NCBI GenBank assembly: GCA_902728285.1
Contig: CACVBU010000070.1
Span: 1 to 64,000, forward strand
DNA: 64,000 nucleotides
Direction of reading: 5' to 3'
Source of the DNA: Clytia hemisphaerica
Lineage: Eukaryota > Cnidaria > Hydrozoa > Leptothecata > Clytiidae
The position numbers were made by a program, and so were the translations under genes. The notes beneath the pieces are model-generated. The model had not been told where the DNA came from. It searched no databases and was given only the letters and a program-made list of their open reading frames with translations. Shown here piece by piece: positions 1 through 64,000 of this stretch; the first letter of the stretch is position 1, and the number at the start of each line of letters is the position of its first letter.

Positions 1-334
1 ACGAGATTCAACTTGTGACAATATATGAGTACCCCTTACCATTTATGTTTTGATTAGCAAATGTTTTGATTTGAGAAAGACAAGTGATAAAGAAAATTTA
101 TATTTTGTTAAACGAACGCTTGCTGCTGTTGTTGTTGTTGTGGATAAAGTCAAACGAGATTTGGTGTTGATATTTTTTGCTGATTTTGGGGTACAAATTT
201 CGAATATTGTTATTTCGTCGCTATATTGCAGAAACTTGGAAAAAATTATCAGTTATTGCTTTACAAGAAATCATTCATGGTTACAAAACCCCCCTGTTTT
301 TATTGAAGTTTGAGAAACATTTGTATGAGAGGTA
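1..334. other. Upstream region of first gene, no clear coding
   Basis: Mostly AT-rich sequence with a short run of TTG/CTG triplets near 120-143. An 87-codon open frame (50-313) has no recognisable domain and looks like 5' UTR or intron. No clear promoter element is seen. Confidence 0.4.
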
Positions 335-1786
335 ATGCCGAGAGACGGGGGTACACACACAATGGATTTAACATACTCATCAACAGAGAATTCTCCTTTT
401 ACTTCACCTTTTCAATCACCCAAAATTAGCCCGGCTTCTTCACGGAACACTTCGCCAACCAGGCTATCCACACGTGGCGGGCACTTAAAACGAGCTAATT
501 CGTACCGCAAAAGTAATCGGAAAGGGATGAGTAAAATGAATGACATGATCCGGAGACGAACACAAAGACACCGGTCACAATCCGATACCGACATCACAGC
601 CGACGAAGACAAAACGTCGGAAAAAGAAACGGCGAAAATCCGACGTGAGAAAAAATCTATTTCTGAGGATTTTAGTGAACATTTTAAAGTTAATTCTACG
701 CAAAATTCGAGACCGACCTCCACGCATTCTGCTTATTCAGATTCCAGTCGACCGGGAACTCCGGACCGTAAAAAGTCCATTAGTCAGATGTTAGACTTGA
801 GACGTCTCATTGAGTTAAGTCCTAAGTTACACCGGCATAAAAACCGCGCTAAAACACCTACAGACGAACCTGATAATAAAGAGACTTCAGAAAGTGGACC
901 ATTATTTCAAGCTACCACGATGTGGGTTCCAGGATATGACTTTAAGACAAAACAACAAACATCGCTTGATGATGAACGTGGGCCTTCGAGGAGTTTTTTA
1001 TCTCGCCGTGGCTCTAAAGATCGCAACTTGTTGGCATTGTTAGGGAGTAGCTCACCTAATTTATTGAGACGTGGCTCGAAGGATAAAATTGAAAAACAAG
1101 AACCGAAAGGTAAACAAAAATACACGCGTTGCGATACATCCCCCTTACCGGTAAACTTAGGGCGGCCGCAACACGAGGGCGGTACCAAGAACGCATTACG
1201 CCAATGTAAGTCGGACCACGGTGAGTTTATGAGCGTTTCCCAACGTAGCGCAATTTTGGCTCAAAAACATCAAGATTTTCGAGATCTGAAAAAATCGCGT
1301 AATACCGAGCCTGAACCGCCGAAAGGAGTTATCGCATCAGGAAACGTCGCGAAAATCTCGAACACTTTCGAAGACGGGTCCATCTACGTAAAACCGACCG
1401 AAGATTTGACGACGATGAAGAAAACCGAGAAACGATTCTCAGGGGAATACGATAACATTGTTCGTGAAAGAGCCGAAAGTTTTGAATCCGGTGAAGCTTT
1501 CCGACAGAATAAACGTCGGTCTTATACGACGTACGACGGTTTCCGACTTGAACGACACGGCTCTGAAAGTGGTTACGCCTCTCCGACGGAGAGCAACATA
1601 TCAGACGTATGTGCTCCACCACAGATCAATATCATCCCGCACGATGCTGTAGAATTTCAATCTTGGCGCGATGCAGGGGTTTGGGATGAAAGCACAACAT
1701 TTCCATCAAAATCTAACCATTTGAAACCTCCAGGTGCCAACGAGTTGAGCATGAAAATGACGAATTTATGCGTCACGGAACTTTGA
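335..1786 (+). CDS. Ser/Arg-rich, probably disordered protein, unknown function
   Basis: An open frame of 483 codons with no intron signal inside. I do not recognise the family. The protein is rich in Ser, Arg, Lys, Thr and Pro and has no hydrophobic segment, so it is probably cytosolic and largely disordered. Many S-P and T-P sites lie in the first 45 residues (SPF, SPK, SPAS, TSPT). A motif RRGSKD occurs twice about 25 residues apart around residues 225-255 and fits a basophilic kinase site (RRxS). The last residues, VTEL, fit a class I PDZ-binding tail (S/T-x-hydrophobic), which suggests a scaffold or membrane-associated partner; this is inference. The start is uncertain: the ATG at 335 is the first in frame, but the ATG at 362 has a better context (A at -3, G at +4). 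It could also be the last exon of a longer gene whose earlier exons lie left of the window. Confidence 0.7.
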   Translation: MPRDGGTHTMDLTYSSTENSPFTSPFQSPKISPASSRNTSPTRLSTRGGHLKRANSYRKSNRKGMSKMNDMIRRRTQRHRSQSDTDITADEDKTSEKETAKIRREKKSISEDFSEHFKVNSTQNSRPTSTHSAYSDSSRPGTPDRKKSISQMLDLRRLIELSPKLHRHKNRAKTPTDEPDNKETSESGPLFQATTMWVPGYDFKTKQQTSLDDERGPSRSFLSRRGSKDRNLLALLGSSSPNLLRRGSKDKIEKQEPKGKQKYTRCDTSPLPVNLGRPQHEGGTKNALRQCKSDHGEFMSVSQRSAILAQKHQDFRDLKKSRNTEPEPPKGVIASGNVAKISNTFEDGSIYVKPTEDLTTMKKTEKRFSGEYDNIVRERAESFESGEAFRQNKRRSYTTYDGFRLERHGSESGYASPTESNISDVCAPPQINIIPHDAVEFQSWRDAGVWDESTTFPSKSNHLKPPGANELSMKMTNLCVTEL

Positions 1787-2010
1787 AAGAGTTTTTGTTT
1801 TTTATTGCTAGTTCAACCCGTTGGGAATCTATAAATTTTACCCTAGTAAATAGATTGACTTTCAAGTTATCGATTGAAATCTAGCTATAATGGTGGACTT
1901 GTTTTCAGTGGGTCCAGTCTACTTTTTACCCACAATTAAATTTCCAATAACAATTTTTTCAAAATAAAGAGTGCTTTGCTCTTATAATGGAAAACCTGAC
2001 AGACTTTTAT
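1787..2010 (+). other. 3' UTR with polyadenylation signal
   Basis: AT-rich sequence after the TGA/TAA region of the first gene. AATAAA at 1963-1968 is a plausible polyadenylation signal about 180 bases after the stop. Confidence 0.5.
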
Positions 2011-2165
2011 TTCATGATATTCATGACGTAATGTTTTCTACGGAAATACCCCGGTTTTAGCAGTGGCAAATTTAAACTAGACAAAAGTTGTATAAAATTT
2101 GCCACTACTGGCAAAAACCGGGGTCTTTCCGTAGAAAACATTACTTCATGAATATATCATGAATT
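2011..2165. mobile_element. Fold-back MITE, family A copy 1
   Basis: Long terminal inverted repeats of about 50 bp face each other: the left end begins TTCATGATATTCATGACG and runs through TTTTCTACGGAAATACCCCGG, and the right end is its reverse complement with few changes. A second copy lies at 45563-45705. The outer 20 bp are the same motif that is amplified in tandem at 39961-40440. Confidence 0.8.
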
Positions 2166-3505
2166 TAAATGGGATTTAAATACGCTATTCAAATCCAATC
2201 AGACGAATGCTAACTTTACACCTAATTAAAAATATTTCGGAATCTGAAACTACAAATCGGCCTTTATTACACTGAGGGAAAGAGTTTTTCATCAATATGA
2301 TACCTGACCTGAAACATCGATACTTCATCTGTCAATTTTGATATATATTTTTAGGATGTTTTGATAGCTTTGGATCTACTAATACTTCCGAGAACCTTAC
2401 TGAAACAAAAATACGTAGTCGCAAAGAATAAAAACAAACAAAAGGTTTTCAGAAATTTTGAGAATCGTTTGCACCATTCTAGTCAATACAAGCCATAGTT
2501 TTATAATTATAGGGTATTTTACTTTATTTTAATAAATACATAAATTGTACATACACATTTGAGTTTTTTTGCAAACGTCTGGTACGTCTTGCATTGATAA
2601 AGGAATATTTCATTAATGAGAAATAACAATTTTGTCTGGAATTCTTCTCACTGTAATAATTGCAGATTTGCTAGTAATTAAGGAGGCCCCCAGCGGTTTT
2701 CGTGATGGCGTGATTGGCGTTTTTCAAGTTCGTGATTTAAGATTTTAAAGTGCGTGATTGCGTGATCGCAGGAACCAACGTGATCAACGTGATCGTGATG
2801 GAAAGGAAATTTAACTCGTGATAACGTGATTTTGGAAATATTTTTGCGTGATTGCGTGATTTGAAAGGTGACTGGGAAGTAGCCTATTGAAGAGAGCTTC
2901 TTAGCGACAAGTACACGTTTTTACAAGCTCTTTTTAGATTTAGTTGGTCGTTAACATACGATAAAACAGTTTTGTTGATAAATATAATAAAAGCCGTCTA
3001 CACCAAAGTCATCGGTCACGTGACTGTGATGCCTCTGTTAGACAAGCCCCCGGATACCATACGTTCTCCAGTTGTGTATACCACAGGGCCTGTTAGAAAA
3101 TCCGGTTGGTAATTTACATTCATAGCTGTCTAGACCACAGGGCCCCTGTTAGACAAGCCCTGGGTACCTTCTAGGAGGGTCGTAATACTTCCGCCACACT
3201 TGTATTTAGCATTCCTCAGATATACTTTTAGAATACCGTACAACGAGGGAAACAAAGACGACACTAAATGTAGTAAAGTAAAGTAATATAAAATAACATA
3301 CGTTTGAAGATTTGGAAAAAGTTCTCCTAGCTCTGGTCATCAAGGATTTACACAATGAAAGATATTTTGACCAAGCATCGGGCTTTTCATTCACATGTCG
3401 GTGTCCGTGGTGTTGTATGTCCGTCTTTGAAAAAGCAGCGTTTTGTCAATTCATGTTTACTTTTCGTGATGTTTTATTTCGCTACCATTTTTAATTCATT
3501 TATTG
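2166..3505. other. Gene-free stretch with short degenerate repeats
   Basis: No gene seen. At 2700-2870 the words GCGTGAT and CGTGAT recur many times (degenerate short tandem repeat). At 3010-3175 the phrase TGTTAGACAAGCCC and its neighbourhood recur two to three times. Small open frames at 3206-3500 lack any protein signature. Confidence 0.4.
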
Positions 3506-3715
3506 GGGCTCTTCCAGAAAGTTTTTGTACATGGCGGGGGGGGGGGGGTGGAGGATATAATTGGACACTTTGTCCGGAGGGGGATAGTGAAAAATCTGAA
3601 AAATTTGCCTTGTTTTGGGGGTAAACCTCCTCTGATTAGGGGTGATTTTGAATGTCCGGGAGATGGACATGTTATATCCTCCACCCCCATATTCAATTTC
3701 TTTCTGGAAGAGCCC
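3506..3715. mobile_element. MITE with GGGCTCTTCCAGAAA ends
   Basis: Terminal inverted repeats GGGCTCTTCCAGAAAG and CTTTCTGGAAGAGCCC bound a 210 bp element with G-runs and a second inner inverted pair (GGAGGATATAA / TTATATCCTCC). Related ends occur at 48364-48636 and in part at 18745-19045. Open frames on both strands here are by-products of the palindrome. Confidence 0.7.
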
Positions 3716-3847
3716 ATGCATAGTTCTACATATCTGGAAATAAAGAGAATGAATATAAGAAATGGAAAGAAAACAAAGGTTGATTGAATTTGCTTGAGGA
3801 TGATGAACTAAGAGATTTGAAGAGGTGGTCACACATACTCAGAGGCT

Positions 3848-4176
3848 ACCTTACCGGGGAAAAAAATGTCAGAGTTTTATTTAGTCGGGGAAAAATTTCG
3901 TCACAGAGGCACATCGTCCTAGAGGCATTTTCGTCACTTTTCCCCGACGAAATTTACAACTTAGTCACTTCCACCCAACTAAATTGTCCAAATGAAATGG
4001 TTTCCTTCACTTGCTCGAAAAAAGATCTGGTAAATCGACGTTGAAAGCATCAATTTCGGTTAATAAAGGTGTAAAAAAATTAGATTTTGATTTTGGTAGG
4101 GTTTAAAAGCGGGTAAAAGTTTTGGTCGGGGATAAAATATCGGGGAAAAAAATTCGTCACTTTCTCCGATAAGGTA
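3848..4176. mobile_element. MITE with TACCTTACCGGGGAAAA ends, copy 1
   Basis: The left end reads TACCTTACCGGGGAAAAAAA and the right end is the inverse (CTCCGATAAGGTA). GGGGAAAAATTTCGTCAC recurs inside. A second copy is at 11748-12105 within the MFSD14 gene. Confidence 0.7.
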
Positions 4177-4244
4177 CTTCTTGTACACCGAAACGTTTTG
4201 AAGAATTTGTAACTTGGAGAATCTATTTGAAATCCATTGAAAAA

Positions 4245-4483
4245 CCGTACAGGGGGTGGACGAACCTTTTCAATTCAATAAAGTTTTCCAAAATGTGTAG
4301 ATACCCCCTGGAAAATGCCAAAATTTGCAAAATTACCCTTGGAAAAAATCTTTTCATACCACTTTAAGGTAAAAAAAAATTTTTCCGAGATTTTTTGTAA
4401 ATTTTACCACTTTCCAGAGGATATAGACATTTCCAAGAATTCATTTTTGAATTGAAAAGGTTCTTCTACCCCCCCCTGTATGG
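4245..4483. mobile_element. MITE with ATACAGGGGGTGGACGAAC ends, copy 1
   Basis: Inverted ends (G)TACAGGGGGTGGACGAAC and its complement, with TTTTCAA just inside. Copies of the same family are at 7919-8134 and, with a poorly defined right end, at 49143-49345. Confidence 0.7.
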
Positions 4484-4537
4484 ATAAAATGACAATGCAA
4501 AGATTAGTTCCCAAGTCTGCGATGCTGATATTCTTAA

Positions 4538-5570
4538 CCTTTACCACGCCGAAGCCTTAAATTTACGTTCTAATATATAGCCGAGGCCGTAAATATACGT
4601 TATTCATGGGGTGTTAAGAAAAGCCGCCCTACCGCCTTAAAGACGCCTTTAAATCCCGGGAAATGTCTTATATGACGGAGAGAAAATGTAAACAAACTAT
4701 TTTCAATAGTTTGAAACCACCTACTTTCGATTTTAACTGTCAAAACAAACTGGAAAATCAGGCAAAATATTCTTTTGGAAATTATGAGCTCATTGACTGC
4801 TGTAACTAACTTTTTATGTTTATTTAGTGGAAAATGGTTTGTTTTATTGGTTGGAAATGTTATGTATTGCTTGTTTGTAGTTTAGTCAGTGTTTGAGGTA
4901 AGTTTCTGCCTCTTATTCTTTAGTATGACGGTACATTAAGGGTGGAATGGAGGCTTGTCGGCCGTCATCGACCGTCACCGAAACCCAAGTTAAGGCTTCT
5001 GATAAGGCTGCAAAGAGTTTCAAAGTGTATATACTATGTTATTTCTATTGCTTACATGCTGGTTGATGATAGGAAAGTCATTTTTAGCTGTTTTTAGTGA
5101 TATTTCCCATAAAAATTACCTCAAGGGGCCTCTGCCTTACGTGCCTCTGATTTACGTGGAAATTTTCTCGAAAACCAAGGTTCTCTAAAAATGAATTCTG
5201 CCTTTTCTAGTAAAGGTATGATTGTGATTTTTTGGCTAGCAGTTGTAGTTATAATGGTGGAAACAATGAGCCAGAAAATTATGGTATCGCAAATGTTCTC
5301 CCCACTTTTTTTTTAACCGGAACTTAAAATTTTGAAAAATATGACAAATTGCGTTTTAAAGCAGAAGACTACTGTGTCACCATTGATAGAGGAAAATCCT
5401 TTTTTTAACATTTTTAGAAAGCAGGATAGTTGGGCTTTCCAGAATGGGCTTATTCTTTTGAATCGGTTTAGTAGATCAAAAGTTATGACAGAAAGCGTAA
5501 AAGTGTCATTTTTCCCAAAAAGACAAGGCGTGCACGGGGTGAAGTTCCCAAAGAGAAGGCGTGGTAAAGG
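4538..5570. mobile_element. Non-autonomous TTAA-flanked element (piggyBac-like), copy 1
   Basis: A 1,033 bp element is flanked on both sides by TTAA (4534-4537 and 5571-5574) and ends in CCTTTACCACGCC ... GGCGTGGTAAAGG. A nearly identical copy of 1,055 bp sits at 16823-17877, also between TTAA. TTAA target duplication with short CC..GG ends is the hallmark of the piggyBac superfamily, though other TTAA users exist. No transposase frame is present, so it depends on a partner elsewhere. Confidence 0.8.
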
Positions 5571-5574
5571 TTAA

Positions 5575-6016
5575 ATTATGTTCCAAAAAAATTGGCAGTC
5601 CTCTCGAAAGAGATTAAAAGTAATACCTCGATGTAAAGTTAATTTTGAGCGGATTAATCCAAGGCTTAAAAAATCTTCCAAATAAACGAAATTAAAAATG
5701 ATGAAGAAAAAATTCATTATCTATATCTAGAACCAATAATTACAGCCTTCCGAAGTAGGCTAAAAATGGCTAATAATGGCCAGAATGGACGCAGTCATTT
5801 TCCGGCAATTTCATCATGAATGTTCTTATGATGGCAATTAAGCACCAAAAATCAATCAATAATTAGCAATCGTGCGATTCAAATAATAATCCATATTCTA
5901 AATCAATTGTAAAAATTCACAAAATATATAATTCATCATGAAAATGAACTAACTAATAAAAGTTTTTTTTTGTAGATAAAAATGTTCACCCAATGAAAGT
6001 GGCACTGTATTTATAA
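5575..6016. other. AT-rich gene-free stretch
   Basis: I see no gene, RNA or clear repeat structure here; the sequence is AT-rich with short A/T runs. Confidence 0.4.
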
Positions 6017-6418
6017 TACACCTTTCGACCGTAGCCGCCAATAGACCTTTTCATAAATTACGTCACGAACATCACTTGCCTCGTATTCAAACAATTACCA
6101 TAGCGATTATGTCCCTTGAGACATCAAATGATTTTTTTATAAATAAAAAGTAATTTTAATAAAATCCGGTTGGAGTTAATCGCCATGGCAATAATTTCAA
6201 AACGAGGCAAGTGATGTTCGTGACGTAATTTATGAAAAGATCTATGCCGCGCGGGCATTTTTTTGTCCGTTTTACCACCCGAAAACCATCCCAGTCTTTT
6301 TTTCGCACCTAAAGACAATAGAAAAAAGTATAAAAAAGGATTGGATTGAGTTTAGGGTGGTAAATTAAATATTAAATTGGCACGCGTTTGACCGCGCGAC
6401 AACGGTCGAAAAGATGCG
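6017..6418. mobile_element. MITE with TACACCTTTTCGACCGT ends, interrupted copy
   Basis: Left end TACACCTTTCGACCGT, right end ACGGTCGAAAAGATGCG. It shares inner sequence (GCGCGGGCATTTTTTGTCC and CACCTAAAGACAATAG) with the reverse complement of the intact copy at 36567-36757, so this copy is in the opposite orientation. It is split by a second MITE at 6041-6245. Confidence 0.75.
6041..6245. mobile_element. MITE with AGACCTTTTCATAAATTACG ends, nested copy
   Basis: Near-perfect terminal inverted repeats of about 45 bp (AGACCTTTTCATAAATTACG...CACTTGCCTCGT). It is inserted inside the 6017-6418 element and flanked by AT on both sides. The sister copy is 7209-7412. Confidence 0.85.
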
Positions 6419-6609
6419 TTCCATAAGATATATATTATGTCAAAGAAGCTATTATAAAGTTTATTTATTGATGAAAGATGCAGATCCATCTTGGCTTTCC
6501 GAAGCAAAGAATAACAAAAAAAGAAATTGTCGTCTCGAGTACATTAAGTATATACCAAACGGAAATAACGCAAGGACTTTCTTTAAAAAAATCGAAATCT
6601 ATCTACAGA

Positions 6610-6868
6610 ATACATTCTTCTCGAGATGCATAAATTTATTTTTGACCTCGTTTTTCAAACAGATTTCATTGCTATGAAATTATACATTTAAACCAATTTA
6701 AATTCCCAAAAGGCAAACATTAACTCTAAAACAAAAGTACTTGAAATTCAAAATGTCTCATGAGGTGTAAACAACACAATTATCATTGTGAATATGTAAT
6801 TTTATAGCAATGAAATCTGTTTGAAAACGAGGACAACAATAAATTTATGCATCTCGAGAAGAGTGTAT
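6610..6868. mobile_element. MITE with ATACATTCTTCTCGAGATGC ends
   Basis: Terminal inverted repeats of about 60 bp: ATACATTCTTCTCGAGATGC... pairs with ...GCATCTCGAGAAGAGTGTAT, and inner CAAACAGATTTCATTGCTAT pairs with its complement. Short open frames across it are not genes. Confidence 0.8.
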
Positions 6869-6869
6869 T

Positions 6870-7051
6870 AGCTCTAGCTAAAGTGGGCGCAAAGTTGGTA
6901 GCTAAAATCTTTGCTTGAAAGAGATTTAACAAAGAAATTTCAGTGACGTCAAAAGAGGGCATTGCATTGAATTTAGACAGCCCCTTTTATATCCACTATA
7001 ATTCACAATTAGAATAGGCAGGGCGAAAAGTGGGCCGTCTAAACTAGAGCT
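6870..7051. mobile_element. MITE with AGCTCTAGTTTAGACGG ends, copy 1
   Basis: The right end reads CCGTCTAAACTAGAGCT and the left end AGCTCTAGCTAAAG is a degraded inverse. The sister copy at 20860-21101 has the clean left end and shares AAAATCTTTGCTTGAAA and TGACGTCAAAAGA inside. Confidence 0.65.
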
Positions 7052-7208
7052 CACTCGAGAAATAACGATGAACTACGCAAAGCAGTTCAGGAAATGTGAC
7101 GCAACGTATTGTAGATAGATTATTTGAAATAAAATTTGTACATTACACCACATTGCCTGAAGATTGCCCCAGAAAATCCAAGTTAGTTAGTCTTGATATT
7201 CTGCCCGA

Positions 7209-7412
7209 ATAGACCTTTTCATAAATTACGTCACGAACATCGCTTGCCTCGTATTCAAACAATTACCATGGTGATTATGTCCCTTGAGACATTAAATGAT
7301 TTTTTATAAATAGAAATTAGTTTTAATAAAATCCGCTGGGAGCTAATCACCATGTCAATAATTTCAAAATGAGGCAAGTGATGTTCGTGACGTAATTTAT
7401 GAAAAGGTCTAT
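7209..7412. mobile_element. MITE with AGACCTTTTCATAAATTACG ends, copy 2
   Basis: Same family as 6041-6245. Left flank TTCTGCCCGAAT and right flank ATTAAATGGAAC meet without the element at 7672-7694 (TTCTGCCCGAATTAAATGG), giving an empty-site comparison and a 2 bp AT duplication. Confidence 0.85.
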
Positions 7413-7446
7413 TAAATGGAACCCAAGAAAGTCGAAGTTAGTTACC

Positions 7447-7655
7447 TTAAGGGGATTAAGGTTTAAATTTAAACTCGCGAAAATTAATCTTGCACATTAT
7501 GTTCAGGTTTGTCTAAAATCTCAAATCCCTTAGGAAATTGAAAGAAAATAGTCAAAGAAGGCATTATTTCGTGAAAATAAGTCCCGCAAAAATTAAATTA
7601 TTTCCGAAAAAATTTGTCTCGTGAAAATAAGTTCTCTCAAATATTAATCCCCTAA
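7447..7655. repeat. Possible small inverted-repeat element
   Basis: TTAAGGGGATTAA near the left and TTAATCCCCTAAAG near the right form a short inverted pair, and GTGAAAATAAGT recurs inside. The ends are only roughly placed. Confidence 0.35.
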
Positions 7656-7918
7656 AGTTAATTAGTCTTGATATTCTGCCCGAATTAAATGGAACTTATT
7701 TTTGAAAAAAATATTCTACAAGTCGCCAAAATTGAATAGTTTTCACCGAGATACTAAATTAAAATTTCTTTAGGATTTTGGCTGCTCGAATGAAAAGTTT
7801 ACCCGGGAGATATATATTACGTTTCTAAACATTGTAGGAAAATTGGAGAAAATAATACTCGGAATTTATAAATAGTAACTAATTAAAGTACACTAGAATG
7901 GTCCATTTCATTTTATAT

Positions 7919-8134
7919 CCATACAGGGGGGGGGGACGAATATTTCCAGAGGGTAATCCGAGAAAAATTTCCAGGGGGTTGTTTTCTCGATTTTAGTTCG
8001 TCCACCCTCACTTTAAGGTATGAAAAGAATCTTTCTAAGGGTACTTTTGCAAATTTCGCCATTTTCAAGTAGGGTATTCACAGATTTTCAATAAGCTTTT
8101 TTGACTTGAAAAAGTTCGTCCACCCCCTGTATGG
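7919..8134. mobile_element. MITE with ATACAGGGGGTGGACGAAC ends, copy 2
   Basis: Begins CCATACAGGGGG and ends CCACCCCCTGTATGG; related to 4245-4483, with the same TTTTTCAA just inside the right end. Confidence 0.7.
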
Positions 8135-9065
8135 TTTTTTAATGAAATAGCCCAATGATTGGCGAAAGAAACAGATTGTCAACGTCTCGAAAGAATATGT
8201 TTGCTTTTCCTATTTTCAATATCGAGTATATGTATGTGTGTTTTTCAGCGACGGAGACGGTAAGGTTCTAATTTGACTAGATCCTAACCAGCTGAGGACG
8301 ACGGTAAATCAGCACTTTTACCGTCCTCGATTTTGCGGGTCAGAATTGCGGGTCCTCAAAAGTACAAATGCATAAACTCACTAATAAAATTGTCAGTGTG
8401 TTTCCTTTGAAAAAGCTTGTGATGATTTGTATATTAAATTGACAGCTTTTTAACTACCTAAAAATCTAGACCAAATAATATATCAAACTCGCTGCACTCG
8501 CATTAGCCTAGTTAACTAAGCCCGTATTCACAAGGCTAGGACACACGGCTAAAGGCAATATAGCGTTTTCGGGGCTTTAAAGATTTTTACGGATTTTTAC
8601 GGATTTTAAGTTTGCCTTGGAATACTGTTATTCAGTCACAACTTACCATCAGATTTATCCTAGTAAACACTCACTTCACCTATCAAACTAGCTTAGATTT
8701 CTAGGCTACACTTGCATTAAATATGAAGTAATTTAGGATATTTCCTTTTAAAGAGCGAGCAGGATTTTTCATGTAGCTGCTTCAAAATAATCAACAGAAC
8801 TAAATTATGTTTCTATGGCAGCAAGACATCAACCAAACAATTCCATCGAAAAACTCCATCCATCAATACTCGTTCGATTGTGACTGAAACTTCCAACGAA
8901 GGATTATCATTTTTCATTCTGCCCACTGATCTATACCATGGATGCAATTTCTCAAAACCAGCGAACGGAGATCTAACCAATGATTCATCATAGAACCGAA
9001 GAAATAATACAATTTGAAATTTCATACAACTCCATTATCGCCATAAAGCATGCACAAAAATGATA
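8135..9065. other. Downstream flank of MFSD14, probable 3' UTR
   Basis: This lies 3' of the MFSD14 stop on the minus strand. A 70-codon minus frame at 8813-9025 has no recognisable signature and is probably untranslated. I could not place a polyadenylation signal with confidence. Confidence 0.4.
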
Positions 9066-12000
9066 CTATAAGACCTCATCACGTAGAAGTCCAGTTTGAT
9101 CATTGATTTCAAACTCGCTATCATAAGAACTACACGATACCGTCCGTTCGGTCGTTCCGTCATGGATAACGCTTGATAATGAGGACTCGCGTTTGAGCGG
9201 TCGTGGATGAGGTTTGGTTTCAGGTAAGAATAAAGCAGTCAATAAGGACAGAAATACTAAACAAGCACCGAACAAAAACGGCGGACCAGGAATCACCGAG
9301 CTCTGAAAAAAAAGAAAAAGAAATTTTTAACCATCAAGAATAAATTGTTATTATGCAATGTTTCAGTCTTTTTATTTCCAAAGTAGGAACAAAAAAGTGC
9401 TTACATGGGATCATCCCCCCAGGAAGATGGGGGGGGGGAATCAGATTTTGGTGCCAGGGGGGAAGTGAAAATTTCAAGCTTGATGGGGGGAGAAAGGCGA
9501 ATAGGGGGTATATTCAGTCCTCTACCTAGTGGGGGGAGTAATAGGATAAATACAGACCTTCCTGGTGTGTTTGGGCATTCAGGCTTATGAGCTTGTCTTT
9601 CTAGGGATTTTGAGAGTCTTTTTTTTGCTGTAGTAGCTTGCAAATTGAGGCGAGTCTGGATCATCACTTCGCAACCCTTATACAATACGGTTAGGGGGAT
9701 TTCCCAATTGGGGGGAGCACGAATTTTAAAGACAGGTGGGGGGGGAGGCCAGATGGGGGACTTTAGCTCATATTAGGGGGGACCAAAAAGCTGGAGGACG
9801 CCATGGCTTAGGCTTACTTCGAAAATAACATTCCTTTTATCAGCACATGTTTGCATTGTTTATTTTCTAGGGGAAAGCGGTTTTATATTAATTTAAGGGC
9901 TCTGACCATAGTGAATTTTGATGTTGTACAAAACATAAATTTCTGCGTGATAAAACATTGACATGTTATACATTTTCTGTTAGGCCAACTATCCTTGAGT
10001 CTGAAAATTTATGAATCGCAAAGAAAAAAATTGATGAAGAAGAAAATGAAGACTTTTGCAACGAACAGTATTTCAACTTTTCGAAGAAGAAAAGCAATTT
10101 GCAAAGGCAATTCTTTGTTAAAAGTGTAAAAGAACCTGAAACATAACTTTTATGCTCAAGTACCAAAATCAATTTTTTGACTATGGTTAGATCCCTTAAT
10201 TTAAATTATGGAATGAACCCTGACCGAATAAGATTATAAGTCGATCGACTAGGTTGTTTCCATGTTAAGTGACGAAAAGGTAAGTCCTTCTTATTTGTAT
10301 ACAGCACAATAATTATTTTTGCCGGAAAAACATCAAACGATAGGAGGGCTCAACGTTCTCATTACCGGGGACAAATTTCTGCTTTTTTGCGGGCATACCG
10401 GCAAAAATAATTATTCTGCTGCGTACAAATGCGTTTAAAACACACAAGGGCCTATGGAATGACTACCTAACAAAGTTGTATCTACTTTTGTTCCTACCCC
10501 GAGCGTTGTTGGTCTTTTAACGTTGCTTAAGGGCTCTGACCATAGTCAGAAAATTGATTTCATTATCTGAACATAAAAGTTATGTTTTAGATTCTTTAAC
10601 ACTTTTAACAAAGAATTGCCTTTATAAATTGCTTTTTAATCAAACCCCTTAAGAGTAATTAAGAACTTAATTGCAAAGATGACGTTATGAACTTTGAAAA
10701 GACGTTAATAATATGTTGCATCACCTTCTTTTATAAAAAGTGCTAAGTTTTAATGGGTAATTAACCTTTTTGTTTCGAACTTTTTTCAAACTGTCCTCAA
10801 AGAATTGAACTATTTTAAATTTTGCGGAAAATTTTTCTAAAAAGATGTGTCAAAAGTTTTGACTGTTTTTTTAAGCAAAATCCAGATGAAAAATTGATGA
10901 AAAACCACTATTTTGAAGATTTCGAGACAAAGAAGCATTTACAAAAATTTTCCGCAAAAATTTTTATTGTTCGGTAAAAGATACACCATCTGCTGCAAAA
11001 AAATTTTTCAAAATGTTTTTTCTTCGCCGAAACTAAGCTCTGCAAAGTTGAAATACTCTTCCTCGCAAAAGTCTTCAGTTTCTTCTTCATCAAATTTTTT
11101 CAATGCAATTTTTGAATTTTCAGATTCAGGAATAGTTTGTCTAACAGAAAATGTATAACATGCCATAGTTTTGTTGGTTACATCAGTCAGAAAACACATT
11201 TTAAACACGGCAATTATGAAAAATTCACTATGGTCAGAGCCCTTAAGAAGCAAACGAAAAGTTTTGCCGGGAATTAGAAAGTTTAGCAATCCTTCAGCAT
11301 CAACTGATGTTTTTTTTAATTCTTATCACGACTAGAAGCTAAGTATATTGAGTTGTCAATGAAGACGTTAAGAAAATGTTTTCACACTAAAAAAAAAAAG
11401 GTTTCAAAAAATGAGTCTTACAGATACGGATTTAACACCCGGCCTATGTGACAGTAAAGAAGCATTGGATGGTTTCATTGAAGGGGCGGTGGGCGGGATT
11501 GCTGTGGCGGTTCCAATGTTATCCGTCAGGTTGACGTGAAAAATGTAAAAGATGACTCCGTACAATGCAGGACCCATTCCGTTACACAAACCACGGATAC
11601 CGGTCACCAAACCTTGCACGACACCTACAAATAAAAGTAAAGTCGACGCTCTCTAATTCGATTTTCAAGTGGAAGCGGATTTTCATCGAATAAGGGAGCA
11701 TATCGAATGTTAGAGTATCGTTGACGGTGACTTTCAATATTATCTAATACCTTATCGGGGAAAAAAATGTCGGGGTTTTAATTAGTCGGAAAAAATCTCG
11801 TCGGGAAAAAGTTTCGTCAGCTAGAGGCATTTTCGTCACTTTTTCCCGACCAAATTTACAATTTAGTCCACCCGACCAAATTGTCCAAATGAAATGGTTT
11901 CCTTCACTAGCTCGAAAATAGATCTTGTAATTCGACGTTTAAAGCACTAATTTTGGTACATAATGGTGTAAAAAAATTAGATTTGATTTTTGGTTGGTTT

Positions 12001-15000
12001 TGGTCGGATGATAAAATGTTGGGGATAAATTTCGTCGGGGAAAAATTTCGTCACCCCTCAAAATTTCCGTCACTTTCCCCCGACATTTTTTTCCCCGATA
12101 AGGTAATGGAACATTAGAACGACGACTAAGAGAATGTCAAGTTTAAAGATGAATACACGCCTTGCCATGAAGATGAAAAAGCAATCCTGATGATAAAACT
12201 CCTGACATTTTAAACAGGGCTTACTACTTTGAGTTTAACCACTGACCTTTATTATCCCTGGACCAAGTTATATCTGCCATCTTTGATCGAAGTTTTTTTG
12301 AAAGTTAGTACCCGCAAAGAAGCCATTGTAGTGTTTGAAAATTTGCCTAACGACAAAAGGCGCTACATCATTAGTGTAGAAGCAAAACTAGATCTAGCGC
12401 TCTCTCCGCGGGTACCAATTTCAAAAAAATTACGGTTAAAATATTTTGGATGGCCGGCATTGAGTAACTTGGTCCAGGGATATATAAAGGTCAGTGAGTT
12501 TAACTCGTCAAAACTAGCATTAAATACCGAAAGACGAGGATTGACAAGAAAAATATTTGCGAGCTCCCGTGGACATCTTACCACTTACCAACAAAAAGAA
12601 TCTCAAGAATGCTATTTTTGTCCGGTTGAAAAAAAAAACAAAGAAAGTGACCCACATTACAAACAGAATCTATGCTCAGTAAATAGACCTTTTGTAGGAC
12701 ACGACGTTCATGTTGAATATAATTAAAAACTCCAGCATCGAAACAATGATAAGGAAATATTTTCAATTTCACGCATTTACTCTTAGGTTCCAAATAAACG
12801 CCCCCCCCCCGCTTTTTAATTTTACGAAAATTTTCTAACCCTCCGGACCTTATTAGAACCCCCCCCAACGTTTATTGACTTTTAAAAATTTTATCAGCTT
12901 TCAAAGAGCTCTAAATAGCCTGATATATTTACCTTGTTTTTGGGGTTTCGTAACTACAGTTTCCAACCCCCCCGGACATTAGCCCCCCATCCTCCGTTTA
13001 TTAAAATTGTGAAAATTTTCAAACCACCTCGTTTATTCGAACCCCTCAACCCCCCGTTTATTTGGAACCTAAGAGTACTGATTATGCTTTCGTGTGTTTT
13101 TGTTGTTCTATACAGGAGTTTTTAATTATTCACCATACAACGACGTCTTACAAAAGGTAAATTGGCCATACCTTGCTGGTCAGAGTCTGCATTACAAGAG
13201 ATCAGTGCACTGATAGCAGGATATGATAGACTGGATAGAGCTGCTAATGTACCAGCCGCCCACATCATCCTATAGGTGAGAAGGGAAGTAAAAAAGATTT
13301 GTATTAACTTTACTAAAACTAGTACATAGCTTACACTAACATGCCACCGCAGCAATATAATATTTAAAGAATTCTATAATAAATTGTATAATCACTGTCG
13401 AACGTGCTAACCGCACTGGCTCAACTTCAGTATCTTTGAAATCATTCGTAGGCCCAATTGTAAACTTAATGGCTTAAGAAAAATTATAGTATTTTGGGTT
13501 TTAGTCTCGTTTTGGCGAAAAACTCGTCCCCAGGCCCCAAAAATCAAAATTTTGAAAAAATGAAAGAAACACCCCCAGGGATTTGCCCAAGGATCAAGTG
13601 TGCAAAATTTCAGCCAAATCGGACCACTTTTGAAGTCTCCAGCCTGCCCCAAAGTTTTAGCCTCGTTTTGGCGAAAAACTCGTCCCCAGGCCCCAAAAAT
13701 TAAAATTTTGAGAAAATGAAAAAAAATACCCCCAGGGATTTGCCCAAGGATCAAGGGTGCAAAATTTCAGCCCAATCGGACCATTTTTGAAGTCTCCAGC
13801 CTGCCCCAAAGTTTTAGCCTCGTTTTGGCGAAAAACTCGTCCCCAGGCCCCAAAAATCAAAATTTTGAAAAAATGAAAAAAAACACCCCCAGGGACTTGC
13901 CCAAGGATCAAGTGTGCAAAATTTCAGCCAAATCGGACCATTTTTGAAGTCTCCAGCCTGCCCCAAAGTTTTAGCCTCGTTTTGGCGAAAAACTCGTCCC
14001 CAGGCCCCAAAAATCAAAATTTTGAAAAAATGAAAAAAACACCCCCAGGGATTTGCCCAAGGATCAAGTGTGCAAAATTTCAGCCAAATCGGACCATTTT
14101 TGAAGTCTCCAGCCTCCCCCAAAGTTTTAGCCTCGTTTTGGCGAAAAACTCGTCTCCAGGCCCCAAAAATTAAAATTTTGAAAAAATGAAAAAAACACCC
14201 CCAGGGATTTGCCCAAGGATCAAGTGTGCAAAATTTCAACCCATCGGACCATTTTGAAGTCTCCAGCCTGCCCCAAAGTTTTGGTGACAGACACACACAC
14301 ACACAGACACACAGACATTCTCAGATTCTAGCTCAACTGAAGTTGAGAATAACAATGTCAATTGCAAGATTATAAGAAATGCATGGGGACAAAAAAATAG
14401 TTTGGTTAAACGAAGAAATAAAAGATTTTCTTTTTTCCTGAAAATAATAACAATAACACTCCATCTAAATAAATAAAAACGATGGCCTAGTTATAATTAA
14501 GGTTTCGACGAAGACATGAAAAAATCTAATTAAAAAGAAATGACTCTTATGTTTTGCAAGCTAAAGTTTATTCCACTTAAATTGGCATTCATTTTTGCTA
14601 TCATGTGGAAACCATATCAGAGTAATTAGACTACTCAAGTACCTAATAAACGTACAGTAGCGAATAAACGTACAGGGTCGAAAATGGAGGCATGCAAACC
14701 TAATTGAAGGATCTTTTTAATGAGGTTAGGGGGTAAATATTGGGTAATTTGCTTTCTTTTGACGAGTAGAACAAACCTCAAAAGTCAAAGATGGATATTT
14801 ATCATTAGAAACAAAAGTAGGCACTTGAAATTGAGGAAAATTTTTGTTAAAATTAATAAACGTACATGTACGTTTATTAGATACCCGAGAGAGCAAAACA
14901 AACTTCCAATTTACATGGAATAGATTTTAAATGTAAGACGGGTTCAAGAAACGAGCTTGTCGGAACAGGTTGACGAGATAAAGCTTTTAATGCTTTAAAA

Positions 15001-18000
15001 AATAATCAGGAATAATTAATTGATTTGATTATTGATTGATTTAATTACTGATTGATTGATTGATTGATTCTCTATTGCTACTTTGCCTAATAAACAATAG
15101 TCAAGAGGATACTGCGGATAAAATTTATCAAAAAGTTCTGCGCCATCTTAAATAGAGCGAAATAGAAACCAATCCTAGCTAAGGCCCGGACTCCACTCGC
15201 CTACGCTTTGATTGTACTTCTCAAGCAAAATCTTTTATGTTGTTGGTCAAAAGAAAAATAAAGATATGCCATTGTGGTCCATTCAGACGTACAGTCGAGA
15301 AAAGTTGAAATGCGCCTAATTTTTTTTAAAGTGCATAGTACTTTTTCATGATGCAATCTTTTCTCCAAACTAAAAGCTGATTGATTCATTAGATGATCGC
15401 ACCGCAGACAATGAAGAGACGTGCCTTCAGGAAGCTAGACTTTTTGAGTTTATAGCTATATACTTTCACTTTATGGTGTTTCTGTATGACTGTCTGTGTG
15501 CCTAGTCTAACCACCGTTAAATGCCTTCGGGAAGGTCCCTCCTAACTTGGAAAGCCAGAATTGGAGCTATTTCACCAAACTACTGGAGCGCAAGTTATTA
15601 CGTAGGCTATCACAACTGAAAAAGTTGAATGTATGCGCCTATACAAACTTTTCCAGGTTTTCCAATAGATTTACCACACTGAACAAACAGTGAAAACACT
15701 CTAAGTGAGGTAAATCTATTTTGAAGACCAAAAAAAAAGTTTGTTTACATCGATTCACATTCAATTTTGGATTCATATGTACATTCTACTTTTTTGTACT
15801 TTGCCGGTATCTTGTTTTACCGAGTTAAGAAAGATATTCCCGAGTTAAGACCATATAATGGTCTTTAAAGCTTAAGAAGCTCTATAAACAATAAAGGTAG
15901 TTATTAATAAATAACAGACAATATAAATTACAGTTTGATAAGTTTGAACAAAAATATCAACAAAATGTACATTTGAAAACTTGAGCAAATTTCTTTAAAG
16001 ATTCCCGAAAAAGAATTGAAATCATTGCTGAAATGAACTTCTGACTAAATTACAGTATTTATTCAGTTTTAAAGACAAGAAACAAAATTAGACATACAAA
16101 ACACTTTTTCCATTCAATGAATCGAATCAGCTCATCATCATAACCAGTCTGCCATTTTGTTTGTTTTGATTTGCAAAAGTAATATTGTAATCCTTGTTAT
16201 GGTGTAATTATATACTTTTTCTATAATTTGCATTTATAACACTCGCTTCAGCTTTTCAATGCTAAATCAAAACTTATGAATTGTAATATATAATAATTGT
16301 AATAGCATATAATAGCATATAACGTAATATGAAAATGTGTATAACATTTGCCGCTGTATAATTTACCGCCATATTTTTGCGGAACTCTTAATTAGCCGGA
16401 ACATACAATACTAACAAACGCGCGCGCGCAAAAATTCGAGATTCCTGTCCAATATCCTTGCGTGAAGCTATGAAGGCCTCCTCACTCGCTACGCTCGTTG
16501 CGGGGGCAATTACATAATTCAATATATTAGAGTGGATTTTTTAGGATTACAGTTGACCCTCTCTAATTCGAGAAAGTTGAGTGTAGTTTTTTAGTGGTAG
16601 GAATTCAGTGGTCGGTTAGAGGGCTTTTTATAACAAGAGCCTTGGGTATGCTTAATATATTAAATGTTCTATTGATCATTATGGGCTCTCATGAAATTAT
16701 CACCGAAACGTCCCTATAACGTTCATAACATCCAAGGTTGTACAAACGTCCCTATAACGTCCTAATAGTGGTGTGTAGAGTTCATTCAGTGATTTCCTCA
16801 CACTTTTCTTTTGATCACTTAACCTTTACCACGCCGAGGCCGTAAATTTACGTTCTAATATATAGCCGAGGCCGTAAATATACGTTTTTCATGGGGTGTT
16901 AAGAAAAGCCGCCCTACCGCCTTAAAGACGCCTTTAAATCCCGGGAAATGTCTTATATGACGGAGAGAAAATGTAAACAAACTATTTTCAATAGTTTGAA
17001 ACCACCTACTTTCGATTTTAACTGTCAAAACAAACTGGAAAATCAGGCAAAATATTCTTTTGGAAATTATGAGCTCATTGACTGCTGTAACTAACTTTTT
17101 ATGTTTATTTAGTGGAAAATGGTTTGTTTTATTGGTTGGAAATGTTATGTATTGCTTGTTTGTAGTTTAGTCAGTGTTTGAGGTAAGTTTCTGCCTCCTT
17201 ATTCTTTAGTATGACGGTACATTAAGGGTGAGGACTGGAGGCTTGTCGGCCGTCATCGACCGTCACCGAAACCCAAGTTAAGGCTTCTGATTAGGCTGCA
17301 AAGAGTTTCAAAGTGTATATACTATGTTATTTCTATTGCTTTCATGCTGGTTGATGATAAGAAAGTCATTTTTAGCTGTTTTTAGTGACATTTCCCATAA
17401 AAATTACCTCAAGGGGCCTCTGCCTTACGTGTCTCTGATTTACGTGGAAATTTTCTCGAAAACCAAGGTTTTCTAAAAATGAATTCTGCCTTTTCTAGTA
17501 AAGGTATGATTGTGATTTTTTGGCTAGCAGTTGTAGTTATAATGGTGGAAACAATGAGCCAGAAAATTATGGTATCGCAAATGTTCTCCCCACTTTTTTT
17601 TTAACCGGAACTTAAAATTTTGAAAAATATGACAAATTGCGTTTTGAATTTTTTTCAACTCTAAGGCAGAAGACTACTGTGTCACCATTGATAGAGGAAA
17701 ATCCTTTATTTTAACATTTTTAGAAAGCAGGATAGTTGGGCTTTCCAGAATGGGCTTATTTTTTTGAATCGGTTTAGTAGATCAAAAGTTATGACGGAAA
17801 GCGTAAAACTGTCATTTTTCCCAAAAAGACAAGGCGTGCACGGGGTGAAGTTCCCCAAAGAGAAGGCGTGGTAAAGGTTAAAGTATAATCTCTGGCCCAA
17901 CCTTCTTGCTCTCTTGAAAATTCCGTCTTACAATCGAACAAAAGATTCAATCAAAACTCGTTACATAGATCGTGGGTCTACTCTTAGAAACGTTTTTACC

Positions 18001-21000
18001 CTTTTTCAGATTTTGCAAGAGAAGGTTGAAGTATCGATGGAGAATCTCAAAGTTCGCTACCGTGGCTGGGATCTCCATCATAGATATCTTAAAAAAACAC
18101 ACTTGAGATTTTTTTATATAAAACACTAGATAGAGCTAACTGCGTTTGTAAAGGCTCGCGCAAGCAAATTGTGACACTACCTTATCAAAGATGGCGCATA
18201 GTTTTGCTTCAGCTAAAGACAGAATAGCTACATCTAGTGTTTTATATAAGATATCTGTTATTCCCACACTTACCAGAACTGCGTTGACAAGCCATACCAG
18301 ATTAGTTGAAGAATTTGGAATGTCAAGGCTAAGCATATTGTGTGTTTCAAACCTAACGTTTTTATCAGCAGTGTCAACACTAGAGTCTGGAAACGAGAAG
18401 AAATATCACTTGCTATCATAAACGATCAATGACTGGACGACAGACGAGGATTAGACAATACGGTCGAAGCTCCATAACTCGAACACGCACGGAGAACTTG
18501 TTCGAGTTAACGAAATTTTGAGTCATAAGACATTGTTAACTGAAGGGACGAGAAAGCTTGTTCGAGTCAAAATAGAAAATTCGAGTTAAAGAGATTCGAG
18601 TTAAAAGAGACTCTACTGTATTGATATGAAATATGTGTCTGTAATGAAACGGAAACACTTATGTAAAAATATTCGAGAAAACTTCGAGTTATAAAAACCT
18701 TTAAAAATAAAATTCTATGAACACGTGAGGAAAACAATTTTGCAGAAATAGTCTGTGCCCCTCTGTTGAGGATATCGTATATCAAGGAGGTTTACGATTT
18801 TTGTTCAAAAGTGGATATCCAGGGGGGTAAAGTGTCTACAAAGGAGCGGATATCCAGGGGGTAAAGTGTCTTTCTAAGTAAAAAATACCATGTCCAGAAG
18901 TAAGCATCTTTATAAGAGAGGATATCCAGGAGGTTAAGCATATTTTAAGAGGATATCTAAGGTGTCTTAAATAATAAAGTAGGATATCCAGGGGGTTGGA
19001 TATTATCAATATCCTCAACAGTGGGGGTAAAAATTTTTCCTGGAAAAGTCCAATTCGGAACAACAGGTGGCAAAAACGAAAACGCTGGATCTCAAGCTAC
19101 AATCAGCGCCGAAATGTTCTTCAAAATTTAAAGGTTGGGTGAGAATAATTGCAGTTTCAGTATCTCACTTTGCTTTATTGGATTTTTCGATTTGGGAGGG
19201 ATTAAGTGGCTTCCAGGCTATATTCCCAGCCTTATTGGAACATTTTTGAGCTTTAAGATCCTGAGATCCTAAGATCCTAAGTGTTAAGTCTAATGTTACA
19301 ACTCAGAGTTAAAACTCTACTTCTAAACTGTACTTCAAAGCACTTAGGGATCACTTGGGTTTACAAAGTTTTAAGGGAATTCCCCTTTTTGTGCCAAATA
19401 TTTCGGCACTGATTCTAGATGAATGGCATTTGAAGATGACGGCGTCCTACCTGTACAATGACGGACAAAAATCCGACAACGGCGATGTAAATGGCGACTT
19501 CTTGTTGGTTGAAACCAATGGTCTGTAACGGGAAAGAAAAGTGGTAATTTAATGCTTGTTCAATAATTTATTACATTTTCCCGCCCTTTGCAGTAGTAGA
19601 CCTTATTTTTGAATTATTAGCACTTCTTTGATGCCAGTAACCATTAAAAAAAAACAGTTTTTATTTTTATAACTATTTTCTGGACAGGGATAATTCACAT
19701 TAGAACTTGATTTCTCGGATGACACCCAAATCCAGCTGGCAGTGACGGGGTTTGAGCCCATAACCTTCAGATTGTGAAATGGATGCTGACCTACATGGCC
19801 AAAAGATTATGTCGAATAAAAAACAAACAAAAAATCGTCGACAAGACATATGAAAACACCAACTTTCTTGACCGTAAGTGACATTATAAAACCATACTCG
19901 TCAATCAGAAAATTTGCCTTGTTTTATAATAGTCGAACGTGCGCACCGCACTGGGCTCAACTTCAGATTTTCCCGTTATTAAAAGGCCCAATTGTAACAT
20001 TTCAAATATTTAGTATTAGGTAGCAAATATACTTTGTCCGTTTTGGCTGAAACTCGTCCCCAGGCCCCAAAAATCAAAATTTTCAAAAAATGAAAAAAAC
20101 ACCCCCAGATATTCACCCAAGGAACATGTGTGCCAAATTTCAGCCAAATCCGACCTTTTTGAAGTGTCCAGGCTGCCAGCCTCGTTTTGGTGAAAAACTC
20201 GTCCCCAGGCCCCAAAAATCAAAATTTTCAAAAATGAAAAAAACGCCCCCAGATATTCACCCAAGGAACAAGTGTGCCAAATTTCAGCCAAATCCGACCT
20301 TTTTGAAGTGTCCAGGCTGCCAGCCTCGTTTTGGTGAAAAACTCGTCCCCAGGCCCCAAAAATCAAAATTTTCAAAAAATGAAAAAAACACCCACAGATA
20401 TTCATCCAAGGAACAAGTGTGCCAAATTTCAGCCAAATCCGACCTTTTTTGAAGTGTCCAGGCTGCCAGCCTCGTTTTGGTGAAAAACTCGTCCCCAGGC
20501 CCCAAAAATCAAAATTTTCAAAAAATGAAAGAAAACACCCACAGATATTCACCCAAGGAACAAGTGTGCCAAATTTCAGCCAAATCCGACCTTTTTTGAA
20601 GTGTCCAGGCTGCCCCAAAGTTTTAGCCTCGTTTTGGCGAAAAACTCGTCCCCAGGCCCCAAAAATCAAAATTTTCAAAAAATGAAAAAAAAACCCCCAG
20701 ATATTCACCCAAGGAACAAGTGTGCCAAATTTCAGCCAAATCCGACCTTTTTTGAAGTGTCCAGCCTGCCCTAAAGTTTTCGGACGGACATACATACAGA
20801 CAGACAGACAGACATACATACAGACATTCTCAGATTATAGCTCAACTGAAGTTGAGAATAGCTCTAGTTTAGACGGTCGACTTTTTGCTTTGCCAATTCC
20901 AATTCTTAGAATAGACAAATGGTTGGTAAAAAGTTAGTATAGTTAAAATCTTTGCTTGAAAAAGATTGACAAAAGTCATTGCATTGACGTCAAAAGAAGC

Positions 21001-24000
21001 CGGCCGATTCATTGACTCTAGAGACAGCAAACTTCCTGCCCGGTTTGATTTGCAATTGGAATGGGCAGACTAGCAGATAGCGGACCGTCTTAACCAGAGC
21101 TCAAATTGAGACCAAGATAAATGAAATGGGTAAATTGATGCTTAAGAGTGGGAGAGGTAGACTCGTAGGCTATTTCATGGTCGGAAAGAATCATGAGTAA
21201 TCAGCACAGATTGCGTCATCATAACAGCAAGACGCAAAAATATACAAAATTTGAGACCGATACAAAGTCGTTACCAAAGCCTTTTTTCAAGGTCGAAATG
21301 AATCATGGGTATTCAGGACTGATTGCGTCTTCATAACGGCTTCCCGTTGGCCAGACGCACAATAACGAAAAAAAAAATAGACCGATAGAAAGTCGTTACC
21401 AAAGCGCAGTGGTCCTAATTACCCATGATTCCTTTCAACTTTGAAAATGGCTTATGGGCGTCACTTACATGTTGTAGATAGAGAAAGATGCATGAATATT
21501 GTCCGGCTTCCGGCAAATAAGACAGAAAGATTGTGATACATAACAACAAGACCATTGGGTCATTACCAACTTTCCGCAATGACTGAAAGTAAGAAAGAAA
21601 GGAAAATATAATATAATACAGTGAACACTTGTTTATTCGAACTTCTATTATTTGAATTTTCTATAATTCAAACTTGTTTCCAGTTCCCGTCAAGGAGAAA
21701 CCCTCATAAAATACTTTCTATAGTTCGAATCGCTCTGTATTTCGAACAAATAACATTCCTCGTTTAAGTTCGAATTAGCGAGAGTGGACTGTATCTAACC
21801 GATGTCAAACAAAGGAAAATTTGCTTGTTGTTAGCCGCAACAAAGTGCACTACCAGAGGGAACCCTATAATAATTATCTACCGTAGATTTTGTAATGAAA
21901 AGACGAAGAACTCATTTTTCAAATCTTAAAAACTTCTCTTGGAAACTTTGCGATGATTATTTTCATAATGTCATGGAATTTAAGCCACAGTGATCTATTA
22001 TCTGATACTGTGATGGCGGATTGGCGGTAGGTACACTTTCAGTGCATTTTCTCTTGATTTACCCAACCCTTATAGTGCACTATATTCCCCAGCTGTAAAT
22101 CTGCGTGAAAGAAGAAGCTTAAGAAATTTTTCAAAGAAAAACTAAGAAAATTATTCTTGTCAGCTGTAATTGTAATTAGAGTGCATTTTGGGACGCTGAA
22201 AAACCCCACCCTTAAGCGCGGCACATGATGTAGGCCAGATCATATGAGTGCCCCCGGGCCGTAAAGGAGCGGGCCAATTTCCCATCGGAGAGGAATGATA
22301 GTCGGCATGTGATATGCATGAACCTAAGTCAGGTTCATCTTCAGTAGAAAGTATTTCATCATACCGGGACCCTTTTATGTAACCCACTAGTTGTCAAACA
22401 ATTTTTGATATGCATAAGTCAAGATTACTTATCGATGATTATCTATCGGAAACGCCCGAAGAAACTAGAATTTGACCCCTGTGTATCACTAAAAAAATAT
22501 AGAAAAACAGAGATCAAATTCCTTCCAGATTTTTCGGGTGTTTTTGATAGGAAAAATTATATAATCTGACTTAACTTAACTTAGGCGCATGAGAACGCCG
22601 AAAAAATGATTGATGACCAAACACACCTATTTTTGGGCAAAAATTAAGTTTATATATGACGGCATTTTATTCATACCGATGGGTCTAAACGTGGTCTACT
22701 AAAACTGAATTTATCCAGAGAATAAGAGCGTCAAAACTAAAGAAACTGTAATACATAGAATTGTTATTTATACAATCTGATATTACCCCAAAACAATTAC
22801 TGTATTATCATATAACACCCATACTACTGTATTACACGGATTATAAACGATTCCAGTCTACTTCTCCTGGTTCATTATGTATACATATTTGTCAAAAGTG
22901 TTGCAAAATAAATTATATTATAATGAATTTGTGAATTGTTCTCTGGTGCCTAAGATACACGCTTTTTGATAAGAATATACTTTATAAGAATATCCATGAT
23001 GAAATTGGCCAAAAAAATGAAGAATACCACCAGCCGAAAATCTTTCATTCTCGTAAAGAGTTTTCTTCGTTGGATGTTGCTCGAAACATAGCTTTGATTG
23101 AATCTCGAAAATCTTTCATTCTCGTAATGCAGATTATTGGGTTGGCGATAGTAGCCACGGGCATTGGTAAGTAGAAAATAAATCTCAAGGAAAGTTTGTC
23201 TTTTATGGTGTGTTTTGTATAATACATCCCAATGCAAAAATCTGTAACCATGATGAAAATGATGACAATAAGTTGTGTCAGAAAGATCAGTTTACACGTG
23301 CTCAAAGCGCGTTTTTCATTTTCTGCGTTTTGATTGGACGAGGCCGATACAATAAGGGATTCTGATTGGTTGTTACCATTTCTCCGCGTTTTTAACGCGT
23401 TTCGAACGCGGTTGTATATAATCGAAAGCGTTACTGTAACAATAAGACTAATTACGGCATTGATGATGAGAGTTGGTAGCTTGTCTAAGAAAAATAAAGT
23501 GATAGTCATCAAAGCTAGCACCCATACGATTCCAATGTAATACAAGAAGTGTTTTGTTGAGATGTTCCCTCGGTAGACGATCGGATCAGTTATTGCTTTG
23601 TACCGATCGTAAGATAAACATATCGTTGTGAAAAATCCGGCGTTTAGGATCGGGGTTCCTATATACGACACAAGGTTCAAAGTACGGAATAACTTCTGGT
23701 CATCAAACGCCAATGAAGCGTATGACGTCATCGGAAAGCATACAAAACTAGCTGCAAGGTCACACATACACAGATGAATTAACAAAAAATTGAACATTTT
23801 TCGAAGCCTTTTGAGAGGATCCTTGATAACTGCCGAAATAACCAATGTGTTTAAAACAATACTGATGATTGCTGCGAAACCGAAAATTGCTCCGATGGAA
23901 TACTTGAATAAGTTGAAATTCATTTTATGAGCTCTACACAGCAGCGACGATGTCCTCTTATTTGTAGTTGGTTAAATTTTGTAGACGAGAGCTCCCAAAG

Positions 24001-27000
24001 CACAAACAGCTTCTCGTGTGAATTCTCACCACAGCAAATTAATTTTATCAAAATAGAATTTGTCAAATAGTGAAGACGTTTTTGTATCTAAGCATCGAAA
24101 TAGAGCTCTCAAAGCACAAACGGCTTGTCATGTGAATTCTCATAATGACAAATTAATTTTATCAAAACAGAGTTCCAAAACCACAAATAGCTTCTCTTCT
24201 AAATGCTTGTATCATAATAAGAAGTAATGTATGCAAGTGAAATCTTGCAATGGTTTGTTGGGGAAAAACAAACAGCTAGCACAATTTTGTTTATATCAAA
24301 TTACCTTGTACAAACATTCCATTTTATCTTCTATAACCTTAGTCTAGCATGCTAGAAAAAATAAGCTAAAGATATTGCAAGAGATGAATTGTTGTTGTTA
24401 CAAACTGATATTATCCCGTAACAATGATATTACATATTATCCGTAGTCTGCATGTCTGTTTTCTGTTTTCTTTCTGTGTATCACTTTCGTTTTCGCAAGC
24501 AATATTTTTGTTCTCGAAAAGTTTGTTTTGATTGACAGATCGGATAGAGCCTGGTTTAGACTTTATACAGCCTTTGTTTTGAAACTTAAGACCCGTCTAC
24601 ATTTAGTAATTCTAATTTTAATGCCTAGGTTTGCCCGACCCTTTATTTTCCTCTTTTCTTTTTTTTGAAATATTTTCGAATGTATTTAACGATCGCATTT
24701 ATTAATGACATTGGGCAAACAAATTCCTTTTATAGAAAAGAACATTTCAAATGTACAGGGTGTCCCTAATAAAAGTATCGAGTTTGAACATGCGATTGAG
24801 TAAAAAAGTTTGTGTGTGTTATCGCTAAAATATAAGAACGTTCTCCATCACATAGGATCATTACAAAAGGTAGTTACAACGTATAAATTAATCAATAGCC
24901 CTTTTACTATTCCCCTGTTGCATAAATGTACGTCTTTAAAAATCAAAATTAATAAAAATTCAAATTCCCTCGTTTTACTTTTTTATTGTTCCATACATTC
25001 CATTTTTACTATTTTCATAGTTTTACATACGATTCTTTACTAACATGTTTTAATTGTTGCGTTTTTCTCATGATCGTAATTTCGTTGCATTTGTAAACAG
25101 GCAGAGTATGTTTTTATTGTTACGCAATGACAATACACACTTAAAACTTTCTACTCAATCGCATGTTCAAACTCGATACTTTTATTAGGGACACCCTGTA
25201 TATCAAAACCATGGCTCAAAACATAAAAGTTGGTTGAGCAATAACAGCATTCAAAGGGCGATAAAAACCAAGAGAAAAAAATTAGTCAACCTCTTTCTTC
25301 ATATAAAAACATTCAAGTGGTCGATACTGTTAATCCTTTGACTGCTATTTATATGTTTTAAGGGTGTGACCTATTTGCCACGTAAAAAAAATGAAGGTTC
25401 GATCTATTTGCCAGATCTTGGCAAATGCCGACATTCAACTTTATTTTCTTTGAGTTGAAATATGTATAATTATGAAAAACATCTTTGAAATATATTTAAA
25501 TTATTCAACTGTGCTATTTAATGAAATCTAGTTCAACATCGAACTTTCAATAAACATTAAAAAAAAACTCTGGCAAATAAGTCCAGATCTTTGTTGTCGG
25601 CAAATGGCGACACTGGCAAAGAAATTGTAAATTCTTTTTTCGGCATACACCGACAGCGGCACGGAAAGGGTACGTGATTTTACATGTTTAAATTCAAAAA
25701 TTTATGACAAGGGTTTAAAAAAAGCAATTCAGAATAGTCTTATTTTATTTTTCTTTATTGGATAAAAACAAAGAGTTGCACTTGTGGCTTCTTTGCTTTT
25801 TCATGAAAGAATTATCATTTTATTCATTTCACTCCTCTACCATGTTGCTCTCAAGTTTTAACAAAAAATCGCGTCACCGAGAAAGTACACAATCCAAATA
25901 TGGTTAAAAGATAAGACAACCGGGGAGGGATAGGGTCAAACTTTGATTTTATTTGACCGTGCTTTTAAGCCAGCTTCAACATCCGAAAGACTTTTAATGT
26001 GTTCAGCTACAGCTTAACAAGCGTGCGACACCGGGTACCGGCTAGTTAATTCAATGTGTTCAGCTACAGCTTAACAAGCGTGCGACACCGGGTACCGGCT
26101 AGTTAATTCTCATTATGCTAAGCATTTAGAAGAGAAGATATTTGTGATTTGGAACTCTGTCTCGACAGAATGAATTTGTCGTTAAGAGAATTCACAAAAA
26201 GAAGCCGTTTGTGCTTTGAGAGCTCTATTTCGATGCTTAGATACAAAAACGTCTTCACTATTTGACAAATTCTATTTTGATAAAATTGATTTGGTGTGGT
26301 GAGTTTTTCAAATTTTTGTTGTGCTTTATTTTGATTTTTGGAAACAACAAGACGTCTGCAAAATTTAACCAACTACAAATAAGAGGACATCGTCGCTGCT
26401 GTGTAGAGCTCATAAAATGAATTTCAACTTATTCAAGTATTCCATCGGAGCAATTTTCGGTTTGGCGGCAATCATCAGTATTGTTTTAAACACATTGGTT
26501 ATTTCGGCAGTTATCAAAGATCCTCTCAAAAGGCTTCGAAAAATGTTCAATTTTTTGTTAATTCATCTGTGTATGTGTGACCTTGCAGCTAGTTTTGTAT
26601 GCTTTCCGATGACGTCATACGCTTCATTGGCGTTTGATGACCAGAAGTTATTCCGTACTTTGAACCTTGTGTCGTATATAGGAACCCCGATCCTAAACGC
26701 CGGATTTTTCACAACGATATGTTTATCTTACGATCGGTACAAAGCAATAACTGATCCGATCGTCTACCGAGGGAACATCTCAACCAAACACTTCTTGTAT
26801 TACATTGGAATCGTATGGGTGCTAGCTTTAATGACTATCACTTTATTTTTCTTGGACAAGCTAACAACTCTCATCGTTAATACCGTAATGAGTTTTGTTG
26901 TCACAGTGGGGCTTACAATTATATACAACCGCGTCTGGAACGCGTTAAAAACGCGGGGAAATGGTAAGACCCAATCAATTGTATCAGCCTCGTCCAATCA

Positions 27001-30000
27001 AAACGCAGAAAATGAAAAACGCGCTTTGAGCACGTGTAAACTCATCCTTCTGACACAGCTTACGGTTATATTTTTCCTCATGGTGACAGATTTTAGTATC
27101 AGGATTTACTATGCAAAACATACTTTCCAACCCAGTCTTTCCATGAGATTTCTTTTCAACCTACCAATGCCCGTGGCTGCTATCGTCAACCCAATAATCT
27201 GCATTACGAGAATGAAAGATTTTCGAGACTCAATCAAAGCTATGTTTCGAGCAACGTCCAACGAATACAACTTTACGAGAATAAAAGATTTTCGAGACTT
27301 AATCAGAGCGAGTACAACAATTTACGAGAATGAAAGATTTTCGAGACTCAATCAAAGCTATGTTTCGAGCGACATCAAACGTAGACAACTCTTGACAGGT
27401 TCAAGGAAGCAGAAACTTAAATAGATTGGAAGTACATTTTATAAGAACATCTAAAATTTTGAAAAAGCCTTCCTATAGGCTAATTTTTGAGTTTTAAGCC
27501 TAAAGATATTCTTTAAAATATTCATTTTCATGATATCATAATTTTTCACTATTTGGTTTTATTATATCTATATTTAGAGTCCACATATCCTTAAAACGTT
27601 CTGAACTTATTCTTAATGTTTTGACCAGCGAAGCGTTATGTTCTTATAAAGTTATATAAAACTTATAAAAAAACAATGAGCTCTAGAATAAAACTTACAC
27701 TAAAGGGGTCTTAAATGTTCTTAACTTGTTCTTAATGTTTTGACCAGCGAAGCTTTATGTTCTTATAAAGTTTACTTCTTATAAAAAAACAACTGAGCTC
27801 TAGAATAACACTTACACTAAAGGAGTCTTAAATGTTCTTAACTTGTTCTTAATGTTTTGACCAGCGAAGCTTTATGTTCTTATAAAGTTTACTTCTTATA
27901 AAAAACAACTGAGCTTAAGAATAGCACTTACACTAAAGGAGTCTTAAATGTTCTTAACTTGTTCTTAATGTTTTGAACAGCGAAGCCTTATGTTCTTATA
28001 AAGTTATATAAAACTTATAAAAAAACAATGAGCTCTAGAATAAAACTTACACTAAAGGAGTCTTAAATGTACTTAACTTGTTCTCAATGCTTTGACCATC
28101 GAAGGGTAATGTTCTTACAAAGTTATATAAAACTTATAAAAAAACAATGAGCTCTAGAATAAAACTTACACTAAAGGAGTATTAAATGTTCTTAACTTGT
28201 TCTTAATGTTTTGACCAGCGAAGCTTTATGTTCTTATAAAGTTTACTTCTTATAAAAAAACAACTGAGCTCTAGAATAACACTTACACTAAAGGAGTCTT
28301 AAATGTTCTTAACTTGTTCTTAATGTTTTGACCAGCGAAGCTTTATGTTCTTATAAAGTTTACTTCTTATAAAAAACAACTGAGCTTAAGAATAACACTT
28401 ACACTAAAGGAGTCTTAAATGTTCTTAACTTGTTCTTAATGTTTTGAACAGCGAAGCCTTATGTTCTTATAAAGTTATATAAAACTTATAAAAAAAAATG
28501 AGCTCTAGAATAAAACTTACACTAAAGGAGTCTTAAATGTACTTAACTTGTTCTCAATGCTTTGACCATCGAAGGGTAATGTTCTTACAAAGTTATATAA
28601 AACTTATAAAAAAACAATGAGCTCTAGAATAAAACTTACACTAAAGGAGTATTAAATGTTCTTAACTTGTTCTTAATGTTTTGACCAGCGAAGCTTTATG
28701 TTCTTATAAAGTTTACTTCTTATAAAAAACAACTGAGCTCTAGAATAACACTTACACTAAAGGAGTCTTAAATGTTCTTAACTTGTTCTTAATGTTTTGA
28801 GCAGCGAAGCATTTTGTTCTTACAAAGTTTACTTCTTATAAAAAGCAACGTGTGACAAGAATAAAACTTACACTAAAGGAGTCTTAAATGTTCTTAACTT
28901 GTTCTTAATGTTTTGAGCAGCGAAGCCTTATGTTCTTACAAAGTTTACTTCTTATAAAAAAACAACGTGTGACAAGAATAAAACTTACACTAAAGGGGTC
29001 TTAAATGTTCTGAACTAATTCTTAATGTTTTGACCAGCAAAGCCTTATGTTCTTATAAAGGTTACTTCTTATAAAAAAGCAACGTGTGACAAGAATAAAA
29101 CTTACACTAAAGGGGTCTTAAATGTTCTGAACTTGTTCTTAATGTTTTGACCAGCGAAGCCTTATGTTCTTATAAAGGTTACTTCTTATAAAAAAACAAC
29201 TGAGCTTAAGAATAACACTTACACTAAAGGGGTCTTAAATGTTCTTAACTTGTTCTTAATGTTTTGACCAGCGAAGCCTTATGTTCTTATAAAGTTTACT
29301 TCTTATAAAAAAACAACTGAGCACTAGAATAAAACTTACACTAAAGGAGTCTTAAATGTTCTTAACTTATTCTAAATGTTTTGAGCAGCGAAGCCTTATG
29401 TTCTTATAAAGTTTACTTCTTATAAAAAAACAACTGAGCACTAGAATAAAACTTACACTAAAGGAGTCTTAAATGTTCTTAACTTATTCTAAATGTTTTG
29501 AGCAGCGAAGCCTTATGTTCTTATAAAGTTTACTTCTTATAAAAAACAACGTGTGACAAGAATAAAACTTACACTAAAGGGGTCTTAAATGTTCTTAACT
29601 TGTTCTTAATATTTTGACCAGCGAAGCCTTATGTTCTTATAAGGTTTACTTCTTATAAAAAACAACTGAGCTCTAGAAAAACACTTACACTAAAGGGGTC
29701 TTAAATTTTCTTAACTTGTTCTTAATGTTTTGACAAGCGAAGCCTTATGTTCTTATAAAGTTTACTTCTTATAAAAAACAACTGAGCTTAAGAACAAAAC
29801 TTACACTAAAGGGGTCTTAAATGTTCTGAACTAATTCTTAATGTTTTGACCAGCAAAGCCTTATGTTCTTATAAAGTTTACTTCTTAAAACAATGAGCTC
29901 TAGAATAAAACTTACACTGAAGGAATCTTAAATGTTCTTAACTTGTTCTTAATGTTTTGACCAGCGAAGCCTTAGAGCTCAAGAATAAAACAATGTGCAA

Positions 30001-33000
30001 GAAGAATAACAATTACACTAAAGGAATCTTAATGTTTTGACCAGCGAAGTCTTATGTTCTTATAAAGTTTACTTCTTATAAAAAAACAACTGAGCTTAAG
30101 AATAAAACTTACACTAAAGGGGTCTTAAATGTTCTGAACTAATTCTTAATGTTTTGACCAGCAAAGCCTTATGTTCTTATAAAGTTTACTTCTTAAAACA
30201 ATGAGCTCTAGAATAAAACTTACACTGAAGGAATCTTAAATGTTCTTAACTTGTTCTTAATGTTTTGACCAGCGAAGCCTTAGAGCTCAAGAATAAAACA
30301 ATGTGCAAGAAGAATAACAATTACACGAAAGGAATCTTAATGTTTTGACTAGCAAAGTTCTTATAAAGTTCAAGAATAAAACTTACACTAAAGGGGTCAG
30401 CTTTTTCCCACGGAATGGACTTGCCCCACGATACTGGTCTCAATCTTTCAGGAAGAGATTCAGGAACACAAACCAAGATGAATAACATATCCAATAGAGC
30501 GATAGCTGTTGCCAAGGCGACCACCACAGAGTCGGAATATACGGTACCAAGGTAAGCGCCCAATGCTGGGCTTGTGATGAGGCTTGCTGCAAATGTAGCT
30601 GAAACCTGAAATTGAGAATAAAAATAAAGATTACTTTCTTCATTCAAATATTAAGCGCCAGTTTTTTTAAGAATGGGGCAGTTTGGGGCAGTTCCAATAG
30701 TTTGAAACTAAGAAACTTTGCCATCAACCTTTCTACCCTTAAATACTTAGAGATCAGTCCAAAAGTACAAAATATTCCTAAACATTTCCTTCTCTTTGGA
30801 TAATTTGAACTTTGGGCTCATTTAACTGCATTTAAGAGCATAAACAGGTTAATAGCAAAATTGTTTTATGGGGTTGGTAAAGTTTACCTTTGAAGATTTG
30901 AGAGTTTAGAAGCACATTTTGACAGACTTGATCCTTAAATGGTAGATCAGGAGGTAAAGATCTTGATGAAAGTTTGTACTATCCCCATGAAACTTTCTAA
31001 AAACCAAGATTTCATTGTCTTAGGGGGCTCCTTTTCTGTTCAATCTTGAGCAAAAATTGTTGTTTTGAGCAGCATTGTCAAGATTTTTAGGATTTTAGAG
31101 TTAAGACGGACTTTGAGCTAGCCCTAATCTTTAAAACAAAGGAAAAGGTTCCAACTTCTGATAAATTGTTGCACTATCTATAGGATGCTTTCACAAAATC
31201 AAGAATCAAGTATCAATGGATACTCATTTTTGGCAAAAATTTCAGCCAAAAATGTACTTTAAGGTCAATTTTACAAAATTAAGGGGGTCAGGGGAGTTAG
31301 AAGCTGCCTTTGAGTGAAATTTCAGCTTCTATAAACTTCCAAACAGTACCATATTTGATTTTCCTAGAAACCTTTCTGGAATGTGATGAGGAATCATGAT
31401 GTTCAGATGAAATTTATTTTCTAACTGCCAATTACTGGCTGCAATGGAATGACCTCAGCTCTAGTCAAAAAATTGAAAAAAAAGCCTTTTTTGCCCAAAA
31501 AAGGACATTTTGACAACTTTTTTCACCTAGTTTCATTGTTTTTATATTAAAGATTCATCATAGCCCTTATATTATAACAAAGTCAGTGATCTAGACCCCT
31601 TTGAAGTTTGCCAATGGACCAAAATATCCCAAATTTTAGTCATTTTTCGAGCGATGTTAAGAAAAATTTTAAATCAAGATTAAAAATTTATGGTAGGAGA
31701 TCACATAGGTTTCTCTTTTGATCCTAAGAGACCAGGGCGGTTGTCTTTCAGGAACAGAAGAGTTAGAGGTCAGACAATGTTGGGATTTCAAGGAGAATTG
31801 GGCTAAAGTTGATACTTTCTTGAGACCTAATTGGCTTTCCGGGCCTCTAGGGGGCCAGTAGGATCATTTTTTATCGCAATCACTTCAAATGGATAGACAA
31901 GGGACTGAACTACCAGAAATTATTATTTTGAGCAGTAACAAACTTCCCTGGGACAGGTCAGATGGCTCTAAAATACCCCTAAAATCAAATTTGTAGTGTT
32001 TTTGTGACGTTATAACTCCAGCTACCATTTTGAGAATTTTGATTTTTTTTGAAAACTGTATAGTTTACTGGCCATAGTTTCAGAATCACCAAAAACCAAT
32101 TCCTCATTTTTATTTGAGAAAGCATGGTTCTATATCAAAAAACTTTTTTTAAGTGCAATGCCCAAAAATGTCAAAAACTTCAAATTGGCATAAATCCGCC
32201 ATTATGGATTTTCAGACCAACATATTTTGGGATTTTACTTCATTCGTTGTACTTAAAAACATATCCAAAAATGAAAAAAATTTAAGTTTCAAACTATTGG
32301 ACCTGCCCCGCTCTTAAAAAAACTGACTCTTAAATTTCAAGTTTTATTTGAAAGGCTTGTTTAGTTTGATTGATGAATCACTAAATCTTAATTTTTCTTA
32401 CCATAGACTAATATTTAGATTATGCTAGGTGACTATATTTAGTATATAGTATTTTTGTATGTATGTAGAGTTATATTTGAACAATTTTCAAATTCTATCT
32501 TGCTTTCATCATTTCACATGGAGCTTTTTTCATAACTTACGTCTAGCTTACTCTAACGTTTCTGTGACAATTGCTTCGTATTTTGGTCGATTTTTCCGAC
32601 AAATTTGTTTTGTTTTATAAACTTTTTTTTAATAACATTATTTATTAATTTAATATTTTAAGGGATAAGAACCATTGTGCAATATGGAGCCCGAAGTATG
32701 TTAAACTAGGTCACAGTGTGGATCTAAACCACACTGAAACGACCGCCTTCCATCACGCATCACGCTCGCGAAAGAGCGGGTGCACATTATTAACGCCTAC
32801 ATGTCATCTCCAGTACATTTTAGATTATTCATTGAAAACAGATTACAATATAGTCATTTTTCATGTCTCGATTATTCAATTCCGAATAAAAGACATTCAG
32901 CGAAAAAAAAGAGAAACACCTGGGTAATCTAGTTAAAAAAACCGAAAGTAAATGGCAGACAAAGTAATGAGCCAAGGCAAAACGAGATTAGCGTACCACT

Positions 33001-35274
33001 ATGAAAGAAACCGCCTCCGGCGGTCGATAAAAGATAAATAAAAGATAAATAAAAAAATTAAATTGAATACAAGCTTTTTTTTAAGAACAAGTAAATTTTG
33101 TTCCATGCTGGGTTGTTCTCAATTTTTTGAAATTTTCAGGCTTAAATGTTCTTTAAGATATTTTTAACACGCTCAGTTTATCTACTTAAAAACTTGAAAT
33201 GAGTTTAAAATTTGGTAAAATCAGTACTTTCTAAGTAATTTCTGGAATCTGAGGTTTAGAATTGTTCTTAATTTGTTCTAGGGTTTTGGCCATTTTTCAG
33301 CCTTGTGTTCTTATAAAATTGTTATGATGAAAAAAGTCGTGTAGCTCACCAGTCCATAAGCGTGACTTCTGTCTGATTTATCCGTACAGTCAGCTACGTA
33401 AGCGAAGACGATGGAAAAAGTGACCGAAAACGTCCCAGAGATTGATAAACATGCGAAGAACCACCTGCAAAAATAAACAAAAATAGATTGTCAAGAATTA
33501 ACGAATTATAAATGATAGATTCGGGTTGAAACGACGGAATACACTGTGGTCACTAGTCGATACGATACTCTCGCTTATTCAAATCGAACAGGGAATCTTA
33601 TTTTTTCGAATTACACGGAGTATATCAAGAGGGTTTCTTCTTGGCCGGGATTGAAAATAAGTTTAACGTATCTCATGAAACTCTGAGTTTGAAACAAAGA
33701 TATTGTGTAACTCTTTATTATAAGTTCGAATTATAGAAAGATTCGAATAATAGAAGTTCGAATAAGCGAGAATCTACTTTTATGCCGACACATCTCTGGC
33801 AAATATGTCGAACCTTGCCACAATCCCGGACAAAAGGTTTGTAGAAAAATCCGCTCCCTTCAATGTTGTTTTGGTGTAAGTTGTGGTTATGTCGTGGGAC
33901 GATCAAAGCAAGATTACTACTTCAACATTGAAGGGATAGGGAGAGGAATTTTGGCCATTTCAGAGAATTTCTTTTTCAATTTTGAAAAGTCTACAACCTT
34001 TTGTCCGGGATTACAGACAAGGCTTTGAAAGTCTTACCATGGGTTGAATCTCAACAGTGGTATGGGAACACATGTGAAAAAAACAGTCAGTAGTAAAAAT
34101 GACTTTCGTCCCCAAACGTCTGATAGGGCACCGATCAATGGCGCCGACAGGAAAGAGAGGAAACCCTAAAAAAAAAAAGCATAAAATCATATTATTATCA
34201 TGTTATTTGACCCTACTTCTATCACGCGGTTTCTTGATGTCGCATCTTTTCGAAAATCTCGAGAAAAATGTGCACCCGTCTGGGACAAGCTATATGTTAT
34301 TTCGAAAAGCTCTTTTAAGATAACCCTGTGTCACAGACCCGGTGGACTGGAAAATTCGGCCAAAATCTCTTCCCCTGTGAGAAAAATACCCTACAATTTT
34401 ATCCCCACTGGCAGGTTGATTTTGATTTCATCATTTGAAATTTAATGGAAAAAGTTGCAGTCCAAAACCATAAACTTTTTTTCTCGAAGCACGAAACTAA
34501 ATATATTTCACATCAACAAAATTCCGCGAATCGGCCTCTTTTTCACCCAATTTCTTTTCATTTCCGTATATGGGTTTTAGTCAATTTTGGAATATAAACT
34601 TTTCGGGAGAAAAAATTTTCCCGAATAACGACAAAATACATTAAAACCGTGAAATTTAATCCATTTGTGATGTAATGATGATGGTGTGGACATACCTTTA
34701 TTCCTTGGATGATACCATTCATCAGGAAAGTGTTTTCTGGAAATGTTTCCGCCAAGACCTATGAAGAAAGATACAGAGAATTGTCAGTTTCAAAGCAGCG
34801 ATGGCTGAGTGGTTAAGGCCTCAGTGTCCGAAACCAGGGGTTCCTAGTTCGAATCCCCCACACCTTCCAATGTTCCCCATCTTCAGTTCATAGATAGCCA
34901 ATCCGGCTGGTGGCGGCTCACCACAATCGAAAGACTGTCGTAAAATATCTACATAAAATATAGACTAATTCAACTTCTGACAAAAGGTTTACCGAATTTT
35001 CATTAACAAAACCAACTTACGGTAATTGAAGGCGATGTTAACTATCCCCAAGCAAAGAATTCTTATCAATTCTTTGAGGGTTACGAAGAAGATATAAAAA
35101 CCAACGACCACACTTACCAGTGTCTATTACATTGGTTTTGCTACCGTCCCTTATTTATAACAAAAATCAACTTACGGTAATTGAAGGCGATGTTAACAAT
35201 CCCCAAGCGAAGAATTCGAGGAAGATGACGACGGTGGCATGATAAACACTAGGTCTGTCCATAACATCGATCGG
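9066..35274 (-). CDS. MFSD14: MFSD14 (HIAT1-like) MFS transporter, 11 coding exons
   Basis: Minus-strand exons, 5' to 3': 35274-35176, 34758-34696, 34165-34038, 33464-33350, 30605-30387, 21582-21469, 19522-19451, 18386-18274, 13269-13172, 11624-11422, 9302-9066. All introns are GT-AG, all phases agree, and the total is 1,461 nt (486 residues plus stop), matching the roughly 490 residues of human MFSD14A. Family landmarks follow in order: RPSVYHATVVIFLEFFAWG (TM1), FLMNGIIQGIK, the MFS motif-A loop GALSDVWGRKS after TM2, VSATFAASLITSPALGAYLG, LSYLPEAGQYS, QILQLIWYG, MMWAAG, TGIRGLCNGMGPALYG and PGPPFLFGAC, then an acidic cytosolic tail. It is a 12-helix membrane carrier related to bacterial tetracycline transporters; the natural substrate of the family is not settled. 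The true start is open: a first coding exon may lie upstream (a good acceptor precedes 35274), or ATG at 35262 may serve. The introns host the GPCR pair and many repeats. Confidence 0.95.
9411..9790. repeat. G-run-rich interspersed element
   Basis: Many runs of 5-10 G. It begins GATCATCCCCCCAGGAAGA, and the same opening occurs inverted at the right end of 52405-52722 (CGTCTTCCTGGGGGTGGAT), so this is a dispersed family. The long overlapping frames on both strands are compositional. Confidence 0.5.
9897..10195. mobile_element. TTAA-flanked MITE with GGGCTCTGACCATAG ends, copy 1
   Basis: Flanked by TTAA at 9893-9896 and 10196-10199. Ends are GGGCTCTGACCATAG and CTATGGTTAGATCCC. The inside shares a decayed coding-like stretch with the larger inverted copy at 10531-11242. 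Confidence 0.8.
10531..11242. mobile_element. TTAA-flanked element with GGGCTCTGACCATAG ends, copy 2
   Basis: Flanked by TTAA (10527-10530, 11243-11246), with clean ends GGGCTCTGACCATAGT and CACTATGGTCAGAGCCC. It is 712 bp, in the opposite orientation to 9897-10195, and keeps a longer minus-strand frame (about 11289-11008). That frame has an acidic stretch (KFDEEETEDFCEEEYFNF), broken in the smaller copy; it may be a transposase relic or a captured fragment, which I cannot identify. Confidence 0.75.
11748..12105. mobile_element. MITE with TACCTTATCGGGGAAAA ends, copy 2
   Basis: Perfect short ends TACCTTATCGGGGAAAAAAA and TTTTTTTCCCCGATAAGGTA. Related to 3848-4176. Lies in the intron between MFSD14 exons 11422-11624 and 13172-13269. 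Confidence 0.8.
12230..12506. repeat. Inverted repeat spanning a spurious frame
   Basis: Left arm GTTTAACCACTGACCTTTAT...CCTGGACCAAGTTAT (from 12230) pairs with right arm ACTTGGTCCAGGGATATATA...GGTCAGTGAGTTTAA (to 12506). The 165-codon plus frame at 12229-12726 runs through this structure and has no domain signature. Confidence 0.6.
12778..13077. mobile_element. MITE with TACTCTTAGGTTCCAAATAA ends
   Basis: Left end TACTCTTAGGTTCCAAATAA followed by ACG and a C-run, mirrored at the right end (CGTTTATTTGGAACCTAAGA). C-rich stretches alternate with AT-rich ones inside. Confidence 0.75.
13396..14350. mobile_element. Tandem-repeat element, Helentron-associated-like, copy 1
   Basis: About five tandem units of about 157 bp (starts near 13500, 13657, 13815, 13972, 14127), each containing TCGTCCCCAGGCCCCAAAAA and CAAAATTTCAGCC. 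Left of the units is GTCGAACGTGC...GGCTCAACTTCAG. To the right come a CA/CAGA microsatellite and the hairpin CTCAACTGAAGTTGAG, whose arm is the inverse of the left-end CTCAACTTCAG. Subterminal inverted motif, central minisatellite, microsatellite and terminal hairpin together resemble DINE/HINE elements (non-autonomous Helentron relatives); this assignment is inference. The long frames here encode only repeat translation. Confidence 0.7.
14643..14880. mobile_element. MITE with CTAATAAACGTACA ends
   Basis: CTAATAAACGTACAGTA at the left and TGTACGTTTATTAG at the right form the terminal inverted repeat; GAATAAACGTACAGG and AATAAACGTACATG lie just inside. Confidence 0.65.
14881..16818. other. MFSD14 intron, mostly featureless
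   Basis: Intronic sequence with an ATTG microsatellite near 15025-15069, a short inverted pair AATAGATTTACC / GGTAAATCTATT at 15664-15722, a CG dinucleotide run at 16420-16429, and a degraded inverted-repeat element near 16549-16630 with TCTCTAATTCGA. No gene seen. Confidence 0.4.
16823..17877. mobile_element. Non-autonomous TTAA-flanked element (piggyBac-like), copy 2
   Basis: 1,055 bp between TTAA at 16819-16822 and 17878-17881, nearly identical base for base to 4538-5570 apart from small indels, which points to recent mobilisation or exchange. It lies in the same intron as the next MFSD14 exon (18274-18386), about 400 bp away. Confidence 0.8.
18461..18618. mobile_element. pogo/Tigger-like MITE
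   Basis: Ends CGGTCGAAGCTCCATAACTC and GAGACTCTACTG, with TTCGAGTTAA repeated inside; flanked by TA. It belongs to a family with CAGTG-type ends and TTCGAATTA cores seen at about ten places in this window. It starts only 75 bp beyond an MFSD14 exon. Confidence 0.5.
18745..19045. repeat. Short-period repeat element, GGATATCCAGG motif
   Basis: GGATATCCAGGGGG recurs five or six times with GTAAAGTGTCT between copies. Left CCCCTCTGTTGAGGATATC mirrors right GATATTATCAATATCCTCAACAG, and the right border TTTTTCCTGGAAAAGTCC resembles the end of 48364-48636. Confidence 0.5.
19932..20859. mobile_element. Tandem-repeat element, Helentron-associated-like, copy 2
   Basis: Same architecture as 13396-14350: left end GTCGAACGTGC...GGGCTCAACTTCAG, five units of about 145-155 bp with TCGTCCCCAGGCCCCAAAAA, then a CAGA/CATA microsatellite and the hairpin CTCAACTGAAGTTGAG. 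Units differ from copy 1 in the middle (AGATATTCACCCAAGGAAC instead of GGGATTTGCCCAAGGATC). The 267-codon minus frame here is a translated repeat, not a gene. Confidence 0.7.
20860..21101. mobile_element. MITE with AGCTCTAGTTTAGACGG ends, copy 2
   Basis: Left AGCTCTAGTTTAGACGGTC, right GGACCGTCTTAACCAGAGCT. It abuts the hairpin of the preceding tandem-repeat element directly. Confidence 0.65.
21619..21791. mobile_element. pogo/Tigger-like MITE
   Basis: 173 bp, CAGTGAACACTTGTTTATTC ... GCGAGAGTGGACTG, flanked by TA on both sides. TA target duplication with CAGTG ends fits the pogo branch of Tc1/mariner. It sits 36 bp upstream of an MFSD14 exon (21469-21582) on the transcribed strand. Confidence 0.6.
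21792..22939. other. MFSD14 intron with undefined repeats
   Basis: A relatively GC-rich patch at 22190-22370 (CCCCCGGGCCGTAAAGG) looks like part of an interspersed element I cannot name. An inverted pair TATCGGAAACGCCCGAA / TTTCGGGTGTTTTTGATA brackets 22443-22552. No gene seen. Confidence 0.4.
23045..23923 (-). CDS. Class A (rhodopsin-like) GPCR, copy 1
   Basis: Intronless 292-residue receptor. Seven hydrophobic segments are visible. TM1 has the conserved Asn (SIVLNTLVISA), TM2 the conserved Asp (HLCMCDLAAS), TM3 ends in DRY (SYDRYKAI), TM4 has its Trp (GIVWVLALM), and TM7 carries NPIIC in place of NPxxY. There is no Cys at the usual top-of-TM3 site and no CWxP in TM6, so this is a divergent orphan receptor whose ligand I cannot infer. 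A short charged third loop contains RRNGNNQSE and ENEKRALSTCK. The tail is MKDFRDSIKAMFR and ends early at a TGA created by the repeat at 23045-23110. It lies in an MFSD14 intron on the same strand and forms an inverted pair with the gene at 26417-27424. Confidence 0.9.
   Translation of the reverse strand: MNFNLFKYSIGAIFGFAAIISIVLNTLVISAVIKDPLKRLRKMFNFLLIHLCMCDLAASFVCFPMTSYASLAFDDQKLFRTLNLVSYIGTPILNAGFFTTICLSYDRYKAITDPIVYRGNISTKHFLYYIGIVWVLALMTITLFFLDKLPTLIINAVISLIVTVTLSIIYNRVRNALKTRRNGNNQSESLIVSASSNQNAENEKRALSTCKLIFLTQLIVIIFIMVTDFCIGMYYTKHTIKDKLSLRFIFYLPMPVATIANPIICITRMKDFRDSIKAMFRATSNEENSLRE
24756..25198. mobile_element. Tc1/mariner-like MITE with CAGGGTGTCCC ends
   Basis: 443 bp bounded by TA, with inverted ends of about 45 bp: CAGGGTGTCCCTAATAAAAG ... 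through ACATGCGATTGAGTA, mirrored at the right. It sits in the spacer between the GPCR inverted repeats. CAGGGTGTCCC ends with TA duplication are typical of mariner relatives. Confidence 0.75.
25996..26109. repeat. 57 bp direct tandem duplication
   Basis: Two adjacent, essentially identical 57 bp units, each starting AATGTGTTCAGCTACAGC and containing GACACCGGGTACCGGC. Lies at the spacer/right-arm border of the GPCR inverted repeat. Confidence 0.8.
26417..27424 (+). CDS. Class A (rhodopsin-like) GPCR, copy 2
   Basis: Intronless, 335 residues; the first 150 residues differ from the other copy at almost no position (L for F in TM1). TM5, the third loop and TM6 differ clearly (for example TTLIVNTVMSFVVTVGLTI). 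It keeps SYDRYKAI and NPIICITR and, like its partner, lacks the TM3 Cys and the CWxP motif. The tail is longer, because three copies of one DNA repeat are read through: RMKDFRDSIKAMFRATSN, then RIKDFRDLIRA, then, in a shifted frame, ENERFSRLNQSYVSS. It runs opposite to the host MFSD14 gene. Ligand unknown; probably a plasma-membrane sensory or peptide receptor by family only. Confidence 0.9.
   Translation: MNFNLFKYSIGAIFGLAAIISIVLNTLVISAVIKDPLKRLRKMFNFLLIHLCMCDLAASFVCFPMTSYASLAFDDQKLFRTLNLVSYIGTPILNAGFFTTICLSYDRYKAITDPIVYRGNISTKHFLYYIGIVWVLALMTITLFFLDKLTTLIVNTVMSFVVTVGLTIIYNRVWNALKTRGNGKTQSIVSASSNQNAENEKRALSTCKLILLTQLTVIFFLMVTDFSIRIYYAKHTFQPSLSMRFLFNLPMPVAAIVNPIICITRMKDFRDSIKAMFRATSNEYNFTRIKDFRDLIRASTTIYENERFSRLNQSYVSSDIKRRQLLTGSRKQKLK
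27434..27660. repeat. Dispersed element with TTATAAGAACAT ends
   Basis: Starts TTTTATAAGAACATCTAAAA and ends in TTCTTAATGTTTTGACCAGC...TTATAAAACTTATAAAA. Related copies with the same opening and closing phrases occur at about 33062-33345, 37645-37905, 38632-39000 and 40520-40790. The right end supplies most of the 117 bp unit of the adjoining array. Confidence 0.55.
27597..30386. repeat. 117 bp minisatellite carrying reiterated splice-donor sequence
   Basis: About 24 head-to-tail units of about 117 bp run up to the 5' splice site of the MFSD14 exon 30387-30605. On the minus strand each unit contains GACCCCTTTAGTGTAAGT (variants GACTCC, GATTCC). That is the last 12 bases of that exon (DPFS codons) plus the intron's GTAAGT. 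The rest of the unit matches the right end of the dispersed element at 27434-27660. A block of four units (about 470 bp) is itself duplicated: CTTTGACCATCGAAGGG at 28090 and 28560. A few units near the exon have mutated donors (GTAATT). Confidence 0.9.
30659..32325. mobile_element. 1.67 kb non-autonomous TIR element
   Basis: Ends CAGTTTTTTTAAGAATGGGG and its counterpart at 32290-32325 (CTGCCCCGCTCTTAAAAAAA), with TCCAATAGTTTGAAA next inside on both sides. No open frame above about 60 codons, so it has no transposase. Lies in the MFSD14 intron between exons 30387-30605 and 33350-33464. Confidence 0.7.
32326..33349. other. MFSD14 intron
   Basis: AT-rich intron. 32700-33010 has a slightly GC-richer patch (CATCACGCTCGCGAAAGAGC) and an AAAGATAAAT triplet repeat at 33028-33055 of unknown nature. 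From about 33062 a copy of the TTATAAGAACA dispersed family begins. No gene seen. Confidence 0.4.
33561..33777. mobile_element. pogo/Tigger-like MITE
   Basis: Left TACTCTCGCTTATTCAAATC mirrors right TTCGAATAAGCGAGAATCTA, with TTCGAATTATAGAAAGATTC inside; same family as 21619-21791. The outermost bases are degraded. Confidence 0.5.
33824..34010. mobile_element. MITE with TCCCGGACAAAAGGTT ends
   Basis: TCCCGGACAAAAGGTTTGTAG at the left and CTACAACCTTTTGTCCGGGA at the right; inside, CTCCCTTCAATGTTG pairs with CAACATTGAAGGGA. Ends about 28 bp from an MFSD14 exon (34038-34165). Confidence 0.7.
34322..34470. repeat. Partial copy of CACAGACCCGGTGG element
   Basis: CCCTGTGTCACAGACCCGGTGG opens a stretch with AAATACCCT, TTATCCCCACTGG and TTGATTTCATC, in the same order as the fuller copy at 35760-36039; no clear right end. 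Confidence 0.5.
34795..34867 (+). repeat. tRNA-Ser-derived sequence (SINE head or tRNA relic)
   Basis: GCAGCGATGGCTGAGTGGTT matches the 5' part of a eukaryotic tRNA-Ser (box A TGGCTGAGTGG), with CGA in anticodon position and box B GTTCGAATCCC. The 3' acceptor strand complementary to GCAGCG is missing, and the anticodon stem is poorly paired, so it is not a working tRNA. A tRNA-derived SINE is the likeliest reading. Intronic, opposite to MFSD14. Confidence 0.6.
35012..35062 (-). pseudogene. Partial duplicate of an MFSD14 exon with its splice donor
   Basis: About 50 bp repeats the 3' half of exon 35176-35274 and its GTAAGT donor. The copy changes the Leu codon in FAWGLL to TAG and has lost the 5' half and acceptor. 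It lies about 110 bp downstream (in transcript order) of the real exon. Confidence 0.7.
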
Positions 35275-35759
35275 CTGTCAACGAATGAAGAAGAAAATTA
35301 ATTAGAATGCAGAATTTCAGTGTGGGGTCGCACGGGGTCACTTAAAATGTAAAAATTGGACAGCACATTCTGATTTTACTGTAATGGTCCATTCTCGAGC
35401 TTTGACTTGAGTATGATGGACTGGGTTCGTTGATAATCCGTGAAATACAGTGATATGGGTTTTATATACCATAATTGTTATTTTGTAGATTTTTTGAGAA
35501 TCCGGATATTATTTTAGAGAAGAGTCGATTCACTTAAACCAATTTATACCAAGTATTATCTTATTAATCTTTTTAAGGGAAGGCCCTTATAAGAAATGTC
35601 ATGATAAGGAGGGGGTTATCGACATTAGGGTGCCTTCTAATGAGCATTTTATGAAACTTTTCTTTGATAATTTTAAAAGCTCTACTTGTACTTAGTCCTT
35701 TTTTCGGACACAGAACTTTTTTCTCGGGACACCCTGTATATTAAACTTGTATTTATGAA

Positions 35760-36039
35760 CATCCCTGTGTCACAGACCCACCGGGACCCCATCCTCACTG
35801 GAAAATTTGGCAAAGATTTGATCTCCGGTGGCAAAATACCCTGGGATTTCAGCCTCACTGGGAAATTAGCTTTGATTTCATCCCCACTCAAAATCCATGT
35901 TTAAAAATTGCACTCTAAAACCATCCCCAGTGGATTTTCTAACCTTGGAACGATAAAATTTCTATCCCCATTAAGATTTCGATAGGGATTTTTATCCCCA
36001 CTAAAAAAAAAGTTCCACCGGGGCTGTGAAACAGGGGTG
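35760..36039. mobile_element. MITE with CACCCCTGTTTCACAGCCCC ends
   Basis: Left CATCCCTGTGTCACAGACCC and right GGGGCTGTGAAACAGGGGTG are inverted. Inside, CATCCTCACTGG, CAGCCTCACTGG and CATCCCCACT phrases recur. An adjacent GGGACACCCTGTATA at 35727-35741 looks like a stray mariner-type end. Confidence 0.65.
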
Positions 36040-36566
36040 CTTATTAGAAAGAATAATTGAAGAGATCCCTTTCAAATCAATTTGGATATTTGTAATTAAT
36101 TACAAATTTGGAAAAGCTCTCTCTCTCTCTCTGCCAGTGAAAGTTATTACTTATAAAATGAAAACACTCGATGTGAAAGAAATTTGTAATCAGAAAACGT
36201 TGTTTCTCCGTTTGTTAGCGCGCAGTTTTAAAAATTATATTTTCCATAATACCTATTAAGTTTATCAAAATATTATAGCCAAGGATGAATTAAACAAACC
36301 AGGCTTCCGAGGGCGAAAAAAAATTTCACATGAAATATAATTTCTTGAATAAGTAAGATAAAAATTTGTTGATGAAAGATATCTTTTTTTCAAGAGAACC
36401 GAACAATCTTGTTAGTGTACACAACACTTGAGAGTTTAAAAAATTAAGCGTTTAAATTATTTATTGCAATCGGGGTATATATTGAAAACATGTAAAACAT
36501 ATTCAAGAATTAGTAAATTGAGTCAAAAAATGTAAAATTGATACTAACTACAAGAGCAAGGGTCAA

Positions 36567-36757
36567 TACACCTTTTCGACCGTAGTCGCGCGGTCAGGTG
36601 CGTGTCACTTTTATCCCACTAAACTCGATCCAATCCTTTTTTGACACATTTTTCTATTGTCTATAGGTGCGAAAAAGGACTGGGACGGTTTAAGTGGGAT
36701 AAGGCGGACAAAAAATGCCCGCGCAGCAATTGGCATATATACGGTCGAAAAGGTGTA
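36567..36757. mobile_element. MITE with TACACCTTTTCGACCGT ends, at the lectin A promoter
   Basis: Clean ends TACACCTTTTCGACCGTAG and ACGGTCGAAAAGGTGTA. Its right end is 55 bp before the start codon of the lectin gene at 36813. The element contains CATATATACGG at about 36734-36743, a possible TATA box. The intact counterpart of 6017-6418. Confidence 0.8.
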
Positions 36758-36812
36758 TTTAAGTTTTGAATCTGTTGAAAGTGAAAAAAAAGATCTAGTA
36801 GCATCAAGTAAA

Positions 36813-39800
36813 ATGGATAGTAAAATGGATGGTTTCATGGTCCCTATATTAAACCATATAATTCTCATTGCAATATTCATCAGCTTAAAATGTGGGTCCG
36901 CTAACGCTGGAGCTCCACCAATCCCAGGGTTTGGAGATCCACCAATACCAGGGTCTGGAGCTCCACCAATACCAGGGTCTGGAGCTCCACCAATACCAGG
37001 GTCTGTTGCCCAGACTGAAGTTTCAATCAACAACAAGACTACCGAATTGTATCTGCGAAGCGCAAAATCCTTCAGTGGAACAAAAATCAAAATGGTAGCT
37101 GGTGTTTACATGGTAACTGAGTGTGTTTTGTTGTGCGAGAAAGATGAAAATTGTGATTTCTCTGTTCTTGATGATATGCAGAATTGTATATTGTACTCTA
37201 CCGAGACAAACAACAAAACTACAGACCAGAATACTACAGACATAAATGTTGGTACGGACACGCAGATGGTGTGCTCAAGTGTAAGTGAAAAAATATCACA
37301 TTTTAAAGGCGTTGGCGCAATGCAACATGCTCCATCTCACCAACCTGAAACACTTTCACGTGTCTCCACCCCATTTTTCTTTTAATAACATTTGTTGTTT
37401 CTCTCACTTTTGTCCCAGGGACAAAATCAGCGAGTCTTTTGAGTATTTCCCTCACTTTTTGTCCAATTAAACAAAAAAAGAAACCATGAGACACGCACTT
37501 TTTTCTTGTATTGGTGGGATGGAGCATGTTGCATTGCACTAACGCGAAAAAACTTCACTTAAGCCTTAACTCTCTTGAAATTTTTAACCTAGCACAATAT
37601 GAAAATAGCTATTCTTTACCTGCGTACCTTGCTTTTCAGACTGATATACGTTTTTTATAAGAACGTCCAAAATTTTTAAAGTCTTCCAATGTTCTTAACT
37701 TTTTGAGTTTCAAGGATAAAGATTTTCACCATTTTGTGAGCATTTTGAAGCAATTTCTTAAGAAATTGGGTGTTTTAGAGTTCACAAAGCCTTAGTAAAA
37801 TGTTCTAAGTTGTACTTAATCTTTTGGCCATCGAAGACTTATGTTGTTACATAGTTTGTTCTTATAAAAAACATGTAGTGTATTTTTTTGAAAGCGGAGT
37901 GCACGTTTTTTTATAAGAACAAACTATATAAGAACATTTTTGCTTCGATGACCCAAATGTCAAGAACAAGTTAAGAACATTTTAGGGCTTTGTGGCCACA
38001 AAAAAACCCTTTTTCTTAGGAAAATAGTCAAAAAATACTCACGAATTGGTCAAAATAAAAACATGTTTTTAAGAACATTTTTATGCTTGGTAAGAAAAAT
38101 AACAAGTTTTATTTTTATTTTCAGTAAAAGCTTTTCGTTAAAACCATCTTCAGTGCTAGATGTTAAAAAAGTAAATGAAATTCAAAAAAGATACACTAAA
38201 TACATTATTGTACAAGGTGACGTAAAATGTTTTAAAAATCTGTAAGGTTTTGTTAAGAGAACTTCTTATTGACGGGGACTTGACGTTAGTTCGAATTACA
38301 GAGAAAGATTCGAATTAGCGAGAGTTAGCTGTTTCCACACTTTAGGTTGCTTTCAAAAAGCGTTCGGATTCGACCACCTTCGACAAAGCATCAACAACCA
38401 AATTCTGCACAGCAAAATATTCCTACGAAACTGACGGGTGTTACAACAAGTGTGGTGGCAAAACAGGGTGGTGTACAAAATATTGTGGCGTTAACAAGGC
38501 GTGTTGTAGGGCGCACATACCAGAGCAAGGCGATGAAGGAGAATGTGCTATTTTAAATAATGGATATGATGGCAACCACAAGTGTATGTTGGGTGTCAGT
38601 AAGCATTTCACTTTTTATTTATACTTTTTAATACACGTTTTTTTTATAAGAATAGTATACTTTGAATGAGGGTCAAGTATTCTTAAGAAATTGCCAAAAT
38701 TGAGGGTGAAATATTCTTAACGTATTCTTACTTTTTCAGACTTGACTTTTTTACAAACACGAGAAATGACCATTTTGAGAGTTTTGGACTTTTGAATGAA
38801 CATTTGGAGCTAAAATTACATTTCTACCTCAAAGTTTAAATTTATCTCTAATAAAGGAAGCAGTTTTTTCTGTTAACCAAATACAAATTGAATGCATTCT
38901 TATCAAATTCTGTGAAATTCTTCTACCCATTCTTAGGGTATTCTTAGGGTATTCTTACGATTTGGCCAATTTTCACTCTGATATTCTTATAGCGTGTAAT
39001 GGGATAAAATTTTGCGGGGATTTCATTTCGTGGACTGCACTATTGGGTGACAATATTTTTTAAGATTTTATGTCCCCTCCTTTTTTCGGGAGCATTTTGG
39101 GTAAAATACGGACCGTTCTGTAAAATACCAACAAAACAAGATGTTTCAGTGGTCAATATCTATCACATTTCAACTCGGAAGCGCTTGTAGTTTTTGAGAT
39201 TCGGTGGGGGATGAGGGGTCAACGTTGAGATTCGGTGGGGGATTAGGAGTCAACGTTGAGATTCGGTGGGGGATGAGAGGTCAACGTTGAAAATCGGCGG
39301 GGGATGAGGGGTCAACGTTGAGATTCTGTGGGGGATGAGGGGTCAACGTTAAGATTCGGTGGTGGGGGATGAGGGGTCAGCGTTGAGATTCGGTGGGGGA
39401 TGAGAGGTCAACGTGAATATTACAGACTGGTCTGCAAAGTACTTAAAACTAATTGGACAGAATTTTTTATATTAATTATTTGTGATTATGTTAAACAAAT
39501 CAGCCTCAGAAAACAAATACCATTCAAATTGACTGATCCGATCACCCAATACATGACTTTCAACAAATTTACATACGGGTCTGTAAAATACCAAACGGAC
39601 AGGTGGCCGAACCGATATTTTGTTATCCATATCTATCACTTGTCAAAATGTCAAGGGCATAACACTTGTCAATTTTTAGATTTTAAGCTTACCCTAATAG
39701 AAAAAAATAAGTTACTATTACTCATATTTCACAAAAAAATCATAATCGAAAAATTCAAAATAACCAAGCTATTTTTTTATCATTTCGTAGCATACGGGGA

Positions 39801-41816
39801 ACTGGGAAACAAGACGTATGTTTTCGTTGGCTTCAAAAGGGGTTTCAGTAAAGCCAGACACAAATGCAGTACTGTTGGCGGTGACCTAGTAAGCATCGAA
39901 TCGCCGCGCGAACTTGACTACATCAACAACCATATGGAGAATCAGTGAGTTTCCACCATTTCTTGTATTCATGTCGTAATCTTGATATTCATGCCGTAAA
40001 ACTTTGATATTCATGACGTAATCTTGATATTCAAGACGTAAAATCTCGATAGTCATGCCGTAATCTTGATATTCATGCCGGAGTCTTGATATTCATGCCG
40101 TAATCTTGATATTCAAGACGTAAACTTGATATTCATGCCGTAAAAATTTGATATTCATGCCGTAAAGATCTTGATATTCATGCTGTAATCTTGATAATCG
40201 TGCCGTAATCTTGATATTCATGCCGTAATCTCAATATTCATGCCGTAATCTTGGTATTCATGCCGTAATTTTGATATTCATGACGTAATCTTGATATTCA
40301 TGCCGTAATCTTAATATTTATGCTGTAATCTTGATATTCATGCCGTAATCTTAATATTCATGCCGTAATCTTGATATTCATGCCGTAATCTTAATATTTA
40401 TGCCGTTATCTTGATATTTATGTCGTAATCTTTCATACGGAAATAGACTGGTTGCTTGCACTAATTTTAAATTTAAAATCAACTAGTTGCAACTTACTTA
40501 GTTACTGAGCTAACATATCTTTTTTATAAGAAAGATTTTATAAGAACACAAGACTGAAAAAATGGCCAACGCCTAAGAACAGATCAGGAACAATCGGAGC
40601 CTCAGATTGTAGAAATCAATACAAAAGGACTGATTTTAACTAATTTCAACAAATTTTAACTAATTTCAACAAATTTTATCCCATTTCTAAGAACTTTGTC
40701 AGAGCATTCAAGCCTGAAAGTTTCAAAAAATTAAGAAACAGTCCAGTCTGAACTATCATTTACTGGCTCTTATAAAAAAAGCGTGGATCTGCGTAAAATA
40801 TCTATAGTCTATAGCAAGAAATTCCTAAGAGATTTCTATTGTAATACCCCCGAAACAATCCCACAACAATGCATCCTTTTTTAGAAAAATCAAAAACTCC
40901 GATAAGATCTATTGATGTGTTTCAACAATTTGATTCATTTCAGCGTGGAAAAAGATGGTTACTACTTGGTGGGTTACAAAAAGAAAAAAGGAGCTGACCA
41001 TTGGCATTGGGTGGACGATGATGATGATAAGGGGGCTTACAACGGCAATGCGTGGAACTTTGAAATGTAAGTCCTACCAGACCATTTTTAGATGTTACGG
41101 TTTGGTATCGGTCCGCTAGGGTAATTGTTGCGAATATGAAGTGTTTATACTAACTTGGGAAACGTTTTGGAAGGAACGAAATGGAGCAGTTCCGTTCCGA
41201 TGAAAAATTTGTTATGTATAGAAAGTGCGCATACTGATTTCAGAACGTTTTAGTGCAACGAAACGGAGCAGTTCCACTCCGATGAAAATAGTGGAGCGAG
41301 AAAGTTTCGATCTGTTTTGCTTTGTATGGGAACGTCTTCATTTTTGATGTTTCAAATTTTGACATTCGCACAGTGTTTCGGAACTGTTAGTGATAGCGGG
41401 TTTATGAGGTATTTCTAACTTAAGTGACGAGTTTTAGAAGTTCAATGGATACTCCATTTTTCATGATACAGTGAAGTCCCCTTAACTCGAATGTTTCCTT
41501 AAAACTTGAACAAGTTTTCTCCTCCATTCAGTTACATAACAATGCCTTATAAAACCCTACTCTATATCTCGAAATTTCCCACGTGCGTATTCGAATTATG
41601 GAGACTCCACTATATCATAAAAACAGTTTTTCTCATTTCTAGGTCATAATCTTTCTTTTCATTTCTAGACCATCGTGTTCTGAGAAAGCATGGATCGATT
41701 TCAATTCCGGGAATAACACTGTCGAATGGTTTGGCAGAATCCGTCAAAAACACGCTTGCTTAGAACCGAGCATGGAGAGCAGGGGCAATTTCGTCTGCCA
41801 AATAAAAAACTATTAA
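36813..41816 (+). CDS. Secreted PAN + Cys-rich + C-type-lectin-like protein A
   Basis: Exons 36813-37280, 38346-38598, 39791-39944, 40944-41066, 41669-41816; all GT-AG, phases agree, 1,146 nt, 381 residues. Residues 1-33 form a signal peptide (PILNHIILIAIFISL, then GSANAG). Residues 34-65 are four PPIPG repeats. Residues about 78-154 are a PAN/Apple-like module (C104, C108, C114, C125, C154) with N-glycosylation sites. Residues 157-240 form a Cys-rich module (GCYNKCGGKTGWC...ACC) I do not recognise. Residues 241-381 are a C-type-lectin-like domain with four Cys and HWHWVD, but no EPN/QPD and no clear WND, so sugar binding by the usual Ca site is doubtful. It is probably extracellular, in adhesion or defence; this is inference. 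The frame is open 5' of 36813 into a MITE, but the signal peptide fixes the start near 36813 (or ATG 36828). Confidence 0.85.
36909..37004 (+). repeat. Coding minisatellite, four 24 bp units
   Basis: Four in-frame units like GGAGCTCCACCAATACCAGG give the Pro-rich linker APPIPGSG repeated. Absent from paralogue B, which has a Thr-rich linker instead. Confidence 0.85.
37645..37905. repeat. Dispersed element, TTATAAGAAC family
   Basis: Shares GTTTTTTATAAGAACGTCC and TTAATCTTTTGGCCATCGAA with the element at 27434-27660; an adjoining inverted part follows to about 38000. In lectin A intron 1. Confidence 0.5.
39195..39415. repeat. Minisatellite of about 31 bp
   Basis: About seven or eight units of GAGATTCGGTGGGGGATGAG + GGTCAACGTT with small changes, in intron 2 of lectin A. 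Confidence 0.85.
39961..40440. repeat. Minisatellite of about 20 bp derived from a MITE end
   Basis: About 23 units of CTTGATATTCATGCCGTAAT with minor variants, in intron 3 of lectin A starting 17 bp after the exon. The unit matches the terminal TGATATTCATGACGTAAT of the fold-back element at 2011-2165. Confidence 0.9.
41469..41612. mobile_element. pogo/Tigger-like MITE
   Basis: CAGTGAAGTCCCCTTAACTC ... TTATGGAGACTCCACTA, flanked by TA. In the last intron of lectin A, 56 bp before the final exon. Just left of it (41110-41290) an 85 bp segment containing GGAGCAGTTCC is tandemly duplicated. Confidence 0.6.
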
Positions 41817-44135
41817 AAGTTTTAGTTTTACATAAGTGTTCTCATCGCATATCAGGCCAGTGTCTCCCTATAGTTATATTGCGTTCGATTTCGTGCTGCA
41901 TAAACAAAAAATAGTTTTTTCTTCGTTCTTTTCTTCAACCAATATTGCTCCACATCTGTGTCAATTCAATATTGATGAGTAAGCAAACAGTATAGAGTTA
42001 GTTTGAAACAGCACCTTTAAGACGACGATCAATTTTTTGCATTGGTCCTCACACGCACGCTTTTGTTATAATATTATTTGTCAGTTATAGGAAGGATCCA
42101 ACTTTAATTTAACTTTAACTTTGATTTAACATGTAGTGGATTCTTTGGCCAACTTCATCATATAATATTCTTATAGGATAAATTATATGGTTGATTACAT
42201 TTAGCTTAGATTTGTAAAGGACGAGCGGGGCGATAAATCCGTAATAGCTCCGCTTTTTATCGTACGATATTTTGATTGGTTAACAAAATATCGTACGAAA
42301 TTTTTAAGCCAATCAAAATAAGAGTGTCAGTCGAATGTTTTTTTATAGTTTCGAATGTTTTTATAAGTTTCTCACTACGTTCGGGCTATTTTGAAATGTT
42401 TTCAATGAACCTCGGGTTTATTAATCCCAAATCACCCTCTAAACCATGTTATTACTAGTACAAATTTTATAAAAAGGACGTGTAGACGACCGATTATCTG
42501 CCCTAAGACAGCGTTTGATCCACTAAGACTATATCGAGTGAAGATTAGTAATTTCAATTGGAAGAGATTGAAAAAGTCTTTATATTGGTGTCATTGGAAA
42601 GGAATACCTTACTACCACTACCAGATAAGATGGGGGATAGTAAAGCAGCAGAAAGCACACGATTCAAAAATTACCATGTATGTTTGGAAAAAAAAATTTG
42701 GGTCTCAAAATGAGACGCTTACAATGCAAAGAAAATTAGTTAAATGTCTAAGAACCGCACCTATTCTAAGTCACCTACCAAAAGCGTCTACCCCTCCCCC
42801 CCTATGGCAGAAAGACGAACATCTGAATGCAAGAGACAGGCGGGTAGGCTGCACACATCCCCTCTGATATGTTTTGATATAGGTGATGCTAATCGTATAC
42901 AAAATTTCCGTCCGAGAGTTACCCCAAATTAGTGTTTTCGAGTTTTAGGAACTTGATTTGCTTGATTAGTAAGAATATTTAAATTTCATTACATTTGAAT
43001 TGGAACTGAACTGGCAGTTTAAAAATAGCTAAACGTACTGTAAGAGACACAACAGTCTTGTCCCCACACAGCTCTTGTTATGTAATAGTAATCGGACAGC
43101 TGCAAGTACAATATGAGAAAAATTTCCAAGATTTTCCCGTGCAATATTTTCCGAGCCTTTAGGCGAAGAAAATACACGGAAAATCCGAGTGAAATATTTC
43201 CATATTGTACGAGCAAAAAATGTCTGATAACTGGTTTATCGGTCACCCAAAAAATGCACTTTTTGTGTTGAAAGAAAGCGAAGGGCTGCACTTTTGTAGC
43301 AAAGTGACGTTAGGTTGCTTCTACCGCTACAATGCAACAACATCTTTTCGTCAATTTATATTTTGTACATGTAAAATACAAGATATATTGTACTCTTCTT
43401 AACCAATCAGATTGAAGATTTTTTTTGGATCACCGATAAAATCATATAACCAACGTTATTATTGTTACATATTACATTGGATTGTATAAATTGGTATCTT
43501 TTTGATTTAATAATAAATATTTCCAATTTTGAATTAAATAATTTATATCATATTTATAATGAAAAGAAAATCAGTCACAATAATACTTCCGAATTTCCCG
43601 TTGCGTTCTGTTTTAAAACAATCTCTGCAGTATTTATTAAATTCAAGATTGAAGAAAAATTGTACTTGGAAATAATTTCACTTGCAAGTCTTACAACATC
43701 TGTAAAAATCATTTTCATTTACACGAAAGAGCTACAAATCATGGTCAGAAATATGTTAACATATTTTAGTGTTCTGCAGAATTTAAAGTTCGGGCGAGAA
43801 TGACATTTCCAGACTCCCTACTTTATCTAATCGAATTATTTCGATTTGGGAGGGGTATAATGGCTCCTAGTCGGACAATTCACAAGCTTTTTAATCCTCA
43901 GATCCTGCTGTCTTAAGTTTCATGTTAAAACTCCTAATTTAAAAAACTCTACTTTCTAACCCTGAGCGCTAAGGCACTTGAAGACTACTTGCGGTTTTAA
44001 AATTTTTGCAGGGAAATACTTTTTGTGTCAAATATTATGGCAATAGTTGTAGTTCGAAGAAAGTGAAATTGTTCATTCTGTCCAACCATTTAGTTATCCA
44101 AAATGGAGGAGAGTTAATTTCATATTCGTATGTTA
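41817..44135. other. Intergenic/5' region between lectin A and B
   Basis: No convincing gene. A 39 bp hairpin lies at 42260-42298 (TCGTACGATATTTTG, 9 bp spacer, complement). A looser inverted pair GTACAATATG/CATATTGTAC brackets 43106-43210. 43800-44060 resembles 19140-19400 (TTTCGATTTGGGAGGG, then AAACTCTACTT), a dispersed repeat. The missing first exon of lectin B should lie here or up to 45881. Confidence 0.4.
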
Positions 44136-44433
44136 CAGCTGCCTCTCTCTAATTCGATCAAGGTCTTTTCTTCAGATTATAGAGACCATTTTACACTAAT
44201 TCCAGCCAAGGGGACCAATGTTTTAGCTCAAATTACAGTGAAATAAATACATAAATTCCAAAAGTTCGAGCAAAACTTCAAAAAAATGAAGCAATTGTAG
44301 GTTAGTTCTTTATTTCTCCTCAAGTAATAGAGGACTAACCTAAAACTACTTTATTTATATTTACATATTTATTTATTTCAGATTACAGAAAGATTCGAAT
44401 TGTAGAGGTTCGATCGAATTAGAGAGTTAACTA
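44136..44433. mobile_element. pogo/Tigger-like MITE
   Basis: CAGCTGCCTCTCTCTAATTC ... TCGAATTAGAGAGTTAACTA, flanked by TA. Longer member of the family (298 bp). Confidence 0.55.
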
Positions 44434-44737
44434 TATAAGGTGGGAAAAATAGTGAATGACCACCAACTGAAGAAAGAAAAAATGTTTTATCTTTTCAAGT
44501 AAGTCTATTATAAAACAATAGAACAAGTTGGAGCTTTTACAAGCTCTTACTTGATTCGGTTGGTCGTTAACTTGTAACAAAACAATTTTGTCACTTTTTT
44601 CTAAAGAACGCGTCATTTTTATTACTTCAAATGACCAATTATTGAAGTATCTTATAAAAACTCCAGCTCATCCCAAAAACAATGAGGCTTGTTGATGATT
44701 ATTAATCGGAGGGAGAGTTTTTTCCATATTTACACGG

Positions 44738-45805
44738 CGAATGAAGTATTTTAGATGTTCGTCATGTCTCTGTAGGAATACATTATATAAGTAATAAAAT
44801 AATATTGGATCAAACAGTTCCATATTTGCACGGAAAATCTCCAATTCATGATATTCATGACGTAATGTCAGGGATCCTACGCCTGAATATATAAATTTTA
44901 GGACAAATTGTAGGAGGATTTTGGCCAAATTTTAAATTTTTTAGGAGGATTTTAGGAAAATTTAGGAAATAAATTTCTAAAATCGACCTGAAGTCATAGC
45001 AATCAGAAAATATCACCCACAGGAAGACTGAAATAATGTAACAAAAATAAAATTACTTTACGTAAAGTATTATTTGTTCTAAAAGAAATTCTCTCAATAT
45101 GGCTAAATTACCAGTCATACTTACTGCTAACTTACAAGATCAAAAATATTAACAAAAGGCATCTTGAAGTGACTTAGTCCTGACTGATACTTTCTGCCAC
45201 AGTACCAAATCCACAAAAACTTACGCTCTAATGCCTAACTCATCCATTTCTATGGTACTTTGAATACAGTTTGCCTTGTTTACGAAACCACGGTACAAAT
45301 TTGACATTATTTTGTTTCAAATATTTCAGTGCAAAAATATATTTTAAACATGTTGTTTCAAGGTCAGGTAGCTTGCTCTTAGTTTGTTTTGACTTTATTG
45401 AGGAAAAAATCTTAGTTTCCTGTCTGATTATACAAATATACAAACAAAATCAGCTACCGTGTTTGATAAAGTTTTCAGATTTTATGAATTTAGGAGAATT
45501 TGCTGCATTTTAGGAGGATTTTAGGAGTTTTGACTTATTTTAGGAATTTTAGGAATTTTAGGAGTAATGTTTTCTACGGAAATACCCCGGTTTTAGCCAG
45601 TAGTGGCAGCACATTTAAACTAGACCAAAGTTGTATAAAATTTGCCACTACTAGCAAAAACCGGGGTCTTTCTGTAGAAAACATTACATCATGAATATCA
45701 TGAATTGGCGAATGAAGTATTTTAGATGTTCATCATGTCTCTGTAGGAATACATATAAGTATTAAAATAATATTGCAAAATTGCAAAATTGGATCAAACG
45801 GTTCA
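44738..45805. repeat. Direct repeats flanking a TIR-bounded insert
   Basis: About 90 bp beginning GCGAATGAAGTATTTTAGAT and including CATGTCTCTGTAGGAATACA occurs at 44738-44823 and again at 45708-45805. Between them lies a segment with inverted ends CCAATTCATGATATTCATGA (44841) and its complement (to about 45709). Its right part is fold-back MITE family A copy 2 (45563-45705). TTTTAGGA repeats fill both sides. Confidence 0.6.
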
Positions 45806-45881
45806 CAAAATATTGAAATCTAAAGAACACTTTAAGAACATATCTACTTTAGGCTTAAAACCCAAAACATCAACTTTTTAG

Positions 45882-48800
45882 GTTCTTTCCAATTATCGTT
45901 GCCTACACAATCAGTGCTTCATCGTTGTCAACCACAACCACTATTACCCAGGGCCAAACACCTGGCCCTAACAGTGGCCAAGAAACGGTTTCGGCTGCAT
46001 CGAGCCAGACGACACGATACATACGAAACGCAAAATCGTTCAGCGGAACAAAAATCAAAATGGTAGCTGGTGTTTACATGGTAACTGAGTGTGTTTTGTT
46101 ATGTGAGAAAGATGAAAATTGTGATTTCTCTGTTCTTGATGATATGCAGAATTGTACTTTGTACTCTACCGAGACAAACAACAAAACTACAGACCAGAAG
46201 GGAACCCTGAAAACCGATGATAGCCCTTGTGTGAGCGTAAGTCAATTTTTTCCTTATTATAACCCAGTTGGCACACAACGACAAAACGACGTCCATGTGA
46301 CATTCATAACGTCCAAATAACATTATTTGAACGTTAAAACAACGTTGTTTTGTCAGCTGGGAACGCTTATATCCTCAAGGGACAAAGAAATCAGATTCTT
46401 AACTCAAACAACTTTTGTAAAATTCTTTGACTTTTCACTTTAATCCTAGGTGGTCTTCAAAAAACGTTCGGATTCGACCACCTTCGACAAAGCATCAACA
46501 ACCGAATTCTGCACAGCGAAATATTCCTACGAAACTGACGGGTGTTACAACAAGTGTGGCGGCAAAACAGGGTGGTGTACATATCATTGTGGGGCGGGAT
46601 GGGCGTGTTGTATACCAGGTATACCGGAAATCGGGGCGGGTGGAGAGTGTTTTTTAAACAATAAAAATCCAGAAGGTCAACACAGCTGCATCAAAGGATC
46701 GAGTAAGTCACCATTCGATCTGTCAAACAACGTCCAAATTATATCACTCTAACGTTCATAACATCTAATATGATTGCCAAGCCGGCAATATTTTCTCCTA
46801 ATATCACTGTCCGTCAGGGAGACCTGTGGATCCCAGGCTTTTCCTTCCATTAACTACTTATATAGTATTATTATATTTTCGCCGATAGCAGTTCAGATTC
46901 AGTGTTGCCTATTAGTAGTATGAACGTTCAAAAACAACGAAGTTTGAAATGCATAATGGAATATCAGTTCAAAAGAAAAATAATCTTCCAAAGTCCATAA
47001 AATCGTAAAATGTTACAGGTAGAACAAATCAAATCCCAGTCAATTTAATATAGAATTGAGCGGTGAATGTTCTCAATTTTCTTTACCATTTTGTCATCAT
47101 ATTGATTTTTGTATTACTGAAGGACAAAGACAGCCCAAGTACTAGCATAATTATAGTAATGGGTATTGAAACGGTTTGATGATACCAGCTTGGAAGGGCG
47201 AACTTCGCCGGTCCAAGGAACGAAAAAAACTACAGCTCGCTAAAAATACAATTCGCTAAAAATTCTGTTTGACGTTTTTTGCCTCCTCAAGTACATATTC
47301 ACGCTTGCTAAGAATTTAGGAGTCAATTTTTCATTCGTCAGCCAAAACATTTCTTTATAAGAGCAATAGACTTCCATGGCCAAAATATTAACAAGTTAAA
47401 AACATTTTAAGGCTTTATGGACTCTAAAACACCCTATATCTTAGGCCTCAAGTGTTTTGTTTCAGGACCGTAGTAGCATGAAGGTAAAGCATCCGGCTAC
47501 GGTTTGCAAGGTTGTGGGTTCAATCCCCAGCCGGGTCATACCAAAGATTTTCAAAATGGTACTTGATGCCTCTCTGCTTGATGCTCAGCAATTAAAGAGA
47601 AGGATCAAGGGTAAGTGGAGAAATCCAGGGAGAAAGAGTATTGCCCTCCCCTACCTTCGACTGCGGTCGCAAACTTACTTATTTACTTGCTTTGTTGCAG
47701 GACAGGGACAATTTGGGAACAGTACGTATGTCTTTGTCACCTTTAAGAAGGCTTTCAACAAAGCCAAAAAGAAATGTGGAGACATCGGTGCGGACCTGGT
47801 TATCATCAACTCAAAAGAAGAATTCGAATACATCAACTCCCAAATGGGAATGAACACGTGAGTCTGACTCTCTCTAATTCGATCTTCAAGGGAACAAAAA
47901 TTTCCTTCGAGTTACAGAAAGCTTTGAATTGCAGATAGTAATTTGAACCTCTTTCCAGCTGAGGGAACCAATATTTGAGTTCGAATTACAGAGAGATTTG
48001 AATGATAGAGATTCGAATTGGAGTGAGTTGACTGTTGGACATACAGTGGCCCTCCCTAATCCGAACTTCTATTATTCGAACACTTCTGTAATTCGAACTA
48101 AAATTATTTCTCCCCTCAGTGAGAGAGTAGTGTAAAATACTCTCTATAACTCGAGTCTTTCTTTAATTTGAAGAAAACTCTTTGACCCTTGAAGGTCGAA
48201 TTAGAGAGATGCAACTATATGTTAGGGGCGTTACTCCTCTTTGGAAATCTTTGCTAAATTATGTAAAAATAGAGTGTCTGTATCCATTGTCAAGCTTTCT
48301 AAAAAAGAAATAGCCATTATCGGAGTTTTTGATATTTCTAAAAAAGCAATGCATTGTAAGATTAGGCTTTTCCAGAAAAAAATAGTGCACCCTTGTTGAG
48401 GAGGTCCATTTCCGTTCCAAGGGGGTAAGGTTTGAAATGTAGTGGAATTGCATAAGGGTAGACGAAAATCCGTCAAAAATAAGCGGAATTCCAAGGGGGT
48501 AATGATTGAAAATTTGTAAAAATTCGGCATTCCAGAGGGGTATGATCCTAAAATTGCCTGGAATTCCCAGGGGGGTAGGTCACAAAAGATTGGACCTCCT
48601 CAACAGGGGGAGCACGGTTTTTTTCTGGAAAAGCCCATTGTTTCGAGTGTATTACAATAGAAATCTCTTAGGAATTCCTCGAGGGAATTCTATTGTAATA
48701 CACCCGAAACAATCCCACAATGCATCACTTTTTTAGAAAAATCAAAAATTGTAAATTTGACATTGGTACAAGAAAAGCTAAGAAATGATAAGAAAAACAT

Positions 48801-50158
48801 CAAGACATGTTGGATGTATGTTTATCTGACATATCAAACTCAAGTTTCTCCATTCGATATCCAATTGAGTCCTAGGTTACTAGATTTACAAACGATGACA
48901 TGTGCCAACCGACTTTCAAATCACACCCTTATAAAGCGCAGCCCTTAAAAGGTAGCCTCACAGTGCATTTCATTGCTAATTGCCGACCTTTACAGTGCAA
49001 GTTCCCCAAAGAATTATCCTCGATCGTTTTACCGATTCGAAACCGGTATTCTACATTCGGAACCGATTCCTCGATTTGAAACCTGATTTTCTCAACTACA
49101 ATTATGAAAACTGATTACAGCATTGGGCTGCTCCATATAAAACCATACAAGGGTGTGGACGAACCTTTTCAAGTCAAAAAGAAATTATTGAAAATGTATG
49201 AGTAACCCCTGGAAAATGGCAAAATTTGCAAAAATACCCCTTGGAAAAATTCTTTTCATACCTTAAAGCGAGGGTGGACGAGCTAAAATCAGTCTTTTAA
49301 CCCATGGAAATTTCAAAATTTAACTTTTTACTCCCTTGGAAAAATAAAAAAAAGACCTTCTGGAGGGTGAGCATTATTCTTATTTTTCTATTGTTCTAAA
49401 CAATAGGCCTATTGTTCTAACTCTAAAATCTCACCCTGATATTCTTATAGAAGTTATTCTTATAAAAAAAGTGTGTAACATGGAATGGCCCATTTATTTC
49501 TGAAGAGTTGCTAATTAAAACGTTCTTTTTGTATTTGTTGACACAGGATTGCGACATATAACTATTGGGTACAGTACACGAAGCCAAACCTAACCAGCCA
49601 TTGGCACCCATCAAACTCATTTGAAATGTAAGAAATTTTTACTTTAGAGATATGATATGCGATTTTTCATGTTGGATTGAATGAATTACAATTAGGTGCA
49701 TAATAAACGAGAAGATGACCTAATACATACACATAGTTCCAGTGAATTATGCACCACTGTAATGATTTCACAAATTTATGCAACTTTACTGTTTTTTTTC
49801 CACCCAATACGTCACTTTTCCTGTTGTTTAAGTGACGTATTGAGTGGAGAATTTTAAAAGTTCTCAGAAGACTCTCCAGTGGTACATATCATGAATAATT
49901 GGAATTTCGATGAATTATGTAGAATTTTGAAACGGGAAAGCCTCTTTATATATACTTCGACGAGACTACTTTTAATTTATATTTTCCTTTTTCAGACCAG
50001 TATGCGACTTCGCTCCACACAAGGATGATTATAAGAGTATGGTAGGCGAATTTTATGGGCTGATCAATCAATTATACACCTGTATGGACCCAGTTACACA
50101 GTCAGGCAAAACACATCCACTTGTTTGTGAAAAACAAATCATTCCCTCAAGTCAATGA
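45882..50158 (+). CDS. PAN + Cys-rich + C-type-lectin-like protein B (5' end missing)
   Basis: Exons <45882-46236, 46450-46702, 47701-47857, 49547-49627, 49996-50158; phases match paralogue A exactly, with the second of these exons the same length (253 nt). The first listed exon opens with an acceptor (TTTTTAG) and has no in-frame ATG, so an upstream first exon is unplaced. A Thr/Ser-rich linker replaces the PPIPG repeats. The PAN-like module (VTECVLLCEKDENCDFSVLD) and Cys-rich module (GCYNKCGGKTGWC) are nearly identical to A. The lectin domain is clearly different: GNSTYVFVTFKKAFNKAKKK, then WVQYTKPNLTSHWHP, then PVCDFAP and LVCEKQ. The penultimate exon is 81 nt against 123 nt in A, removing the acidic loop. 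Four lectin Cys remain. Probably secreted; ligand unknown. Confidence 0.8.
47464..47690 (+). mobile_element. tRNA-derived SINE next to lectin B exon
   Basis: A tRNA-like head of about 72 bp (GACCGTAGTAGCATGAAGG ... box B GGGTTCAATCC ... CCGGGTC) is followed by a 150 bp body with CTTGATGCCTCTCTGCTTGA and CTTCGACTGCGGTCGC. It ends just before the pyrimidine tract and CAG acceptor of exon 47701-47857. The reading frame stays open from the SINE into the exon. Confidence 0.65.
47864..48034. mobile_element. pogo/Tigger-like MITE at a splice donor
   Basis: TGACTCTCTCTAATTCGATC ... TCGAATTGGAGTGAGTTGAC. It begins just after the GTGAGT donor of lectin B exon 47701-47857. Confidence 0.5.
48044..48217. 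mobile_element. pogo/Tigger-like MITE
   Basis: CAGTGGCCCTCCCTAATCCG ... GTCGAATTAGAGAGATGCAA, TA flanks; directly follows the previous element. Confidence 0.6.
48364..48636. mobile_element. MITE with GGCTTTTCCAGAAA ends
   Basis: Left AGGCTTTTCCAGAAAAAAAT, right TTTTTTCTGGAAAAGCCC, with TTGTTGAGGAGGTCC / GGACCTCCTCAACAG inside and several GGAATTCCAAGGGGG-like units. Related to 3506-3715. Confidence 0.7.
48639..48713. repeat. 75 bp palindrome
   Basis: TTGTTTCGAGTGTATTACAA ... complementary right arm ending CACCCGAAACAAT, with CTCGAG at the centre. Half of it (AATCCCACAA... and TAAGAGATTTCTATTG) recurs at 40813-40895 in lectin A, so it is a dispersed sequence. Confidence 0.65.
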
Positions 50159-52404
50159 AAATAAAAAATGCGCCAGAGTTCGAGTGTCACCACTATGCAT
50201 CATGATATCTGTGTCTCGCGTGCACAGAACCAGCGGTGTCTGGGCAGCGCTAAGCGTTCTGACTTGAAGAAGGAGGGATTTCTACTTCGTAAGGAGTAGG
50301 ACACATTCCCCAGTGGCGAGGGCTCATATCATCACCAATAATGCACCAATGAGGCAATCGGTATCAATAATGCACCAATGAGGCAATCAGTACCAATACT
50401 GACAGTAGACTGACTCTCTATATCTTTTTTTCTTTAAAAAATCTGATGGTCACGACCAGACTGTATTCTACAATCATTAAAGGCACTCTTAATAGATTTA
50501 TTTACTGGGTCTCTAGCCGTTTGCGTAAATGTATGAATGGGCTTTTTTACTTGCGTAAATACGTGAAAATTAAAAAAAAGCTGTGTGAATGCGTGAATTG
50601 AAGGTCCAATTTGGAATTTGGGTAGGGGGGGGGTTGGCATTTACACAATATTTGACTATTACTCATTTTGTTATTTGCAGAAAAGAATTGGGTACAGAGT
50701 TGAATAACCAAACAAATGCTTTAAAGTTAGTCAACACCATTTAAGAATAAGATGCAAGTGAGATTAATTTTATTTTATAAATAATAGGCAATACCCGCAA
50801 ACTTATTAGAAGGGGGCCAAACCTTAGGATCCTTTTCTAGGACGCAACCACATGATTATGATTTAGACAAAATTTGACGTCAATCGTATTCGAGCTGACA
50901 GTATTTCAAACTTCAAATGGCCTATATCCTCGTCTGTTTAAGTATGGGACTTGTTGTAGTATACTTTTTTTGTCCAAAATTTCATGCTCTATGCGATGGT
51001 ATCAATCGTTTGTTTTGAACACGATTGATTTTCAAAAATTGAGTTTCAAAAATCGTCGATTTTTTACCCATTTTTTGCCTTTACAGTTTTGCCTGAAGCG
51101 TCAGTCTTTGGCCAATAAAAAATTTTACCAGGCCTTAGTAGCCGACCCCCCTCGCGAGAATGTCTTCAAATACATTAAACTTTTGAATGGAATTCATGTG
51201 GTTGTCACAGATCCTAAGGTTTGGCCCTCTACTATATGCAAGTATTTTTAAAGTAGTATGTATGAACAGAGAAATGTAAACAGTTTGTTCAAAATAGAGT
51301 GCAAACAATAGAAAAACAAACTTACAACGTCTTCTTCTTTTCTTGACCGCCATTTTGTTTTATCTGTTGAATATTCAATAATTCTCTTGACCTTTTTCTT
51401 GTAACTTTTACTCTTCATCATGGCATGATAATATTATTGTGTTTTATTGTTCATTTATTGTTCTATTATTATAAAAACAAAGAAGATAAAGATTAGAAAA
51501 AGAAAACTCATTTTTCTTATTTTGCCATATATTTAAATATCGTCAACAAGCACACCCTCGCCTTGTTTGACAGCAAAGACTGAAATGACGTCAATTTTGA
51601 CAAATGAAGACATCATACTGTATAATTGAAGATTGACATTACGAATGTCGTTTTTGTAACTTTTTAAAAATCTGACTGAGACTGCCTGAAACGGCACGAA
51701 ACTCCGAGTATCGGAAAATAAATTTGTCTCTATTCTTGACTGAAAAGAAGTAATATATATAATATTCAATACAATTGTATGAAAAAGAAACACTTAAAAA
51801 ATGAGATAGCTTATCACTGTCACGCCTCCGTTTTTCAAATCATTCTATTGTTCTAGTTTTTGCCTTATTTTGCGCCCTCGACGCATGATTATTCCAGCGC
51901 AAAAAAACACAGAAATCATTGTTCTTATGCAGGGCTCAAGGGGAAACAAAAGTGAAATGGAAATTCTTTGAAAGAAGAATGCTAGAAACAAACCAATAAG
52001 ATGTCTTTGATAAAGAATAGATTTTGTGATGTATGATAGCTCAAAATTCAAGTTAGAGCATCTTCTATACGATTAAAAAACGGGAACAAAAATTTAAATC
52101 CTGAAGATCACAATATCTTGACAAACATGTATACATTTTTTTGGTGCACCAGGAAGAATTAGCAGATGTGGTTTTTAAATTCCTCACCCTTCTTCTGATA
52201 AATATACTAAGTTTCTGCCTTCAACTATGTTTCAACTACACTTTTTCATCAATGGTTGCAATTTTTTTCTGTTTCGCAGCAGACAAATTTAGCAAAAACG
52301 TTTGGCAATTTACCAATTTGCTGTCTAGCCCCTGTCCACAGTGCTATATTCTGCTGGAAAGCTAACATGGTGTCCATCAGGTTTTCAGGTCCCCTATCTG
52401 GGGT
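50159..52404. other. Downstream of lectin B, no gene recognised
   Basis: A 30 bp tandem repeat AATGCACCAATGAGGCAATC lies at 50338-50395, and GCGTGAAT/GCGTAAAT words at 50520-50600 recall those at 2700. Short frames (50874-51251, 51533-52051, 52141-52365) are AT-rich and lack motifs or conserved splice structure. Confidence 0.4.
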
Positions 52405-52722
52405 CTAACACCCCCATTTGGTTATTTTGGTCTTCCCCCACTTATCCTTGGAAGAATATTTTTGTGACCAACCGACTCGCTATATTTTCCATAATAACTT
52501 AACAAAATTAACAATTTCCTGCAACGAACACACAAATGCTGGAAATATAGACACATTTTAATTATCGTTTTGAAATATTATACCTATTTTTTGCACTTTC
52601 TACCCCAACTTCCCATAAAATTTCCTGAAATCCCCCATTTGCATTAGTCCCCCCATCAAAGTGAAAATATTAACTTCCCCCTCAAGGCCGAAATTTGATC
52701 CCCCGTCTTCCTGGGGGTGGAT
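52405..52722. repeat. C-run-rich interspersed element
   Basis: TAACACCCCCATTTGG, TTCCCCCACTTATCC and GATCCCCCGTCTTCCTGGGG match, inverted, the G-run element at 9411-9790. Confidence 0.5.
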
Positions 52723-53460
52723 TCCACAGCTAAGTTCACAGGCTTTCTTTTAGTAAAAACCGGAACGCTTTAGCATGCATAGAAAAAAGTTAGTTAGAAG
52801 GGTTCAAATTTCATGGAAAAATGAAATGTTTGGTTTGATGTCAACAAAAGTTGCATGACTTCTGGAGACCGGATGCTAACTTTAAGGCTTCAATAAAAAC
52901 TGGACATTTGATATCTTTTTACATTCTTTTTTCAGTGATGAAAGTCATACGAAGCATGCTCTACTACCGTGATCTACTTTTCTTTGAATACCGTTGTTTT
53001 GCATAATATTCACTACCGATGTCCAAACTTTACAATATATCTCCAGAACTAACAGATTTTTTGAAATTCTGTAAAAAAAGTCCAAGCTCCTAAATAGTTA
53101 GATTACTATATTCTGTGAAAAAATCATAATCATCAGTAAAATACGCCTTATCTATTCAAGATCGAAGATAAAAATTTGCGAAGAAAAACAAACCTTGAGC
53201 ACAAAAAAATATTTTTAACACACTTTTTTCCACAGATAAAACAAATAACTTTTAATTTATAGACTTACCTTCCCCAAACATAAGAAGCCTCTACTAGTTA
53301 AAGTAAATGAGAGAAGATAAGAAAAAACCTTAACATCAACCAGAATTTACAACCTTTCGTCCAAAGCAAAAAGACATGCTTTTCTTACTGCCATTTTGTT
53401 TTAGAATGTGAATTACTTTCCGTGCAAGATCACATATGGAATTTTTTTTCATCCAATCAG
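52723..53460. other. AT-rich flank of the long-TIR transposon
   Basis: No gene, RNA or structured repeat recognised. Confidence 0.4.
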
Positions 53461-56400
53461 TAGGGGATGGACTATGACATAATTTTTTTGTGGACCATAT
53501 ACAAAAGTTGCTAAATATCCTAAAAACAGGTAAGAAAGTGAAATTTTTTATGGGGGACCCTTTTTAAGGGTCCCCCGGACCCCACTTTTGCGGGGCCCAT
53601 AGCCCAAACCCGCCTACAAAATAGGCTTGTAGCAACTTTTTCAAAACATAGGCATGTGACACACCAAATTGTCAGAAATTTCATGTAGATTCCAAAAAAC
53701 ATCACAACTAGGGGTCAAAAATCAAGCTAGAAAAAGTTATAGCTATTTTTTGACAGTTTTTTTACGAAAAATAATGTAAAATTATAAAATTTTACCATAA
53801 AGAACACAATATGCTTTGAGCTTGAAAATATATTTACATACAACACATTGAATATCACTAAATGTACTGTTATAATGGTGTAACTGGTTAAAAAAATCAT
53901 TTATTGTTTGAAAATATTCAATTTTGTTGTAATATCATCTGCAAGTTGTTTAAGTATGAGGCATCTAATTCTAACGGTGCACTGGTAAGCAACCTTTTCC
54001 ACCTTTTTAATGATTTGTTCATATTTTGTATCTTGAATATCTGCTTCCTCTGGGAATGTCCATTGGCTGCCAGCTTTGTCCTTTCTTGAGAAATATGAAA
54101 CTTTCAAGCAATCCTTGTCAACTGAATCTATCACACCTATGAATGAAAAGAGAACAGTTAGCATGGTTCTAAACTAAACTGGAAAAAGGATGGAAAAATG
54201 TTCCATTGCAACCCAACTCACCTAAATACCATGTATATTCTGTGCTATCCTCCTTTAGCCATGCAGCTGCTACATGCATTCCAGGAGTGTATTCGTTTTT
54301 CCCATGTTCAGCATCTTTAGATGGTTCTTCAATAGCGGCTACCTGATCTTCAGGTTGATCGATCTGTATTGAACCAAATGCTGTCTCTGAAAATATGAAC
54401 AAGTTATTTTGATTACCCATGGCAGAGTAAACAAGCTTAGTCCAGTACACTCCTGACTTTCTTACTTATTATTTTTTTCTTTGAAACTGATATGATAATT
54501 ATGATTTTCAGAATAGATAGATATTCTTTCTCTTACCTTCTAGGGCACACAAAATGTTTTTAAGATCAGCCATGGATATGCTTTTTGCTGCCTTCGCTCC
54601 TTCAAAGTATCTTTCTAAGCCATCCTGATAATCATCTGAGCTGAGCTTCTTTCCATTTTTCTTCAATCTGAACATTGCCTTGTTATCACCAAATCCTGAA
54701 CAAGCCTTGGCATATCTAACTTCTCTATACATACGATCAACCTTCTCTTTACATTCTTCAAACGATTCCATGAATTTGATGACATCTTCTTTGCATGTGA
54801 ATGGTCCAGGAATATCTTGACTTTTTAAAAACTGCAAATCTTTCAACCTTTTCTCTTCATTCTTTGCATTCAGTAAATCCTTTTCTTTGTAACCTTTTTC
54901 CTGGAGCTTTCTCATCTTCTCATTCCAATTTACTTTGATGGACTCAATTGCTTTAGATTGTGCCTTGTATTTCCTAAATTCTCCTGGTGAAACTTTTGCC
55001 AAAACATCTGCTGAAGACTTTATGACTACCTTACGTGATGCTGACTCTAAATTTCTGGATCCAACTCTAACAGTGCAAGCATAGTTGAAGCTACCAACAT
55101 TTCTTTCTTCTCCTATATTGTGCACATCAACATATGCGTCAAGCTTCTCCAATTCATCAGAGGTTGCTGTCGAGATTTTGAATACATTTGTTTCGTCATC
55201 TGCATTCTTACCAAACCCAAATATTGCTCCTTTCTGATGATGAAATCCTTCTGCAAACTTCTCCAGTGCAATGCGAATGATCTTCTCAATCTCTTTGGGA
55301 TATTTGTTGATGTTTTCCTGCAGCGATTCTAATAGAAATTTCTTCTTTGGAAGGGAATTTTGGAATGTGTCTTCAGAAACAAAGGTAAAGACTCTGTCCA
55401 ATGTGAGGAGGCAGGAAGTTTGTATCTCTGTCAGCTCTTTGTAAAGTTGAGAAAAGCTTTTCAAGATCAGTGAATAATTTGTCTCTGTGTTCATCAACAA
55501 TGCGTGATACGGTATTGTCACATGGATGCCTAGAAATGAATAGTGAAAGTTATGATATACTGCCTAAAGGACTTCACATTACATAATTAACAACCAGTGG
55601 CCATAGTGAAGCAAATACAATTGTTAAAACACATCATTACAAAATGAGCTTCCAATGGTTAAACTTGATTAAAACTACCAATAGTACTAACCAAGTAAAG
55701 AGATGGCAGCAAAAATTGGTTTAAGGATTTCCATCTGTACAAAACTTCTGTCGATGATGGCAATGTTGTTTAGGATGTCAGAATACTTTTCAAGGTAGGC
55801 AGCAATGTCATCAATCAGATAGATCAAGCTGATGCAGCACACAGGCAGTCTGTTGAATCTGGAATCTTTCAATGAAAGTGAGACATTCTCCTTTGGTTGG
55901 ATAAATTCCCCAAAGTGAGTGCTGTAGTTCCAAGGCTTTGCTGAGAAATCTTTGCAAATGAAATTTGAGAGGCATTTCACTGCCTTGATGGGAAAAGATT
56001 CTCTCCGAAAGTCAACATCAACATAGAAACAATCTGCCAATTTCTTCCCGCCAAGATGATTGTGAATCTCCTGACAAAGCTCTCTTATCTTCCTATCAAA
56101 CATCATCAGCGGGTGGACATTGCAAAGCAAGGTTTTTGGAACATCATCAATAGCCAGTTCTTCACAAACAGACTCAATAACACCAATGTTATGTGCAGTG
56201 CTATCTGACATCACAAAGGAAATTTTCTTCAATATATCTTTATTGCTGTACTTCCTATTGCTTGACGCAGACAGGATATCAAATGTTGTTATTTGCAGAT
56301 CTTTTAATGTCTCTTTTGTTTCAGAAAAAACACCAAAGGTTGGAAGTGATCTTCGGACTCCATTTATGGACAGTGACTGCACAACATAGCTTCCAACTTG

Positions 56401-58549
56401 ATTCATCCCTGAACCATCATTTGAGTAGACAATACATGTACTGTTTGTTTTATCCTCCATAATGTCCTCAACAAGAAGACCCAAAGCCATAGCCTCAAAT
56501 AGTTTTGAATTTACTCTTGAATTTTTTCTCATTGGTAGAGTGTTGTCATCTATTTCTACATCACGACTGTATGACTTCCATTTCCCAAACTCATTTCTTC
56601 CAAATAAGTCATTTGCAGTTTCTCTCACAGCAGCTTCTGCCTGCTCATACGACATGTGGTAGACAGAAATGAATTTTTCAATCAGAACATAGTATTCTGG
56701 ACGAACGCTTTGAAGACCGGAACGAATATGCCTGTATTCTAATGGGAGTGGATCATTGCTGATATTGCTGAAGACTGGTACATATTGAAATTTTGGTCTC
56801 TTCTTCAGAGGCTCTTCAGGTTGAAAATCATCATCCATGATGTCCTCCTCTCCTTCGGATTCAGATATTTCCTGATGGGAGTTGTTTTGAAAGAACTCTT
56901 CAGAGTAGGATTGGTTCGTTGATCGATTTAGTCTTTCAAGTTTCCGGTTGTGGCTAAAATGAATAAAGTGTTGGACTCATATCATAGAACCTCATTCAGA
57001 ATAATAAGTATGAAAGCCTGTTGTTTTACACTTTTGAGCCCTTCTTGGAAATGACTCGTTTTACAAAGTGATATCCTTGGGATATAAACCTACCTTATTT
57101 CCCACTTTCTATCAGTGTAAGTTGAACAGAAGTCTTTCCGGGGGGTTTGGTTCTGATTACTGTAAAAAATCCAGTCTCTTTCACACATCTTGACATCCCA
57201 TAGGCTTTCTTGCTCCTTTATTCTTTCTCTTGAACCTAAAAATAACCAAAAATTAGTTTAATCACCCAAAATAGGTTAGTGCAGAAACAGTTATAATAAG
57301 ATTTATCGACTATACACATGCTATACTATTGTAAAGATGAAAAACTCACCAATAATGTCGAACAAATGCCTTTGTTTGTTGACAAATCGCTCATATCTTT
57401 TCCAATATTCGCTCGATTTACTTGAATTGCTTCTTTTCTTCAATGTTGTAAAGTTATCAAATAACAAAATAATATCTTTTTCCACTGATCTTACGTCTTT
57501 GGGGTATACATTGCAGAAAATCCATTGCAGACAACATCTTTTGCAACTTTACGTTCAAAGTTATCTCTTGCGCCAGGGTTTGACATTTTGACAGTGAGCA
57601 AATATTCCAAAACTTCAAGCCCATTTGGCAAAACACCCAGAGGAAGACACTCAAGAATTTCAATTTTCAAACAATTTTCGCATTTATTGCATTCCTCTTT
57701 CCACACCTGAGGTAATGTGTGATGTTCTTTGCAAAGAAAATAGTTCTTATTTCTTGATGTTCTTTTCAGCTTTGGTTTTGACTGTTCCTCATTATCAAGC
57801 TTGATATACTCCCTTGCTCTTGTCTTTAACACCTCTACTTCATTAAATCCTGTATCATTCATTCTCAATTTTTGTTTTCTCTTTTGTATTACTATCTATA
57901 TAAACAAAAAAGATTCAATTTACACTCAAAACTGGAAAGCATAAACTCACATGCTCTTCTCTGCTTCTTCTTCCTTACTTTGTTTTGAAGCTACCATTTC
58001 CTTTTTCAAAATTTGCATTGTCATTCTTTTGGCATTTTATACTGACCAAAACACAATAGTACATAATACTTATTTATTAGTTTAAACTTTATTATTCCTA
58101 ATTAAGTTATAACTACAAAACAATACAGTACTATTTAACAAAATATTACTTGAATAAAACTTAGAAATTTATCATTGAACCATCATGTCTAGTCCGGAGT
58201 TTTGTTAAATTTTTGGCAAGTTTTTGTAAATTTTCATCAAAAAGCTGAAAAAGACACAATGAAAACTTTTAAATGCTTGATTTTTGACCCTAGTTGTGAT
58301 GTTTTTTGGAATCTACATGAAATTTCTGACAATTTGGTAATGTCACATGCCTATGTTTTGAAAAAGTTGCTACAGCCTATTTTGTAGGCGGGTTTGCGCT
58401 GTGGCCCCGCAAAGTGGGGGTCCCGGGGGACCCTTAAAAAGGGTCCCCATCAAAATTTCACTTTCTTACCTGTTTTTAGGATATTTAGCAACTTTTGTAC
58501 ATGGTCCACTAATTATAATCAAAATTTTTTTCTCACAGTCCCTCCCCTA
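53461..58549 (-). mobile_element. 5.1 kb DNA transposon with long TIRs
   Basis: Inverted ends of about 240 bp are near-identical (53490-53727 against 58275-58511) and extend, with more differences, to TAGGGGATGGACT at 53461 and its counterpart AGTCCCTCCCCTA at 58549. The TIRs contain a small hairpin (GGGGACCCTTTTTAAGGGT...) and GTTGCTAAATATCC. Between them is one seven-exon gene on the minus strand and nothing else. I see no convincing target duplication: CCAATCAG on the left against ATAAGAGT on the right. TAGGGG ends would suit a hAT-like element, but the missing 8 bp repeat leaves the class open. Confidence 0.8.
53901..58024 (-). pseudogene. Seven-exon transposase-like gene, broken by a frameshift
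   Basis: Exons, 5' to 3': 58024-57951, 57895-57350, 57235-57094, 56953-55692, 55529-54537, 54386-54222, 54136-53901; GT-AG introns, phases agree except inside exon 2. There the frame holding KNYFLCKEHH...CNKCENC changes near 57535-57545 to the one holding WIFCNVYPKDVRS. About 1,140 residues in all. The N-terminus has a Cys/His cluster (possible zinc binding). Exon 4 has YSNDGSG, then VMSDSTAHN about 70 residues on, then CNVHP, a pattern like the DD..C-x2-H core of RNase-H-fold transposases of the hAT/Zisupton type. Exon 5 is Lys-rich with predicted helices. Exons 6-7 join into WYLGVIDSVD...VSYF...WTFP, resembling a Tudor-type barrel. From memory, similar predicted proteins are common in corals and anemones without a named function. 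The family call is inference. Confidence 0.65.
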
Positions 58550-58573
58550 ATAAGAGTTGCATTAAGCTCTTTG

Positions 58574-58808
58574 TCAAATTTTGTAGGATGAGTAATATAG
58601 GGGAAAGTTTTTGAACATTAAATCTACATGATCATTGGTTTCTCTGCGTTTGTTAGCTTTGAGAAGATCAATGTTGAAGTCACCCATTAAGATTATCTGT
58701 TTATTTTCTCGGCCAATCTTATTCAAAAAACTTTCAAGTTTTTCATTAAAGAGTTTGATTTTATTGCTTGGGTGACGATACACAACTCCAACAATGTAGT
58801 TACTTAGA
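58574..58808 (-). pseudogene. LINE endonuclease fragment
   Basis: The minus frame reads GVVYRHPSNK ... ILMGDFNIDLLKANKR, the central part of an AP-endonuclease (EEP) domain of a non-LTR retrotransposon; GDFN is the diagnostic catalytic motif. It is cut off at the ambiguous base at 58810 on its 5' side and ends at a stop at 58574. Probably a truncated copy, 25 bp from the right end of the long-TIR transposon. Confidence 0.75.
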
Positions 58809-58809
58809 G

Positions 58810-58810
58810 N
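58810..58810. other. Single ambiguous base (N), possible assembly join
   Basis: The only N in the window. The LINE fragment similarity stops exactly here, and the sequence to the right is unrelated, so the base may mark a contig join. Confidence 0.6.
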
Positions 58811-59101
58811 CTCCTGACTTTTCCAGGATTTTCGCTATTTTTCTCCCGGGAACTGGCATGAGATTAGAAAGGGTTTTTTCTAAAGGTAGGTATGGAAAAA
58901 CTTGTGTTCACTCACAAAACTGGCTACTGTAACTTTTTAAAGCTTGTTTTCTAACTACCTAGAGTCTTTTCAAGAATGGAATCTTATTGTGCTGGGAATG
59001 AGAATCGTTATGCAAGCCAGGTCCCAGCCTGGAAATGGTGCACATAATTTGGCGTGAGGCAGTAATTACGTTTGGGGTACGTGTAGGAGTGGATAAAGTA
59101 C

Positions 59102-60864
59102 CGTGAGAGTGGGTAACTTGCATCAGTGGAGGCTAACATGCATAGCCCTAAAATGAATGACCTGTCTGGTGGTCATTAAAATACAAAGTTAAATCAATTA
59201 ACAAAAATGGTAGAGTAGAGCTGTCAGTCAGGACCTCATTTCACTTTATCGATATTATGCAAACGGCAGTGTGCGCTAAATTATTTTGGTTTCGCTTTCG
59301 ATTTCAAGCAAAGGTCTTAGCAACAGAGTGTGCGTGCATAGCAACGGGGCTGGGTGGAAAAATCTAAACATAGAATTCAAAAAAAATACTGATCATCGTA
59401 TAGAGCACTAAAAAATAACCCCTTTCTATGTTTAGTTTGTTCTACCTTGGATTATAACTGAAAATATCTTCAAAAAACCTTTGTCCGCTATCAGCCCGCG
59501 CGGTAATCTTGCCTGCTTCAATCCTTAGATAATGAATAAGAAAGGTGCGCTTAGCTAAGCCGTGCTCGCGGGCGATAAATTTATGTTTACTTACCTTGTA
59601 TATTTTAGTGGTATTTATCCAATGAAAATGATGTTGACAAAATATGCACGACGCTGACAAAATATGCATGGCATTGATTATGACATCATTAAATATGTCA
59701 ATGTCGATTCAACGCCCGTTAAAGAAAATAATTTGTAGATAGTTCTTTTTATCTTGAAATTTAGAAATACGAACAAAAAAAGAATCAAATTTAATATTTG
59801 TTTCCTATCTAGATTATATTAGCGTTAGAATACGAAAAATGTTCACGAAAAATATTTTGCAATGACGGTACGCGCAAATGCGCCCACGGGAAAGTTCAAA
59901 TTTTTAATTATCGGGAAATCGAGGAAACTGGTTCACCATGTGGATAAAAAACGTACGGAATGAAACCTGACAGAAGGCTTTCAACCAGACTTATTCAGAT
60001 AAAGCTATAAGAGGTTCATTACTTGTGGATTATTATTTACTAAACTTTGCCAAATTAAAACGCGCAAAAATATCATATGACGTATGACCATGGCTTCCGT
60101 TCACTCCGATCATGATTCTGATCACGTGATGTTTTGACTTTTTTAAACCATGAAATCATTTGTTTATACCGCACTAAAGGCCTTTCTAGATTACTGCGCA
60201 AAAAAAACGGGGGTCAGCATGAACTTTAAAGCCTACTGCGGGAAAGGGAAATGGTTTTGAAGAACCAAATATATGCAAAAAGGCTTTAATATCATCCAAA
60301 TATTACAAAAACAAGTGAAATTTACATGGTTGATCTTTATAAAGTTTGATCTGATGGTTTGTTGTAAAAAAAGTTGACCCGTGTTGGTTTTATAGCCTAT
60401 CTTTTTGGATTTGTGAGAAGACAAATGTTATTGTGAAGAAAAGTCATTTGGAAGTGTAATCATACCCTTTCTAGGGAACTGGACCAACATTTTTTAAGTC
60501 AGAATTCATTGCCTGTAATGCCGCATGCTGCTGGTGGTTGTTGTAGGTCTGGTGGAAAATGGTTTTATTTCTGAATATAAACATTACTGCAGCTAGAATA
60601 TTTTCTTTATTTTGAAAAACAAAAGGTTCAAGGTTTGTTTACTTTTTATTTTACTGCATTTCTCTGTCTTATTCTGCTGTAGTAGGCAATTGAAAACTCC
60701 TGATTTTTTGTTTTTGTCAGTGCTCGCTCGGCAGCCATTTTGAATTTTTGTTTTTGATGTCTGTAACTCGGCAATTTCGTGACCTCTACAGAATCGACGA
60801 TTTTGCCTGAGGGGAACAGCAGTGGCATGTTAGCCTCCACTGATGCAAGTTACCTACTCTCACG
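59102..60864. repeat. Inverted 40 bp arms 1.7 kb apart
   Basis: GTGAGAGTGGGTAACTTGCA ... GGAGGCTAACATG (59104-59141) is mirrored at 60825-60864. The interior has no long open frame; a 64-codon minus frame at 60646-60840 runs into the right arm. Either a non-autonomous element or two opposed copies of a repeat. Confidence 0.5.
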
Positions 60865-61273
60865 TGTCACGATAAGATATTGGCGTAAGTAAAGCATTTC
60901 AAGACAAGAGGAGCTCTGACGACCATCGAAAAATTGTTTTGCTCGCGTTACCACCTGCGCACCTGTCCCTGAGTTACTGGTGTGATTAAAAGAAAAACCA
61001 GGAAAGTTTTTGACCGCCTGTCCGCCCGCTTGCATTTTTAACACCCGTTGCGACGACGCGAACAGAGCATTTTCTCGATGACCGCTTTACAAAGTTACAC
61101 ACTGGGGGGCTTACAACACCCAAATAACCCCCCTCCAATTTCAACTCCTTGAAGTTCTGCAATGGAACTTTTTTTGGCGTAGACCTTTCAGTTTAAATTG
61201 AAAAAATAAGAATTTCATGACATGGCCATTGTTGTTGATTTTGCAATCATCAATGTTTCCAGAGCGCCCAGGG
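60865..61273. other. Unassigned, somewhat GC-richer sequence
   Basis: Includes CACCTGCGCACCTGTCCC and CCGCCTGTCCGCCCGC. The minus frame at 60850-61044 (KNFPGFSFNHTSNSGTGAQV) could be a remnant of an interspersed element; I cannot identify it. Confidence 0.3.
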
Positions 61274-61811
61274 CCAGACGGTGTCAATCGAACGAATCGA
61301 ACGCCAAATCAATCGAACGCAATTGAACGCAATCGAATAATTGCAATTCGATTGTCGAACGCAATCGAATCGCAATCGAATATTACCCAGGATTTGCTGT
61401 TTGTATATATTCGATTACGTTCGATTGATTCAATATTAGATTTTGTTCGCTTTAGTATGGTACTTAAGCGCTCGGCCGCCCACGCTAAGAAGCTCTAACA
61501 GAGTGATCCAATTTAATTTAATCGCAATCAAACTCATCGTACATAATCGTAATTGAACGATATCGAAGATTAATCCAATGTAATTGACAATCAATCGAAT
61601 CAATCGAACATATAGTCAACAATCAATATTGATTGCAATCGAACCAATCTAACCTTACTCGAACGCAATCGAATATTACCCAGGAATCGGCCGTTCGATT
61701 GAGATTCGATTACGTTCAACAATCGAATCGCAATTATTCGATCGCGTTCGATTACGTTCGATTGGTTCGATTGTGATTTTTGTTCGAAGTTGTTCGATTG
61801 ACACCGTCTGG
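61274..61811. mobile_element. Fold-back element built of AATCGA/TCGATT words
   Basis: Ends CCAGACGGTGTCAATCGAAC and GTTCGATTGACACCGTCTGG. The sequence is saturated with AATCGAACGCAATCGAAT-type words on the left and their complements on the right, so most of its 538 bp can pair with itself. Confidence 0.75.
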
Positions 61812-61814
61812 CCA

Positions 61815-62195
61815 CGACCCTGGACACCGCCGTACATTGTACGGTGTTGTACGGTGGGTGTACGGTGGGGTGTACGGTGGATTTCGAGTTAACCTATTTC
61901 ACCACCGTACCAAATTTATTTCAGTTTCAGAAAGCATGCAAAGTTTTAGATATTCAACCGTGGTCGGACTTACTGAAAAACTTCTAAGTGGGAAAAACTT
62001 TCTTTGGTACATTAAGTTTGACCATGGAACTTGTCTTTCGCGATCGCATTCCCACCGTACTATTGTACGGTGGGAAATTTAATGTACGGTGGGAAAATGT
62101 ACGGTGTTTTCAAAGTTAACCTTTAATTCCCACCGGACATTTAAATCAAGCCCCACCGTACAACACCGTACAATGTACGGCGGTGTCCAGGGTCG
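61815..62195. mobile_element. Fold-back element built of GTACGGTG words
   Basis: CGACCCTGGACACCGCCGTA at the left is mirrored at the right (TACGGCGGTGTCCAGGGTCG). Next inside is CATTGTACGGTGTTGTACGG, again mirrored. Immediately adjoins the previous fold-back element. Confidence 0.75.
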
Positions 62196-63044
62196 TGTCT
62201 GGCCAGGGCCAGGACACTTTTTGGTGGTATGCTTTGTTCAACAAAAAGATAAGAAAATATCAAAAGAATAGATACATTTCTTATCTTAACCCTTCATACT
62301 ACACCATGTCTTGCTTATGGCTAGTATCGAACAGACTAGAGATCTAATAAAGAAAAAGAAGTTAAATATCCATATGATATTTTACCTATGATGGTCGCCA
62401 TTTTGAAAAATTTGTAAATAAAAATGCTAAACCGACGGCAACTTGAACTTTCTCTGAGGAAGTTTTTTGACTGAATAAAATTACGTAAGAGGTTGTCGCT
62501 GCCGTACACTTAATTAAAAGGGATCACCGGCACGCTCACGTCGCTCTCAGAAAAGGCCAAGTATCTAAGTATGAAGTTGACACGGGGAACGGACACACAT
62601 TAATAAATAAAATGGGAATAAACAATCTCGAATCTCTTACTATATTTTCCTCCTATTTTCCTTTTTGCTTCGAAATTTCGGTATTATGAAGTTTTTATCC
62701 CCTTTTTTCGGAATTCATACATGAAAAATCAAATTTGATGAAAAATTAGTCAAAAAAGAAGAAAAATACTCAAAAAAATCAATATCGGAATTGCGAGTAT
62801 TTTTTTACGGAATTTCGGAATTTTTGGCAAAATTATTAGGTATTTCGGAAATCGCAAACCCCGTACGCCTCCCCCTTAAAAGGGCCTGGCTTTACGGAAG
62901 GTCGTATGTCTCAAGTGCCAATCTAGACTAGAGTCTACTTCTGGCTTAACTTTGCTTTTTGATAAGGTATAAGGTGGTAGACACCCAAAAATAGGAAAAT
63001 TTATCCACGCGAAAATTAGTTCCCTTAAAGATATTGCATGCGAT
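62196..63044. other. No gene seen
   Basis: A/T-rich stretch with repeated TTTCGGAATT-like words at 62680-62850. No coding or RNA signature recognised. Confidence 0.4.
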
Positions 63045-63191
63045 TGTTATGTTCAGAAACAAGAGTAAAAGCATGTGTTTTCATGACGCCATCTTGGAAT
63101 ATTCTAGCTCTTTCGATATATTATATACAATCCTATACGCGTACGCTACTAAATATAATACCGTTCGCGTACATAACAAATAGACATAACA
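63045..63191 (-). mobile_element. 3' LTR of a Ty3/gypsy retrotransposon (147 bp)
   Basis: Bounded by the short inverted repeat TGTTATG ... CATAACA (TG...CA rule). On the minus strand it directly follows a polypurine tract and contains TATATAATATATC, a possible TATA box. Very short for an LTR. Confidence 0.7.
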
Positions 63192-63204
63192 CCTCTCCCC
63201 CACT
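63192..63204 (-). other. Polypurine tract
   Basis: On the minus strand AGTGGGGGAGAGG sits immediately 5' of the LTR start, as expected for the plus-strand primer of an LTR retrotransposon. Confidence 0.7.
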
Positions 63205-63389
63205 ACAAATAGCAAGTAGATAGAGGTCAAAAATAAAGTTAAAGCTTATGCTAAACATTTCAATCTCTCCTCTAATTGGAAAAAGTTCATAAATCATAAC
63301 TCATAACAGCTTCAACAAATGTCAACACTTTGAAGTTCGTAAATTGTTCTGTAAAATATCAAAACACTTCAAGTTTTTTTTTTTAATGT

Positions 63390-64000
63390 TCATGTAAGTT
63401 CGTAATTAGATAACCACTTTGGAGCTTGTTTTACACGTTGTGGTCTTGGAATAAAAAGAGGTTCTGGGTCATTGTCCTCTTCATTGTATGGGATTGTTGC
63501 ATCAGATGATGTTGAGTCGTTAACTGCAACATTCTCGTTTTCGTTGGGATTTTCTGCTGTCGGTTGAACATCAACTGTACCGGAAAAGTAGTCATCATCA
63601 GAGGAACTACAACTGTTACTAGTAGTTGTTTTGGATTTAAGATGAGTTTGCAATACTGGACGTTTGTATTGCTTCGATTGGTTGGCTGAGCGCATGATTT
63701 GCTTTGCGCCTTGCTGAATGATTAAACTGTTGCCTTTAACTTTAACAACGGTTCCTGGATTAGTGTTCCATTTAGGTGTGGTTTTATTTCTCTTGCTAGT
63801 AACATTCGTTGTGAGAACTTCATTCCCAACTTTAAATTCGTGCGGCTTTGCTTTGTGCTTGAGGTCATAGTGATGTCTGACAAGAATCTTTTTGTTTTGA
63901 TCCCGTTGACAGACCAATTTGCTGGATGCGGACGGTTTCGATTTCTTGTTGTTTGGGATTTTGTCGCGAATTACTCGTCCAAACATAAGCTCGGCTGGGG
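63390..64000 (-). CDS. Ty3/gypsy pol, integrase C-terminus (partial)
   Basis: The open frame enters from beyond the right edge. It starts in the window with PAELMFGR, the conserved end of the Ty3/gypsy integrase core (SPAELLFGR-type), then RHHYDLKHKAKPHEFKVGN and PKWNTNPGTVVKVKG, the GPY-like C-terminal barrel with basic residues. A Ser/Asp-rich tail follows and ends QAPKWLSNYELT at a stop at 63390-63392. About 185 bases separate the stop from the polypurine tract and LTR. The order pol end, PPT, LTR is canonical, and the frame is open, so this may be a fairly young copy; most of it lies outside the window. Confidence 0.85.
   Translation of the reverse strand, partial: PAELMFGRVIRDKIPNNKKSKPSASSKLVCQRDQNKKILVRHHYDLKHKAKPHEFKVGNEVLTTNVTSKRNKTTPKWNTNPGTVVKVKGNSLIIQQGAKQIMRSANQSKQYKRPVLQTHLKSKTTTSNSCSSSDDDYFSGTVDVQPTAENPNENENVAVNDSTSSDATIPYNEEDNDPEPLFIPRPQRVKQAPKWLSNYELT

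Follow-up and report, generated by a model that had tools for sequence, protein, structure and literature searches.

The 5' splice site of an exon of MFSD14 (HIAT1) in Clytia hemisphaerica lies in the first unit of a long tandem array, and nearly all further units carry a copy of the same splice site. The array lies on the minus strand of a stretch of 64,000 nucleotides from contig CACVBU010000070.1, hereafter called the window. It is likely a donor-bearing intronic minisatellite (VNTR) that was seeded by a MITE-like insertion and that has little or no function, the first donor presumably being the one that is used.

The exon concerned (30605-30387) encodes VSATFAAS...WEKADPFS and was found by tblastn with a human MFSD14A probe (77% over 73 amino acids). 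A query joined from the MFSD14 exons, which is short of at least one exon found in P0001, had this annotated C. hemisphaerica protein as its best match (93% over 99% of the joined query). The gene model of P0001 crosses the true junction, as it has the same peptide end, DPFS, and then continues with SLRK. Since the next exon lies at 21469..21582, the host intron measures about 8.8 kb; the intron on the other side of the 219-nt exon is about 2.7 kb long. The features of the locus are the following:

21469..21582, minus strand: next MFSD14 exon, SLRKVGNDPM..., located by tblastn, with acceptor CAG/TCATTGCGG at 21582
27435..27673, minus strand: full-length MITE-like element that closes the array, located by nhmmer and genome search; the array units contain its first ~80 bp
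27594..30398, minus strand: array of 25 units, by tiling and Tandem Repeats Finder; unit 1 holds the last 12 bases of the exon and the true donor
27711..28651, minus strand: recent block duplication, 28651-28182 against 28181-27711 (470/471 bp, one substitution and one gap)
30381..30386, minus strand: true 5' splice site, GTAAGT; joining it to the acceptor CAG/TCATTGCGG at 21582 would yield the DPFS-SLRK of P0001
30387..30605, minus strand: MFSD14 (HIAT1) exon of 219 nt, ending ...KADPFS (...GCTGACCCCTTTAGT), supported by tblastn and the P0001 peptide

Read directly, the minus-strand exon terminates in GACCCCTTTAGT/GTAAGT, and 25 units, the true junction counted, tile the stretch between 30398 and about 27594 without gaps. 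An earlier note on this DNA had claimed about 24 tandem copies of this junction with some 20 consensus donors. The copies were borne out, with 24 further ones extending to ~27594, and the donors can now be counted precisely: the intact donor GTGTAAGT is present in 22 of the 24 intronic units and an altered one, GTGTAATT, in the other two (23/25 and 2/25 with the true junction included). Thus, as in minisatellites of the 6-16 type discussed below, a consensus donor comes with almost every unit and the first one is positioned at the exon-intron border. All 23 occurrences of GTGTAAGT on the minus strand of the window are located inside the array, and on these counts an origin of the array by chance was rejected; on the plus strand, the octamer occurs three times, outside the array. 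The units are arranged head-to-tail and have the size of minisatellite or VNTR units, i.e., tens to a few hundred bp. The spacing of ~117 bp given previously agrees with a length of 116-119 bp in 19 of the 25 units, the six exon-proximal ones being shorter (62, 101, 111, 96, 101, and 111 bp), and Tandem Repeats Finder reported 20.4 copies of 117 bp at 27594-29974. The note had also stated that the exon-terminal 12 bases are repeated. They are, but exactly so in only 8 of the 24 intronic units, the remaining units having near variants; with the exon counted, the 12-mers start with GACCCC in nine of the 25 units, with GACTCC in ten, with GATTCC in four, and with TACTCC in two. The decoy units show a mean pairwise identity of 88%. 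One block of four units (470 bp), however, is present in two nearly identical versions, and growth of the array therefore continued until recently. A search of the window produced no Rfam family at gathering score and, with ARAGORN, no tRNA. Recursive splicing via CCTTTAG/TGTAAG was also considered but looked unpromising by eye, with a single base separating AG from GT and a short pyrimidine tract.

The ~117-bp unit is composed of 12 bp of the exon edge, the donor, a little intron sequence, and the first ~80-90 bp of the MITE-like element. The dispersed element that had been suspected at the end of the array is real, as nhmmer and the genome search both recovered it as a family. With the full-length copy as the query, at least 72 places were found, at least 37 of them outside the window contig (C54) and the two other contigs of the same assembly that carry the locus (C62 and C128); from 973 first-look candidates, this search scored 40, and the 37 outside places listed are distributed over 36 contigs. 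Thirty element loci were fetched, 23 of which are copies outside the three contigs, and these 23 typically start near TTTTTTATAAGAAC and end near GTTCTTATAAAA. The element is about 220-255 bp long and, with TTTTTTATAAGAAC and GTTCTTATAAAA at its ends, it constitutes a short dispersed family with terminal inverted repeats, as is characteristic of MITEs. Its ends near CACGTTTTTTTATAAGAAC and GTTCTTATAAAAAAACGTG are often next to TA, and several copies read TACACGT...ACGTGTA, which is compatible with a TA target-site duplication. The element is therefore probably a MITE-like DNA transposon, perhaps of the TA-targeting kind. Four units of the array retain CACACGTTG ahead of the T-run, which probably represents the element's outer end. 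By eye, element (TTTAAG) and exon (GACCCC) have one base, a G, in common at their junction.

Two observations led us to reject the idea that the donor segment is part of the dispersed element. The exon edge was absent from the displayed flanks of the 23 fetched outside copies, and a genome search with 26 bases of exon edge plus donor, allowing up to three mismatches, yielded 56 places in 417 Mb and none with the reversed control. These places are located on C54 (25), C62 (25), C128 (5), and C508 (1), i.e., 55 of the 56 are at the MFSD14 locus. Because the exon-edge sequence is almost absent elsewhere in the assembly, it stems from the exon, and no spread of the array has taken place. This supports the origin proposed earlier, in which an element became joined to the exon edge and the combination was then amplified in tandem, the dispersed family itself being devoid of the donor segment. 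The opposite order, with the exon edge being drawn from a pre-existing repeat, would amount to an introner-like origin of the donor. The copy L022 has a GTAAGT immediately before the element, and a weak copy, detected by blastn (E 3e-5) and by-eye reading and not reported by nhmmer, begins 6 bp behind the donor of another MFSD14 exon (33343); both would fit such an origin. However, neither the flanks nor the genome search just described showed the exon-edge sequence next to other element copies, and DPFS or DPFN is in place at this position in Hydra, Hydractinia, and one further relative, which makes this order most improbable. Whereas an introner itself forms an additional intron and brings the splice sites for it, the donor segment here was not seen with the other copies and the host intron measures 8.8 kb.

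From this anatomy and from the presence of 25 units in one version and five in another (see below), which are both direct observations, we infer the following order of events. A short, non-autonomous MITE-like transposon would have landed downstream of the donor of the MFSD14 exon, at a distance below 40 bp. A stretch reaching from the last 12 bp of the exon to about 80-90 bp into the element would then have been duplicated in tandem, creating a ~117-bp unit with a whole 5' splice site, after which unequal exchange and block duplication would have altered the number of units. U1 may be able to bind any of the copies. The exon is presumably paired across itself, its own 3' splice site with the nearest donor, so that the first donor would be used and the decoys would be removed with the intron; rare use of an intact copy would result in an mRNA with a premature stop. 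The array looks like largely neutral DNA, which is tolerated because the exon, located between long introns, would pair with the nearest donor. PMC9225289 describes human minigenes that carried the same CAG/guaagu donor twice and had 365-nt flanking introns; splicing exclusively used the upstream one. Genome-wide, the preference is partial, with the upstream donor being chosen in 60% of the competition events cited there (PMC9225289). This proximity rule comes from a human system in which two donors were tested, vs. 23 in the Clytia array (PMC9225289).

The array is not confined to one contig, a possibility that was rejected when it was found on C54, C62, and C128. C62 is 99.7% identical to the window over 38.7 kb, and its array differs from that of the window by no substitution and two gap columns over 3.17 kb. 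C128 is collinear with positions 1-40850 of the window in the reversed orientation. The aligned 25.1 kb, made up of 19 pieces of 500 bp or more, are 94.3% identical, and four of these pieces belong to the array. Its exon is 96% identical to that of the window and has the same last bases, and the exon is open in both. The array of C128, however, consists of five units, all with GTGTAAGT, vs. 25 on C54 and C62, and the locus thus varies in unit number as a VNTR does, if C128 is allelic, as its 94% identical, collinear sequence suggests. On the basis of this collinearity, C54 and C62 may be read as one haplotype and C128 as another; that C128 carries a paralogue instead of an allele is less likely. 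The same stretch is missing from unit 1 on both the window and C128, so the array probably predates the split of the two versions of the locus. Long tandem arrays are prone to misassembly, and the array could in principle be an artefact. This is hardly credible, considering that the decoy units differ among each other, that C54 and C62, although perhaps not independent, agree over 3.17 kb, and that a third contig carries a shorter array.

What the use of a decoy would lead to can be read from the reading frame. Past the exon, the window has an in-frame TAA that starts at 63 nt and its first intact decoy at 163 nt; on C128, the corresponding distances are 54 and 91 nt. Hence, the earlier statement on in-frame stops is correct for all intact decoys, 22 in the window and four on C128, but not for the altered unit with GTGTAATT that starts at 30336, just before the stop in the window; use of this unit would give a frameshifting extension of 62 nt. 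A T-rich AG is present in all 24 gaps between donors, in 20 of them with one AG 80-83 nt before the next donor. The units could therefore pass for pseudoexons, and these AGs ahead of donors are a possible cost of the array. Conceivably, certain cells splice at decoys or include array pseudoexons, and the array would then be a regulated retention or decay switch, with early-stop transcripts lowering the MFSD14 output. The position of the intact decoys behind an in-frame stop and the T-rich AGs would suit such a switch, but stops are expected anyway in AT-rich intron sequence. Moreover, most candidate acceptors in the array end with AAG, whereas all ten inspected acceptors of MFSD14 itself (seven at the printed border and three with the border set one to three bases off) end with CAG or TAG. 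We consider a switch very unlikely.

The copied donors might also have been kept intact by selection. Among the 28 decoys of both putative alleles, only one of the eight columns of GTGTAAGT is variable, vs. 53 of 108 columns elsewhere (one-sided Fisher test, p = 0.047). For GTAAGT alone, p was 0.138 and for the 9-mer 0.119, and when the seven recent block copies were dropped, p ranged from 0.064 to 0.17. Parsimony on 30 rows, including both true copies, gave one change in the eight donor columns vs. 0.90 changes per column elsewhere; the donor octamer was matched by 2.5% of column sets drawn at random and was the lowest of 108 contiguous eight-column windows. A neutral array need not show such a result. 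When counted without C128, seven of 101 six-column windows, including GTAAGT itself, were at least as conserved as GTAAGT. Thus, the donor columns are weakly more conserved than the rest; this is suggestive but not convincing, because the rows are related by descent and probably also by exchange between units.

Conservation of this kind would be expected if the downstream copies formed a platform on which extra U1 helps the true donor to be recognized or prevents premature polyadenylation within the long intron. In PMC5933811, U1 binding downstream of the natural donor is described to aid the inclusion of human PAH exon 11, and GTGTAAGT is kept in 26 of 28 decoys on two contigs, the octamer being the least-changed window. 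However, the unit number differs between 5 and 25, the conservation is statistically weak, and, in the same work, shifting the U1 site up to 36 nt further off increased skipping (PMC5933811), whereas the first intact decoys in Clytia are 163 or 91 nt off. Such a platform is very unlikely. That the copied donors are intact because they are functional, with a row of U1 sites that can be tuned and that either backs up the true donor or guards the 8.8-kb intron, is likewise very unlikely; if this were true, 5 to 25 units would represent a natural dosage series in one species. The downstream U1 site in PAH acted mostly as an enhancer of the true donor, but it was itself spliced at low frequency (4/30 and 1/30 clones), also after it had been moved to +24 to +54 (PMC5933811). 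Accordingly, the Clytia decoys need not be silent, and some use of them would be unsurprising. Among the functions that had been offered in the earlier note, i.e., a splice-site buffer, a retention or decay switch, and tolerated junk, the last is favored, because collinear contigs carry 25 vs. 5 units, the exons are intact, and a database protein contains the true junction; buffer and switch found no support here.

The closest precedent appears to be the minisatellite of the 6-16 (IFI6) gene, which is said to consist of about 26 copies of a 12-bp unit at an exon border, the first repeats reportedly serving as alternative donors, and which we take to be the one in the 1995 article cited below. 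Compared with the 6-16 unit, the Clytia unit is larger (~117 bp) and mostly transposon-derived, and the intact copies after the first are located behind an in-frame stop. Like the Clytia array, the minisatellite in an interferon-induced human transcript supplies splice donors in tandem repeat units, to judge by its title, which mentions multiple splice donors (Nucleic Acids Res 1995, 23:1854; cited in PMC2572611). Transposon-derived tandem repeats and satellites, the subject of two reviews (PMC6947457, PMC9659126), resemble the array in that a dispersed element supplies the unit, which is then amplified in tandem; the Clytia unit differs by also capturing 12 bp of coding exon and a donor. Both a multi-donor minisatellite and tandem repeats grown from transposons are, by these sources, already known. 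Intron gain by tandem genomic duplication (PMC4974935) likewise involves a tandem duplication adjoining splice-site sequence, but in Clytia, no new intron is apparent; rather, an existing one was lengthened and its donor multiplied. The U1 enhancer in PAH intron 11 is also a donor-like intronic sequence behind a natural donor, yet there it is one exon-near site (PMC5933811), whereas Clytia has 4 or 22 intact ones, the nearest at 91 or 163 nt. The combination of a MITE-like seed with versions of 5 and 25 units was not found in the open-licence literature, in which no precedent closer than the 1995 title was encountered.

The array illustrates one route by which a transposon adjacent to an exon ends up multiplying a splice signal. 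With the same exon being followed by 4 or 22 intact donor copies, it also offers a natural experiment on splice-site choice: is the first always taken? As two versions of the locus are present in one assembly, allele-specific RNA reads could answer this question without any construct.

A smaller event of a related kind was observed at an upstream exon of the same gene:

35158..35217, minus strand: last 42 bp of the upstream MFSD14 exon (which ends at 35176), donor ACC/GTAAGT, and 18 bp of intron
35004..35062, minus strand: decayed copy of the end of this exon and its donor, inside its own intron (60-column match, 93%)

The copied stretch, consisting of 42 bp of exon with the donor and 18 bp of intron, is located 155 bp downstream of its source, with no similarity beyond it further down to 34700. 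The decayed copy holds an in-frame TAG and is present on C128, too. Among the 108 local repeat pairs in the window, the array's own included, it forms the one pair outside the array of local direct repeats with GTRAGT in both copies.

The window is 99.7% identical to one other contig of the same assembly, C62, across 38.7 kb, whereas its identity to a second contig, C128, is 94%. The assembly seems, judging from these sequences, to contain unmerged haplotypes.

The MFSD14 intron that carries the donor-bearing array also harbors a ~1.2-kb inverted repeat pair, the copies of which are 90% identical:
23035-24227, minus strand, one copy of the repeat
26103-27294, plus strand, the other copy
Each copy contains a single reading frame for a rhodopsin-type receptor (Pfam 7tm_1), and C128 has stretches that match. 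Two more tandem arrays, with AAACTCGTCCCCAGGCCCC in common, are located between MFSD14 exons:
13498-14282, units of ~157 bp
20050-20780, units of ~144 bp
Furthermore, the end of an upstream MFSD14 exon, including its donor, is present as a decayed copy within its own intron (35004-35062, minus strand) on both alleles, i.e., the window and C128.

Two similar reading frames contain a PAN domain that scores slightly under the Pfam cut-off:
36645-37382, plus strand, PAN-like frame
45859-46317, plus strand, PAN-like frame
Perhaps, these are duplicated genes. Frames in their vicinity have a motif resembling that of C-type lectins; a Pfam search with one of them gave no match.

The MITE-like element of the donor-bearing array occurs twice at 37653-38089, in adjacent copies of opposed orientation. 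A weak copy, which is absent from the nhmmer output, lies at 33260-33343 (minus strand) and appears to start 6 bp past the donor of another MFSD14 exon.
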